Positions 1 through 64,000 of a stretch of DNA of 64,000 nt are shown one piece after another. Where the stretch lies: assembly GCA_964036045.1 (NCBI GenBank), contig OZ038384.1, forward strand, positions 44,579,704 through 44,643,703. Reading direction: 5' to 3'. The DNA is from Eutreptiella sp. 'Long Island Sound 2002' (lineage: Eukaryota > Euglenozoa > Euglenophyceae > Eutreptiales > Eutreptiaceae). Below the pieces are notes generated by a model, which ran no database searches, was not told where the DNA came from, and was given only the letters and a program-made list of their open reading frames with translations. The translations under genes were made by a program, and so were the position numbers. Each line of letters starts with the position of its first letter. The first letter of the stretch is position 1.

Positions 1-242
1 TTTCTACAACTTTTGCTTCCATGTACAAACATGTCGTCACCTGGACGGGGGTATGTGTATACTTTTTGAAATCTGCAAGAAAAACGCCATTTCAGAAATG
101 TATGGGTTGGGGGAGGGGAGGGTTGCCATTTCAGCGTAGCACAACACATTGGACGTGTACACAAACATGGTACTGCACCGTTCATCCATTTTTCTTCAGA
201 ATCAGAATATTTCGTTTGATGACCCCTTTTGATGGTGTACTT
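1..242. other. Unassigned flank
   Basis: No gene or repeat recognised. It ends where the GGGTGGGCC-type terminus of the first DNA transposon begins. Confidence 0.5.
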
Positions 243-474
243 CAAGGGTGGGCCATCTCCTTGGTTTGGGTACGCGACCCCCCCCCCCCCCTCCCTCCCT
301 GCCCTCCGGGCCCACTTAGTTACCAAGGGTCAATAGCTACCGGCCATACATATGGTGGCGCCGAAGGCGCCCCAAAATTTTTTTCATTCCCCTTGCCAAC
401 GTACCATCCCTCCCCGCCCAGGCGGTGGAGCACCCCAACGCTATACTTGAACCCAACCTTGACTCTAACACCCA

Positions 475-545
475 CCCCAACCCTCAGCCTGCTCCTAACC
501 CTACACCTAACCCTACCCATGACCCTAACCCTAATCAAGACTGAA
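475..545 (+). repeat. Degenerate CCCTAA (telomere-like) tract
   Basis: Runs of CCCTAA and close variants (CTCCTAACCCTACACCTAACCC) lie just left of the first 1.1-kb unit. Similar tracts occur at 1625-1645, 2788-2822, 11636-11680 and 12818-12870, always at the borders of the 1.1-kb units. They are part of the element and do not indicate a chromosome end. Confidence 0.65.
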
Positions 546-552
546 TATTGGG

Positions 553-1514
553 ACCGAGCTGGTGGGGGAGGGAACATTAGCTATGACTGGTGAGGGACAT
601 CAACAATGATTCACACATTGATGGCTCTTGACAAAGTGAAATCAGCTTGCAAGTGAACCCCATCACCACGAGGCCCACTTTCAAGGCTTTTTGGACTTCT
701 GAGGGGCCAAAATGCCCCAAAATGGGCTCAAAATGGGCTCAAAAATTGGCTCATTTCACCCATTTGTGCACCCCAAATGGTCTAGGATGAGGTTTGGAAA
801 AATGCGTTTTTAACCCATTTTTGGTCCCAAAACAGCGCATCTTCAAGGCATTTTGGGATTTTCGGAGGACCAAAATGGGCTACCACAAGCTCAAAACGGT
901 CCAAAAACACTTGTTTTAGCGTCTCATATGGTCTAGGAGCATTTTTGAGAAAAGTCATCTTTTTGCCCCTACTGGACCGTGTTGACCCATTTGGGCACCC
1001 ACATGTTTTGGCTTGAGCCTGCAGCTTGCCGCAGCCTAGTGGGCCTAGGTATTGGGGTCTAGGCGTTGGTTTGGGCAATTTTGAGGGTTGGAAACCACAA
1101 AAGTGGGGGGTTGCGGGTGGAGTAGGTGCCCTCTGAATCGCATTTTGAGCCATGTAGCCAAAGATATGGCCTATTCTTGGTTTGTGGCTGTCGGCATTAG
1201 GAGCTCTTGGGGGCCTTTTTGGGCTGTTTCCGGGACATATCATGGAGTTAGAGGGCCGCAAAGAGCTCGTTGACACGGGGAAGTCAAGCCGCACGTGGAG
1301 TGCACGCACCGTTTCCCTTCGTTTGGCCGTTTTGCATGTGTTCTAGGGCTCTTTAGGCCCAAAAATGGCTGTTTTTGGCCCTAAACTGCAGTTTTTGAAA
1401 CTGAGGTCCGCCACTTGCGAATCCCGTTCCCGGCCGCCACAGGTATCATCCACCAAAATTTCACCCGAATCCAAAGCACCACGACGGAGTTCTGATTTTT
1501 TCCCATTTCGCGCG

Positions 1515-1553
<39 letters not shown>

Positions 1554-1624
1554 GCTAAACCTGGCAGGTCCACCCTAGACACTAAAAAGGGTTATAAAAC
1601 CAAGACTGGTTCCACCAGCTCGGT
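553..1624 (+). repeat. 1.1-kb unit 1 with 13-bp inverted ends
   Basis: It begins ACCGAGCTGGTGG (553-565) and ends CCACCAGCTCGGT (1612-1624), which are exact reverse complements. The interior includes short AAAATGGGCTC-type repeats, a (TTGC)n microsatellite at about 1520-1553, and a conserved stretch near 1100-1190. The unit recurs at 1657-2787 and 11695-12817, with a diverged relative at 47340-48390. It could be a nested MITE or an internal tandem module of the larger transposon. No protein is recognisable. Confidence 0.7.
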
Positions 1625-1656
1625 GACCCTAACCCTAATCAAGACTGAATATTGGG

Positions 1657-2787
1657 ACCGAGCTGGTGGGGGAGGGAACATTAGATATGAATGGTGAGGG
1701 ACACCAATGAGTTACACATTGAAGGCCGTTGACAGGGTGGAATCAGCTTGCAAGTGATCCCCTTCACCACAAGGCCCACTTTCAAGGCTTTTGTGGACTT
1801 GTGAGGGGCCAAAATGCCCCAAAATGGGCTCAAAATAGGCTCATTTCACCCGTTTGTGCACCCCAAATGGTCTAGGATGAGGTTTGGAAAAATGCGTTTT
1901 TGACCCATTTTTGACCCATTTTTGGTCCCAAAACAGCGCATCTTCAAGGCATTTTGGGATTTTCGGAGGACCAAAATGGGCCACCCCAAGCTCAAAACAG
2001 TCCAAAAACACTTGTTTTAGCATCACACATGGTCTAGGATCATTTTTGAGAAAAGTCATTTTTCTGCCCCTATTGGACCCTATTGACCCATTTGGGCACC
2101 CACCTGTTTGGGCTTGAGCTTGCAGCTTGCCGCAGCCTACTGGGCTTGGGTACGGGTGTCTAGGCGTCCATTTGGGCAATTTTGAGGGGTGGAAACCACA
2201 AAACGAGGGGGGTTGCGGGTGGATTAGGTGCCCTCGGAATCGCGTTTTGAGCCATGTAGCCAAAGATATGGCCTATTCTTGGTTTGTGGCTGTCGCCAGC
2301 CAATCTGCACAAAATTTGGGGCTTGTGGGGGCCTTTTTGGGCCGTTTCCGGGACATATGGTGGAGTCAGAGGGCCGCAAATGGCTCGTTGACACAAGAAA
2401 GTCAAGCCGCACATGGAGTGCACCCACCCTTTCCCTTTCCTTGGCCGTTTTGAATGGGTTCTAGGGCTCTTTTGGCCCAAAAATGGCTGTTTTTGGCCCT
2501 AAATTGCAGTTTTTGAAACTGAGGTCCGCCACTTGCGACACCCATTCCCGGCCGCCACCGTTGAGTTTCTGGCTCATACTTTGTGTGGTTGTCCCTCACT
2601 CCAATAGGTATCATCCACCAAAATTTCAGCCGAATGTGAAGCACCACGACGGATGTCTGATTTTCCCCCATTTCGCGCGTGCTGCTTGTTGCTGCTTGCT
2701 GCTTGTTGCTGCTGCTGCTAAACCTGGTAGGTCCACCCTAGACCCTAAAAAGGGTTATAAAACCAAGACTGGTTCCACCAGCTCGGT
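1657..2787 (+). repeat. 1.1-kb unit 2 with 13-bp inverted ends
   Basis: Tandem neighbour of unit 1, with the same inverted ends at 1657-1669 and 2775-2787. The 32-33 bases before each unit (GACCCTAACCCTAATC... to ATTGGG) are the same before units 1 and 2, so the true tandem period is about 1.1 kb including this CCCTAA-bearing linker. Confidence 0.7.
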
Positions 2788-3632
2788 GACCCTAACCCTA
2801 GCCCTAACGCTAGCCCTAGCTCTCACCCCAGAGGGAGGGCAAGGGGAGGTAACGGGAGCCTGTGCCCCCCCCCTCCACCCCAAATTGCCCCACCTGAACC
2901 CCCCCCAACCGACCCTCCCGACCCCCCCCCATCGCCCCTCCCTGAACCCCCGCGGTGGTACCGGGGCGAGGGTAGGCCGTGATGCAGCAGCCACACCAGA
3001 GGAGCAACAGTACGCCGGGTGCACCAGCGGCGGTACGTGCGCAGCGGCCCGGGTGCAGCTATGCAACACTCCCATAGTCCCACAATTGGTAACGGGGCGG
3101 GGGTTGGCAGCAGAGGCGCAACAGCCACCGTACCCTCCACCTTGTGCTGATGTGCACAGGGGTGGAGGCCCAATCCTTCCACCCAGTACTGGCGTGCACA
3201 AGGCCGGAGCACGTCCCTCCACCCTAAGCTGACTGCACAAGGGGGGTGGCCATACCCCCCACCCTCTGCTGACGCGCACGGGGCCCCACCGAGGCCTCCG
3301 CCCCCCCCCTCCCCTCCCTCCTCCCCTGCCCGCCCCCCCCCCTCCACACCCGGCCTGTGGCATGGCGACAGGCCTGCCCCCCCCCCCCCCAGCCCGCGGA
3401 CGCGGCCGGGTGTGCATGGCATGCATGGCCGGCCGATATGCAGAGTCGTCGGGACAGCCATCGAGCGCCTCCCAGGCGGCCTGTGAGCCTCAAGGTCGGC
3501 CCTCAAATCAAATCAAATCAAATCCCTCCCTGTACCCCCCCCTCCAATGCCCCCCCCCCCCCCAAGGGGCCTTCGCCCCACTTCTACTGGGGGGGAGTCG
3601 CGTACAAAAGCGAGGAGACGGCCCACTTCTCA

Positions 3633-4560
3633 TAATTGTTTTATTTCACGTTTTTCTCCACCTCAACGTCAATGCACGTGGCCAAAAATTTAGGTTGCGA
3701 AGCCTTGGTGGGGTGTGTCTTTCGATCTCAAAACCGGGCAGCAAAAGCGGTGGCCTCAGCGGTCGTCAGAATGGCATGCTCCTTGTGGGAGCATTCGGTT
3801 GGCTGTGAGTGGGAGTTACGGGGCTTCTTGCCTAGCTACCAGGCTCATGCCGAATCACTTGCACCCACTCTGCACCCCAGAGCGAGCCCTTTTGCGCGCC
3901 AACGGCTGTTGTGGTGCATCTGGGGAAGCAACAGCCCGTGGCGTGAATTTGTATGAAGACATGGTAGCTGCCTGTTAAAATTACGAGGCAGCAATCAACA
4001 CATGCACGGTCCAAAACAGACAAAAATCTCAAACATGTCGTCAGTACAGCATGCAGACCTAGGGTGTTCCAAGTAGCCCTTTTCAAGGGCTTTCCGAATA
4101 TACCCCACATACCCCTACCTCGGAACACTCAGTGGGCACAAATGAGGCAACAATGGCACCGACCCCCCCCGAAACCCAGAAAGTTGGCATAATCGGCAAC
4201 GTCCCCCAGAGATGTATGAATACATCTCAAATGAAGAACCTGGGTATGTATATTATTCCCCACAGGGCCGAACCCTGGCCTCCACCCCAGTGTGGCCACA
4301 ACAAGGGAAGGTTACTGGGCTGAGTAACAGTTTCAAACCCCGAACCCTCAAAGGGGAAGCCCCTAAGGTGTAGCCACCACCAACACGGGCATGTACCCTT
4401 TGGGTAACATGAACCACACCACCAGCATGCTACGGTAATAACCATAATCTAATGCTATACTTTGCAATAACGGTATGGTCCCCCCCCCCCCCGGGTCTTG
4501 TTGTCACAGCCGCGTGAGACAGGGTGAGGAAAGGGCCAGCGAGCCACATGCAGTGGTGTA
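3633..4560. other. Unassigned region
   Basis: No supported gene. It follows the right end of the first transposon. Open frames up to 106 codons exist on both strands without recognisable domains. Confidence 0.4.
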
Positions 4561-4565
4561 TGTTG

Positions 4566-4875
4566 TAAATCGTGTAATTTTTTGGGGGTAAACGCGTGTA
4601 ACAAAAAAGTCATCTAGTCGCGTAATTTTTTTTTGCCGTAAGTCGTGTAAGCCCGTCACATGCATTACCGCAAAAGAAACTTACACGACTAGACGATTTT
4701 TTTGTACACGGGTTTACCGCAAAAAAAAAGTTACACGACTAGACGATTTTTTTGTCACACGCATTTACCGCAAAAAAAACTGCACAACTTATCGCAAAAA
4801 AAATTACACGATGTGACGATTTTTTCCTACACGCGTTTACCGCAAAAATAAAAATTGCACGACCTCACCGCAAGG
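4566..4875. repeat. AT-rich inverted and tandem repeat
   Basis: The unit is roughly TTACACGACTAGACGA-T(n)-GTACACGCGTTTACCGC-A(n). It occurs in reverse orientation at about 4566-4652 and then several times forward from about 4668 to 4875. The head-to-head arrangement makes an imperfect palindrome with arms of about 65-70 bases centred near 4660. No coding content. Confidence 0.65.
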
Positions 4876-5109
4876 AAACAATTACCAATTTTACTGAAAA
4901 TGCATGTCTCTAGGCAATGTGCCCACCTTTGGGCCACTTGTGACTTTTTCCCCGCGCTTGGTGTTGGGGACCCCCGAGAATGCAGGGGTGACATAGCACT
5001 TCCGCCCTCTTTCGGGCCCCCGAGAAGGCAGGGGTGAGGTAGCCACTTCTGATTTTGTCCCCCTTTGCAGGGCGGTCCTTAGGGACCCAGATTTTTTTTG
5101 GTTATGGTT
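4876..5109. other. Unassigned spacer
   Basis: Nothing recognisable between the palindromic repeat and the 48-bp minisatellite. Confidence 0.4.
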
Positions 5110-8100
5110 AGCTTAGGGACTCACAATCCACGCTTTGTTGTGTGGCCCCTAGAGTTGGGGTTGGGGACTCACAATCCACGCTTTGTTGCGTGACCCCTCG
5201 AGTTGGGGTTAGGGACTCACAATGCAAGCTTTGTTGCGTGGCCCCTCGATTTGGGGTTAGGGACTCACAATCCACACTTTGTGGTGTGGCCCCTTGAGTT
5301 GGGGCTAGGGGCTCACACTCCACGCTTTGTTGTGTGGCCCCTTGAGTCGTGGTTAGGGACTCTCAATCCACGCCTTGTTGCGTGGCCCTCGAGTTGGGGT
5401 TAGGGACTCTCAATCCACGCTTTGTTGCGTGGCCCCTAGAGTTTGGGTTAGGGACTCACAATCCATGCTTTGTTGTGTGGCCCCTTGAGTTGGGGTTAGG
5501 GATTGGCAATCCACGCTTTGTTGCGTGCCCCCTCGAGTGGGGCTTAGGGGCTCTCAATCTACGCGTTGTTGCATGGCGCCTCGAGTTGGGGTTAGGGACT
5601 CACAATCTAAGCTTTGTTGCGTGGCCCCTCGAGTTGGGGTTAGGCACTCACAATCCACGCTTTGTTGCGTGGCGCCTCGAGTTGGGGTTAGGTACTCACA
5701 CTGCACGCTTTGTTGCGTGGCGCCTTGGGTTGGGGTTGGGGACTCACACTCCACGCTTTGTTGCGTGGCCTCTTGAGTTGGGGTCAGGGACTCACATTCC
5801 ACGCTTTGTTGTGTGGCCCCTCTAGTTGGGGTTAGGGACTCACAATTCACGCTTTGTTGTGTGGCACCTCGAGTTGGGGTTAGGGACTCACAATCCACGC
5901 TTTGTTGCCTGGCCTCTTGAGTTGGGGTTAGGGACTCACACTCCACGCTTTGTTGCGTGGCCTCTTGAGTTGGGGTCAGGGACTCACATTCCACGCTTTG
6001 TTGTGTGGCCCCTCTAGTTGGGGTTAGGGACTCACAATTCACGCTTTGTTGTGTGGCACCTCGAGTTGGGGTTAGGGACTCACAATCCATGCTTTGTTGC
6101 CTGGCCTCTTGAGTTGGGGTTAGGGACTCACAATCCACGCTTTATTCTGTGGCGCCTCGAGTTGGGGCTAGGGGCTCAACATCCACGCTTTGTTGCGTGG
6201 CCCTTGGAGTTGGGGTTAGGGACTCTCAATCCATGCTTTGTTGCGTGGCCCCTCGAGTCGGGGTTAGGGACTCACAATCCACACTTTGTTGCGTGGCGCC
6301 TCGAGTTGGGGTTGGGGACTCACAATCCACGCTTTTTTGCGTGGCCCTCGAGTTGGGGTTAGGGACTCACAATCCACACTTTGTTGCGTGGCCCCTCGAT
6401 TTGGGGTTAGGGAATCACAATCCACGCTTTGTTGCGTGGCGCCTCCAGTTGGGGTTAGGGAGTCACACTCCACGTTTTGTTGTCTGGCCCCTTGAGTTAG
6501 GGTTAGGGACTCACAATCTAAGCTTTGTTGCGTGGCCCCTCGAGTTGGGGTTAGGGAGTCACAATCCAAGCTTTGTTGTGTGGCGCCTCGAGTTGGGGTT
6601 AGGGACTCTCAATCCACGTTTTGTTGTCTGGCCCCTTGAGTTGGGGTTAGGCAGTCACAATCCACGCTTTGTTGTGTGGCCCCTTGAGTTGGGTTTAGGG
6701 ACTCACAATCCACTCTTTGTTGCGTGGCGCCTCGAGTTGGGGTTAGGGACTCTCAATCCACGCTTTGTTGCGTGGCCCCTTGAGTTGGCGTTAGGACTCA
6801 CAATGCACGCTTTATTGTGTGCCCCCTAGAGTTGGGGTTAGGGACTCTCAATCCAAGCTTTGTTCTGTGGCGCCTCGAGTTGGGGTTAGGGACTCACAAT
6901 CCACACTTTGTTGCGTGGCCCCTCCAGTTGGGATTGGGGACTCACAATCCATGCTTTGTTGCGTGGCGCCTCGAGTTGGGGTTAGGGACTCACACTGCAC
7001 GCTTTGTTGCGTGGCCTCTTGAGTTGGGGTCAAGGACTCACAATTCACGCTTTGTTGCGTGGCCCCTCCAGTTGGGGTTGGGGACTCACAATCCACGCTT
7101 CGTTGCGTGGCGCCTCGAGTTGGGGTTAGGGACTCACAATTCACGCTTTGTTGTCTGCCCCTTGAGTTGGGGTTAGGCAGTCACATTCCACGCTTTGTTG
7201 TGTGGCCCCTCCAGTTGGGGTCAGGGACTCGCAATCCACGCTTTGTTGTGTGGCGCCTTGAGTTGGGGTTAGGGACCCACAATCCACGCTTTGTTGTTTG
7301 GCCCCTTGAGTTGGGGTTAGGCAGTCACATTCCACGCTTTGTTGTGTGGCCCCTCCAGTTGGGGTCAGGGACTCACAATCCACGCTTTGTTGCGTGCCTC
7401 CTTGAGTTGGGGCTAGGGACTCACAATCCACGCTTTGTTGCGTGGCCCCCTGATTTGGGGTTAGGGACTCACAATCCATGCTTTGTTGTGTGGCCCCTCC
7501 AGTTGGGGTTAGGGACTCACACTCCACGCTTTTTTGCGTGGCCCTTGAGTTGGGATTATGAACTCCTAATCCACGCCTTGTTATGTGCCCCCTCCAGTTG
7601 CGACTCTGAACTCACAATCCACGCTTGTCTTCGTGGCCCCTCGAGTTGGGGATAGCAGCTCACAATCCAAGCTTTGTTGCTTGACCCTTTGAGTTGGGGT
7701 TAGGGACTCACAATGCACGCTTTGTTGCGTGGCCCCTCCAGTTGGGGTTAGGGACTCACACTCCACGCTGGGTTGCGTGGCCCCTTGAGTTGGGGTTAGG
7801 GACTCACAATCCACGCTTTGTTACGTGGCCTCTTGAGTTGGGATTAGGGGCTCACAATCCATGCTTTGTTGCGTTGCCCCTTGAGTTGGCGTTAGGGACT
7901 CACAATCCACGCTTTGTTGCTTGGGCCTTGAAGTTGGGGTTAGGGGCTCAAAATCCACACTTTGTTGTTTGGCCCCTTGAGTTGGGGTTAGGGACTCACA
8001 ATCCACGCTTTGTTGCGTACCCCCTCGAGTGGGGCTTAGGGACTCTCAATCCACACGTTGTTGCGTGGCGCCTCGAGTTGCGGTTAGGGACTCACCATCC

Positions 8101-8127
8101 ACACTTTGTTGCGTGGCGCCTGGAGTT
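5110..8127. repeat. 48-bp minisatellite, about 63 copies
   Basis: The unit reads TAGGGACTCACAATCCACGC followed by TTTGTTGCGTGGCCCCTCGA and GTTGGGGT. Each unit holds a short inverted repeat, CCACGC-TTTGTT-GCGTGG, and a TTAGGG-like GGGGTTAGGG. The period is divisible by three, so several frames on both strands stay open for 60-226 codons as a 16-residue repeat (LGLGTHNPRFVAWPLE in one frame). Indels break every frame and there is no start or domain, so I do not call a gene. The array ends abruptly at the LINE A 5' junction. Confidence 0.9.
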
Positions 8128-8130
8128 GAA

Positions 8131-11100
8131 AGAAAGGGACACATGGGTGGGCGAGGCCTCGCCCTTCCCTTCTGACCATGGCCCGGTGGTGTGGGACGCT
8201 CGGGGAGTCCTCGATCCAGAAGACAGGCCCAAGGTGCTCCTGTGCGCCAAGTACTTCCAGGTCCGCGATCAGGGCATCACGGGGGCCTACCATACGGCCT
8301 TGGCGGCCACCCGGCAGGAGCGGGGCGCGCGACCGGAGGATTTGGCCGGACTGTAATCATACTTCCTGGCCTCTACTTTTTGGGTGTTGGAGAGTACCCA
8401 CGCCCCCCTACCCGTGCGAGTTCAGGGAGCTGCCCGGGCGCGTGGACCAGGTTCACCGACAACTCCAGGCCCACGCCAAAAGGTGGTCCAGATGATGGGA
8501 GTCTTTGGACACCCTTAAGGGTCGGCCAGACCTACGCAGCAACCTGGCGGAGGCTTGGGAAGTGGTCAACCTACAGCGGTACCTCGCACACCTCCGGTAG
8601 GTGGCCCGATTCACTCGGCCCTCCCAGGGGGCCTTCCGATGTCTATACGGGCCGACCCGCACGCCACCGGTCCAGCCGCGGTTTTCCGCCCACGTGGACG
8701 TGGCTCTGCGGACCCGAGCCAAGGTAGCCTTGGACCAAGTCCGCCAACGCCACCAGAAGGCGCTACGGGGGTTGAGGCCGGCGGATATTAGGCACATCAC
8801 GGGGTGGGTTACACCACCGAACGTGCTGGGCCTGCCTACGGCGACACCTCCTCATCTACACCGCATCCTTCAACGCACCGGCAACACAGCGCCGGCGCGG
8901 GATCGGCTGCAGTACTGGATGCTGCGGGAGATGGACGACGGCGGCCTCGACATCATGTGTGAGGATGATGAGGCATGGCCCATCCTGGACGATGTCCGAC
9001 ACGCTTTCGGATCCCCAGACCACGTCTTTCGGGATTCGGTACACTAGGTGGTGGGCTACGGCCCGGACCTGTATCTCCTGCACCGTTCCCTCGTGGAGGA
9101 CATGTGCCTCGACATGGGCGGAAAGGACAATGTTGACTACGCCATAGGGTGGTTCGATGCGGGCTCCGGGCAAGGCTGTCCTCTCTCCCCATCGGACTAC
9201 GCGCCCATGGGGGAGGTCCGCGCGAGGATGGTCTCCAAGGCCTACCCCCGGGTGCACACCCCGGCCGGCCTACTCCACATTTTGGCCTGGGCTGACGACA
9301 CGGTGTGGCTAGGAGGCTCCCCGGAGGACGCGTCCGCCATCGCTCGGGCCCTGCCCGCCGCGGAGGACGCCGTGGCCCTGGGTTCTGACGTGTCTAAGAT
9401 GCACGTGCTACGCACGTGGATGGAGGGCAGCGAATTCGGTACGGAGCACCTTCGGTCTGGATGAATGGGGTCCGGTTACCCGTAGCGTCGGAGTCGGAAT
9501 ACATCCACTCCCTGGGGCAGCACGCCCTCCCCCATACTTACCACAAAGAGGACTTCCATAACCTTATGACGGCGGCACGTCGTGCATCTGCGGTGATACC
9601 CCTCAAATCCCTGCGGGCGCAGTACCCTCTGGCCATGTATAACCCGAAGGCAAGCGGCATGGCGCGGTTTCAGGCCGGGGTCCGACCCCCCCCCCCCCCC
9701 CGGTCAGGGTGTGGCATCTGGCGGACCTCCCCGCCGTTTCCGCCCTGCGCGCGGTTGTGGGGGAGAACCTGCCGGCACATCGCCTGCTAGGGCCGGTGCA
9801 GGCGGGTCTCGCGGGCATATTGCCTTTGGGGGCCCGACATGTTGGCCACGTTCGTGCTCAACTACGCCCACCAATGGAACCACCCCAACCCCCTCACCCG
9901 CGCCTCCGCCAAGTGGGGGCTCATGTGCACCCTCTGGCGGTTTAGCCCGGACATGCCGTGCGTGCTACGGGGTCTGGCGGACTGCGACTGCCACCCCAGG
10001 GACCATGATCGTTTCCTCCGGTACACTTGGCTCATGGATATTCGGGTCTCGGCTGTCTTGGAGAGCCATCATATGGAGGTGCCCAAGCACCCCCGGAGAA
10101 CGGCGGGCACCGCCAGCGAGGCGGACGACGCCCACGCGGCCCCGGCGGCCGGCTACCGGGACTGGTCATGCACCCGCAGGGCGGGGTGGCCATCACGTTT
10201 TCGTGGACCGGAAACTCTCCCCCCGTGGCCCCGGCACATGCACTGGGCCCGGGAGCAGATCCCGATGAGGGCATTACTCTGCGAGATATTCCCGACGAGG
10301 CGGTTTTCGCACAGGACGCCTCTTGGTACCCCAACCACACAAATGGTGGTGGCTTAGTGGTGGCGGATCCGGCGACGGGGTGGAGTCAGACGTACCGTAT
10401 ACCCATCCCAGTACACGTGGAAGGATCTTACCAAGCGGAGTTGTACGTCGCTTGGGAAGTGCTGCTGGCGCAAGGGGTACATCAACACGGTCCAGTCCCG
10501 TAACCCGGGGTCCTCGCCGCTCTCTGACGACCCGCTACGTGCCTGCCGGGGGTTATTAGCCGAGGGGTTCTGTGCTCCCCAGCACCTGTACTCCCACCGC
10601 GTCGGCACCTTTCTGGATTTCCTATTGGACACGGCCGACGGAGTGGCGAAGAGACAGGCCGCGAAGGCCCAACCAGAGGTAGGCTGGATCCAGGGGCTCC
10701 AAGCGCCCCAGGTCTGTTTCACCCACAACACCGTCCAGGTGCACAACCTGGAGCGCTTGGTGGAGACCGCCGCCCGCCGCCTGTGGGGTCTCCACATGGG
10801 GGCCCCGGAGCAGGCGGTGCGCAAATCCCTGTCGGTATATCATGCCATCACGGAACGCGGTCTGATCCGTTGGGGAGCCCACCTCCGCACGATGGTGCAA
10901 CGAGCAGGTCTAGGACATGCGGGGGACACCCGCCCCTGCCCGGCTTGCCTAAGTGAGGTGGGGACCCGGCATTGGGTCTCTACTTGCCCGTGGCGGCACT
11001 TGTTTCGGCTGGCCGTGCATACCCAGTTGCACATGCACCTGGACACTTTATGCGCGCATTGGAAGCGACACGCGGTATCGGCATGGGGCGTCATAGTCCT

Positions 11101-11382
11101 GTATGGTCCGGATGCCTTTGCCCTCAGTGTGGGCTCGCCGGACGACGATGACCCTCATCCCGGACCCGGGGTCCGCACCATATACCTGGACCCTTTCGGC
11201 GATTGGGAACCCGAGGATCTGGGATATCTATATGACCCGGGGCTAGTGGTGTGGGCCGCGCAGCGCGTGCTCGCCATCGTGGTAAATTATTGGGACGCTC
11301 TGAATCGCAAGTGCGAGATGCCCGTCATCCCGGCGGTCAAAGAGGTCTACTACCGTGATGCCCACGAGCAAACGTGGGATCT
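8131..11382 (+). pseudogene. LINE A endonuclease/reverse transcriptase/RNase H pseudogene
   Basis: Several reading frames each carry a piece of one protein. SDHGPVV at 8171-8191 is the last metal-site motif of an APE-type endonuclease. GQGCPLSPSDYA near 9168-9203 is reverse transcriptase motif B, and WADDTVWLG near 9286-9312 is motif C with the catalytic ADD. Around 10310-10480, DASWYPNHTNGGGLVV followed by SYQAELYVAWE resembles an RNase H core (Asp, then Glu). CPACLSEVGTRHWVSTC near 10937-10987 is a C-x2-C-x7-H-x4-C knuckle. Frame changes or stops occur near 8356, 9047, 9464, 9800-9840, 10357 and 10503, so it cannot make one protein. The order is that of I- or Dualen-like LINEs. Confidence 0.8.
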
Positions 11383-11390
11383 GGCGACCC
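11383..11390 (+). repeat. Left 8-bp target site duplication (GGCGACCC)
   Basis: Identical to 13168-13175 on the other side of the inserted element, in the same orientation. Confidence 0.85.
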
Positions 11391-12704
11391 CACGGGTGGG
11401 CCGTCTCCTCGGTTTGGGTACGCGACTCCCCCCCCCCCCCCCCTTCGGGCCCTCCGGGCCCACTTAGTTACCAAGGGTCAATGGCTACCGGCTATACATA
11501 TGGTGGCGCCGAAGGCGCCCCAAATTTTTTTTCATTCCCCTTGCCAACGTACCATCCCTCCCCGCCCAGGCGGTGGAGCACCCCAACGCTATACTTGAAC
11601 CCAACCTTGACTCTAACACCCACCCCAACCCTCAGCCTGCTCCTAACCCTACACCTAACCCTACCCATGACCCTAATCAAGACGGAATATTGGGACCAAG
11701 CTGGTGGGGGAGGGAACATCAGCTATGAGTGGTGAGGGACATCAAGAATGATTCACACATTGATGGCTCTTGACAAAGTGAAATCAGCTTGCATGTGAAC
11801 CCCATCACCACGAGGCCCACTTTCAAGGCTTTTTGGACTTCTGAGGGGCCAACATGCTCCAAAATGGGCTCAAAATGGGCTCATTTCACCCGTTTGTGCA
11901 ACCCAAATGGTTTGGGATGAGGTTTGGAAAAATGTGTTTTTGACCCATTTTTGACCCATTTTTGGTCCCAAAACAGCCCATTTTCAGGGCATTTTGGGAT
12001 TTTTGGAGGACCAAAATGCGCCACCACAAGCTCAAAACAGTCCAAAAACACTTGTTTTAGCGTCTCATATGGTCTAGGAGCATTTTTGAGAAAAGTCATC
12101 TTTTTGCCCCTACTGGACCTTGTTGACCCATTTGGGCACCCACCTGTTTGGGCTTGAGCTTGCAGCTTGCCGCAGCCTAGTGGGCCTAGGTATTTGGGTC
12201 TAGGCGTCCGTTTGGGCAATTCTGAGGGGTGGAAACCACAAAAAGTGGGGGGTTGCGGGTGGAGTAGGTGCCCTCGGAATCGCATTTTGAGCCATGTAGC
12301 CAAAGATATGGCCTATTCTTGGTTTGTGGCTGTCGGCATTTGGAGCATCTGGGGGCCTTTTTGGGCCGTTTCTGGGACATATCATGGAGTTAGAGGGCCG
12401 CAAAGAGCTCGTTGACACGGGGAAGTCAAGCCGCACGTGGAGTGCACGCACCGTTTCCCTTCGTTGGCCGTTTTGAATGTGTTCCAGGCTTTTTTGGCCC
12501 AAAAATGGATGTTTTTGGCCGTAAAATGCAGTTTTTGAAACTGAGGTCCGCCACTTGCGAATCCCGTTCCCGGCCGCCACCGTTGAGTTTCTTGCTCAAA
12601 CTTTGTGTGATTGTACTTCACACCCATAGGTATCATCCACCAAAATTTCACCCGAATCCGAAGCACCACGACGGAATTCTGATTTTTAGCCATTTCGCGC
12701 GTGC

Positions 12705-12743
<39 letters not shown>

Positions 12744-13167
12744 GCTGCTAAACCTGTTAGGTCCACCCTAGACCCTAAAGAGGGTTATAAAACCAAGACT
12801 GGTTCCACCAGCTCGGTGACCCTAACCCTAACCCTAACCCTACCCCTAACCCTAGCCCTAGCTCTCACCCATGAGGGAGGGCAAGGGGAGGTAACGGGAG
12901 CCTATGCCCCCCCCCCCACTACCCCAAATTGCCCCACCTAGACCCCCCCCCCCAACCGACCCTCCCGACCCCCCCCCCCATCGCCCCTCCCTGAACCCCC
13001 CCCCCCATTGCCCCTCCCTGAACCCCCCCCCCCCATCGCCCCTCCCTGAACCCCCCCTCCAATGCCCCCCCCACCCCCCCCCCCCCCCCCCCCCCCCTAA
13101 GGGGCCTTCGGCCCACTTCTACTGGGGGGGGAGTCGCGTCTAAAAGCGAGGGGACGGCCCACCCGTG
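11391..13167 (+). mobile_element. Non-autonomous hAT-like DNA transposon, copy 2, inserted in LINE A
   Basis: The termini are a perfect 15-bp inverted repeat (CACGGGTGGGCCGTC at 11391-11405 and its reverse complement at 13153-13167). Similarity continues to about 40 bp on each side, into CGCGACTCCCCC. It is flanked by an 8-bp direct repeat. Eight-base duplications are typical of hAT elements (established knowledge); the hAT label is inference because no transposase is present. The interior holds one 1.1-kb unit, CCCTAA tracts, a (TTGC)n microsatellite and long C-runs. Removing the element plus one duplication makes the LINE A frame continuous. Confidence 0.85.
11695..12817 (+). repeat. 1.1-kb unit 3 inside copy 2
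   Basis: It begins ACCAAGCTGGTGG (one mismatch to the other units) and ends CCACCAGCTCGGT at 12805-12817. Copy 2 has one unit whereas copy 1 has two. A (TTGC)n run lies at about 12717-12745 and telomere-like CCCTAACCC repeats follow the unit. Confidence 0.7.
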
Positions 13168-13175
13168 GGCGACCC
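13168..13175 (+). repeat. Right 8-bp target site duplication (GGCGACCC)
   Basis: Pairs with 11383-11390. Confidence 0.85.
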
Positions 13176-13649
13176 GGATCCTGGACAGTTTTGACCCAAC
13201 CGCCTATGAATGGGGAGCCCGGCCAGCTATGGCCGGATTTTGGCCCGAGGTGAGCTTGCTGTGGCCCGTCTGCGAGCGTGGGCAGCTCACTGCCGTCATG
13301 CCTCTATGGCAGCAGCTGCCCCCGGACTTGGGGGGGGGGATCCCTAGGAGTCCTGTGGTATTCGGACCGGCGGCCGCCCCAGGCTACGGGCAGTTGGCCC
13401 CGAGCAGTCCGGGAGGCACAGGTGGTTATCATCGACGGGCCGGGCGGCCTCCCCGCGCGACGGACGGTTTGGCTCATCACCTATGGGCCGCCACACCGCT
13501 ACATGGGGCTGTATGAAACGAGAGAGCTCCACGATCGACGGCTGGTGCGCCGGCTGCGGGACATGCTCCTGGCCACGCTGCGCATGGCCGGGTACCAGCC
13601 CCGGGTCACCTATCAACTGTTGGGGCCCGCCCTCCGACCCTCTCGCTAG
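13176..13649 (+). pseudogene. C-terminal remnant of LINE A protein
   Basis: It continues the LINE A frame after the transposon: ATRILDSFDPTAYEW picks up in phase from EQTWDLAT on the left side. The frame is lost in a run of nine Gs at about 13330-13338. A second frame then continues to a stop at 13647-13649 through coding-like residues such as VWLITYGPPHRYMGLYETRE. Function of this part is unknown. Confidence 0.6.
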
Positions 13650-14165
13650 CCGCGCGGCGCCGTCCGACCCAGGTACGTTCCCGGGGCCGGGGCCGAAGGG
13701 GCCTAAGGGAATAGGTCCGCGCACGGATAGCTCCGGCAGGAGTGCTGTGTGACGGGGGGGGGGGGGGGGTCCGGCTACGGACCAAGCCCCCGTGACGTGC
13801 CGGCCAAACGCCGCCCAGTCAGTAGTGCCTGGCGAGCTAAGGGCCCACACCCGTGAGACTGCGCCCCTCTCCCCAAGCGGGGGTGGCGGACCGTGCCGGA
13901 AGTGGAGCCGGCGCTCTGCCTCGCCCCCCAATCCGTGCCCCTGGGGGGTTCCAGCAGCGTGTAAGGCGGTTGTGCGCGTTGTGCGGGCCAGGGGACAAGA
14001 GGAGGAGACGAAGAGGAGAGCCGCCGCCATGATGCTTAGCCGGACGGGTCGGGACAGAGACCCCCCTCTCGGTCGCGGCCAGATCGGTGAGGGCCGGCGG
14101 GCACCATGGGGATGTGCCGTGGGTGCGCCCTACTGGGGGACTGCATCTCCTCCTCCTCCTCCTCT
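13650..14165 (+). other. Probable LINE A 3' untranslated region
   Basis: GC-rich and non-coding by eye, with a long G-run at 13754-13770. It ends in (CTC)n at about 14147-14165, which could be the LINE tail; no target duplication was found to prove the boundary. Confidence 0.35.
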
Positions 14166-14466
14166 CTGCACCAGGGTTGTGCTCAGGCAAGGGTGACGAG
14201 TGGGTGTATGGTGTGGTGTGGTGCGCATGCACGCTGCTGATGCTTCATCTCCCTGTGACACTTCCTCGACTTGCACCTAACAGGGAGCACCAATGGGCTG
14301 CTCACAGGAATGTGCTCTCAGCAGGCCTATTCTGAGGGGGGTGGTCCGTAAAAGTCTGTCGGGCTACTGTACACCCAGTGTCTACGACGCACAGTGGCCA
14401 GTGCTATGGGAAAGGGGCGTTGTCCAGGAAGAGCTCGTAGGGCACCGTGTTGTACCCCACCCTCCC

Positions 14467-14645
14467 CAGTGTCCAACGAACTCCTTGTCCAACGAACACT
14501 TCTGTTCGAACTGTATTTTTTTGGGATCTGAATTAATGAGGTACCCAGCCACACCAGTTCGTCAATTAGGTACCAACCGGCGTGTCCAATGAACACTCTT
14601 GTTCGGACTGTATTTTTTGAGGACTTTATTGTTCGCTGGACACAG
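14467..14645. mobile_element. 173-bp MITE with CAG target duplication
   Basis: The element 14470-14642 starts TGTCCAACGAAC and ends GTTCGCTGGACA, an 11/12 inverted match, and is flanked on both sides by CAG (14467-14469 and 14643-14645). Internal repeats of CCAAYGAACACTYYTGTTCG occur at about 14490 and 14587. Too small to code for a transposase. Confidence 0.6.
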
Positions 14646-14913
14646 GGGGGGGGGGGGGTATACCTGGTGTCTACTGCTGCGGCGGTTGGGGAACGGGTGG
14701 GGGGTCCAAAAAGGCTGGTGGGGTGCCGTGTAGTCAACCTGTCCTGTTTTGCTGGAGAAGGCACTGTCTGGGGCGCAAAAGGGCCCACCGTGCTGGTTGC
14801 TGGCATGCCTTGGCATGTCGTAGCCATGGCTTGGTGCGCCGTGTGCATGCGTGAGGTCCATGGGGGCGGTGGTGCATGCCCATCTGCGTACAGCCGCTCC
14901 ATGTTCCCTAAAG

Positions 14914-15132
14914 GTGCTGGTGTCAGTGATGCGGGGGCTGTGCTCCCATGAGGAGGGCGAGAAGCTTGGGGGGGCAGAGGAGCCGTACGTGGTCATGAAG
15001 GTGCGGGACAGCGTGTTCAAGACTGCCTCCAAGGCCAACTCCAGCACGCCTGTGTGGGACGAGACCTTTGAGGTGATGATTGGATTCCGTGACAAGGTCC
15101 AGATCCAAGTGCTAGACAACAAGGCCAAGGAG
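14914..15132 (+). CDS. Tandem C2-domain protein, exon a (first half of C2A)
   Basis: C2 domains are beta-sandwich modules, many of which bind Ca2+ and membranes. The exon encodes 73 residues starting VLVSVMRGL, followed by EEPYVVMKVRD and SSTPVWDETFEV, the usual C2 order of strand 1, the (D/E)PYV strand and the N-P-x-W-[DN]-E strand. It is bounded by AG at 14912-14913 and GT at 15133, both phase 0. An in-frame ATG at 14851 could be the start if the exon is not preceded by an intron; otherwise a first exon lies upstream and I cannot locate it. The usual acidic calcium-site residues are not all obvious, so Ca2+ binding is uncertain. It joins in phase to 15871. Confidence 0.65.
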
Positions 15133-15870
15133 GTGTGTGACGTGGTCTGTGCGACGGGGTGAAGTGGTTGCGGTGGGTCAGTGTGGGTTTGGGGGTGGGT
15201 GTTTACGGGTCAGTGTGTCTGGATGCGTGCGCGCGCGAGGGCGTGATCCCCGAGGTGACGTGTGGTCACCACGACATGTTGGCCATGAATAGTCTTCGAA
15301 TCGACGATAGAGAAACAGCTTGGGACGGGTCCGGGTAACAGGGGACCGTTGTTGTGCCAAGTAGTGGTATCATACCGCCACGCTCCGATTGGTACAGAAA
15401 GCGCCCAGTGGCCCGCACATTTTTGTCTGCGGCCTGACAAGGGAAAGCAGACGGCCATGCACTCCCACATGCAGAATCGAATCTCGCGCGTTGTTCGCCG
15501 AGGCACAAACCGACCCTCCTGCGTGCCCCTTGTGCGCTCCCAGCCCCCCCCCCCCCCACGCCTCGGCAGTGCCACCCACCGTTGCCCTCCCCAGACAAAG
15601 CACCACCACCACCACCACCACCACAATCAGTGTAGCACACCCTCGGCCCCCGGACCATTCGTTGTAGCGATGCCGTCCCGAAGCGCGGCCCGGGGTGGGC
15701 TTCTGAGGTTTTGACAGCGCCAAGCCCCAACCCCTGCATCTCGGGTGGAACTATGGGGTGCGCACCTACGCATGCACGCACACTCACACGCACGCGCACA
15801 CACACACACACACGCACACACACATGCACCAGGTGGATGTCTGTGCCTGTGGCGCTGTCGTCTGTCCCAG
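15133..15870 (+). other. Intron of the C2 gene
   Basis: GT-AG, phase 0. It contains a (CCA)n run near 15601-15622 and a CA-rich microsatellite at about 15776-15826. Confidence 0.55.
15776..15826. repeat. (CA)n microsatellite
   Basis: Interrupted CACACACA/GCGCACAC tract inside the C2-gene intron. Confidence 0.85.
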
Positions 15871-16080
15871 GGCGACAAGGCAGGGGAGCAGACAGGGGGC
15901 TCCGAGGTGCTGGGCATTGACATGGTGACGCGCGTTGGGCAGTATATGTGGATCCCAATCCTGAACGACGATGGCGCCAACGCCGGGAAGGTCCTCATCC
16001 AAATGTCGGAGGGCAAGATGCCGGAGCGGTTTCCGGTGCGGCTCTTGCAGGCGTACGGCCTGGCCACGAAGCATATCAAG
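15871..16080 (+). CDS. Tandem C2-domain protein, exon b (end of C2A, start of C2B)
   Basis: Starts after TCTGTCCCAG in phase 0 and encodes 70 residues. VLGIDMVTRVGQYMWIPIL followed by GKVLIQMSEGK is the typical C2 end (I..L......W..L..GKV.I...). It then runs into FPVRLLQAYGLATKHIK, which reads as the first strand of a second C2 domain. The donor after residue KHIK would be GTCCTG, a weak splice site but one that keeps phase 0 with the next exon at 18514. Confidence 0.65.
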
Positions 16081-16799
16081 GTCCTGTCCACTTGCCTCTC
16101 CTTGGGATGCAACCCTTTTGCCCCTGCTTGGCCCAGCGTGCGACCTCAACAGCGTGCGGACGTGGCCCACAGACTCGGGCCACGAGCCACCAACGCTTCG
16201 TAGTAAGCTTTCAAACTCTGGACACTGACCGCCAATGGTTGGTGGTTAGCCCACAACAATCTGCTCAAGGAGTGCGGAATGCTTTGGACGTGGCAAGCCC
16301 CTTCATACGAGGCCTCCTGGCCAGGGTCGTACACCCCTCCCAAAATGGATTCCCACTGTGGGATGCACTCCAATTTGCGGCCGGAGCGCTGCAGTTTCAC
16401 CCACCCTTTTTCCTCCCAATGGAGGAAGCATAGTTCCCAATGGGACCCCCGCATCAAGGCACCCCGTGGGCCCGTAAAAACTTTAGCTTGCGTCAAGTCC
16501 CCGGCACCAATTGGTTCGGGGATGGGGGACAGGGGTTTTCCCGGCTGGGGCTGTCCCCCCATGTCCATGCCCCTCCTGTGTACCGCAAGCCAGCCCCCCC
16601 CCCCCCCCGCGCACCCTTGTTCCGGATCCGGTGTCACAAGAGACGGCGAAATGTCCAGTGCAAGGTGACATACGCAACGTCGGCCGACGTAAAAAGGGGG
16701 GCATCGGGGCAGCACCCACTGTCTAGCGCTGCTTGCACCCAGGGCAGGGTTACCACATTGCGCTGGTTGGTGTGGCTCAGGCCCCATGCATGGCCCTCC

Positions 16800-17030
16800 T
16801 CCCCCTTCAACCACGGAGTCACAACCACATCCCCCCCACCCCCTGCGTCCTCCACCGCCACCTCCTCCACCTCCGCTTTCACCTCCTCGATCTCCTCGGG
16901 CACCTCCTCTTTCACCCCCCCCCCCGTTGCCTCCTTCTTCCTCTTTTTCTTCTCCTCCTTCTTCTTCTCCTTCTTCCTCTTCTTCTCCTCCTTCCTCTTC
17001 TCCTTCCTCCTCCTCTTCTTCTACTGGGCC
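16800..17030. repeat. Pyrimidine-rich low-complexity tract
   Basis: Long CCTCC/CTTCTT-rich run, almost free of purines from about 16845 to 17025. It is followed immediately by a purine-rich repeat. Confidence 0.8.
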
Positions 17031-17099
17031 GACGAGTCCAACGACTCACTCGAGGAGTCGCCGGCGGGTGGGGATGCGGGGTGAGCGGCGGGGGGTTGC

Positions 17100-17205
17100 C
17101 CGGAGGAGTGGGCTTGAGTCGGAGCTTGAGGGGGAGGTTGAGGAGGAGCTTGAGTTGGAGCTGGAGCTTGAGCTTGCGCTTGAGCTGGAGCTTGGGCTGC
17201 TAGTC
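17100..17205. repeat. GAGCTT/GAGCTGGAGCTT short tandem repeat
   Basis: About ten copies of a 6/12-base unit (GGAGCTTGAGTTGGAGCTGG and similar). Confidence 0.8.
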
Positions 17206-18513
17206 GCTGCCCCTGTGGGCGTGTTAGAAGTCGTTCATGACTCCTTCATAAAACCGGTTCATAATTCATCGGTTCATAAATCAATTCACAAAGTATTTAT
17301 GACGGCAGTTTCGGCATTCGAAATGTAGTGTGGCCACATAAGACATGGGTGTGTCGGCACATTTGCCAATTTCAGCACATGTGGCCCCCTGCTGGTGCAC
17401 CAGGAATTTTTTTTTTAGTCTGATGCATCCCATAGGTCCTGCCTGATTTGCCAATTTCAGCACATGTGGCCTGCGCATGTGTGTGTCTGGAGTTGTATGT
17501 GTTACACGCAAGCCACGCCCTTGTCCAAGCTACAGTAGGTGTAGGGACTGTAATAATTGTGTACATGGGCGTAGCTTATACAAGGGGGGGGGGGATTTCT
17601 GCAACAAAAATTGCGCAAAAATATTTTCTGACTTGAACACCATTGTGCTGCATGGTGCATCCCTTTTCTTGTTTGCCCTCCTTGCTTCGCTTTTAGACAA
17701 TGTGGAATCATTGGTAGGGTATGTTCTCCTGTCCTGTGTGAACATTTATGGGCTAGCCAAAGTATTGCTGCTTCTTGTATGCTCTTGCAGCACTTTCTGT
17801 GCCGTTATTTCAGCATTTGATGTGCCTTGCGCACTATTATCGACGAATTTACAAACTGGTTTTGTGAACAAGTGGTAGGGCCATGTTGCAAAGTGCATTG
17901 GGTCCAACTGATCGACATTTGTATGCCTGTGTAGGGATGGGCTGCAATCCCAAAGTCCCAGGTACCCCAGGTCCTTTTCAGTGGCACCAAAATGAATGAA
18001 ACATCCCCCCCCCCCAAAAAAAGAGGGCAAACGCCAAAAAAAAAACACAAAATATATAAATCAGATTCTCAGTGTGCCAAAAACAGCCCCGCAAACCTGG
18101 GTTCCACAGAAAAAATCGCAAAAATGATATATTTTCCCCCTATTTTGGGTGCTGTCACAAATTCTGCATAAATAAAATTCAAAACACCCAACGCAAAAAT
18201 CAGTATTCCACAAAATGTTAATTTTGGCACAGTATCAACTGTGTGTCAGTGCAGTCCCCTACCTGCGCTCAAATTTCTACGGCGTCGTCATCATCGTGAG
18301 TGACAATAGCCGGCAGCTCCCGCCGAAGCCCTGCAGTACACAAGCTGGGAGGGAGTGGGGGAGGGATAGAGGGGTAGAGAGGGCGGGGCAAACCACCACC
18401 ACATCGGCCGCAGCCGAATTATGAACCCCGTGAGGTCGCAGGACGGCTTTCGGGGTGCAGCACCACAAACCCGGCCCAGCCAACCTCTGGAGAACGGCCT
18501 TTCTTTGTCCCAG

Positions 18514-18744
18514 GACAACAAGACCCACGACCTGTTCGTGCAATTGGACATGGGGAAACAGACCTTCAAGTCCACCGCCAAGAAGAACGCGTCGGACCCG
18601 CTGTGGGACGAGGAGTTCCTGCTGGACGTGTTCCCCTACGAGAGCCTGCACCTGATAGTCAAGGACCTGGACTGGCTGCAGGATGTGCCCCTGGGCGAGG
18701 CCTACATCCCGGCAAAAGAGCTGTATGAGCACAGAGGCGAGCAG
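18514..18744 (+). CDS. Tandem C2-domain protein, exon c (core of C2B)
   Basis: Follows TTTGTCCCAG; 77 codons in phase 0 on both sides. DNKTHDLFVQLDMGKQTFKS, SDPLWDEEFLL and SLHLIVKDLDWLQDVPLGEA give the full C2 pattern: strand with an Asp loop, the DPxWDEEF strand, and the L.V.D.D....D..LG strand. The second loop (VKDLDWLQD) retains several Asp residues that can bind calcium in this family, so C2B is the better candidate for Ca2+ binding. Confidence 0.75.
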
Positions 18745-20039
18745 GTGCGGGTTGCGTGTGCGTAGTGGCCGCATTGGTGCATGCCAACTGTCTGTTGTTG
18801 CACAGGGGTGTGCCATAAAGGGTCAGTGAGTGTGCCTGTCGGTACGTCCGGGTGTACGCACTGGTTTGGGTTTTTGAGGATGAAAGTGTCTTCGCCGTTT
18901 GTCGACAGACGATGGGGAGACATATGTTTGGCAGGTGTGGCCTGTGGCAGTTGTTCCTCTGCTCACAGGTGCTGCTTCAGCCCCTCCCAAGCGGCGCCAG
19001 CATGCTGCACATAGCGGCGTTCGTAAGACAGTGAAGTCTGGCGGATGCCCAGCACCACGGTAACACAGCGCCAGGCAAGGGGGGGGGGGGGAAAGCCCTG
19101 AGGTGTTGCTGCTCTACTGGCACTTGGCGGCTTCGATCAACTTCTTGCCAATCATGAAGATTCACCAAGCCTGTGGTGGCCCACCATTGGCCCACCATTG
19201 GCCCACCGTGGGGTCGCCAGCCCTATTGGTGACCAATGTTCCCCCAATTCTTTTATCCCCCCACCCCCTTCACTACCACTTTTTTGTTCACTTCTTGCCC
19301 TGGAGGGGGGGGGGGTTACGTGGTATCTGATAGTTGAGAACCCCCCCCCCCCCACTTGGGGCATCCTTCGGCACTGTCAACGCTTCGCGTCATTGTCTGC
19401 GGTTCACGTCAAGGGTCAGAGGGTCAGGGGCACGCAGTGCAGATGCATCCTTCAGGGCTGCAAGCGCCCGCGTCTCAGAGGCACCAGTCAAGCACCAGTC
19501 AAGCAAAACGCCAGGCGCAGTGCACAGTGAGGGGGCATCTTTCAATGCTGCCACTGAGCTACTGAGTGGGGCGTTTAAACTCTTCAGTGGTGGTGCATCC
19601 TTCAACAATGCCAACGCCCAGGGAGCGTGTTCGTATCGTCTGTGGGGTCAACCTCAACACAAAGCATGTGCAGCCGTGCCACAGAGTTCCATGAAGGGCT
19701 GGTTGCGTTCCTGGGGGTGTCGACGGGTGTCCATGTGCATGCCAACGGGTGTCAACGTGCGTGTTGCACAATCCCAAACAGCTGGGGGCTCCTGTTATTT
19801 TGGGTTCCTCTTACGGCTCGGACCCTGGTCTTTTGTTTGATGGTTGTACGTGAAGTTTGGAGGTTGCTCTTCCCCACTGGCGGGCAAGGGCAGGGGGGGG
19901 GATTTGCATGGTACTGGACAACAGTCAAAGCCCTTGATTTGTGTCAGAACCTCTGGCCCTGTATTACCATTCCCACGCCATTTTGTGGCGGAGAACCCTC
20001 CAAACTTCATGATCGAGCTGGGTCATTATGGTTCTATTG

Positions 20040-20330
20040 ACTGTCAGGACGATCGTTCAGGACAATCGTCATGAAAACATGCTGAAAACGGTCATTTTTG
20101 GACGCCAAATTGGCCATAAACCCGGCTAGGTGGCTGTTTCAGGTGATGTGCATTCGCTATCCGATTGTTTTGAGCCACTTGGATGCCGATTTTGAGCCAT
20201 GGCCTCCCCAAAAAGACTTTTTTTTTGCGCCTGCTGCTGCTGCTGCTTGCTGCTAAAACGCATTGCTCACCCTGGACCCTAAAAGGGTCGTAAAACCTCC
20301 ACTGGTAAAGACACAGCTCGGTAATGCAAG
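20040..20330 (+). repeat. Diverged relative of the 1.1-kb unit 3' end
   Basis: Shares the order CGCCTGCTGCTGCTG / TTGCTGCTAAA / GACCCTAAAAGGGT / GTAAAACC / CAGCTCGGT with the ends of the 1.1-kb units, but is much diverged. Confidence 0.5.
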
Positions 20331-20769
20331 CTGACTGCGTGCTCCTATTTTAGCTGCATCTGCTTTCCTGGGCTGTTCCATAAAGGCTGGTTGAAGACAG
20401 TGCAGTACAACTGGTGTCCAGAGCCCCGTCCTTTTTGTGACCTGTCCTTGATGATCCAGGGCATTTTGAGGGGAAGGAGTGCAGTTTTGTGGATTGCAAT
20501 GGGATGTCTGCCCCAGTGCCTGCAAGTGCAGCTATTGCCCCTGTAGAATCCAGCCCCCTGCCAATATGATAGGCTTCAGTCACTCGCACAGGATAAATGT
20601 AATGTTGGCCCCAAGGTTGTCTTTTTTTTTGTTGAGAAACGTTGTGCCCCACTCCTTTTGGGGGCCACTGTTGGTCCACATACTGTTTTAAATGCTCCAG
20701 GGAGTGGGGTATTTAACACTAAGTCAAAGTCCCAGGGGTAAATCACCTTGAAGAGAGGTCGTTAGATCA

Positions 20770-20960
20770 AGCGCAGCCGCGGGCGTCATATCCCCCCGTT
20801 TTTGGGGGCTCATTCGCGTAGCATACACCAAGGCATGATATTTGATGTCCAACCCCTTGTAAAATCATTATTTTGCCCAATAAGACGATCACCCAATGGA
20901 TTTGTTTTATTTTGAAGCATCTATCCCCTGAAACTGGATATTAATTTTTGGGGGGGGGGG
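20770..20960 (-). repeat. Antisense fragment of the composite repeat (module S2)
   Basis: CCCCTTGTAAAATCATTATTTTGCCCAATAA is the reverse complement of a conserved stretch in the S2 modules at 25500, 52315 and 60410 (31 bases matched; positions 20853-20883). Confidence 0.7.
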
Positions 20961-21054
20961 TGGTGGTGGGGGGGGGTCAAAAGTAAGTTTGTGTTCAGAA
21001 GGGTTTGAACGAGGGGCAGATTGGGCAGAGCTGACAGGCCGGCCGGCGCCGCCA

Positions 21055-21140
21055 GCGGTCGGGCCAGCCGGGATTTTAATCGCCGACCTGCAGGTCTGTG
21101 GTCGGCTGCATTACCATTCGACCACTGCTTGGCCTGACAG
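21055..21140 (-). other. tRNA-like / SINE-like sequence
   Basis: On the minus strand, TGGTCGAATGG fits the pol III A-box (TRGYNNANNGG), and about 45 bases downstream GATTAAAATCC resembles a B-box with a mismatch at the invariant C. A strong hairpin GCCGACC...GGTCGGC lies between. I cannot fold it into a normal cloverleaf, so it is not called a tRNA gene; a tRNA-derived SINE fragment is possible. Confidence 0.3.
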
Positions 21141-22325
21141 TTGCTGCTCTCCCTGCTGCTTGTAGCCGTGTCTGCCACCGAAAAAACCCAAACTGTGTGT
21201 TTCTGTTTGCTTGCCTGCTTGCCCGACTGACTGTCTGACTGACTGCTTGCCTGAATAACTGACTGATTGGCTGACTGTCAGCCTCTCTTCGAGGTGCACT
21301 GCCGAAGGCAATAGAATTTTGCTGTGGGACATTTCGCGTGGGTCCCAGAAAGGACATGGCAACACCCATCCTGCACAAGCCACAATCTATATATATCTAT
21401 TCAAGAGAGTCCCAACCGCCGCACACAGGCAGTGATGAGGGTCCACTTGATCTCAGGCCCTGACAGATGTTGGCACATTGACAGTGGAGTTCGGTTTATA
21501 CCACTGGCAAGGGCAACTCTAGCTCCTCAGGCTTTGCTCAACATCTTTTTGGGGCCGTGCTGCTTGCTGTTTGTAGCACCTCTTTTCAAAATTCAACGAA
21601 GAAAGACCGTTAATGAATTATGCTAAGAAATCGACATAATGCAGCCAATAAATACTAAAAGTTGTTGCTCTGCGCCCAAAAATGTAGATAATTGTCATGA
21701 TTTGTTCCACAAAGTCAACGCTTGTCTAAAAGACCCTTTTTATATGTGACTGCAAAATCAGTCGGCATGTTTCAAGGAATAAGCCCCTCAAACAAAGCTC
21801 ACAAACACTGTTGATGACAACCTACATCTTACATACAAGCCCAGGAACAGATGCGATCAAAAGACTGACTGCCGACAACTGACAACTGGAACAGTAACTG
21901 CCTACTGCCGCCAGTAGGGACCTCTCTTCCCCGGGAAGGTTTCTGATTTCGCCTGGTTCATTTTGCAGCCAAACTGAGAAACTCCCCCCACCCCTGGCGT
22001 TCTACATCGGGTAAGGAGGGAGGGATTTATATCCATGCATGAAAGACATGGCACTGAGCACTGGATGTACTATGTAGTATCAAACCAGCCTTTATGGAAC
22101 CCCATGCACGGCACACCTATGCACAGTCCCTCCAAACAGCGCAAGCAGACAGGCCGACATGTTGATTAGTTTCCATTGGGAGGTATTTGGCGCTCGCAGC
22201 CTCTCCTCCGCCTGATGAGCCCCTCCTCTCTCCCTCTTTCACACTGTTGTGTCCTTTTTGCACCCTCCCTCCTTTCCTCACACCCTCCCTTCCCTCTCCT
22301 TACCGTGTCCAACCCACTGATGCAG

Positions 22326-22647
22326 GTGTGGGTGGACCTCAACAACACCCAGGGCTTCAACGAAGGCAAGCTACTGCTGTGGGTCTGCCCACCCCCTGGG
22401 TCCGTCTACCCTGATACCCTCGCCAACCGCCGCATCGTCCTTGAAGTGCCCACATCCCCACTCGCCATCATGGACGACTCCAGCACGTACAAGCCAGTAT
22501 TCAAGGGTCAGTTCAAGCCCATCAACACCACCGAAGCTCTCCCTGTAGCATCCCAGCCCGCTGCCGACGTGCCGGGCAAGACCTCTGAGCCTCCTACTTC
22601 AGGGAGAGCCAGCCAGAGCTCGGCTGCAGCGACAGCCCATACATATG
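22326..22647 (+). CDS. Tandem C2-domain protein, exon d (end of C2B and linker)
   Basis: Follows ACTGATGCAG. It begins VWVDLNNTQGFNEGKLLLWV, the usual closing strands of a C2 domain, so that HRGEQ from exon c joins VWVDL in phase 0. The remaining ~80 residues are a Pro/Ala/Thr/Ser-rich linker ending ATAHTYG. The exon ends ACATATG|GTAACA in phase 1. If the splice is not used, translation stops four codons later at 22661. The phase, and the Ala/Thr/Tyr-rich composition, match the exon at 60826. Confidence 0.7.
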
Positions 22648-22777
22648 GTAACACTCCCTGACCTGCGTCCCATCCTTGGAGCCGTACCCTTGCCCTTGCC
22701 CTCAACCTCACCTCCCCGCGGGCACTCCAATGGCAATTATGGTTGACCACAGTTTGTACAGTACAGTGCCGTGTTGC

Positions 22778-22800
22778 TGTGTGTGTGTGTGTGTGTGCGG
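22778..22800. repeat. (GT)n microsatellite
   Basis: Uninterrupted TGTGTGTG run of about 20 bases. Confidence 0.85.
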
Positions 22801-23004
22801 TGTATGGGGGTGCCCTTAGCGTAGTGCGGGCGCAGTGCAACTATTTGGGCGTCTAGCCGTACTAGGGACCCATACTTTGTGATACTCGGGGCATCATTGT
22901 TGCCGGTTTTGATGCTTCTTCCACATCTGGGATATGGCGTTTTTGGATTTTCACCCACTTTCAGCCATTTCCACCCCTTTTCACATTTTTTTGCTCATCT
23001 TCAC

Positions 23005-23100
23005 CATGAACTCCCACACTTTGGTGTGGGCCCTTGAGTTGGGGTGATGGACTCCCACGCTTTGGCGTGGCCCCTCGAGTTGACGTGACGGACTGCCCGA
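23005..23100. repeat. Two isolated diverged units of the 48-bp minisatellite
   Basis: GAACTCCCACACTTTGGTGTGGGCCCTTGAGTTGGGGTGATG and the following unit match the 5.1-8.1 kb minisatellite. The inner stems read CCCACAC/GTGTGGG and CCACGC/GCGTGG. Confidence 0.7.
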
Positions 23101-23426
23101 TTTTGGCTTGACCACAGTCGAATGCCCTATGCGAGGCCACATCCCTACTGATGAGGAAGCGTGGTTGTACCACAAGTTGAAAACAGAGGTTGAGAGGTTG
23201 ACGTGGATTCCCTCCTGCAATAAACTTTGCCCCCGTGGTCCAGTTGAGGATGGGGTTGACACATACGCAGCTTTGGGACTAGCTGATAGGGTGAGTGAGC
23301 TTTCGATTGAACAAAAAAGAGGATATGTGTGTGGCTTTCCGCATTTTGCATGATGTCTTATATAGAGGGAAGGTGGCTTGTCATTTGTCTTGAGCTAGGG
23401 TAGTTTGAGTGGCTTAAATTCTATTG

Positions 23427-23490
23427 CCTTCGGCAAGTCCACCTCGCAGATAATTTACTCTGAGCAATGCACACTTAAATGATGAGCTGG
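23427..23490 (+). repeat. Composite-repeat terminal block
   Basis: TTCTATTGCCTTCGGCAAGT followed by CCACCTCGCAGA. The same block occurs near 24418, 26752, 51232, 52468 and 56004, and inverted near 21285-21318. Confidence 0.7.
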
Positions 23491-23944
23491 TTGATGGGTA
23501 TCAGCTCCTATTACGAAAAATAAACAGCCAAAATTCATACAAATTTGTCTTGTTTTTTTGGCCCTTCATTCATTATGAGCATCCATTGGTCCCATTCCTA
23601 TTAGGGTTGTTAGATGATGGTAAATTACTCAAAGTAAAACGTACTTGCTGACCCAAGGATAGAGGGGTTGAGTGGCGGTCTTTCCGACGTACCGTGGAGG
23701 CCCCGCCTTGCCGTCGTTCCCGACTTGCGGGGGCCGAATGGCCGGACTTTTGATTTGGCTTTGAGTTGGAAAGCCCCGGAGTGTCCTCGCTAGTAGCCCT
23801 ACCCATCTCCAGACACGGCAGACAAGTAGGTAGCTGGTGGGTGTATTTGGTTGGTGCTCTTCAAGTCGTTTGAAACTCTTTGAAGCAACACAGGAAGAAA
23901 AACTCTTTTTGGTACCAAGTTTCCATTGGCTCTTTTGGTTGACC

Positions 23945-25000
23945 CCTGCACACACACCCGATCCCCAAATAGGGTAAAAAACACAGGAATACTGCCTAAA
24001 ACGTGCTTTACATAGCTTGGTTGGTCATTGTGAATGGTCACAAAGTCAAAAAAATAAGTCGCGGAAACTTCGATTTTGAGCTGTACATGGCGAAAAACCG
24101 CATAAGCAGGTTGTGTACCACTCCATTGCCCCCCCCCCCCCCCCAAGACACACAACCAATCCCCAAATAGGGTGAAAAACACATACCTACGGCCTAAAAC
24201 GTGTTTTACATATCTTGGATGGTCAATTTAGGTGATCACAATATCAAAAAAAATACTTTCAACAACTTCGATTTTTGAGGTGTCCAAGGTGAAAAATTGC
24301 ACAAGCAGGTCGTCTACCAATCCCTTGGGAGACCCCCCCCCCCTGGTGCCCATGCCCAAATAGGGTGAAAAACACATAAATGCGGCCTAAAGCATGCTTT
24401 ACATACCTTGGATAGTAATTCTATTGCCTTCCAAGTCCACCTGGCAGAGAATCTACCCCAAGCAACGCGAACACAAAACATGGGAAAAACGACATAAATA
24501 CGGCCTAAAACATGCTTTACATAGCTTGGATGGTCATTTTAAGTGATCACGGTATCAGAAAAATAAGTTTTGAAAAGTTCGATTTTTGAGCTACCTAGGG
24601 TGGAAAACTGCATCAGCAGGTTGTGTGCCCATCCCTTGGGAGCCCCCCCCCCCCCCCCCCGAGCTAATACCCAAATAGAGTGAAAAACACGTAAATACGG
24701 CCTAAAACATGCTTTACATACCTTGGATGGTCATTTCAGGTGATCACAATATCATGAAAACAAGTTTCGGAAACTTCGAGTTTTGAGCAGCCCTAAGGTG
24801 AAAAAATGCATAAGCACGTTGTGTGCCCATCCCTTGGGAGACACCCCCCCCCCCCCCGGACCTAATACCCAAATAGGGTGAAAAACACGTAAATACGGCC
24901 TAAAACATGCTTTAAATACCTTGGATGGTCATATTGTGTGGTCACAATATCATAAAAACAAGTTTCGAAAACTTCGATTTTGGAACTGCTGCCCAAGCTT
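23945..25000 (+). repeat. 195-200-bp satellite (module S1), five to six units
   Basis: Repeated order: CCAAATAGGGTGAAAAACAC, ACGGCCTAAAACATGCTTTA, CATACCTTGGATGGTCA, GTGATCACAATATCA, AACTTCGATTTTTGAGC, GCATAAGCAGGTTGTG, CCCTTGGGAG, then a run of 10-18 Cs. CCAAATAGGGT starts near 23965, 24161, 24355, 24669 and 24868. A terminal block interrupts the array at 24418-24480. Confidence 0.85.
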
Positions 25001-26390
25001 AAAACCGCACAAGCAGAGTGTGTACCGGCCCATTCACCAGGCCATTATTGGGGGAAACAGTCATTTCGCGCCTTTGGCACGGGTTATGATCGGCTCTCAG
25101 CAAGGCTAGAAACGCACTTCCGTATCGTAGTAGGCATATACTGTCACAACATCCCCACTCACACCCCTCAGAATGGGTACCACGGGGTCACCAAGGTCGC
25201 CAAAACCGCCAACATAGCAAAAATGGCTGGAAAGTGCATAAACTGCATCGGCGCTCGTCCCACTCCGCCCCATACAAACCCCATGCAGTTGGGACCCGGT
25301 AACACTTTTTCGGCTCAAAATCGAAAAAACCAAAAGATTCAAGATTTTCAGCCCAAAGAAAGGGGGGGGTCATTTTTTTCGACATTTTTGACCCCCCCCC
25401 CCCACTCCCCCAAAACCTCAAAAAAGTGGGTTTCAAGTGGGGGGGGTCTGGGGGGGGGGGGTCCGAACCAAAAACTCATTGGGGGATACATTTATTGGGC
25501 AAAATAATGATTTTACAAGGGGTTAAACTAACAATTCAAACCCTTGGGGTAGGGTACGCGAATAGGCCCAAAAAGGCTCAAAAGGGGGGGGTATGTGGCG
25601 TTTTCCCCTATATACGCCTGCCTGGCTTTGATCTAACAACCTCTGCGAGGTGATTTTAGGTTATCACGGTATCAAAAAAATTACGTTTCGAAACCTTCGA
25701 TTTTTGAGCTGCCCAGGGTTAAAAACTGCATAAGTAGGTTGTGCACCGGCCCATTCACTCATGTAAACCATTATTGGTGGAAATAGTCATTTCGCGTCTT
25801 TGGCACGGGTTGTGACCGATCCTCGGCAAGGCTAGAGACTACCAAAAACGTCTTTTTGTATCCTAGTAGGCATATACTGTCACAACATCCCCACTCACAC
25901 CCCTCAAAGTGGGTAGCATGGGGATCACTGAGGTCGCCAAAACCACCAACATTGCAAAAATGGCCAAAAAGCGCATAAACTGCATGAGCGCTTGTCCCAC
26001 ACAGCCCCATACAAACCCCATGGAGCCGCAATCCGGAAACACTGTTTCGGCTCAACATCAAAAAAAACCAAAAGATTCATGATTTTCGAACCAAAAAAAG
26101 GGGGGTCATTTTTTGACCCCCCCCCCAACCCCCCCCCCCCACCTCCGTCAAAACCTCAAAACAGTGGGTTTCAAGTGGGGGGTTTTGGGGGGGTCTGGAC
26201 GAAAAGCTCATTGGGGGATGTGTACATTGGACAAAAAAATGATTTTAAAAAGGGTTCAACTAACAATCCAACCCCTTGGGGTAGGGTACGCGAATAGGCT
26301 CAAAAAGGCCCAAAATGGGGGGGGTATGTGGCATTTTCCCCTATATATGCCTGCCTGGCTTTGATCTAACAATTTATGTGAGGTGATTTA
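25001..26390 (+). repeat. Two copies of composite-repeat module S2
   Basis: Copies at about 25001-25655 and 25740-26388. Each runs from CCGGCCCATTCACTC..CATTATTGG through GGGGTCACC..GGTCGCCAAAACC, CCATACAAACCCCATG, poly-C/poly-G runs, ACTCATTGGGGGATG and TATTGGGCAAAATAATGATTTTAC to ACCTCTGCGAGGTGATTT. No conserved open frame. Confidence 0.8.
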
Positions 26391-27060
26391 GGGGCATTTG
26401 GGTAGCTAGGGTGGCCTAACTTTGAGGGTGTTTGGAAGGGGTCAGTATGGGGGTTCTTCACAGGGGAATCTAGTCCAAAAGTAGCGCGCAGTGCAAGGGT
26501 TCCCCCTGTGTCTGTGGCCTCCGTACCCATTGTGACGACAGGTACTGGAGGGAACGTAGTGCAGTATCATGGTTTGTGACAAAAGGGCCTAAAAGTTTCA
26601 GAAATAGATGTGCACCTTCCGTAGGTCAAAGACCTCGGATGGTGGGTGCATGGTCTAACAAGCTCGACACGAATGGGATTAAATTGGCAAACACACTATG
26701 GGTTGGTTGGCGTTTGGGGGGGTTGGTTCCCAGTCCATTTCACAGTGGTAAGTTCTATTGCCTTCGGCAAGTACACCTCGCAGAGAATCTACCCCAAGCA
26801 GCACACACCCAAAATAGGGTAAATACTACATTAATACTGCCTAAAGCACGCTTTGCATATTCCTTTGTCTATGGCTCTCGGGAGCCGAATTTGTCGTGCA
26901 TGTCTCCGCTGAGGTTTGGTTGGCTCTAGGGGTTTTTGAGGGCGAGGAACGCACTGGAATTGTCCGTTTTTTGTAATTTCATCATTTTTGGGTGTAGAGC
27001 CACTTTGCTGACCGTGGCTCCGCTGTCATACGTGTCCTACATGTCCTGCATGACCCCATA
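26391..27060. other. Unassigned region with one terminal block
   Basis: Contains a terminal block at about 26750-26825 continuing into S1-like sequence (AAAATAGGGTAAATACTACA). No gene supported. Confidence 0.4.
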
Positions 27061-27486
27061 CCAGTAGGTAACAACGTCGCGCGTGTCCCGCGCGTGCCGC
27101 GCGCTTCTCACGTCTGGCTCCACAACTGTCCCCGGCGCCAATTACTTTGTGAAGTATGTTTTACGTGTTTTGCAGCACTTGTGCACGCCTTGGAATGCAT
27201 GTGTGAGGGAGAACTGCGTGTACATGTCCAAGTCGCGTCAGTTACGCCCTGAGCGTGACACCGCCGTGGCCCACAGGGGGCCTTCGGAGAACTGCGTGTA
27301 CATGTCCACGTCGCGTCAGTTACGCCCCGAGAGGGCTTGCTCTGCGGGTGGTGTGTGGTGGCTCTGCTCTTGTCCCCAGGGCCGAATTGCCTGTTCTGCG
27401 CGTTCTCAGTGTTCCCCAGCACCTGTGCAAGATTTTTGTTTCGTTGCTCAGCACTATGTGCCATGCTGCCTTTGTACCCCAGTCAG

Positions 27487-29130
27487 TACCAGCTACCCCA
27501 CACCCACCTCACCGAGTGCGACCCCATGTCGTGCTGCGACGTCACGAAGGACCAGAATGCGGCGGTGGTTTTTCAAATGAAGCAGCAAACATGTATGTGT
27601 GCAGTGTTCGAGTTGCTCGAGTTTCACGTGTTGCCTCTTCGTGTGCCGCTGGTGATTTCACCCATTCTTTGCAGCCGGGTACCATGCCGGGTGGGTCTCC
27701 GGCATGGAGGAAGTGTGTGATAAAAAGACGAAGAGCAATCATTGGGTTCTGACGCTGACGCAGTCCTGCACGTACATGGTCCGTACAACAAAGGAGAAGG
27801 GCCGCAAGATCGAGGGCACCGGAGCACAGGTATACTTCGGTTATCTACCGGCTCGGAGTGTTTGATTACGATGCCTTACAGCACCTCCTCCCTGCCCCCC
27901 GCGCTTCTTTGCAGGGCACCGTGTCCATCAGCGTCGACAAGATCCGTGCTGGATCATTCTGGGGTTTTCTCCCCGATGAACCCGAAAAGGTACATGTTCT
28001 GCATGTTCCGGACGTCCGTGGTGTTGTCTTTGTATCAGTCCCTGGAGCTTGTCTGAACTGTCCCATGTGTTTTGCGCGTCGCGCGCGTTGTCTCTCGGAA
28101 TGTCCCCGGCGACATTGATCGTGTTTTACGCGTTCTTTGTGTCTTGCAGGGGGACAAAAAGCATAAGAAGGAGAAAAAGGAGAAGAAGAAGCACAAGGCC
28201 GAAGACAAGACCAAGGGCAAGCCGGAAGGAAGGAAGGAAGAGAGGCGGGAGGAGCGGAAAGAAGAGGCAAAGCCGAAGAAAAAGGACCCAAAGGGGAAGG
28301 CGAAGAGGATCGTGTCAGAAGACGACGACGATGCTTTCGAGGAGGAGGTGCAGCAGATCAAGGCGGAGCCAGCGCGGATGGCTTCGCAGCCCCAGCGCGC
28401 CCCACGCTCGACACACCTGGAAGTGCCGCAGGAACCACTGTCACCATTGGGAAGTGCAAGCAGCAGCAGCTCCAAGAGTGGCACCAGCAAGAGGAGCACG
28501 AGTAGCAGCAGCGGCAGCTCAAGCAGCAGTGAGAGCGACGAGAGTGCCGAGAAGAGCCCAGTGCAGCAGAAGGGGGTCTTGAAGGCGGCAAAGACGGAGG
28601 CGCAGGAGAAGGGGAAGGAGAAGGCGAGGCCCCATTTCCTGGTGGAGACCCATGGCCGCCCGCCAAGCAAGCTCCCCACCGGGCAGACAAGGCAGGAGAA
28701 GTTCACCGGATCGGCGCACCATGCCCGATCCATCGAGATCCTGAAGAACTTCTTCAACAACGAGTATGGGTACTCGCTGGGGACGTTCGTGCACCATTAC
28801 AAGAACTGCTGCGCACAGCTGAAGGCGGCAACGGGTGCTGAAGGTATGCGTGTGCACTACGTTCAGACCGCTGTGCATGGAGGCTTTCCTTGCATCCCCG
28901 GGGACCGTCGCTCGTGTTCCACGCGTCCAATTCGCTGCGCACGTCGTCTCCGCATGTGTCCCTGGAGACATGCATGTCGTTGAGCGCGTGTTTCGTGTCT
29001 TGCAGTGCGTCAAGATCTGGGCCTCGCCGCAACCATGCTGAGCCGCGCTGAGCCGCGCACGATCCAAGCTGTGCTGTCCTGTGGAACGAAGAATTGCAGT
29101 TCGGTCACGAAGGCAGTGGCGCATTTCTAG
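27487..29130 (+). CDS. Spliced gene, unknown function, Lys-rich/Ser-rich protein
   Basis: Exons that splice in phase: about 27487-27592, 27675-27829, 27915-27989, 28150-28843 and 29006-29130 (TAG). That is roughly 384 residues from the first exon I can place; the start codon is probably further upstream and not identified. The first three exons encode a compact region with several Cys (ECDPMSCCDVTKD, GMEEVCDKKTKSNHWVLTLT, VSISVDKIRAGSFWG). Exon four is a Lys/Glu-rich tract, a DDDD acidic patch and a long Ser tract, then ILKNFFNNEYGYSLGTFVHH. No family recognised; the charged tracts suggest a nuclear protein, which is inference. It might be the 5' part of the piggyBac gene at 48.6 kb, separated by LINE B. 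The last exon is the least certain, since other acceptors (e.g. 29099) are open too. Confidence 0.55.
27990..28149 (+). other. Intron with shared hairpin motif
   Basis: GTACAT...TTGCAG. Contains TGTTCCGGACGTCC near the 5' side, TGTCTCTCGGAATGTCCCCG-GCGACA in the middle, and TTTTACGCGTTCTTTGTGTC before the acceptor. The same plan is seen in the introns at 28844 and 48656. Confidence 0.6.
28844..29005 (+). other. Intron with shared hairpin motif
   Basis: GTATGC...TTGCAG, phase 1. Stem GTCTCC (28946-28951) pairs with GGAGAC (28964-28969) around the loop GCATGTGTCCCT. Confidence 0.65.
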
Positions 29131-29207
29131 ACGTTGTACCCAACCGCCGGGGCAGAGGGCGCTGCAAAGAGTACCAAGAATTTCAAGCATGGAAGCACCA
29201 CAAGGTG

Positions 29208-29320
29208 TGGTGCCGTTTGCGCGATGCACGTGATACACGCTGTCTCTTGCACTGTCCCTGGCGGCCTCCTCGTTTGTTCTGCGCGCTCCGGACGTTCCGC
29301 GTGCTGTCTCCGGATTCGGC
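29208..29320 (+). other. Intron-like remnant cut at the LINE B boundary
   Basis: Begins CACAAG|GTGTGG and carries ACTGTCCCTGGCGG and CTCCGGACGTTCC, as in the neighbouring introns, but runs straight into the (TA)n end of LINE B at 29321 without an acceptor. Ends GTCTCCGGATTCGGC (29306-29320), whose reverse complement is at 47131-47145. Confidence 0.45.
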
Positions 29321-29341
29321 TATATATATGTATATATATAT

Positions 29342-29398
<57 letters not shown>

Positions 29399-29420
29399 TA
29401 GTCATAGTCATAGTCATAAC
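29321..29420 (-). repeat. LINE B 3' tail: (TA)n and three TGACTA repeats
   Basis: On the minus strand: GGTTATGACTATGACTATGAC followed by about 80 bases of (TA)n. Non-LTR elements often end in short tandem repeats rather than poly(A). Confidence 0.65.
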
Positions 29421-31660
29421 CACTTATCATGCCGTCTACTGGAGTTACCGGGCATCTCGCGCCGACAGGTGGTTCCTGCCTCGCTCGATCCCGTGGGTCC
29501 CAGGGCTGCCTGAGGTGGCCCACAGCATGACGGAGGACCCAGCGGACCGGGGATACCGGTCAACCAGGCTTTGGGGGCAGTGGCAACTGCAAAGCGTTAG
29601 CATTAGCAACGGCGACGGACGCTGGCCCGTTTGTTCGCCGGGGGTAAGGGGCAAGGCAAAGCAGCGCAGCAGCATCGCAACAAGCAGAAAGCAAGGGCAT
29701 CTCTGTCCGTCGCAAAGCGGCAACCAAGGAACAAAGCAGCACGCATGCGGCGAAGCGAGAGCTGACCCTCCGTCGTTCGCGTACCCCCGCCACCGTGGAG
29801 ACATCCATCACTCATGACCCCATGGAATCCATTGCCGTCTGCGTCCTCGAGACTGCCCACCACCCCTGACTCCTCGTATCCCTCTGCCAGCACGCAATAG
29901 CCCGTATGTGCATAGCCAGGATTTCTGGGAGGCTCCAGCCTAGCCTGGCCCTCAGCTTTCATCGCCCCCATGTCTCCACAATGTACGCCACCGTCCCACC
30001 GCACCAGTCCCCTAGTATAGTACAGAAACACGGTATCAATTCCACGTCCCCGTGGCCCTGTGCTGCCCCCACACCCCAGATATATACCATGCTGGCACCC
30101 CATGTCAGGGGCCAGCGCCCAATCTGCTTCGAGGTAACCACTTGCCCACATATAATATATCTTGACTGTCTACAGGGGGGGACGCCGGCCGCTACGCGAC
30201 GGGAGTGGCGCAACCCGTGTATATCGCTGGCTGGGATTCGGGCTGGTGGGTGCCGTAGCTTGGTTATCGACCCCCTGTAGGGGTACCCACCAGAGGCTCG
30301 CCCCGGGCTGTGGTAACCAGGTGCACCTCATCTGGCCCACATACAATGCCCTGGCGCCTACCCTTGACCCTTACCTGCACTGATTGGCCAGCTTCCGTGG
30401 TTGCGCCTCTTCCGCCACAGCAGCGGCCAGGCCGCAGGTTCGGCCCCCACCGACGACGTGGCGAGCCTACTTATAGCATTGGCCCGCGCGTCACCCCCCG
30501 GACCACTCAGCATGCCGCTCCTCTGCCCTCCTCGCCTCTAGCCGACCGGACTGGCGCCCCCCAGGGGTAAGCCGTTACAGTGGTGAGGCGACTGCATACT
30601 CTTCGCTACGACGCCGCGCAGTACCGCCGTTGCCACGCCGACGCCACCTGCTAGCCGCCACGACACGCACTACCGCAACCACAAGGCCATGGTCAGAGGT
30701 TAGACTATGTACATGCCCGCAGGCACGGTCCCTCTAGTTTGTTAACGGGGCCAGGGGATGCCCCCGCGCTCCCCCTGAGTTGTTAGAGGGGTAAGGGGGA
30801 CACCCCAGTACCGCCATGCATCCCCGTGCTCCCCCACTTTACGGTTCCCCAGTACCGCCGCGTTCTCCCACCGTACGGACCCCAGTACCGCCGCGTACCC
30901 CCACCATACGGTCCCCAGTACCGCCGCGTATACCCCCACGATGCCAGTACACCGTCATCTGGAACTTCCCCGCTGCTCCCCCACTGTACGGTTCCCCAGT
31001 ACCGCCGCGTACCCCCACCGTACGGATCCCAGTGCCGCCGCGTTTACCCCCAAGACTCCAGTACGCCGCCACCTGGAACTCCACGTGCCCCCCGTGAGCG
31101 CTCCTCCCATGCTGCCACTTCTTCTCCACGACGCCCGCCATACTGTCCCCCTGACGACCCCACTGTCATATCCTTCCACGCACACATCTCCGCCCCGTCG
31201 CCGCTCCCGGGGCCTGCAGGCTGACCCCGCAACCCCGTGTAACACTCCCAGGGGGCGCCGCAACGCTGCAACCCCCAGACAACTCCGTGCACCCCCGGTG
31301 TATCCCGAGCAACCACTCCCAACACTGCCGTAGCCGGGCCGCCAGTAGAGACCCCGGTGCCATGGGAATACCCTACAGGGGTTTGGGCCTTATTACCCTG
31401 GTCGGGACGACCCATGACACCTCACTGTTGTATGCGGCGACCCGGGGCAGGCGGGTGAAGCATCCCTGTCCGACCCTCATGCACGGGGGCAGTACGGCTC
31501 ACCATCAGGCCGGCACGACCTGTCACATCGCGTTGGCCGTCATACGCCGCCTGCCAGTACCGCACAATCAGGCCGCGAAGGCACTGCTTCTCAGGCGCTA
31601 CCCCCTCCGCTGCGTCCAGCGTAGGGACGGTAGCTGGTGCACCCACAATTCCCAACCCCA
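29421..31660 (-). other. LINE B 3' untranslated region
   Basis: No recognisable domain. A 182-codon minus-strand frame at 29603-30151 has no family features. It holds the minisatellite at 30785-31090. Confidence 0.5.
30785..31090 (-). repeat. Nested minisatellite in LINE B 3' region
   Basis: A 30-36-bp unit (plus strand CCCCAGTACCGCCGCGTACC, then CCCACCGTACGGT) repeated about six times. It is organised in two larger ~155-bp blocks, each ending CATCTGGAAC/CACCTGGAAC. Confidence 0.8.
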
Positions 31661-33001
31661 TCAACCTGCACCCCCGGCCCCCACCACGCCGTCACCATCT
31701 CCTCCGCGATGCCACAACCAGAGTATCCGTGAGTCGCCCTCCAGAGCCGCCCACCACAGCATCAGGGGCAGGGCCGCAGACGGCGCTCCAGGGCACCGTA
31801 CCCCTTCCACTCGGACGCTCTTCAGGCCATCCTGGATAGCCTTCCGGGCACTTGAGGACATCTGTCCAGAGTGCCGCAGTGCCCACCTCGCCTTAGGCCA
31901 CCCCCTATCGGCGCGCTCCTTACATGTCCCGCACAGCGGGGCGGAGGCACACTGATGAACCCAAACTGACACCGTTTCCCCGCACCCGTGGCATCGCTGC
32001 GGAAGCACAGACCGCGATGGAACGCAGTTACCATCACAACACTGCGACCACAGGTCCTGCCATACATCGCAGCACGCGTCCTGGAGCCCGAGCAAAGCCC
32101 TCGCCAGCGTGCGTGCTATGGCACAACTGAGGAGGCTGCGCCTCGCTTCCTCCCACGTGGACACCGGGCGGAGTATCGGTCGCCCGTCGGGCATCACCGG
32201 CAGGCTCTCAAGCAGCCGGGGCCACCGCGCCACTTTGGGGCTGCGTGTGCCATGCGCCAGGAGCTCCCAACCGTAGTCTCGCAAGACCTCCCCAATGACG
32301 TCAACCCCGTCCTGCTCCGGGCCCCTGGCGGAAGCCAGAACCAAGCGTTGTCCTCCCGCCCGAGCCTCAATGACCGCCTCGAGGCCCAGGGTGTCAAGGG
32401 TGTGACGGGCATCGGCAGCCACGTGGTCGTCCCCCTCTGGCAGAGAGAACATGGCCTCCGTGACGTGGCCTTGCGCGTCGTCGCCCTGTACCCGTGCCAG
32501 CTGCTTGGAGCCCACTAACACTGCCATGGACCGCTGCTCCGTGACCGCTGGTACGGCTCGTCGCAGCTGCCGGTCATACAGCCACAACGTACGCACGTCA
32601 AGTACGACAGCCACCGCCAGGACTGGGAGACTGCACAGAGGTTGCTGAAGGACCGGCAGCACCTCGCGAGGCCAGCCCATGACGTTCCCCACAGCTGGAT
32701 GGTTGGCGTACACCTGGAGCCAGGGATCACTCTGGCCGTCAGGGCTTCTCACCTTGGTACCACGCACCTGGGCCCACGACTGCGCCGACACCACGCGGGA
32801 CCACTCCCTGAACGCCGTGATGTCCCGCGCCACCCAGGAACCGATCCACTGGTCGAAGGCCTGCGCCACCGCCGCCATCCAGTGAGGGAACAAGGACAGG
32901 GCCTCGTCATGCTCGACGCACGACCGCGACACCAGCAGTGCGTGCAGCGGTGCCCTCTGAAAGGTTGCTCGCAGGTCGCCGGGGAGGCCGGCAAACGGGT
33001 T
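31661..33001 (-). CDS. LINE B ORF6, downstream of an in-frame TAG
   Basis: 446 sense codons in the same frame as ORF5, from directly after the TAG at 33002-33004 to a TGA at 31661-31663. The first ATG is about 40 codons in, after coding-like residues (NPFAGLPGDLRATFQRAP). Around 330 codons downstream is CHGCGETVSVWVHQC..CGTC, a likely zinc-binding cluster. LPVLAVAVVLDVRTLWLYDR resembles the strand-to-Asp segment of C48 folds (compare ORF3 ALRLYDRG), but no Cys follows at the catalytic spot. Function unknown. Most likely the C-terminal part of the ORF5 product made by readthrough; a nonsense mutation in this copy is the alternative. Confidence 0.6.
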   Translation of the reverse strand, partial: NPFAGLPGDLRATFQRAPLHALLVSRSCVEHDEALSLFPHWMAAVAQAFDQWIGSWVARDITAFREWSRVVSAQSWAQVRGTKVRSPDGQSDPWLQVYANHPAVGNVMGWPREVLPVLQQPLCSLPVLAVAVVLDVRTLWLYDRQLRRAVPAVTEQRSMAVLVGSKQLARVQGDDAQGHVTEAMFSLPEGDDHVAADARHTLDTLGLEAVIEARAGGQRLVLASARGPEQDGVDVIGEVLRDYGWELLAHGTRSPKVARWPRLLESLPVMPDGRPILRPVSTWEEARRSLLSCAIARTLARALLGLQDACCDVWQDLWSQCCDGNCVPSRSVLPQRCHGCGETVSVWVHQCASAPLCGTCKERADRGWPKARWALRHSGQMSSSARKAIQDGLKSVRVEGVRCPGAPSAALPLMLWWAALEGDSRILWLWHRGGDGDGVVGAGGAG

Positions 33002-34777
33002 CTACGGCGGACGCTGCAGGATCCTCCCTGCCGGCGGGCAGAAGGGTGTGTCACCGCGCAGGAACGCGTATACCGCCCTCCTTCGATCTTGCATCGGCAG
33101 CTGCATGATCTGGGTGAGCCGATGGTTCCTGCGGGCATACACATCTTCCCCAATCTGGACCATGTCCTCCACAAAGAGCCTGGCCTTGGCAGGGCCCCGG
33201 GACGACGCCGCCCGCACCGCAGCGAACAGCCGCTTCAGGTCCCCGGGGACGACACCCGCCATCAGGGATTCAGTCCACCTGCAGCCGTGCTCCCTCCATG
33301 CCACGAACTCCACCGCCCTGTCCGTCAGGGGTAGCTCCGCCGTGAACTCCTCCACACGCCTGCACAGGAGCCCACCCACCTCCTCGTCCCGCGCACACAG
33401 TAGGCGCATGTGGCCAATGTCCTCCTCCGGCCCCCCACAGAAGATACAGGGGTGGGCCGGTATTGCCATACGCGTGAGCTTCTGTCTCCACCGTCGCATG
33501 ACCTGCATGGTGGACAAGCGACCGTCACGTGCCCGCAGCATATTCCTGTGCGTTGGGCCGTGATGCACAGCTCCCAGGGGCATCGACTCGCAGGCGCCAG
33601 CCAGTGGCGTGTGCGCCCTGGTGCGAGCCGCTAGCGAACGCCACTCCATCTCCCGGACTTGCTGAAGGGCTTGCATGGATGGCACACGCGGCCCGAGCTC
33701 ACCATTATCCCCCGGCACCAAGAGGATGGCGTGCTCCTTCGGCAGGACAAGATGGACTGGCGGGGCCATTGCACGGGCCGCGGCAGAGTCCGGTGCCTCG
33801 AGCGGGACCGCCGCCAAGTGCGAGCTCTGCCTCACCACCCAGTGGTGCGGCCCCCCAACTCGGCGCGGCAGCCGCCGCAGCCCCTCCACTATCCAGCTCA
33901 GTGCGTGCTGATTGACCAGATGTGATGTCGGCCCCTTGATGCCACGGTACAGGGCCTCCTGCGCCTTGCGGAGATGCGCTCCTATGACGGACGCATCCAC
34001 CACGTGTACCGTGCACGCTGACGGGGGCGTGTGCAACAAGTACGCCGCCGCGCCAATGATCTCTGCCTCCGGGACCGTGCCGTAGATGGCACCCGTCCAT
34101 GTGGGGATTCCGTGGCTGGCCACCGCCACGTTTGTGGCGTCGTCTCCCTGGGGCGACGCGTCAGACGATGTGACTTTAGTCGCCACCGGCACCCAGCAGT
34201 ACCGGTGGGGCTCCAGCCACGCCACGTCGGAGTGGGGGCTCTGCACCACCTTTCCCAGGGACGCCGCACCGGAGGCCGTGAGCTCCGGGGACAGGACCAC
34301 CCTCGGTCGATACACCGCATGTGGTCTCCAGGCCAGGTCACATTCGCAGACTGACTTTATGGCGTCCGGGGCGGTGGTATACTCCGCTCCCCAAACTGTT
34401 GCGGAGCAGGAAGGCTGGTATACCACCACAGACCCCTGCTCCACTGCGCCGCCATCACGCAACGACGTGACGGCGACGTGCGGATCGTGCGGCACGTTGG
34501 ACATCCGCACCACTTCCGGGACCGAGTACTCATCCGGATCCGGGATTGGGCCTGCCGGCAGCAGAAGAACAATTGCCCATTCGCTGCACTTGTGCACCGC
34601 CGCGCACGCCCTGGAGAACGCTGGCCGCCCGTGCACAACCCACAGTGGTGGCGGGCTTATGCCGCCCCCGGCGTGAGGAGTGAGCAGGGGGACGGACGCC
34701 GGATCGTCTTGCTGTTGGTAGCCCTCAAAGACGTCCCCCAACAGAAACAGGAGGGCGGCTAGCGGGACGAACGGCAT
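33002..34777 (-). CDS. LINE B ORF5, RNase H-like domain and CCHC knuckle
   Basis: 591 residues, ATG at 34775-34777 overlapping the end of ORF4 by 19 bases in the -1 frame, ending TAG at 33002-33004. At roughly residues 205-340, DDATNVAVAS, PEAEIIGAAAYLL, VHVVDASVIG and SSHLAAVPLEAPDSAAARAM follow the RNase H order Asp, Glu, Asp, (His).., Asp. Near residue 440, CIFCGGPEEDIGHMRLLC is C-x2-C-x8-H-x4-C, the knuckle found C-terminal to RT in many LINEs and also in LINE A. RNase H would remove the RNA template during second-strand synthesis. Expression could be by termination-reinitiation at the overlap or by -1 frameshifting. Sure of the CCHC; the RNase H call is moderate. Confidence 0.7.
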   Translation of the reverse strand: MPFVPLAALLFLLGDVFEGYQQQDDPASVPLLTPHAGGGISPPPLWVVHGRPAFSRACAAVHKCSEWAIVLLLPAGPIPDPDEYSVPEVVRMSNVPHDPHVAVTSLRDGGAVEQGSVVVYQPSCSATVWGAEYTTAPDAIKSVCECDLAWRPHAVYRPRVVLSPELTASGAASLGKVVQSPHSDVAWLEPHRYCWVPVATKVTSSDASPQGDDATNVAVASHGIPTWTGAIYGTVPEAEIIGAAAYLLHTPPSACTVHVVDASVIGAHLRKAQEALYRGIKGPTSHLVNQHALSWIVEGLRRLPRRVGGPHHWVVRQSSHLAAVPLEAPDSAAARAMAPPVHLVLPKEHAILLVPGDNGELGPRVPSMQALQQVREMEWRSLAARTRAHTPLAGACESMPLGAVHHGPTHRNMLRARDGRLSTMQVMRRWRQKLTRMAIPAHPCIFCGGPEEDIGHMRLLCARDEEVGGLLCRRVEEFTAELPLTDRAVEFVAWREHGCRWTESLMAGVVPGDLKRLFAAVRAASSRGPAKARLFVEDMVQIGEDVYARRNHRLTQIMQLPMQDRRRAVYAFLRGDTPFCPPAGRILQRPP

Positions 34778-37700
34778 GGACAGCCCCGGGTTGGCCGCGT
34801 CCCATCCTTCCTCCCTGTATCGCCCACCACATACACGTTCCCCGCAGCGGACTGTCTATTGCGTTTGCTGGCCTTCTTTCGGCGCACCGGGTGTATTAGC
34901 CGGTGAGTCAACGGACCGGGCAGCTGCGGCCGGAAGACGTCGCGAAGCCCCGTGAGCCACACGTGGTCCAGCTGGTGGGGCCCTACCCCCGCGTGCGGAA
35001 GGTGCAGGTGGTCCTCATGGCACTCCTGAAGCTGTACCGCCCAGTGCCCAGGCGCAGGGCAGGGGAGCCGCGCATGCAGGAGGTCATTTGCGGGATCAGT
35101 CAGGGACTGTACTGTCGCATCTGTGCGGGGCCCCGAGAGAATGCAGATGTCCCTACCCTTGAAGGTATAGGATTGGGACACCCACTTCCGCCCCGCCCAC
35201 TGCACTTGCGGCAGATGGGCGTGTACACACGAGTATACCGACGATGGCATGAGAAGCCCCACGCGCAACGTCCCCATCGCCCTGAGTACCCTGTCCACCC
35301 ACGTATTGCCAGCGTGTGTGGCGAATGACGCAGAGGGCACCATGAACTGCCCGCACACTCCGTACTGCACGTGCATGTCTCGGAGCATGGCCCGCAGCTC
35401 ATCACGGACTGTCATCGACCTGTGGTGGGTGAGCTGAGCCATGGTCGCCACGACGGAGTCGCGGCATATAACCTGGACATCCGCCAACCGTAGCCCATGA
35501 CCTGACCGCACCGCCACGTTGGACAGGTCCTTGGGCAGCTTCTCGAACTGCGGGGCCGCAGCCTTGATGGCAGTATTCAGCTTGATTACCGCCTCCGCCG
35601 TGTCGGACAGGTAGGGCGCCGCGTACCGCACGATGCCTCCAACCACAGCCGCCATCACCTCATGAGGCACCGACGCCGGCCCCAGCGTGTTCTTGCACCA
35701 GCCCAGCAGGGCTTCACACCGGAGTACATGTTTCTCCTTCATGATCGCCATCCCCCTGGGATCGAGGCGCAGGCCCAAGTATGGTACCCTGCCCTTGGCA
35801 CGTAAGCATACCCATGGGGCCGCCGCGTCCCCCGGGTTCAGGTATACCATAATCGAATGGATGCGAGCAGTATTGGCATAGGCGCATTTGCCCACGTTGA
35901 GGGACATGCCCATGTCAGTGAGATACCGCGCTATCGCCGCCGCATACTCCAGGAATTGCGGCAGGGAGTGCGCTATCAACAGGAGGTCATCACAGTACGC
36001 CTGTACCAGGGGTGGCACCGCATGGCGAGCATCTCCCCGCGCCTTACAGGCGAGGCTCCGCAGGAGAGGCTCCAAAAGGAGGAGGTAGAGCACAGCGCTC
36101 TCCGCACTGCCCTGCCGCAGGCCCCTATGGAGCCGTATGCTCGGCGTCGGACCGTGCGCGGTGACGATGCGCACCAGAGACCCGCAGCTGAGGGTGTGGA
36201 AGAGCCTGATGAGCTCCTCCGGGACACCCATGTGGCGCAAGAGGAGCGCCAGCGCTCCGTGCGGCGCTGTGTCAACAGCCTTCGACACATCGAAGGCCAG
36301 GACGTGGTTTTCCTCCAGCCCACGCTGCAGCCTGCGCTGGGCCAGGAACACCGGGGCAGCCGCCGTGGAGCCCGGCATGGCTCCGAACTGCCAGTCCGCG
36401 GCCAGTCCCTTGCGTGCCAGAACAGCTGTGAACCTCCGCATGAGGGGAGTCATGAGCATTCGCATGTCTTGCTGCCCCAGCGCTATCGGCCTGTACTCGT
36501 CCAGGTTGCCCGTGGCTGTGCCCTTGGGCATCAGCCAGATAATGGCCTCGTGCCAGGACTCCGGGACGTCCGCACCCCGCAGGATTGCCCTGTACGCATG
36601 CACCAGGAGCCCCTGCACCGGTTCAGGCAGCTCTGCTATGAGGGCAGCCGTGACCCGGTTGGACCCCGGAGCTTTGTCGTCCGCCACGGCCTTCCTCACG
36701 GCGTCTTTAAGGTCCTGCATGGTGTAGTCCTGTACCGACCTCCATTCCTCCGGCACCCCTTTGGGAATGTGGGCCCGGACCAGCCGCTCGAAGGCCGGCA
36801 GGTTCACTGGCCGCTTGGCGTACAGCGCCTCCCAATACCTCTGGACCTCGCCAATGACGTCCGAGGCCTCCAAGAGCACCTTATCCGACTCGCGGACGCG
36901 TACGGACCATAGGCCTGACGGGGCATAGTTCACCACGTTGATGGCCCCCCGTATCGCCGTCCATCGGAGCTGCAGATCCGGTACCCTGCCCCGCCAGTAG
37001 TCCTTGATGGACCGGCGCCTGTTGCTCCTGAGGACATCCCGCAGCTCCTCCACGCGTGTCACCAGCTGGTGGAGCTGTTGGTCCAATGCGGCACGCAGGT
37101 CCTCTACCGAGGCGGGGGACAGGTCGGGGTCCAGTCGCCGGAGGTGCTGTAGCAGGGCAGTCGCTTCCTTGGAGTGGAGTCCGGCCGCCGCCGCGTCCCG
37201 TTGCCACAGCTGATGGGCACGCCAGGCCAGGGCCTGCTGATCCGAGAGGACCTGGTCTAGCGACGCCTCCGCTTCCGCCTGCCCGTATGGGTACTGCGGG
37301 TCCACGCCGGAAGGCATGCGCACTCCCGTGACCCTGGACACGTCATCACGGAAGGCGTAGAGCAGGTCAAAGACCGCTTGCACCTCCGACGTGCCCATGG
37401 TGGCAGTGTCCTGGTCCGACGAGAGCCACGCCTGCAGCCGCAGATCCCCGCAGGCCTTCTGCAGTACTGCCGCCGCCGCCTCACGAACCCCCGGGGAGTC
37501 CGGGCGTATGGCATGCAGCCTGCCTTGGGCGTGCGAGTAGGCCATCCTGGTGACCCTCTCCTTGCCGGCCACCGCCAGCGGGATGTCCAGGACCACAGGG
37601 CCATGATCCGACCCCAGTGACGCAGGAGACCGCCCCGGCGCTAAGTGAGGGCGCTCACGCGCCGCCCACGGGACCAGAGGCGAGTTTAGAAGGAAGGAGT

Positions 37701-38364
37701 CCAGTCGGTGCCCTGCCCTCGTGGGCCTCCTGTCCTCCTCCCGTTCCGGGCCTGCCCTGTGGAAACCACACTGTTCCCACAGGGCTTGGAACCTCCTCGT
37801 GGTAGGGTGCCACGGGGACTGCAGCCACACGTTGAAGTCCCCTCCGAGGAGCACGGCCCTGGTGCCACCCGCGCTCTTGGCCGCCGCGTACATGGCCACG
37901 TCAGCCCAGAAGGACGCCTTAGACGCCCAGGAGTCGCCGCCGCTACCCGGGCCGTGGACGTTGATGACCGTGAGGGTGCCACCTGCGGTCACCACATCTA
38001 GGGCCATGGCTTTGCCCGGCACGATGTCCACGATGTCTCGAACTTCCTCCGCGGCGAACACGTCCGCCCGAAGGGCAATCAAGAGCCCGCCGCGCACCGC
38101 CGCCGCCGACGCCGCCTGGGCATCCACCCCTGGGTATGCATGATACCCATGGTGACGCCACTGGTTCTCGGAGTGCACCACACCTCGTGGGTCCTGCAGG
38201 CCAGTCTCCTGGAATAGGCCCAGGATGGCACCCTCGGCCTTCATGATGCCCGCCGCCACCGCTTCACCGTCGAGCATACCTGGGGCCACTGGTACACCGT
38301 CCCCCCGCATTGAGCCCTGGACGTTCCAGGACACCGCCGCTCGGGTGTCGGAGGCTGGGCCCCT
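34759..38364 (-). CDS. LINE B ORF4, APE endonuclease and reverse transcriptase
   Basis: 1201 sense codons from the TGA at 38365-38367 to TAG at 34759-34761. Endonuclease motifs in order: SWNVQG, FQETGL, INVHGPG, LLGGDFNVW, HRLDSFLLN, SDHGPVV (about residues 10-260), all catalytic positions present. Reverse transcriptase about 580-900: WLMPKG..YRPIAL, motif A FDVSKAVDTAPHG (near 680), motif B LRQGSAESAVLYLLL, motif C YCDDLLL (near 780). This is the enzyme for target-primed reverse transcription: it nicks DNA and copies the element RNA. The first ATG lies after SWNVQG, so an AUG start would lose the first metal-site Asn. The ORF is therefore probably entered by reading through the TGA from ORF3. 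Confidence 0.9.
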   Translation of the reverse strand, partial: RGPASDTRAAVSWNVQGSMRGDGVPVAPGMLDGEAVAAGIMKAEGAILGLFQETGLQDPRGVVHSENQWRHHGYHAYPGVDAQAASAAAVRGGLLIALRADVFAAEEVRDIVDIVPGKAMALDVVTAGGTLTVINVHGPGSGGDSWASKASFWADVAMYAAAKSAGGTRAVLLGGDFNVWLQSPWHPTTRRFQALWEQCGFHRAGPEREEDRRPTRAGHRLDSFLLNSPLVPWAARERPHLAPGRSPASLGSDHGPVVLDIPLAVAGKERVTRMAYSHAQGRLHAIRPDSPGVREAAAAVLQKACGDLRLQAWLSSDQDTATMGTSEVQAVFDLLYAFRDDVSRVTGVRMPSGVDPQYPYGQAEAEASLDQVLSDQQALAWRAHQLWQRDAAAAGLHSKEATALLQHLRRLDPDLSPASVEDLRAALDQQLHQLVTRVEELRDVLRSNRRRSIKDYWRGRVPDLQLRWTAIRGAINVVNYAPSGLWSVRVRESDKVLLEASDVIGEVQRYWEALYAKRPVNLPAFERLVRAHIPKGVPEEWRSVQDYTMQDLKDAVRKAVADDKAPGSNRVTAALIAELPEPVQGLLVHAYRAILRGADVPESWHEAIIWLMPKGTATGNLDEYRPIALGQQDMRMLMTPLMRRFTAVLARKGLAADWQFGAMPGSTAAAPVFLAQRRLQRGLEENHVLAFDVSKAVDTAPHGALALLLRHMGVPEELIRLFHTLSCGSLVRIVTAHGPTPSIRLHRGLRQGSAESAVLYLLLLEPLLRSLACKARGDARHAVPPLVQAYCDDLLLIAHSLPQFLEYAAAIARYLTDMGMSLNVGKCAYANTARIHSIMVYLNPGDAAAPWVCLRAKGRVPYLGLRLDPRGMAIMKEKHVLRCEALLGWCKNTLGPASVPHEVMAAVVGGIVRYAAPYLSDTAEAVIKLNTAIKAAAPQFEKLPKDLSNVAVRSGHGLRLADVQVICRDSVVATMAQLTHHRSMTVRDELRAMLRDMHVQYGVCGQFMVPSASFATHAGNTWVDRVLRAMGTLRVGLLMPSSVYSCVHAHLPQVQWAGRKWVSQSYTFKGRDICILSGPRTDATVQSLTDPANDLLHARLPCPAPGHWAVQLQECHEDHLHLPHAGVGPHQLDHVWLTGLRDVFRPQLPGPLTHRLIHPVRRKKASKRNRQSAAGNVYVVGDTGRKDGTRPTRGCPCRSSR

Positions 38365-39987
38365 TCATGGCTGCACGTGTGGACCGGGGCCCCCCGCCGG
38401 ATCCGGATCACTGGACGGAGAGGGGCCACCAGCAGGTTCAGGGGGACCACCCGCACCCGGCGCGGGCGGCTGGCGAGGTGGCCCCTGACCCCGTGGGCCT
38501 CCGCCCGAGGCGGTCGTCGCCTGCTGAGACCCGGCAGATGTGGCGGGTTCCCCCTCTGCCTGTCCGCTGCATGTACTTGCCGCCGTACTCCCCGTAGAAG
38601 ACACTGCCCCACGCCGTGCTGCAGATCCAATCGCTCCAGATCGTGCCGCCGACGGCGACGCCCCACGCCCCGCCGCAGGGCGGGCACCCGTGGGCAGCGT
38701 GAGCGCTCTGGACCCCGCCTGGGCCGACGCGAAAGGCCCCGCCTGGCCCCCCGGCATAACGCCAGTCAGCATGGCCAGCGCCTGGTCCCGTTGCGCCGGA
38801 TCAGTCGCATGGTCCCGCTGGATGTGGTCCAGCAGGTCCTTGGGGTGGAGGTGGGTGGGCCGGCAGTGCTTGCCAGCTTTCCAAGTGCAGTGACCAGCCC
38901 CCTCCAGCCGAGACCAGGGGCAGACATTGATCGCCTTTGTCCCACGCTGATCCGTGGCCAAGTCACCACCGAAGTGCTGCAGCACGTACCGAATGTTGGC
39001 ATAGGCGCCATACTGAGGCGGGGGGCTCCTCTTGGGCGGCGGCTTGGGCGCCGCTTTCGGGGCCTGCCCCGCCGCCGCGGCCGGGGTCGCCGCAGGCCGT
39101 ACTGGTGGCACGCTTGGTGGTTGCGGCAGGTGCAGCATTCCCCCCACGGGAAACTGCTCCTCCACCCAGCGGCGCCACGCGTCGGCGAACTTCTCCCGGT
39201 CGCCCTCGACCTTCCACCTGGACGTGGAGAACGCCCGGAGCCACGGCCCCATGTTCTCCGCCATAACCAGGCAGAGGGCATCTCCTCCGCTCTGCCGGCG
39301 GAAGCGTGTCGCGGCCGCGCCTGCCACGGTCTCTTGGAGGTACAGCGCGTCGCCCCCGTCGCCACTCAGTGCGCTAAGGTGCAGGGCCTCCAGGTCGGCG
39401 GGGCGGACCGTGAGCACCGTGCCCTGCCCGCGATCGTACAGGCGCAGCGCCGAGGAGTGGGGCTCCAACGCCGCCACAACCCAGTACCACGCCCGCGACG
39501 CGCTATGCAGCAGTGCTAGCGAGGCTGCCGGCCTGTTGCTGGAGGACTGCGCCGCCGGGGCCCTGGGGAGGGCCGCCGCGTGACCCTGCAGCGCCCTGCA
39601 TATGCCAGCTGCATGCTCAGCCTGCCACATGTTGCCCGGGGCTACGGGCCAGACGTCCTGCCCCTGGATCACCGGCGGCCGCGTGACCTCCACGAAGACC
39701 GCCGGCGCTGGCGGGATGTCCTCGGCCGTGCACCTGTGCGCCCTGCGCACCGGCCCCAGCCCACTGAGGCACTCCTGGAACACCCGGTAGCAGGCCGGGC
39801 CCCTGGACTGCTGCCTCCTGAGCCGGCTCGCGGTGACCACGACCCACTCCAGTCCCCCTGTTTCCACCCGAACGCAGGCCCAATACTCCGCCCCCTCCAA
39901 CACCACCAGCCGCCCCATATCCGCCATGCCCACCGTATGGGTGGAAGGCACGCTCTCCACCCTCAGCCACCGCTTGGCGCTCTCTTC
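38365..39987 (-). CDS. LINE B ORF3, degenerate C48-like protein with Cys/His finger
   Basis: 540 sense codons from the TAG at 39988 to the TGA at 38365, in the frame of ORFs 1, 2 and 4. Residues ~155-235 look like an Ulp1/C48 fold: AWYWVVAALEPHSSALRLYDRG parallels HWxLxxI....hxLYDS, and RQSGGDALCLVMAENM parallels QxNxxDCGxFxxxxAE, but with Tyr for the catalytic His and Ala for the catalytic Cys. If right, it is an inactive protease. Near residues 335-385, VCPWSRLEGAGHC..HCRPTHLHPKDLLDHIQRDH is a Cys/His cluster that may bind zinc and nucleic acid. The C-terminus is Pro/Gly/Ala-rich. First in-frame ATG about 20 codons after the TAG. Confidence 0.65.
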   Translation of the reverse strand, partial: EESAKRWLRVESVPSTHTVGMADMGRLVVLEGAEYWACVRVETGGLEWVVVTASRLRRQQSRGPACYRVFQECLSGLGPVRRAHRCTAEDIPPAPAVFVEVTRPPVIQGQDVWPVAPGNMWQAEHAAGICRALQGHAAALPRAPAAQSSSNRPAASLALLHSASRAWYWVVAALEPHSSALRLYDRGQGTVLTVRPADLEALHLSALSGDGGDALYLQETVAGAAATRFRRQSGGDALCLVMAENMGPWLRAFSTSRWKVEGDREKFADAWRRWVEEQFPVGGMLHLPQPPSVPPVRPAATPAAAAGQAPKAAPKPPPKRSPPPQYGAYANIRYVLQHFGGDLATDQRGTKAINVCPWSRLEGAGHCTWKAGKHCRPTHLHPKDLLDHIQRDHATDPAQRDQALAMLTGVMPGGQAGPFASAQAGSRALTLPTGARPAAGRGASPSAARSGAIGSAARRGAVSSTGSTAASTCSGQAEGEPATSAGSQQATTASGGGPRGQGPPRQPPAPGAGGPPEPAGGPSPSSDPDPAGGPGPHVQP

Positions 39988-41613
39988 CTACGGCTGGGGG
40001 GCATGCATCCGCTGCTGCTGCATCGCGTCCTGCACGTGCTGCAGGGACACCGTCGCCAGCATGGACATCCCCCCGTCCGCCGCCGCCGCCATACACAGCA
40101 GGGCATGTTGCATGCGCGCCCCGGGCAGCCCCACGTTGTGCGGGACGTTCGCCAGGTCCAAGGGCGTGCGAGGCGCCGGCAGGGCCTCCAACACCGCTGC
40201 AGGCAGCTCCCCCAGGGACGGCAGACGCGCGATGGGCCCCATGTCCCTGTTGAGGACCACCGCCGCCACCCACCGCCTGTCCAGCGCGGACAGGAGGGTG
40301 CCCGGCCTCGGCACCCTGAGGAGGGTACCGACGGCGGACATGAGGGCGCACACGCCACAGTCCTTGGTGTTGCCGGCCGGCTGTTGCACCTGTGCCGCCC
40401 GGGCTTCCGCCATCAGACGCTCCGCACCCGGCCATCCCGCCCTCTGGCCCCTGGGTGCCATGCGCATCGTCCGGACCGCCATGTCCCACGTGTGCGGCCA
40501 TTGGGGCGGAGCCCCCGACACCACAGGCCGGCCCAGTGGGTCCACGGCCAACCGCATGTCAGGGGCAACGAGGTGGTGGGCCGTCCAGTGCCGCATGTCC
40601 GGCGTCTCCAACCGGTCGAGGTACACCGCCTCTGAGCCCCCCAGCTCGACGTACCTCGCAATGAGGAGGGCAGCCGGGGTTTGGTCGTGCCGCTGGCCTT
40701 CCCACCCCTCCCTCGGGAGCATCATGGCGTGGGGGGCCAGGCACTGCACCACGTCGGCTGCCAGCGCGACCACGTCGTTGCTGAGCTCCACCCCATGGTC
40801 CGCGGCCACCAGGAAGTGGTGCCTGGGCTTGGAGTACACGCGCTCCAGGGCGCCCCGCAACTCAGCTGGCGGGGGAGAGGCGTCTCCGCAGCCCCGCAGC
40901 CAGGGGAGTGCGCCCGGGAGATGCCGCCCCGCTCCTCCTGACCAAACGGCGGCCCTAAGGACCGGCAGGTCCCGCCAGACAGCCATTGCGACCTGATCGC
41001 GCCAGGGGTGTGGCTTGTTGGCACCCCACTGGAGGACGGCCACCACAGCATGCGTGGTCAGGGGCTCTGCCGTGAGCTGCAACGCCGTCCCCCCGTCGGT
41101 CTCGATCACCGTGCCCCTTGGGGCAGTGAAGACGTGGCCATCGGCCCCACGGACCGCCACCCATCCCCACAAGACCGCCACGGTCTCCCAGCTGGGGTGG
41201 TTGCTTCTCCTGGGCAGGACCACCACCGGTGGGCACGGGCCGTTGGCGGCCCACACGCGCCATTCCACTCCCACCACACGCTCGTGACCAGGGGGCCGGT
41301 ACACCTGGGGCCACGCGTCTGGGAGCTGGCGATGGACAGCGGTCCACACATCAGCCCCGCTAGCCCGCGTGAACTGAAGACCCCCGAGGATGTCCCCGTC
41401 CACAGGGCTGGGGAGGCGGGCGGTGCGAACTTCCAGCCCCTGACTCAGGCGAAGCCCTGGCCCCTCTCGGTCTCCCAGCAGCGAGACCTCCGGGTCTGTG
41501 GCCGCAAGACGAGCCGCCACCGTGGGGAGATGCAGGGAGACAGTCCACGGCTGGACTGAGACGGGCTCGCGCGGGAGGTCAGGGCAGGCCGCCACAGCAC
41601 TGCCATCCCTCGC
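39988..41613 (-). CDS. LINE B ORF2, Ulp1/C48-like cysteine protease
   Basis: 541 sense codons between the TAG at 41614 and the TAG at 39988. C48 proteases (Ulp1/SENP family) cleave after Gly-Gly in ubiquitin-like proteins, and virus and transposon relatives process polyproteins. The catalytic order His, Asp, Gln, Cys is visible: RHWTAHHLVAPDMRLAVDPL (His near 337, Asp near 350), then VQQPAGNTKDCGVCALMSAV (Gln near 403, Cys near 412). The first in-frame ATG is about 200 codons from the TAG, leaving a long coding-like region with no AUG, which argues for translation from ORF1 by readthrough. It could mature the element's own polyprotein or act on host SUMO-like proteins; both are inference. Confidence 0.75.
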   Translation of the reverse strand, partial: ARDGSAVAACPDLPREPVSVQPWTVSLHLPTVAARLAATDPEVSLLGDREGPGLRLSQGLEVRTARLPSPVDGDILGGLQFTRASGADVWTAVHRQLPDAWPQVYRPPGHERVVGVEWRVWAANGPCPPVVVLPRRSNHPSWETVAVLWGWVAVRGADGHVFTAPRGTVIETDGGTALQLTAEPLTTHAVVAVLQWGANKPHPWRDQVAMAVWRDLPVLRAAVWSGGAGRHLPGALPWLRGCGDASPPPAELRGALERVYSKPRHHFLVAADHGVELSNDVVALAADVVQCLAPHAMMLPREGWEGQRHDQTPAALLIARYVELGGSEAVYLDRLETPDMRHWTAHHLVAPDMRLAVDPLGRPVVSGAPPQWPHTWDMAVRTMRMAPRGQRAGWPGAERLMAEARAAQVQQPAGNTKDCGVCALMSAVGTLLRVPRPGTLLSALDRRWVAAVVLNRDMGPIARLPSLGELPAAVLEALPAPRTPLDLANVPHNVGLPGARMQHALLCMAAAADGGMSMLATVSLQHVQDAMQQQRMHAPQP

Positions 41614-44600
41614 CTAGCTGAGCGCCCTGTCCCACCACTGCGCCCACGCACCCGGCGCTGCCGGCAACGACCAGGACAGGTACGTCACGACCGCCTTAGC
41701 CTGCCACTCGCGAGGGTCCATGCCGGCGGGGTGTGTGTGCCGCGTGCACACCCATCCCAGGTTGGCCTCCTGGACGGTGACCATGTCCCTCCACGGGACC
41801 ACCGGGAACGGAGTGAGCAGGGCCGCCATGCCACATGGCAACGCCACCGCCCACTCGGTCAGGCCCCCACTCTCCACCGCATACCCCACCGCCGGGAGCC
41901 CTCCCACTTGCGCCTTTACCACCGCCTCCTGCAGCAACGTTCCGTGGCCCCGGCCGTGGCCCTGGCTGCGGTCCAGGCTGAGAGCCCCCACACGGGCCAT
42001 GGCCTGGAGGATCAGGAGCAACTCCTGGGGTACTCCCTGCGGCACCGGCGGCTCGGGGTGGGCGAACCGGCAGGCATCTGCCCGCATGCACCACCCCTTG
42101 GCCCAGTGCCTGCAGGTTTCCACCTCCCCCGTCTTCGGCCCAGCCTTATCCGCCAGCCCCGGCTCCCGGGGACTCACCTCACGCGCCTCCTTCGCCCCCA
42201 CGATCACCAGCTCCTCGTCCTGCTCCCCGGCACCCTGTGCCTCTTCACCCTTGAACTCCGGCTCCTCGTCCTGCTCCATGGCGACTTGCGCATCCTCACC
42301 CCTCCTGCGTTGGTCCTCCTCCTCCAGTGCCTCCGTCGTCGGCGGCGGGCCCGCAGCACCCGTGATCCTCGCCAGGGCCGCCGCCACAATGGCCTGCACG
42401 TCCACCTCCTCCCCGGCCACCTCCGGCTGATCCTGCTGCTGCTCCTCCCCCGTGGGTTGCTCTTGCCCCACCCCGTCACCGCCACGGCCTGCTTCCCCGT
42501 CGCCCCCCACCGGGATTGCGTGTTCGGACCCCTGGGGGGCGGCGCTCCCGTCGAGGCGCGTGCCCACCACCACCAGCAGCTTGAGGTCACCGCCGCGGCT
42601 CTCAAGGCGGTAGCTGCTGGTGGTGGGGACGAGAACCGCCCCATCCCCGGTCAGCAGCAGGCGGTCCGCGTCGAACACGACCTCTGCACCCTCGGGGTGC
42701 AACGCCACCAGGAGCGCATGGGACCCCAGCGCCTGGGGTGTGAGGGGCCGCCCGGCCTGCTCGCGACGCCAAGCGTCAGCCCCACCCCGCCACAAGGCCA
42801 CGTACAGGCCTTCGTCCCGCCGCACGTCCTCCAGCCCCGCCTCGCCCAGCAGGCGCACCACGGACAGGCGCACCGACAGGGGGAGGCTTTCCTGGGGCTC
42901 GGCCGCCCGGACATCACCGGGGTGGTGACCCAGGACCGCCGCATCCCCCAGTTGGACACAGCGGACCTGGCCGTTGTCCGGGGACGTTGCCGCCAGGGCC
43001 ATCTCCCGGGCGACCTGCCCTGGGCGCTGGAGCTCATAGCGCTCCAGGGCGCTCGCCAGCATCCCTGCCTCCCGCTGCCCCGTGCCCGTGAGGCGGTGCC
43101 TGTGGGCGCCCTCGGCCGCATGGTACCTGCAGTGCCGCCGCTCACAGCTCCCCAGGGGAGGGGGCGGCACCGCAGTGGGCATGGGCCGCAGCGGCTCGTT
43201 GGCCGGGTCCTCGTCCATGCCGGCGTAGACGTCGGGCCCGGCGTCGTCCTCAAACATGAGGGCCAGCGCCGACTCGCCGGGCCCGTATGCCTCCTCGTCC
43301 TCCACTTCCTCCGCCTCCTGCTCCCCCTCCGCCCCTTCTCCAGCCGCGACCACCGCCGGCGGCGTGTCCGGCCGCGGCGGGAAGGGCGCCAGAGGCCGCT
43401 CGTCAGCGCCTCCGCCCCTTGCCGCCTCCGCCGCGTCCAGCCGTGCCCTCAGGTTGGCGGGCAGCCGGGCCCAGCTGGTGCCCGCATGGAGATCCATGCG
43501 GTACGCCAGCCCCGCCGGACACGGCACACCGGGTGCCACCTGGCGCCACTCCCGCCACTCCCACATCCAGCCCTCCGCTTCTTCCCCCTTGGCACGTCCC
43601 CCACTGGGCTCCACAACCCCGCCGCCCTCCGCCGGCGTTTGCGCCTTCGGCACACCCCGCCCCGCGCCCTGTCCCCCCGAAGAAACCGCCTCCGACGGCG
43701 TCTCCTTGGCCCCTTCCGTCCTCGGGGCGACAGCCGCGAGCGCCTGCGCTATCAGCTCGCCGGCGTCAGCCCCTTCCGGCGCGGCTCCCCCACTCCCTAC
43801 GGCTGTCCGCCGGTACTCCTCCAGGGCCTGCGTGAGCAGCTCGCTGATGTCTCGCGGGCCAGCCACTGCCGCCTCCTGCGCTGCATCCCCCGCTCGTTCC
43901 CCCGCCGTAGTCCTCCCCATGGGGGCCGCGCCCTGCATCCCACGCGACGGGGGCAGACCCCCACCCGGCACCACTGGCTCCGGGTCCGTCGGCACCACGG
44001 GCGGGGCCTCGCGCGGCACGGCTGGGTCCGGCATCTGGACCGTCCGCGGTGGTGACCCCGCCGCGGGAAACTCCGGCTGAGGCACCGCCAGGGGTGGCGC
44101 AGCCGCAGGTGCCCCCATTCCCCTCGCCTCCCCCGGGGGCACGCCATGTGCCTTCCCTTGCGACACCCCCTGCTGCTGGGCGCCCCGCCCCGGCCCAGGT
44201 GCCGGTACCGGTACCGGCACCGGCATGGTGTGCTGAGGCACCGGCCGTGAGTGCTGCTGGGGCGGGGGGCGAGGGCATTCCACATGCAGGTGCGGACGGT
44301 GACGGTGATGGTGATGGTGAGGGTGGACGGGGTGCCGTGGCACAGCCCCTCGCGACACCCCCTGCTGTTGGGCGCTCCGCCCCGGCCCAGGCACCGGTAC
44401 CGGTTCCAGCACCGGCATTGTGTGCTGAGGCGGTCGCGGGTGCTGCTGGGGTAGGGGATGTGGGTACCCCACATGCTGGTGTGGACGATGATGGTGATGG
44501 TGATGGTGAAGGTGGACGGGGTGCTGTGGCCCAGCCCCTTGCGACACCCCTTGCTGCTGTGCGCTCCGCCCCGGCTCAGGCACCGGTACCGGTTCCGGCA

Positions 44601-45510
44601 CCGGCATCGTGTGCTGAGGCGGCAGTGAGTGCTGCTGGGGCAGGGAATGCGGGTACTCCACTTGCTGGTGCGGAAGGTGATGGTGACGGTGATGGTGAAA
44701 GTGAACGAGGTGCTGTGGCACAGCCCCTTGCGACACCCCCTGCTGCTGGGCGCTCCGCCCCGGCTCAGGCACCGGTACCGGTTCCGGCACCGGCACTGTG
44801 TGCTGAGGCGGTCGTGGGTGCTGCTGGGGCAGGGGATGCGGGTACTCCACATGCTGGTGCGGATGGTGATGGTGATGGTGATGGTGTAGGTGGACGGGGT
44901 GCTGTGGCACAGCCGCCAGCTGGTGGTGATGGTGAAGATGGACGGGGGGCTGTGGCACAGCTGTCGGGTGTACGTGTTGGTGCGGGAAGTGATGCTGCAT
45001 CATGGGGAACCCGACGGGGTGATGAAGTAGGTGATGGAGATGAAGTTGGTGGTGGTGGTGAGCCCCAAAGGGCGGGATGGGCATGGGCCCGAGGCCTGGG
45101 GGCGGCGGCATCGGAAACGCACCCGGCGCCGCATACCCCGGCTGCCCCGCCGACCCCACTGGGGGGCGCCCGCGCTGCGCGTCCTCGAGCTGCCCGAGAT
45201 CTTGTAGACATCGGAGTAGTCGGTTGAGCAGGTGCACCCCGAACGGCACCGTGCCCGCTGCGAACCGCGCCTGAACGTCGGGCGCGTTGTACGGGTGGGG
45301 ATCGCGGGCCAACATCTGCCGCAAGCAGACGTCGACGAAGTGGTCCCACCCGTTGTCCCTGGCCGGACGGTCCGCGTCCACGCGCTCCTGGAACGCCGCA
45401 TACGTGTGCGGCCCGTGTCTGACGAGATCAGACACCGTGTCCACCAGGCGCCGGGCACGTCGCCGGAAGGCTGGCAACTCCGCGGGATTGGTGGGGACAG
45501 ATAGCGACAT
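41614..45510 (-). CDS. LINE B ORF1, His-rich protein with CCCH zinc finger
   Basis: 1298 residues. ATG at 45508-45510 is directly preceded by an in-frame TAA, so the start is secure; it ends TAG at 41614-41616. Residues ~1-130 form a mixed helical-looking region. About 150-430 is a His/Pro/Gln-rich part with four ~63-residue repeats. Then comes a long Ala/Glu/Pro-rich region. Near 1132-1155, CRHWAKGWCMRADACRFAH is C-x7-C-x5-C-x3-H, a CCCH finger typical of RNA binding. This is probably the RNA-binding ORF1 protein of the element. SHALLVALHPEGAEVVFDAD (near residue 930) faintly recalls the C48 His-strand-Asp segment but lacks a catalytic Cys. Confidence 0.8.
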   Translation of the reverse strand: MSLSVPTNPAELPAFRRRARRLVDTVSDLVRHGPHTYAAFQERVDADRPARDNGWDHFVDVCLRQMLARDPHPYNAPDVQARFAAGTVPFGVHLLNRLLRCLQDLGQLEDAQRGRPPVGSAGQPGYAAPGAFPMPPPPGLGPMPIPPFGAHHHHQLHLHHLLHHPVGFPMMQHHFPHQHVHPTAVPQPPVHLHHHHQLAAVPQHPVHLHHHHHHHHPHQHVEYPHPLPQQHPRPPQHTVPVPEPVPVPEPGRSAQQQGVSQGAVPQHLVHFHHHRHHHLPHQQVEYPHSLPQQHSLPPQHTMPVPEPVPVPEPGRSAQQQGVSQGAGPQHPVHLHHHHHHHRPHQHVGYPHPLPQQHPRPPQHTMPVLEPVPVPGPGRSAQQQGVSRGAVPRHPVHPHHHHHRHRPHLHVECPRPPPQQHSRPVPQHTMPVPVPVPAPGPGRGAQQQGVSQGKAHGVPPGEARGMGAPAAAPPLAVPQPEFPAAGSPPRTVQMPDPAVPREAPPVVPTDPEPVVPGGGLPPSRGMQGAAPMGRTTAGERAGDAAQEAAVAGPRDISELLTQALEEYRRTAVGSGGAAPEGADAGELIAQALAAVAPRTEGAKETPSEAVSSGGQGAGRGVPKAQTPAEGGGVVEPSGGRAKGEEAEGWMWEWREWRQVAPGVPCPAGLAYRMDLHAGTSWARLPANLRARLDAAEAARGGGADERPLAPFPPRPDTPPAVVAAGEGAEGEQEAEEVEDEEAYGPGESALALMFEDDAGPDVYAGMDEDPANEPLRPMPTAVPPPPLGSCERRHCRYHAAEGAHRHRLTGTGQREAGMLASALERYELQRPGQVAREMALAATSPDNGQVRCVQLGDAAVLGHHPGDVRAAEPQESLPLSVRLSVVRLLGEAGLEDVRRDEGLYVALWRGGADAWRREQAGRPLTPQALGSHALLVALHPEGAEVVFDADRLLLTGDGAVLVPTTSSYRLESRGGDLKLLVVVGTRLDGSAAPQGSEHAIPVGGDGEAGRGGDGVGQEQPTGEEQQQDQPEVAGEEVDVQAIVAAALARITGAAGPPPTTEALEEEDQRRRGEDAQVAMEQDEEPEFKGEEAQGAGEQDEELVIVGAKEAREVSPREPGLADKAGPKTGEVETCRHWAKGWCMRADACRFAHPEPPVPQGVPQELLLILQAMARVGALSLDRSQGHGRGHGTLLQEAVVKAQVGGLPAVGYAVESGGLTEWAVALPCGMAALLTPFPVVPWRDMVTVQEANLGWVCTRHTHPAGMDPREWQAKAVVTYLSWSLPAAPGAWAQWWDRALS
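44150..44960 (-). repeat. ~189-bp in-frame tandem repeat in ORF1
   Basis: Four copies marked by CACCGGTACCGGT-type cores near 44202, 44393, 44583 and 44771. Period divisible by three, encoding His-, Pro- and QQGVSQG-rich units. Confidence 0.8.
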
Positions 45511-47070
45511 TTAGCTAACGAAGGCTGTGTGAGCTAAGGACACGGGAGAACGGGTGGACTCTGTGGCCCGTCCCACCTGCTGCTGGCGTATTGTTGCACG
45601 ACACTTCGCACGACACAGCTGCGCACCCCTCATGCTCGCCCCTCTTCCCTTCCGTGTTCCAGTGCCCCCGGTTGTGCTCGCTAGGTGTGCCCCTTGGCCC
45701 AACACGGTTGTTGGCGGGCTTGTTGCCAGGCAGGGTTGGGGGGGGGGGGGGGGGGCGCCCGACGCTGGCTCTGGTCCCTCCCCCCGGGAGTTTCCCCACG
45801 GGGGGGCCGATGCATGCACTCCCCGTCAGGGTGTAACTCTGTTGTACGGGCCGTCCATTTGTACCCGCTCCGTACAAATGGACCTGCGTCGTAACCAGGT
45901 ACGTCGGCCCTTCCCCACACCGGGGTCGGGTACACTGTGGGTCTCTGGGGAGTCCTTGCGGGATAGGCACGTCTCTTGCCTACCCCGATGGACGGTGTGC
46001 CCTACCCGCAGCCCCTCACAGGACACGAACCGCAGTACGTGCCGTGGGGAGTGCTCGTGGCCAGGCCCATTGGCCACCCCCCCAGGCCGGTGCCACCTCG
46101 GGCCGCTGGCCAACGGTCCCGGGCGTAACCCACCTTATTGCTCGCGCTCAGATGGGGCCGATACGGACACCGGGGGGGCCCCCAAACCCCAGAGGTCAGG
46201 TACCTCACCAGCGTTGTTCGCGGGCTCTTGTCACCCCGGCCCCCCCCCGTTGGTCCCTGCCTCCCAGCTTTCGTCCCCAGGGGCGTCCCCCTGTCCCGCG
46301 CCCCCTGCTGTGCCCTCTGGCTCCCGCCATGTCTCGTCTGCCCTTGCTGTCTGCCCCTGCTCTGGCGTGTTGGTGTCCTTTGTCGTTCGTTTTGTGTTTT
46401 TTTTTTCTTGCCCCCCCCCATGTCCCCTCGCTGTCTTCCCGCCGTCCTCGCCCTTTTTGTGGGTGGGCGTAGGAGTAGGGGGCGGGGGGGCGTTCTCGCT
46501 GTCCGCCCTACTGCGCAAGCACGTCGGAAGCACGGCGCAGGCAAGAGGCAGGGCACTTGTCCCTCCGCTGGGGGGGGGGGGGTTGCCGTGTGGCTCCCGT
46601 CGTCACCCTACCCTTCCTGCGGTTGCACCCCCGGCGGCCCCCCCGTTGGGGCTTGCACGGCGCGTGCTCCCCTTGGGCACGGTCGTGTGGATCGTTCCGC
46701 ACTCTCGTCCCTCTGCCTCCCCACCCTGCCGCGGTGTCCTCGGGGGGGGGTCCGCCGCCCGCTACCGTCATCCCTCTTGCCCCCTCGCCTTCTCCCCGTT
46801 GCCCTCGCCTCTTTCCTTGGTGGGTGTGGGAGGTGGGGGCGGGGGGGGGGGGGGGCGCCCTCGCTGCCCTTCGTCCGGCGTAAGCACGTCGCAGGCACGG
46901 CACTGGCACGTGGCACGGCACTTGTCCTTCTGCTGGGGTGTGGGGCACGCCGCGTGGCCCCCGTCTTCGCCCTGCCCACTCTGCGTTCGCTCCCCCGGTG
47001 CCCCCCCCGCTGGGGCCTGCTCGGCGCTTGCGTCTCTTGGGCGCGGTCGTGCAGTCCGTCCCGCACCCTC
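45511..47070 (-). promoter_or_regulatory. LINE B 5' region with tandem monomers
   Basis: GC-rich and without a recognisable protein despite long plus-strand open frames. Between about 46290 and 47060 there are roughly two copies of a ~365-bp unit: AAGCACGTCG near 46516 and 46878, and CTTGTCC..CTGCTGG near 46555 and 46921, with a third part beyond. In vertebrate L1 elements such 5' monomers carry the promoter (established knowledge); applying that here is inference. Confidence 0.5.
45853..45883. promoter_or_regulatory. Perfect 12-bp hairpin in LINE B 5' region
   Basis: GTCCATTTGTAC (45853-45864), loop CCGCTCC, GTACAAATGGAC (45872-45883). It lies about 340 bases upstream of the ORF1 ATG. Confidence 0.75.
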
Positions 47071-47076
47071 TATATG

Positions 47077-47131
<55 letters not shown>

Positions 47132-47182
47132 CCGAATCCGGAGACATATATATCTATATATATATATATATATATATCTATA

Positions 47183-47229
<47 letters not shown>

Positions 47230-47230
47230 C
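47071..47230. repeat. (TA)n tract with inserted GCCGAATCCGGAGAC
   Basis: (TA)n runs on both sides of a 15-base sequence at 47131-47145 that is the exact reverse complement of 29306-29320. Confidence 0.85.
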
Positions 47231-47339
47231 CTCCAATCTACACCCCTCTCCCAACTCTAGGTGGCTCCACCACAGGGCTCTAAGGTACGTGCAAAGGGCA
47301 CAAAGTGGTGCATACATGTGGTGGAAGGGGCTAAACTCG

Positions 47340-48390
47340 GTCAAAACGGGCTCAAAACGGGCTAAAAACACTTGTTTGAGCATCCCAAATGGTCCGGGAT
47401 CACTTTTGGAAAAACGCGATTTTGACCCATTTTTGACCCATTTTTGGTCCCAAAATGGCCCACTTTCAAGGCATTTTGGGATTTTCCATGAGCCAAAACC
47501 CGTCGCCACGGGCCCAAAATGGGCTAAAACCACTTGTTTGAGCATCATAAATGGTATGGGATCATTTTTGTAAAAACACGTTTTTGACCCATTTTTGACC
47601 CATTGTTGGTCCCAAAACGGCCCATTTTCAAGGCATTTTGGAATTTTCCATGGCCCAAAACGCGCCACCACAGGCTCAAAATGGCCTAAAAACACTTGTT
47701 TGAGCATCCCAAGTGGTCTAGGAAGAACTTTGGAAAAAATGATTTTTTCGCCCTGGGGACCCTGGTGGACCCACCGTTGGCCCCCACTGTGCGTGGGCTG
47801 GCCGGCCCTCCGGCTGCACCAAGTGACCACTGGTACGGGGGTCTACGTGTCTCGTTGGGCGATTTTGAGGGGTGGAAACCATAAAAAGTGGGGGATTGCG
47901 GGTGGACTAGGTGCCCTCGGAATTCGTTTTTGAGCCACATAGCCCAAGATACGGCCCGTTCTTGGTTTCGGGGTGCTGGTGCACATTGCGCAGTTTTTGG
48001 GGCTTTTTGGCGTCTTTTTGGGCCTTTTCTCGGACATATCGTGGAGTTAGAGGGCACCAAAAGTCCCTTGGACACAAGAAAGGCAAGCCGCACGTGAAGT
48101 GTAGCAGCCGTTTGCCTTCGTTTGGCTGTTTTGAACCCTTACTAGGGCTGTTTTGGGCGAAAAATGGCTGTTTTTGGCCCAAAACTGCGCAGATTTGGGA
48201 GGGTACCTCCCGACTTGGCGCCACCGCCCCGGGCCGCCACCGGTGATTTTCTGGCTCAAAACTTGGATTTGGCAAGGGCACCACCTAGGCTCTAGGATGG
48301 CTAAAGTAGAGGCAAGCCCGAGGCGATGGCAAGGGGCAATGGCCAAAACGGCACGGAGACGTGCTTGTTGCTTGTTGCTTGTTAGCTAAA
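47340..48390 (+). repeat. Diverged relative of the 1.1-kb unit with internal triplication
   Basis: Shares GGGTGGA-CTAGGTGCCCTCGGAAT, TTTTTGAGCCA.ATAGCC.AAGATA.GGCC and TTGGACACAAGAAAGGCAAG with the 1.1-kb units. A ~162-bp segment (CACTTGTTTGAGCATC at about 47368, 47531, 47692) is present three times. It lacks the inverted ends and telomere-like tract. Confidence 0.7.
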
Positions 48391-48391
48391 T

Positions 48392-48411
48392 TTAAAGGGA
48401 GAGGGGTGTAG

Positions 48412-48447
<36 letters not shown>
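48392..48447. repeat. (TA)n tract at gap edge
   Basis: TAGTAATATATATA... runs directly into the Ns. Confidence 0.85.
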
Positions 48448-48647
48448 NNNNNNNNNNNNNNNNNNNNNNNNNNNNNNNNNNNNNNNNNNNNNNNNNNNNN
48501 NNNNNNNNNNNNNNNNNNNNNNNNNNNNNNNNNNNNNNNNNNNNNNNNNNNNNNNNNNNNNNNNNNNNNNNNNNNNNNNNNNNNNNNNNNNNNNNNNNNN
48601 NNNNNNNNNNNNNNNNNNNNNNNNNNNNNNNNNNNNNNNNNNNNNNN
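48448..48647. other. Assembly gap (200 N)
   Basis: Exactly 200 Ns, probably a placeholder of unknown true size. It hides the upstream exon of the piggyBac gene. Confidence 0.95.
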
Positions 48648-48655
48648 GGCATCAG

Positions 48656-48798
48656 GTATGGTCGTTGTGCGCGTTCAGAGCGTCGCGGGCGTTGTCTCCG
48701 TGTAGGGCTCCGGGGACAGGTTTAGTGTTAGACGCGTTATGCGTGCTCTGCAGCTAATGTAGCCCACCTACATGACACCCCCTTCCTGGTCTGCACAG
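48656..48798 (+). other. Intron of the piggyBac gene with shared hairpin
   Basis: GTATGG...CTGCACAG. The stem TGTCTCCG (48693-48700) pairs with CGGGGACA (48711-48718). Only the last eight bases of the exon before it (48648-48655) are visible. Confidence 0.6.
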
Positions 48799-49016
48799 CT
48801 CATCAACATGCCAGCATTGGACAAGCTCCAATCAGGACCCCTACCGCGCCCGGACTGTGCCGCAAATCTAGAGCATGGTGTTCGACCAGGAAGATCGAAA
48901 CTATGGGCCTATTCCCTAGATGAGATCTGGGAGTATATGCTGCAACCCATATGTGGCCTGCAGCGTGCAATCCTACTGGAAACCAACCATCAATCCCTGC
49001 TCCCATGGGTAGAAAA
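48799..49016 (+). CDS. piggyBac-like transposase, upstream exon
   Basis: Encodes LINMPALDKL..SKLWAYSLDEIWEYMLQPICGL..QSLLPWVEK, ending AGAAAA|GTATGT at 49016 with two bases of a Lys codon left over. They are completed by the first base of the exon at 49225. It corresponds to part of the N-terminal half of the DDE_Tnp_1_7 region. Further upstream exons are in or beyond the gap. Confidence 0.65.
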
Positions 49017-49224
49017 GTATGTGGTGCGCGACGTGCACGCCGTTTCCGCAGAGTGAAATCGCTTTAGGACGCGCTAGGTTGAGATCGTTGTAGGACGCAT
49101 TTGACACGCAGAACGTGTCTCTAGGCCCCAGGGGCAATGTTAGAGGCAGCACTGTACACGCGTACGACATGTGCAATGTGTCGTACGTGTGCTACAGCAC
49201 TAGCACCTGCATCCCACTGTGCAG
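49017..49224 (+). other. Intron of the piggyBac gene
   Basis: GTATGT...CTGTGCAG, phase 2, 208 bases. The open frame that begins at the ATG at 49115 lies partly in this intron, so that ATG is unlikely to be the real start. Confidence 0.6.
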
Positions 49225-50398
49225 GTACAATGACTTCCTAATTTGCTTGGGAATGGTACGTCCCATGCAGGTAGACGGGATCTGGGACAAGCGCCACCTT
49301 GCGTACAACAAGTATATGGCGTCCCTACTCCCCCGGGAAATCTACTACCGTCTACAACGGTTATTACGGACCGATGTGACGGATTTGATTGAGGAGTGCA
49401 ACGCAACATGGAGCGCTGCATGGGAAATTGGAGGGGCAGTTTGTGGGGACGAGGCTGTCGTTCCCCATAGTGGCGGCCGATGCCTGGGGCTACGGCAATA
49501 CATTGCCCGTAAGCCCCATTCTACGGGCATCAAATTATATGTCCTCGCGGACAATGGGGGGGGTTACGTGTTCGACGTCTACCTCTACACGGGGCGTCGC
49601 GGCAAGGTCCGCCGCTTTGGGTCATGTTGTGGCAAGTACGACGCTAAGGGTATCATGCGTCTATGGGCGAGGATGATCCCGCAGTCCACCGTCCTTTGTG
49701 CGGACAGCTTCTTCGGAAGTCATGGGCTTGCCGAGGAATTCGCGGCCCAACGTCGGCCGTTTCTCATGCTTTCAAAGCGTGATAAGCGAGATGCCGGCCT
49801 TACAAGGGCGGCCGCCCTTACCCAGGAGGGCGACATGGCACGGGCAATTGTGGCCGACAAGAACTATGAACTTGCCGTGTACAAGAACCCGAAGGTGGGG
49901 CACAAACCCCCACGCTTGGTCCCCTTCCTTACCAATTGTTGGTATGGGGAGGAGGTGCCCAAAGACCGGAGAGGGAACCCTCTCCCTCCGGTCGTAGCGT
50001 GCTACCGGGAGTTCTCCCGTGCCGTAGATGGGGCCAACCAAATGGCGCTGCAAATGCGCCAATTGGAGAGGCAAATGACCTGGAGCCACGCTGTGCGTGC
50101 GTTCATGGTGCGGTACGCGGCCGGCAATGCCTTTGCCACCGCCACGGCATTGGGATTGGTGGACGACAAGACCACCATGTGGGAATTCCAATGGGACATC
50201 CTCAAGCAGCGGTACTTTAGCGGCGCGGAGTTCAACAACACAACGCCAACCGCTGCGGTCCCTACGGTGCATGCACCGAAGCGCTTTGCGAGCCGCCTCT
50301 TGTGCACGCATTGCCGCAACGGGGGTACGCGTTGGGCGTGTGGAGCGTGCGGGAAGCACATGCACATCAAGTGCTTCAGGGACGCCCACGATGTGTAG
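49225..50398 (+). CDS. piggyBac-like transposase, main exon (DDD catalytic core)
   Basis: PiggyBac transposases cut and paste DNA at TTAA sites. The exon starts YNDFLICLGMVRPM; VCGDEAVVPHSGG carries the first Asp (49448-49450), RKPHSTGIKLYVLAD follows, VLCADSFFGSHGLAEEF carries the second Asp (near 49703), and FSRAVDGANQM the third (near 50027), giving an intact DDD triad. The C-terminus CTHCRNGGTRWACGACGKHMHIKCF is the Cys-rich zinc finger usual in this family. Ends TAG at 50396-50398. No frameshift. With the upstream exon the visible protein is about 463 residues, somewhat short because the 5' end is missing. No TTAA-flanked inverted ends were identified, so it may be a live element, a solo gene or domesticated. 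Confidence 0.85.
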
Positions 50399-50559
50399 TC
50401 TGTCATGGGCGTGGTGGGGCGGAACGAGACGATCATGGAGGCGGAGCCTCTGCCATCCCTACCCATGGGACCAGTGCGAACCCTGGTGGAACAACCGCGT
50501 GGGCTGGATACCCAACTGTGAGGACGCCCCCCCCCCCCCCCAACAGTGGTACTCTGTTC

Positions 50560-50690
50560 CACAACACGTCGTGCGCGTCGTACGCGTTGCGCGCGTATTC
50601 CACGCGTGGCTCTCCATGTGTCCCCGGAGCCACACCAATTCGTTCTCCGCGTTCCGGACGTTGTGCGCGTCGTAGAACCTTTTTTTCAAT
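50560..50690 (+). other. Intron-family-like sequence downstream of the transposase
   Basis: Contains GTGGCTC (50606-50612) pairing with GAGCCAC (50627-50633) around a CATGTGTCCCC loop, then GTTCCGGACGTTGTGCGCG, as in the introns at 27990 and 28844. No clear splice sites place it in a gene. Confidence 0.45.
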
Positions 50691-50754
50691 TCGTCCAGAA
50701 CGCCTAGAACATTTCATGTGTCTCTCGTCACAAATGATGTCTCCGTAGACAAAG

Positions 50755-51815
50755 GAATATGTTGGATGTTCATTTTAGGTGATCACTATCAAAAAAATAA
50801 GTTTTGGAATCTTCAATTTTTGAGCCGCCCAAGGTAAAAATTGCATAAGCGTGTTGTGCACCAATCCCTTGGGAGACCCCCCCCCCCCTCGGCACGCCAC
50901 ACCCAAATAAGGTGAAAAACACATAAATATGGCCCAAGAAATGCTTGACATACCTTGGATGGTCATTTTAGGTGGTCACGGTATCAAAAAAATGAGCTTT
51001 GGAAACTTCGATTTTTGAGCTGTCTAGGGTGAAAAGCTGCAAAAGCGGGTTGTGTACCAATGCATCCCTTGGGAGACCCCCCACCCCCACAGCCAATACC
51101 CAAATAGGGTGAAAAACACCTAAATACGGCCTAAAACATGCTTTAAATATCTTGAATAGTCATTTCACGTGATCACAATATCAAAAAAATGATTTTCGAA
51201 AACTTCGATTTTTGAGTTGTCCAAGGTGAAATTCTATTGTTTTCGGCAAGTCCACCTCGCAGAGAATCTACCCCAAGCAACACAATAGGGTAAAAACTAC
51301 ATGAATACGGCCCAACAATTGCTTTACATACCTTGGATGGTCATTTTAGGTGATCACAATATCACAAAACTTAAGTTTCGAAAACTCGGACTTTTGAGAT
51401 GTATATACTAAAGAACTTCATAAGCAGGTTGTGTACCAATCCTGTTTGCCCCCCCCCCCCCCCCGCACCCAATGCCAATAGGGTGAACAACACATGAATA
51501 CGGCCTAAAACATGCTTTACATATCTTGGATGGTCATTTTCGGTGATCAGTGTATCAAAAAACTGAGTTGCGGAAACTTCGATTTTTGAGCTGTCCAAGG
51601 TGAAAAAGTGCATAAGCAGGCTGTCTACCAATCCCTTGGGAGCCCCCCCCCCCCCCCCCGCACCCAATACATAAACAAGGTGAAAAACACATGAATACGG
51701 CCTAAAACATGCTTTACATACCTTGGATGGTCATATTGTGTGGTCACAATATCGAAAAAATAAGTTTTGAAAGCTTCGATTTTGGAGCTGCCCATGGTGA
51801 AAAACTGCATTAGCA
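50755..51815 (+). repeat. Satellite S1 array
   Basis: About five units of the 195-bp repeat (CCAAATA..GGTGAAAA near 50902, 51099, 51474, 51667), each with a C-run of 10-18. A terminal block sits at about 51232-51290. Confidence 0.85.
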
Positions 51816-52470
51816 GGTTGTGCACTGGCCCTTTCACTCATGTCAGCCATTATTGGTGGAAGCAGTCATTTCGTGTTTTTGGCACGGGTTTTGACCGGCC
51901 CTCGGCAAGGCTACAATGTGCCAAAAATGTCCTTTCGTATCCTAGTACGCATCTGTTGTCTTAACATCCCCCGTCACACCCCTCAACGTGGGTACCACAG
52001 GGTCACCAAGGTCGCCAAAACCGCCAACATTGCAAAAATGGCTGAAAAGCGCAAAAACTGCATAAGCGCTTGTCCCACTCCGCCCCATACGAACCCCATG
52101 GAGCCGGTGTCCGGAAGGACTTTTTCGGCTCAACATCGAAAAAAAAACCAAGAGATTCATTATTTTGCACCCAAAAAAAGGGCGGTTCATTTTTTCGACA
52201 TTTTTGACCCCCCCCCCCCACCTCCCTCAAAACCTCAAAAAAGTGGGTCTCAAGTGGGGGGGTCTGGGGGGAATCTGGACCAAAAACTTATTGGGGGATG
52301 TGTTTCTTGGGCAAAATAATGATTTTACAAGGGGTTAAACTAACAATTAAACCCCTTGGGGTAGGGTACGCGAATAGCCCCCAAAAAGCCCAAAAAGGGG
52401 GGGTATGTGGTGTTTTCCCCTATATACAAGCTTGTGTGGCTTTAATCTAACAACTTGTGCAAGGTGATTT
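51816..52470 (+). repeat. Composite-repeat module S2
   Basis: Runs from the CATTATTGGTGGAA segment to AACTTGTGCAAGGTGATTT, then directly into a new terminal block. Confidence 0.8.
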
Positions 52471-53210
52471 CTATTGCCTTCGGCAAGTCCACCTCGCAGA
52501 GAATCTACCCCAAGCAACACACACCCAAAGTAGGGTAAGAGCGGCATAAATATGGGCTCAAACATGCTTTACATACCTTGGATGGTCATTTTAGGTGATC
52601 ACAACATCACCAAAATAACTTTCAAAAACTTCGATTTTTGAGCCGTCCAAGGTGAAAAATTGCACAAATAGGTTGTGTATTACTCGTAACCCCCCCCCCC
52701 CCCGACGCACCCAACACCCAAATAGAGTGAAGAACACATAAATACGGCCTAAATCATGCTTTACATACTTTGGATGGTCATAGTGTGCGGTCACAATATC
52801 AGAAACATAAGTTTCAGAAACTTCGATTTTTGAGCTACCTAGGGTGGGAAACCGCGTAAGCAGGTTGTGTACCAATCCATTGAGAGAACCCCCCCCCCCC
52901 CCCCCCCCACCGCACCCAATACCCAAATAAGGTGAAAACCACATGAATACGGCCTAAAACATGCTTTACATACCTTATACCTTGGATGGTCATATTGGGT
53001 GATCACAATACCAGAACAATATTTTTCGGAACTTTCGACAGTTCAGCTACCCAGGGTGAAAAACTGCATCAGCAAGTTGTGCACTAGGCCATTCACTCAT
53101 GTAAGCCATTTTTGGTGGAAATAGTCATTTCGCGTCTTTGGCACGGGTTGTGGCAAGTCCTAGGCAAGGCTAGAGACTACAAAAAACGTCCTTTTGTATC
53201 CTAGTAGGTC
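52471..53210 (+). repeat. Terminal block, satellite S1 units and partial S2
   Basis: TTCTATTGCCTTCGGCAAGT at 52469, S1 units near 52560 and 52760, then an S2 start at about 53090 that breaks off near 53205. Confidence 0.75.
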
Positions 53211-54135
53211 GGATGGTCATTTTAGGTGATCACAATGTCAAACAAAATAAGTTTTGGAAACTTCGATTTTGAGTTGTATAGGTTGCAAATCTGCATAAGC
53301 AGGTTGGGTACCAATCCCGTTTGAACCCCCCCCCCCCCCCAAAGCGCACCCAAAACCAAAATATGGTGAAAAACACATGCATACGGCCTAAAACATGCTT
53401 TACATCTTGGATGGTCATATTAGGTGATCACAATATCATAAAAAGAAGTTTCGAAAACTTCGGTTTTTGAGCCGTCCAAGGTGAAAAACTACATAAGCAG
53501 GTTGTGCACCGGCCCATTCACTCATGTCAGCCATTATTGGTGGAAATAGACATGTACCGTCTTTGGCACGGGTTTTGACCGGCCCTCGGCAAGACTACAA
53601 GCTTCAAAAAACGTCCTTTCGTATCCTAATAGGCTTACACTGTCACAACATCGCCGCTCACAACCCTCAGAGTGGGTCGCATGGGGTCACCGAGGTCGCC
53701 AAAACCACCAACATAGCAAAAATGGGTGAAATGAGCGCTTGTCCCACTTCGCCCCATACAAACCCCATGGAGTCGGGACCCGGAAACATGGTTTGGGATG
53801 AAAATCGAAAAAATCCAAAAGTTTCATGCTTTTCGACCGGAAGGGGGGGGGGGGTCATTTTTTGACCCCCCACCCCACCCCCCAACCTCGCTTGAAACCT
53901 CAAAAAAATGGGTTTCAAGTGGGGGGGTTTTGGGGAGTCTGGACCGAAAACTCATTGGGGGATGCGTTTATTAGGCAAAATGATGATTTTACAAGGGGGT
54001 AAACTAACCATTCAACCCCATGGGGTAGGGTGCGCTAATAGCCCGAAAAAGGCCCAAAATGGGGGGGGTATGTGGTGTTTTCCCCTCAATACGCCTGCTT
54101 GGCGATGTAATACCCTCTGCGAGGTGATTTTTTGA
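53211..54135 (+). repeat. S1 unit plus S2 module; 5' part duplicated at 56110
   Basis: 53211-53730 is nearly identical to about 56110-56640. Module ends CCCTCTGCGAGGTGATTTTT. Confidence 0.8.
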
Positions 54136-54430
54136 GAACTTGGATTTTTGAGCCGTCCAAGGTGAAAAGCTGCATAAGCACCTTGTGGGCCGGCCTATTC
54201 ACTCATGTAAGCGATTGTTCGTGGAAATAGTCCTTTCGCACCTTTGGCGCGGGTTTTGACCGGCCGTCCGCAAGGCTACAGGCTGCAAAAGTGGTCTTTT
54301 CACATCCTAGTCGGCATATGCTGTCACAACATCCCCACTCACACCCCTCAGAGTGAGTAGCATGGGGTCACCGGGGTCGCCAAAACCGCCAACATAGCAA
54401 AAATGGCTGAAAAGTGCACAACAAAATTGT
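54136..54430 (+). repeat. Truncated S1/S2 fragment
   Basis: Matches the S1/S2 junction and S2 start to about GGCTGAAAAGTGCA, then leaves the repeat. Confidence 0.7.
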
Positions 54431-55194
54431 GTATAGCGACCAAGTTGGTGATCAAACATCAGACATCAGAGTTTTATGGACCCCCGTTACCCAAACCATA
54501 AACCCACCTACCCCATCCCCCCCTTATGATGTAGCACACCCCCCCTCCTCTGGGGTACAACCCACATTGGACACGCCCAATGGAAGATCCCCCCCCCCAC
54601 GTTGGTTCGCCCCCTTCCCGTCTGGTCCTTACTTCGTCCTTCCAACCCCCCCCCCCCCACTCACGAGTGCTTTCGTGCATATCGAAAAGCCTGCCCCCCC
54701 TTTGGGATGTAATATGTCTTGTGGCCTGTCCGGAAAAACACGCCAAACCAGGAATGGAAAATATGTGTGTGAACATATGTCTCATTTGTTTGTCTCTGCC
54801 TGTAGTTCATGTGGTCGCCATGTCCTTTTTTCTTCGTGAATTCGAATTTCATTGATATAATTTGCCCTGGTCACGATGCCAACCCTTGGGGCAGCATAGC
54901 CAACATGCAGTCCCAACTGTGACGTTGTGATTGTAGGTGAATTGGTTCATGTTCTCCACCCCCCTTGCCTTTGCAGTCAAGATTTTTCACATCCCCTTCA
55001 ATGATTCTTTTTGGATGTGTGCAGGCACCCTGTGGGGATGGGTTGTGGGTGTTTGGTTCGTGCAGAGGCACAGACACCTGCAGGAACCTTTCTCTTAGGC
55101 CGTGTTTCGTACCAGCAGCCCCTTTGAAAAACACATTTTCTTGGTGGAAATCAATCATGACATCCATGTCCAACACAACATCTGCCGCGTTAAA
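54431..55194. other. Unassigned region
   Basis: No supported gene. A 184-codon minus-strand frame (54871-55425) runs across this sequence and the adjoining repeat, without recognisable domains. Confidence 0.4.
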
Positions 55195-55328
55195 CCAAAA
55201 ACTCAACCCCTTGGGGTAGGGTATGCGAATAGGCCCAAAAGGCCCAAATCGGGAGGGTATGTGGCGTTTTCCCCTATATACGGGCCTGCGTGGCTTTGAT
55301 CTAACAACCTCGGCGAGGTGATTTTGCG
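55195..55328 (+). repeat. S2 3' end fragment
   Basis: Starts ACTCAACCCCTTGGGGTAGG and ends AACCTCGGCGAGGTGATTTT. Confidence 0.75.
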
Positions 55329-55997
55329 GACCATCTTGTAAATGTTGTGGTGTGTTGGGCTTTGCGGGCTTGGTGGAGCTTATCCGCAGGTGCCACCCAC
55401 AATGCAGGGGAGACCCATCTGCCACACTCTGCGAGTGATGATGGTCAAGCTGGTCTTAGGTCCTGACATGTCTTCAAAGCCCCCCCCCCCCCCCCGGACT
55501 GGGCCCCTTGGCTACCTTGGCACCCGATGTTGTAGATGGCATCACTTACCCAAGAAAGAATAAAAAAAAGATTGATTGAAGTGATGTGATCTACGCCCCC
55601 CTAAGTTTGGCATCAATTGTCCGTTCGATATAAGTCGGGGAAGGAGTAGAGAGCAGAAGAGGGGACAAGAGGGAAGAGGGGTACCGACACTGTGCGAAGA
55701 TTGGATCCCCCCCACCGAAGGAGGGACCCCAATACATTTATCGTTATAATGCGTGGGAAACTTTGCGGAAGCCCCTGGATTTTTTGTGGTAGCTGTCACA
55801 AGCCAATTTGAAGCACTCAATTTCCCATGCAAAGTTTACTGCCCACCAAACCCCCCCCCCCCTCCTTTGTAAGTGCAGAACACAAGTTAGTAAGTTGTGC
55901 TAAGTAGTACTGAGCTGATAATGCACGTAGTCGTAGAGCACGTAGTTGTATGCTGCAGCGACTGGGCTGCAGGGCTTGTGCGTCCATGCCCACAGTG
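55329..55997. other. Unassigned region
   Basis: Nothing supported. Confidence 0.35.
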
Positions 55998-56855
55998 CAC
56001 AGAAATTCTATTGCCTTCGGCAAGTCCACCTTGCAGAGAATATATCCAAACACAACCCAAAATGGGGTAAAAGTTGCGTAAATACGGGCTGAAACATGCT
56101 TTACAAATCTTGGATGGTCATTTTAGGTGATCACAATGTCAAACAAAATAAGTTTTGGAAACTTCGATTTTTGAGTTGTATAGGTTGCAAATCTGCATAG
56201 GCAGGTTGTGTACCAATCACGTTTGAACCCCCCCCCCCCCCCCCCAAAGCGCACCCAAAACCAAAATATGGTGAAAAACACATGCATACGGCCTAAAACA
56301 TGCTTTACATCTTGGATGGTCATATTAGGTGATCACAATATCATAAAAAGAAGTTTCGAAAACTTCGGTTTTTGAGCCGTCCAAGGTGAAAAACTACATA
56401 AGCAGGTTGTGCACCGGCCCATTCACTCATGTCAGCCATTATTGGTGGAAATAGACATGTACCGTCTTTGGCACGGGTTTTGACCGGCCCTCGGCAAGAC
56501 TACAAGCTTCAAAAAACGTCCTTTCGTATCCTAATAGGCTTACACTGTCACAACATCGCCGCTCACACCCCTCAGAGTGGGTCGCATGGGGTCACCGAGG
56601 TCGCCAAAACCACCAACATAGCAAAAATGGGTGAAAAGTCGAAAAACTGCATCAGCGCTCGTCCCACTTCGCCCCATACAAACCCCATGGAGTCGGGACC
56701 CGGAAACACTGTTTAGGCTCAAAATAAAAATAACCAACAGCTTTTCGACCCAAGAAAAGGGGGGGTCATTTTTTCGACATTTTTGACTCCCCCCCCCCCC
56801 CCACACACACCCCACCTGCCTCAAAAGCTTTAGAAAGTGGGTTTCAAGTGGGGGA
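55998..56855 (+). repeat. Terminal block, S1 unit and partial S2
   Basis: Terminal block at about 56004-56065; the stretch 56110-56640 duplicates 53211-53730. Ends near TTTCAAGTGGGGGAG without the usual 3' terminus. Confidence 0.75.
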
Positions 56856-57179
56856 GTATCGTGTGGTAAATGCCATACGGTCTTGAGGGTGTGGGGCTAC
56901 TGCCCGCTACCTCCTCACGCTGCCCGTGTTTAGGGCCAGGGTCGCTCAGTGGCACCCGGGCTGTGGCGTCAACCGTTGATTGTCGCTGCGGTTGTGCAAA
57001 CCCCACTCCCCCGGTGGGGTAGAGCCCAGCCCCCGCCCGCGCAATGCAGCCCTGTGTTGCTGTGTGTGCGCATGGAGGGTGGACCACCCACGCTGGCCAC
57101 TCCGGGGCAGCTCCCCTCACTCCTTTGGTGTTGGCGCACTTGCTACTTGCTTCGCAGGGCCGCCAGCCTTGAGCAGTAG

Positions 57180-58112
57180 TTGCCGGTGCTCCTCACGGCA
57201 CACTCTGCAGGGCACCGAGCCTCAGTGTGGGAGGTGCTTGAGAGTCCAGGTGTTCTGGTTCAGTGGGCGTTGTTTCGGAGGGTTCTGCCCAGCATAGGGC
57301 ACCACCCACAAGCTTCAGTGCAGGGGGAGAGGAACCACCACCGACCACCGTGGGGGTCGGCTCCCCTTTCTCCGCCCCTTTGTGGAGGCTTGTGGGCGCT
57401 GTAAGTGACCCGCCGCATCTCATTGCAGCTTGACCCTTCGCAGGTGGCTTCGCCGCTAGCCCGTGGCCCCCACGGGACTCGGAGGGTTCCGCCCGGCATA
57501 GGGCACTACCCACAAGCATGGGAGGGCTCCGCCCGGCATAGGGCACCACCCACGAGCTTCAGTGCAGGGGAAGAGGAACCACCTGTGCCGACCACCACTG
57601 TGGGGGGTCGGCTGCCTTTTCTCCATTAATGTGTGTCCCTGGGTCCTTGTGGGAGTTCCTGTGGTGGCTTGCAGGGGCTGTAAGTGACCCGCCGCATCTC
57701 ATTGCAGCAGGACCCGTTGGTGGTGGCTTCGCCTCTAGCCCGTGACTCCTACGGGATCTGGAGGGTTCCGCCCGGCATACAGCACTACCCACAAGCATGG
57801 GAGGGCACCGCCCAGCATAGGGCACCACCCACGAGCTTCAGTGTAGGGAGAGACGAACCACCTGTGCCGATCACCATGGGGCGTCGGCCCCCCTTTCTCC
57901 TTTCCCTTGTGGAGGCTTGCTGGGGCTGTGAGTGACCCGCCGCATCTCGTTGCAGCCGGACCCTTTGCTGGTAGCTTCGCCACTAGCCCATGGCCCCCAC
58001 GGGATTCGGAGGGTTCCGCCCCGGCATAGGGCACTACCCACATGCTTCAGTGCAGGGGAGAGGAACCACCTGTGCCGACCACTATGGGGGGTCTGCCCCC
58101 CTTTCTCCATTT
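57180..58112 (+). repeat. Tandem repeat of ~250-280 bp (left part)
   Basis: Units contain TGACCCGCCGCATCTC.TTGCAG, GGCTTCGCC.CTAGCCCGTGG, CCCCACGGGATTCGGAGGGT, TCCGCCCGGCATAGGGCAC and GAGGAACCACC. TGACCCGCCGC recurs near 57404, 57682 and 57932, and TGACCCGCTGC near 59276 beyond the inserted element. Open frames in it are by-products. Confidence 0.8.
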
Positions 58113-58119
58113 CTGTGTG
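58113..58119 (+). repeat. Left 7-bp target duplication (CTGTGTG)
   Basis: Same as 59228-59234. Confidence 0.65.
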
Positions 58120-59227
58120 GATAGTATGCACGAAGTCGCCCCCCCCTACCTCCCCCCCCTACCTACCCCCCCATACCCCCCCCAACCCCCCCCCCCTACC
58201 TCCCCCCCCCTACCTCCCCCCCCTACCTTCGGCTCGCTTCGCTCGACAGACGGCTCGCTTCGCTCGACAGACGCCTTAAATAACATGACTCCTGCGGTGG
58301 CCACAGGCCGCCTTTTGTGTGTTCCGCCTTGTGTGTGCAGCGCCTTTTGTGTGTACCGCCTTGCTTGTGGCCCCTTAAATAACAAGACTCCTACGGTGGC
58401 CACAGGCCGCCTTTTGTGTGTTCCGCCTTGTGTGTGCACCGCCTTTTGTGTGTACCGCCTTGCCTGTGGCCCCTTAAATAACAAGATTCCTGCGGTGGCC
58501 ACAGGCCGCCTTTTGTGTGTTCCGCCTTGTGTGTGCACCGCCTTCTGTGTGTACCGCCTTGCCTGTGGCACCTTAAATAACAAGACTCTTGCGGTGGCTA
58601 CAGACCGCCTTTTGTGTGTTCCGCCTTGTGTGTGCACCGCCTTCTGTATGCACCGCCTTGCCTGTGGCCCCTTAAATAACAAGACTCCTGCGGTGGCTAC
58701 AGACCGCCTTTTGTGTGTTCCGCCTTGTGTGTGTTCCGCCTTGTGTGTGCACCGCCTTCTGTGTGTACCGCCTTGCCTGTGGCCCCTTAAATAACAAGAC
58801 TCCTGCGGTGGCTACAGGCCGCCTTTTGTGTGTTCCACCTTTTGTGTGTTCCGCCTTGTGTGTGCACCGCCTTCTGTGTGTACCGCCTTGCCTGTGGCCC
58901 CTTAAATAACAAGACTCCTGCGGTGGCTACAGACCGCCTTTTGTGTGTTCCGCCTTGTGTGTGCACCGCCTTCTGTGTGCACCGCCTTGCCTGTGGCCCC
59001 TTAAATAACAAGACTCCTGCGGTGGCCACAGGCCGCCTTTTGTGTGTTCCGCCTTGTGTGTGCACCGCCTTCCCCCCCCATACCCCCCCCTACCTTCTCG
59101 ACCCCCCCCCTACCCCCCCCCACCCCCCCCTACCTCCCCCCCCTACCCCCCCCCTACCTCCCCCCCCTACCCCCCTACCCCCCCCCTACCTCCAAGGTAG
59201 GGGGGGGGCGACTTCGTGCGATATATG
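58120..59227. mobile_element. 1.1-kb inverted-repeat element carrying 99-bp repeats
   Basis: Inverted ends: GCACGAAGTCG-C(8)-TACCT at 58128-58151 and AGGTA-G(9)-CGACTTCGTGC at 59195-59219; outside these the ends are weakly matched (GATAGTAT / GATATATG). Flanked by CTGTGTG on both sides. The interior has poly-C/CCTA runs and eight units of a 99-bp repeat. The paralogous site in the neighbouring tandem unit (about 57616-57665) lacks it. No transposase. Class unknown. Confidence 0.7.
58272..59067. repeat. 99-bp minisatellite, about eight units
   Basis: Unit: CCTTAAATAACAAGACTCCT, GCGGTGGC.ACAGGCCGCC, TTTTGTGTGTTCCGCCTTGT, GTGTGCACCGCCTTCTGTGT, GTACCGCCTTGCCTGTGGC. Some units are longer by a GTGTTCCGCCTT insertion. 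Divisible by three, hence long repetitive open frames on both strands; not called as genes. Confidence 0.85.
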
Positions 59228-59234
59228 CTGTGTG
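59228..59234 (+). repeat. Right 7-bp target duplication (CTGTGTG)
   Basis: Pairs with 58113-58119. Confidence 0.65.
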
Positions 59235-59520
59235 TCCTTGTAGTAGCTCCTGTGGTGGCTTGTTGGGGCTGTAGGTGACCCGCTGCTTCAAACCGGACCC
59301 TTCGGTGGTGGCTTCGCCACTAGCCCGTGGCCCCCACGGGATTCAATGGGTTCCGCTCGGCATACGGTACCACCCACAAGCCTCGGCGCAAGGGGGAGGG
59401 GGTTGTGCAGTGCTTGTGCCCCGTGCTAAAATCGGACAACCGCCATTACCTACCGTGGAGCTGTCCGTGACCACTGTGCAGCACCACAAGCGGTCCCGGC
59501 TCAAGTGGCTTCGCCACACG
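59235..59520 (+). repeat. Tandem repeat of ~250-280 bp (right part)
   Basis: Resumes the 57.2-58.1 kb tandem: CCTGTGGTGGCTTGTTGGGG, TGACCCGCTGC, CTTCGCCACTAGCCCGTGGC. Confidence 0.75.
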
Positions 59521-60314
59521 CTCCGGTAAATGGTTGAACTCCTGTGGGTTTGAGGGTCAGGGCGCCGTGGGCTCCTGGACCGCTCAGCCCCAGGACCGCA
59601 CCCGGAGTGGTCGCCGGGCCTAGTCCACTCCATGCTGGGGGTGTGACTGCTCATGCCCGGTAGCACTAGGTGCCGATGTTCCGGTAGGGGGGGGTGGTCG
59701 CAATGGGTGTGGCAGGGCCCCACTGATTCCACCGCTCGAGGCGTATTGTGGTGCAAGCCGCTATGTCCCGCCCCCCTTGCAGTGTGCAGTTGTTTACACG
59801 CATGAGCTTGTGTGTGTGTGCCGCCCAGTTGACGCCCTGGAGTTACCGCCCCTGCTGGGATGCCTCTGTTTGGGAGGTCCGGCCGCGCGCGCCGCGTTGT
59901 GGCGAGGGTGGGGCCGGGGGTGGGGTTGGGGAGCGGGGGGGATTGCGGCCTTGTCCTACGGGAGAGGGAGTCTACCGGTTTGTTCATTTGCTCATCATCC
60001 CCACTTGTTAAGGAAAGGAGCACCACCTGCTAGGTTACCATGCGGGTCTCAGTTCCTAAAGTTCTGGACCTCCAGCGCCCTCCCCCCTTCCGTGAGGGGA
60101 GGATCGTCGTTCGCCATGTGCCTACCTGCAGCGTGAGCGCGAAGGGCATGTTGGGGGCAGGGGTGGGGCTGTTGGGTCCGTTACCCATCCGGTGCAGTTT
60201 TGTGTGGGGGGACCAGGGGTGGCGTGCAGCAAAAGATCTGCTCCCCTTATTTCATGGCTCCCAACAGGGAACCAGCCCAAGGCCTGCACCCTCGCTTTGT
60301 GGTGGCTAAAATTT
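59521..60314. other. Unassigned region
   Basis: No supported gene. Confidence 0.35.
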
Positions 60315-60545
60315 GGGCCACCAGGGTTTCAAGTGGGGGGGTTGTGGGGGGTCCGGACCAAAAACTCATGGGGGGATGCGTTTATTGGGCAAAATAATGA
60401 TTTTACAAGGGGTTCAACCAACAATTCAACCCCTCAAGGTAGGGTACGTGAATAGGCCCAAAAAGGCCCAAAACGGGGGGTATGTGGTGTTTTCCCCTAT
60501 ATACAGGCTTGCGTGGCTTTGATCTAATAACCTCTGCGAGGCGAT
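60315..60545 (+). repeat. S2 3' end fragment
   Basis: TTTCAAGTGGGGGGGTTGTG through TTTATTGGGCAAAATAATG to ACCTCTGCGAGGCGATTT. Confidence 0.75.
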
Positions 60546-60599
60546 TTGCCCCCTGCCATGGGCAGCAGTGACCTAGGGGGCTTTCGGTGTGGGGAAGTT

Positions 60600-60825
60600 G
60601 ATTATGTGGTGACCCACAGCCTCACCCACAGCCTCACCCTCAGCCTCACTCTCAGCCTCAGACCTTTCCCTCACCCACCTTTTGACCTTCACCTTCACCT
60701 TCAGCTTCATTTTCAATCACAGCCTACCCCTCAGCTACTCAAATGTATACATCCACTCACCCTCACTAGCCTCCCCAATCTGACTGTCACCTCACTTTCA
60801 CTCTCATCCTCACCCAAACTCTCAG
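60600..60825 (+). other. Acceptor-side intron sequence with CTCA-rich repeat
   Basis: CAGCCTCACCCACAGCCTCACCCTCAGCC-type short repeats lead into a pyrimidine-rich stretch and CTCTCAG at 60819-60825. Confidence 0.5.
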
Positions 60826-61214
60826 GTGCCGGTGCCCCCCAGCGCAGCACCTCTCCTGCCACTGCCGGCACCACCACCTATGTACCTCCTAAAGCGTCTG
60901 CGGCTCTCATGACCTACACCAGTGGTAGCACTGCATCGGCCTACACCAGCGCTACTGCCCCCAGCACCTACACTGGTGCTGCGGCACCTCCAAGCGGCGC
61001 AGCCACCCCTGCGACTTACACTGGCGCTGTGTCCGCGACGAAGGCCGGGAGTGCTGCCCCCGCAACATACACCGCTGCGGCGGGCGCATCATCCCAGACT
61101 CCAAAAACGTACACAACCGTCTCTCGCGTGGCTCCAAACACGTACATTCCTCCCAAGGCGGCCACTCCAGCTGCCCCGACCACGTATACCACGCCACAAG
61201 CCACACTGGTCTAG
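60826..61214 (+). CDS. Probable last exon of the C2 gene: Ala/Thr/Tyr-rich tail
   Basis: 129 codons to a TAG at 61212-61214. Low-complexity tail with repeated TYT/TYV(I)PPK words (TTTYVPPKASA, NTYIPPKAAT, TTYTTPQATLV). The acceptor at 60825 leaves two bases that complete a Gly codon with the single G left by the donor at 22647. The upstream exon also ends in ATAHTYG, of the same composition. Alternatively it is the last exon of another gene, or an open frame from 60546 used on its own. Confidence 0.55.
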
Positions 61215-63089
61215 GGGCAAGCACGCTGAGAGTGGGGTCTTTCGGTTGCAACAAAAAACGTCCAAGGACCCCCTTTCCGACCGATGGCAGTTGGCTCTCT
61301 GTTGTTGGCTGCTGACGGCGGTTGGCGGCGAACTCACAGCCGTGGATGGTTGAGCGGGGGATCATTCTGACATCGAAGGCGAGTGGCCGAGGACGGTCCC
61401 CCGCCAACCAGGAAGATTGGGCGAAGGGCATCCAGCACCCAACATTGGATGGCAATACAGGCGTCCGTGAGCTTGGTAGTGCTTAATGGGTCACATATTT
61501 CTTTTGATTGACAGCATTTTTGGAAGCCACGGGTGACAGACGGATGGGTGGTGGGGAGGGCGGATTCCGGGGCCGTCCACAGTTTGTAGCATAATGTAAG
61601 GGGAGTGGAGTCTATAAACGCTTTTGGCTGCGACCAACATGTCCCTGCGGACCCTGTGCTACCACAATGCAGATAGGGGCTATTGGCCACCCGCTGTTTT
61701 CCCATGGTCGCTTGGCTGTAAGGGCATTCCGCAAGGAGTCAATTGTTGCTTTCTCTTCCACTTTTTTTTTGCCGCAACGGGTTGCTTGTGCACGGCCCAC
61801 CCGATGCTCTGCGATGACTACCGATCTCGGTGGTCAGGCCCACGTGCGGGCCACGGGTACGAGGGTGGGAGCTCACCTGAGGGTGTACGAGTCGCGTGTG
61901 TCACAAGGGCATAAGGACTGCCCCGTGCGCTGGCGGGGGCGCGACGGCGGGCCTGTGTGCTGCAGCCAATCGGTTCTTGCGGGCGATGTGCGTAGCACCT
62001 CATGTGCTTCAGCGCCTTCCTTCGAGCCGACTTGCGTTTCATGTTTCAATCAAGAATGCTGATATCCAAGACCTGTGTCAGCCCTGGCGGCAGTGCCACT
62101 TCCACTGCGCTGTCTTGCTCCTCAACACGCCTTCCAGACGTTTGTATTGGGGAAAGGGTGAATGCACAATCGAACTACTATACTCGCCGCGCTGTCCTCC
62201 AGCAATGAGCTATTTCGTTTTCGGTTTTTACTTGGGATAGCCCAAGGATTTAGGTTGGCATTGTCTTGGCTAACCGTCAATCCTATGGCGGTTGGCACCG
62301 ACGACGGTTGCTGGCCAACCGGCGCCGGTTGGGGTGGGGGGGGGGGTGGCATTAAGGACAGCTCTGTGCAGCCTTGCTCTAACCTCGACATTGACCAGGG
62401 CTTGCCAGTCTAAGATCCAGTCATTGCTTGATTGCCCCGCGCCAACCCCATTCCCCGTCCTCTTACTTGCCACAGGCGATGTGGCCTGGTGTTGTTGAGG
62501 TGGATCGCATCCCAGGGAATGGGACGGGGGGGGGGGGGGTTGCATGGTCCGTGTATTTGCCCCCAACTACTCAATTGGAGACCACTTAATGTGCCTGACT
62601 CTTTGCCCCAGGGCGGTGCCCATTTGTGGGAGTACATGTCTGCCCGGTTGCATTGATCTCTTCTGAAGGTATCCGTCTTATAAAACGTTGCGAAGTCCTG
62701 ATCTCACCCTCTCCCCCTCGCTCTCTGAGTGCACAGTTTACGCTTTGAGCTGAACCCTGGTACCATTCCTCTGTCGGGTTTGCGCCTCATCCTCTGTGTT
62801 TCCTAGTGCGCATGCACACGTGCACGTTGTGTTGTTGTGGCATGTGGTGATGCCAGTGCTCTGTGCTCACAAAGCGGCAATTTTGCTCCCTCACCCTTGA
62901 GACAAATGACCATGTCTGCAATTGTATCTGAGGGGGAATTGGTGCACCGCTTGTTGCAGAAGCAGAATGCAGCGGTGCACAGTAAATCAGCCCTGCAACA
63001 CAGCAGTCACACAAAGACTCCCAGTGGCAGGGCCCCTAATTACCCGCTTCTGGAAATGAGCGGGTAATGCCGCCGAAATAGCCCTGAGT
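61215..63089. other. Unassigned region
   Basis: Expected to hold the C2 gene 3' untranslated part near its left end. G-runs at 62332-62347 and 62524-62539. No other gene supported. Confidence 0.4.
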
Positions 63090-63592
63090 AGGAAAAATGG
63101 GGGGAAATGGGTCTTACTGTGAGAGTTCTGCGATGTTTTGTGGAAAAACGGGGACAACATTGCGTGAAAAGCCCAAACAACCACTGTTCGTTGGCCTTCG
63201 GGGGGTTTGAGGGGGGGGTGTATTGAGCAACATGCTGAGGAAAAATGGGGGGAAGATGGGGGGGAATGGGGGAAAATGGGGGAAAATGGGTCCTACTGTG
63301 AGAGTTATCTGATGTTTTGTTGAAAAATAGGGACAACATCGCGTGAACAGCCCCAAAAACCACTTTTTGTCGGCCTTGGGGTTTGGGGGGGGGGGGGGGG
63401 GTTGTATTGAGCAACATGCCTGAGGAAAAATGGGGGGAAATGGAGGAAAATGGGGGATAACGTGTTTGCAAAAATTTTGCCGCTTTGGTGGACAACTGAA
63501 TATTTTTACCATCTTCCTCCACCAATTTCCCTATATTTCCCCCTGGTTTCCCCATTTTCCCCCATTTCCCCCCATTTCCCCCCATTTTTCCT
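63090..63592. mobile_element. 503-bp inverted-repeat element (MITE-like)
   Basis: A perfect 22-bp inverted repeat: AGGAAAAATGGGGGGAAATG(GG) at 63090-63111 and its reverse complement at 63571-63592. Inside, a ~185-bp unit (TACTGTGAGAGTT.TCTGATGTTTTGT) is repeated about twice, and the terminal word recurs near 63236 and 63420. No target duplication seen; the G-rich composition weakens the call. Confidence 0.5.
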
Positions 63593-64000
63593 TTGGCAGC
63601 GGGAAGTTGAGCGTGTAACTGGGGTGCCACCCTGGGCGGGTCCTCAGGGGCCCTGCAGTGGTATGTAGCAGTGGTATGTAGCAGTGCACGGTATTTTGTC
63701 TGAACGCCTCCAGAGCTCTCCAAACCATGAAGAAACCTGCCGCAGTTGTCAGCAAGCACTGGGTCACTTGGCTCAGCTTCTCGTGGCATGCAGCTGTAGA
63801 CAGTAGCTTAGCACAGCATTCACAAAGGAAGATGCAAGCGGTATGGGCAGTACATTCACTGCTATAACGTCTGTAACACGTCTGCAACTGACACACAACT
63901 CATAGTATGCTTGGTGCAATGGTTGCCATGTTGAGGACCCCCCTGGGTGGAAATCAACTTGGCTACATAACGCCTGCCATCTTGGGGTCCCAAATGTGGG
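63593..64000. other. Unassigned end of window
   Basis: Short GTATGTAGCAGTG duplication near 63661-63685. Nothing else recognised. Confidence 0.4.

What the first reader, a model, noticed from the sequence alone, without database searches (positions are those of the whole stretch)
31661..45510. LINE with six ORFs in two frames separated only by single stop codons: possible stop-readthrough polyprotein
Seen: ORF1, 2, 3 and 4 (45510 to 34759, minus strand) are all in one frame, interrupted only by TAG (41614-41616), TAG (39988-39990) and TGA (38365-38367). ORF5 and ORF6 share another frame split by TAG (33002-33004). Coding-like sequence continues directly after each stop. ORF2 has no ATG for about 200 codons, and in ORF4 the first ATG lies after SWNVQG, whose Asn is part of the endonuclease metal site, so AUG reinitiation would give damaged products. 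The stops fall between domains and each ORF is otherwise uninterrupted for 420-1300 codons. Inference: programmed readthrough (several leaky stops in series) gives graded expression of a polyprotein. I know of no LINE described with this layout.
Basis: partly seen in the sequence, partly recalled or inferred. Interest (0 to 1): 0.92.

Follow-up and report, generated by a model that had tools for sequence, protein, structure and literature searches.

The report
Giant LINE with conserved in-frame UGA
This is a partly decayed copy of a very large jumping gene: three of its four "leaky" stop signals look like damage to this copy alone, but the fourth is kept at the same place in many other copies and in a sister family, so the copying enzyme may be made by reading through one stop.

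Summary
ORFs of other copies, from a protein database, split the claim. Three TAGs and the ORF4/ORF5 frame change are private decay: copies covering them read sense codons at 41614 (6 of 6, all Trp), 39988 (33 of 33; 30 Trp) and 33002 (1 of 1, Trp), and 7 of 7 read in full cross ORF4/ORF5 in one frame.

The TGA at 38365-38367 is different. ORF-A ends exactly there in 23 of 40 other representatives; none of the rest reads a sense codon there in that frame. ORF-B follows in the same frame, with no ATG between TGA and the endonuclease SWN motif in this copy. In a sister family 21 ORFs end at one codon, and 9 copies read on with R, S, G or C there, as expected from UGA. Best reading: a LINE whose EN-RT protein is made by reading through one conserved UGA, as in MLV gag-pol. 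Readthrough is inferred, not shown; AUG-independent reinitiation is the main rival. No DNA of other copies could be fetched.

The parts
38365..45510 (-).
   Evidence: other copies run through both TAG sites. 'Gag-like' is by position and zinc finger, inference
41614..41616 (-). TAG, private nonsense mutation; Trp in 6 of 6 representatives aligned across it
   Evidence: a seventh, P0014, leaves the frame before it
39988..39990 (-). TAG, private nonsense mutation; sense in 33 of 33 family representatives aligned across it (30 Trp, 2 Cys, 1 Ser)
   Evidence: 45 rows: 33 counted, 9 do not reach the position, 3 are sister-family matches at 25-26% identity
38365..38367 (-). TGA, family-conserved end of ORF-A, in the same frame as ORF-B; proposed readthrough site
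   Evidence: 23 of 40 representatives end exactly here; TGA forced by back-translation in P0019 and P0035
38366..38368 (-). ATG overlapping the TGA (ATGA), but in a different frame from ORF-B; opens a 34-codon ORF only
31661..38364 (-).
38332..38334 (-). GTG of VSWNVQG, the first ATG/GTG/TTG after the TGA; six ORF-B ORFs of other copies are called from this codon
38308..38310 (-). first ATG of ORF-B, already downstream of the SWNVQG endonuclease motif
37603..38334 (-). endonuclease domain (Exo_endo_phos, residues 11-254 after the TGA)
35770..36519 (-). reverse transcriptase domain (RVT_1)
   Evidence: a profile of ORF-B proteins matches R2 and LINE-1 RT sequences in the PDB
   Evidence: tblastn switches frame here; sequence; 7 of 7 copies read in full are continuous
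33002..33004 (-). TAG, private nonsense mutation; Trp in the one representative that covers it (P0010, cluster of 3)
42052..42120 (-). CCCH zinc finger in ORF-A
   Evidence: zf_CCCH_4 E 2.1e-5, 24.9 bits against a cut-off of 29; zf-CCCH E 5.6e-4, 20.2 against 20.5
44155..44914 (-). about four 189-bp repeats encoding part of the His-rich region of ORF-A

Best explanation
The feature is a slightly decayed copy of a large non-LTR retrotransposon (LINE) with two ORFs in one frame: a gag-like ORF-A, one UGA, then ORF-B with the APE-type endonuclease and reverse transcriptase. Supported by sequence: the UGA is conserved in position and frame in this family, and a sister family keeps the same layout; in this copy no AUG lies between the UGA and the endonuclease motif; the three TAGs and the ORF4/ORF5 frame change are decay. 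Inferred: a minority of ribosomes read through the UGA and make an ORF-A/ORF-B fusion, while most terminate and make ORF-A alone, giving a gag-to-pol excess like that of gammaretroviral gag-pol. This copy itself is almost certainly dead.
For: Private stops: sense residue in 6 of 6, 33 of 33 and 1 of 1 representatives aligned across them. Random substitutions in these ORFs would give 0.040 nonsense per missense change; with about 190 amino-acid differences to the nearest copies, roughly half private (assumed), about 4 stops are expected and 3 are seen. Conserved UGA: of 40 representatives that hold the end of ORF-A, 23 (56-94% identical over the last 100 residues) end exactly there; the other 17 end elsewhere or leave the frame first, and none reads a sense codon there in that frame. 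Two copies that pass the site in another frame (P0019, P0035) force TGA at that codon. Four such copies (P0019, P0035, P0073, P0075) keep the TGA-to-SWN spacing without a gap (read by eye). Sister family: 21 ORF-A ORFs end at one codon; 9 copies read on in frame with R (2), S (4), G (2) or C (1) there and continue into LQEDTADDALWLLSWNLRNG or a near variant; R, G and C are one base from TGA but not from TAA or TAG. ORF-B start: the six ORF-B ORFs that begin before the first ATG (cluster sizes 1283, 1, 10, 1, 91, 167) all begin at the GTG of VSWNVQG; the caller does use such starts (25 of 39 anchored starts are GTG or TTG in the window), and that codon is not ATG in P0019, P0073 or P0035. In the sister family 51 ORFs begin only at a Met 35 residues past the endonuclease Asn.
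Against: No DNA of another copy was obtained, so stop identity and frame elsewhere are inferred from ORF ends and back-translation. The initial Met of the six MSWNVQG ORFs could be ATG in those copies; P0075 leaves ATG or GTG open, and in P0035 the codon before it is ATG or ACG. In 17 sister-family ORFs a start codon lies 5-6 codons after the stop, so some copies may have a usable start; the 9 in-frame bridging copies have Thr (7) or Ala (2) at the first of these positions. Both families' end positions come from ORF lists in which only the roughly 8,000 candidates sharing most words were scored. The window's context, UGA-A, is not a classic leaky one (recalled), and the 120 nt downstream folds no better than shuffles (z -0.22). 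Same frame by chance has odds of 1 in 3. In Tca2, an LTR element with an in-frame gag-pol UGA, local flanking sequence did not direct readthrough in a yeast test system (PMC2194720, passages).
Confidence: 0.55

Rival explanations
1. Termination at the conserved UGA, then AUG-independent or near-cognate reinitiation (GUG of VSWNVQG in this family, a CUG-type codon in the sister family), makes ORF-B as a separate protein, much as has been proposed for mammalian L1 ORF2.
For: The endonuclease match begins just 10 codons after the UGA, where an independent ORF2 would begin. Mammalian L1 ORF2 tolerates other sense codons at its first AUG, and unconventional initiation has been proposed for it (passages in PMC1965478; PMC5972666; PMC5009743). 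The GTG is in the window and is allowed by back-translation in P0019, P0073 and P0075.
Against: It does not explain why ORF-A and ORF-B share a frame, or why sister copies with a sense codon at the stop continue seamlessly. P0035 has neither GTG nor ATG at that codon.
Confidence: 0.25
2. The UGA is removed from part of the mRNA by cis-splicing, or ORF-B is made from a shorter trans-spliced mRNA.
For: Splicing was considered for Tca2 when readthrough failed (PMC2194720, passages). Spliced-leader addition is described for dinoflagellate mRNAs (start of abstract PMC6050394 in a search listing), if that is the host, which no call shows.
Against: No transcript data. No spliced-leader copy in the window with up to 3 mismatches. 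A shorter mRNA would still lack an AUG before the SWN motif in this copy.
Confidence: 0.1
3. One reading: four leaky stops in series give graded expression of one polyprotein.
For: All four stops are in long open frames with coding-like sequence on both sides.
Against: Three of four stops are sense codons in every retrieved representative aligned across them (6, 33 and 1), and a private frame change breaks the chain.
Confidence: 0.02
4. The UGA is an old defect spread by copies mobilised in trans by other elements, and ORF-B is not expressed from these elements.
For: Many retrieved copies are visibly decayed: 17 of 40 ORF-A ends are off frame or end elsewhere.
Against: Two families that are only 45-49% identical in the best-matching part of the endonuclease, 29-42% over alignment A3, keep the same layout. 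The largest cluster, 1283 sequences, has a representative with 1,689 open codons of ORF-B; its members were not seen one by one.
Confidence: 0.06

Closest known systems
Gammaretroviral gag-pol (MLV), in-frame UAG readthrough
   Same: gag-like ORF, one stop, pol in the same frame (PMC5009743, passages)
   Different: UGA here, not UAG; a LINE with endonuclease and RT instead of a retrovirus; no stimulatory structure found
Tca2 LTR retrotransposon of Candida albicans
   Same: gag and pol in one frame separated by UGA (PMC2194720, start of abstract and passages)
   Different: Ty1/copia-group LTR element (PMC7175516, passages); how its UGA is bypassed is unsolved
SART1-type LINEs with stop-start overlap (UAAUG)
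   Same: an ATG overlaps the ORF-A stop here too (ATGA) (SART1: passage and reference title in PMC5972666)
   Different: here the overlapping ATG is in another frame and opens only 34 codons
Mammalian L1 and Candida Zorro3
   Same: two-ORF LINEs with endonuclease and RT; mutating a conserved endonuclease Asn reduced Zorro3 retrotransposition (PMC1965478, passages)
   Different: their ORFs are separated by a spacer and ORF2 has its own ATG; ORF-A here, about 2,380 codons, is far larger than Zorro3 ORF1 (1,608 bp; PMC7175516, passage)

Membership tests
Non-LTR retrotransposon (LINE) with APE-type endonuclease | LINE-type reverse transcriptase domain | tested here: met
   RVT_1 E 1.4e-16; profile of ORF-B proteins matches R2 and LINE-1 ORF2 chains by sequence
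Non-LTR retrotransposon (LINE) with APE-type endonuclease | Exo_endo_phos endonuclease upstream of RT in the same ORF | tested here: met
   E 7.6e-9, residues 11-254 of ORF4, RT at 616-865; a fold model failed and the single sequence finds nothing in the PDB
Non-LTR retrotransposon (LINE) with APE-type endonuclease | multicopy, with 3' tail and target-site duplication | tested here: inconclusive
   multicopy met (clusters up to 1283 sequences); ends and duplication not determined, though TA tracts lie at 29.3 and 47.1-47.2 kb
In-frame stop-readthrough element (gag-stop-pol layout) | upstream and downstream ORFs in one frame with one stop conserved across copies | tested here: met
   23 of 40 representatives here end at the stop and 21 ORFs of the sister family; frame kept in the 4 frameshifted copies that pass the site collinearly; from protein ORFs, no DNA of other copies
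In-frame stop-readthrough element (gag-stop-pol layout) | no start codon for the downstream ORF before its essential residues | tested here: inconclusive
   met in the window; consistent in six other ORF-B starts; ATG not excluded in those without DNA, and 17 sister ORFs have a start just after the stop
In-frame stop-readthrough element (gag-stop-pol layout) | stimulatory 3' RNA structure or known leaky context | tested here: not met
   z -0.22 over 120 nt; window context UGA AGG
In-frame stop-readthrough element (gag-stop-pol layout) | fusion protein observed | not testable with these tools
   needs proteomics or reporters
SART1-like stop-start coupled LINE | overlapping ATG in frame with ORF2 | tested here: not met
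   ATG of ATGA is in another frame and ends after 34 codons

The most novel reading that the evidence does not exclude
A lineage of giant algal or protist LINEs keeps a single in-frame UGA between its gag-like ORF and its endonuclease-RT ORF across strongly diverged families, and makes its EN-RT protein only as a readthrough fusion: a retrovirus-like gag-stop-pol strategy in a LINE.
Probability: 0.5. Interest if true: 0.72.

Novelty: new variant of a known kind. Interest (0 to 1): 0.52.

Why it matters
How LINEs translate their second ORF is unsettled even for mammalian L1 (passages). A LINE lineage whose ORFs share a frame across one conserved UGA, with no AUG before the endonuclease motif in the copy at hand, would be a natural, testable readthrough system in a LINE. 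Its many copies would let the signal be mapped by comparison.

Tried and rejected
Four leaky stops in series: rejected, because three are private. An early idea of mine, that ORF-A really ends in another frame (as in P0007 and P0008), was dropped: those two turned out to be frameshifted, while 23 of 40 representatives end at the TGA. A stop-start overlap (ATGA) as the ORF-B start: rejected, wrong frame. A general UGA-as-sense code: not favoured, because apart from the junction and ORF-B's own terminal stop there is no in-frame TGA in 4,607 codons, against 109 TGG. AlphaFold of the endonuclease piece also failed (mean pLDDT 36), and a PDB search with that single sequence gave no match. RNA structure 3' of the UGA: nothing unusual. 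DNA of other copies: none in viral contigs (2 scans) or genome contigs (1 scan). No Rfam family at gathering thresholds and no tRNA in the window.

Corrected on checking: the count of sister-family ORFs starting at the late Met is 51; an earlier pattern count gave 53. Back-translation shows that the codon at V of VSWNVQG is not ATG in P0019, P0073 and P0035; it does not prove GTG. Neither change moved my odds.

Literature: nine searches (one search found no paper). Passages only were read in PMC5972666, PMC5009743, PMC1965478, PMC7175516, PMC2194720 and PMC6338049. What I saw described no LINE with in-frame stop readthrough between ORF1 and ORF2. Most subscription papers are not in this library, so this is not proof of absence.
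Full report
OBSERVATION. The minus-strand frame anchored at 45510 is open to 34759 except for TAG 41614-41616, TAG 39988-39990 and TGA 38365-38367. A second frame runs from 34777 to 31661 with TAG 33002-33004. GC periodicity by codon position carries on either side of the stops and switches frame near 34.7-35.0 kb; the block 38610-38311, a Pro/Gly-rich stretch that holds the TGA, has a different pattern. Pfam identifies an endonuclease (Exo_endo_phos, residues 11-254 after the TGA) and a reverse transcriptase (RVT_1) in ORF4, and a CCCH zinc finger below the curated cut-offs in ORF1. A profile of ORF-B proteins matches R2 and LINE-1 ORF2 chains of the PDB by sequence.

OTHER COPIES. Searches of the window's own assembly did not complete (ten identical requests; see Tried and rejected), and two other collections gave no relative. 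The evidence therefore comes from ORFs in the public protein database, nearly all from ENA contigs without an organism name; each id stands for a cluster at 90% identity, and each search scored only about 8,000 candidates. The gene caller behind these ORFs uses GTG and TTG starts: 25 of 39 starts that could be anchored exactly in the window coincide with GTG or TTG. An ORF's initial Met is therefore not proof of an ATG.

THREE STOPS ARE PRIVATE. With 100 residues on each side of every stop as query against all retrieved proteins: at 41614, 6 of the 7 matching proteins align across the position and all 6 read Trp (P0014 leaves the frame before it). At 39988, of 45 matching proteins 9 do not reach the position, 3 are sister-family matches at 25-26% identity and are left out, and the other 33 all read a sense residue (30 Trp, 2 Cys, 1 Ser). 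At 33002 one protein covers it (P0010, a cluster of 3) and reads Trp. No retrieved ORF ends at any of these three places. Seven copies read in full across the ORF4/ORF5 junction (P0003, P0004, P0005, P0006, P0009, P0010, P0067) are in one frame there, whereas tblastn against the window switches frame at 34.79-34.94 kb. Over ORF-A and ORF-B, random substitutions would give 0.040 nonsense per missense change. About 190 amino-acid differences separate the window from its nearest copies (122 in 1,840 columns against P0007, including that copy's frameshifted tail; 46 in 1,181 against P0003; 22 in 632 against P0010). If about half are private to the window, which is an assumption, about 4 stops are expected; 3 are seen. 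This is ordinary decay.

ONE STOP IS CONSERVED. A search centred on the TGA returned 74 proteins. Of all retrieved proteins, 40 hold the end of ORF-A of this family. In 23 of the 40 the ORF ends exactly at the window's TGA (P0036, P0038-P0054, P0056, P0057, P0059, P0062, P0066), with 56 to 94% identity over the last 100 residues. Of the other 17, P0055 ends two codons earlier, and the rest end further upstream or leave the frame (P0007, P0008, P0019, P0064, P0068, P0072, P0073, P0075, P0076, P0078, P0079, P0082, P0084, P0085, P0086, P0088). None of the 17 reads a sense codon at the TGA in the ORF-A frame; the weak match of P0064 there runs through unrelated sequence. Two copies that pass the site in another frame (P0019, P0035) force TGA at the codon by back-translation; P0073 and P0075 are compatible with it. 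In all four the peptide in the other frame is collinear with the window from the TGA to the SWN codons, so ORF-B is in frame with the TGA there too (read by eye).

NO AUG BEFORE THE ENDONUCLEASE MOTIF. In the window the stretch from the TGA to VSWNVQG has no in-frame ATG. The first ATG/GTG/TTG is the GTG of VSWNVQG, and the first ATG comes after the motif. The six other-copy ORFs that begin before the first ATG in this frame all begin exactly at that GTG (P0003, P0004, P0020, P0021, P0022, P0060; clusters of 1283, 1, 10, 1, 91 and 167 sequences). Back-translation excludes ATG at that codon in P0019, P0073 and P0035; it leaves ATG or GTG open in P0075, and in P0035 the codon before is ATG or ACG. 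An ATG overlaps the TGA (ATGA) but is in another frame and opens 34 codons only. Mutating a conserved endonuclease Asn reduced retrotransposition of Zorro3 (PMC1965478, passages); that the Asn of SWNVQG is the same residue is from motif position, not from a structural alignment.

SISTER FAMILY. Of these, 21 ORFs end at one and the same codon after MRD(S/G/T/A). Nine copies read on in frame and carry R (P0087, P0094), S (P0089, P0090, P0096, P0124), G (P0091, P0098) or C (P0092) at that codon, followed by LQEDTADDALWLLSWNLRNG or a near variant. R, G and C are one base from TGA but not from TAA or TAG; S is possible from all three. The call's 'sense' list has 17 rows: these 9, 7 that are out of frame, and one with a gap. 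51 ORFs start only at a Met 35 residues past the endonuclease Asn, and 17 start 5-6 codons after the stop. In the nine in-frame bridging copies the first of those positions is Thr (7) or Ala (2), so I read the 17 as variants, but a genuine start in some copies cannot be excluded without DNA. This family is 45-49% identical to the window's in the best-matching part of the endonuclease and 29-42% over alignment A3.

MECHANISM. Supported by sequence: a two-ORF LINE in which a UGA separates two in-frame ORFs, with the same layout in two families. Inferred: UGA readthrough produces ORF-A plus ORF-A/ORF-B fusion. Against it: the window's UGA-A context is not a classic leaky one (recalled), and the next 120 nt folds no better than shuffles. 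In the sister family the residue after the stop is Leu in 9 of 9 bridging copies, which allows a UGA-C context (inference). The main rival is AUG-independent reinitiation as discussed for mammalian L1 (passages in PMC5972666, PMC5009743 and PMC1965478). Splicing and trans-splicing are weaker rivals without data.

COMPARISON. It works most like gammaretroviral gag-pol (UAG) and resembles the Tca2 gag-UGA-pol layout, though for Tca2 local sequence did not direct readthrough in a yeast test system. It is a LINE by its domains. It is not a SART1-type stop-start element, because the overlapping ATG is out of frame. Nine literature searches showed no LINE with this layout (list in Tried and rejected); the library lacks most subscription papers.

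VERDICT. The dramatic claim (four leaky stops) is wrong. A narrower and better supported one (one conserved in-frame UGA between gag-like and EN-RT ORFs) survives. I rate it a new variant of a known kind.

Noticed in passing
window 29305-29320 and 47131-47146: An exact 16-bp inverted repeat, each copy beside a long TA microsatellite, brackets the element (about 17.8 kb apart); it may mark the insertion borders or a palindromic TA-rich target.
   Followed up: partly
window 49115-50395, + strand: 427-codon ORF with a transposase domain of the piggyBac type (DDE_Tnp_1_7, E 6.5e-18; 'piggyBac' is recalled).
   Followed up: no
window 5113-8128: Tandem array of a 48-bp unit, about 63 copies at 85% match.
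   Followed up: no
window 23952-24982 and 50762-51822: Arrays of units of about 197-198 bp far apart in the window whose consensus sequences look related by eye.
   Followed up: no
If real, the fusion could be self-processed.
   Followed up: partly
window 30831-31080: 33-bp and 114-bp tandem repeats just 3' of ORF-B, perhaps part of the element's 3' untranslated region.
   Followed up: no
window 48448-48647: 200-base run of N (assembly gap) next to a TA microsatellite.
   Followed up: no
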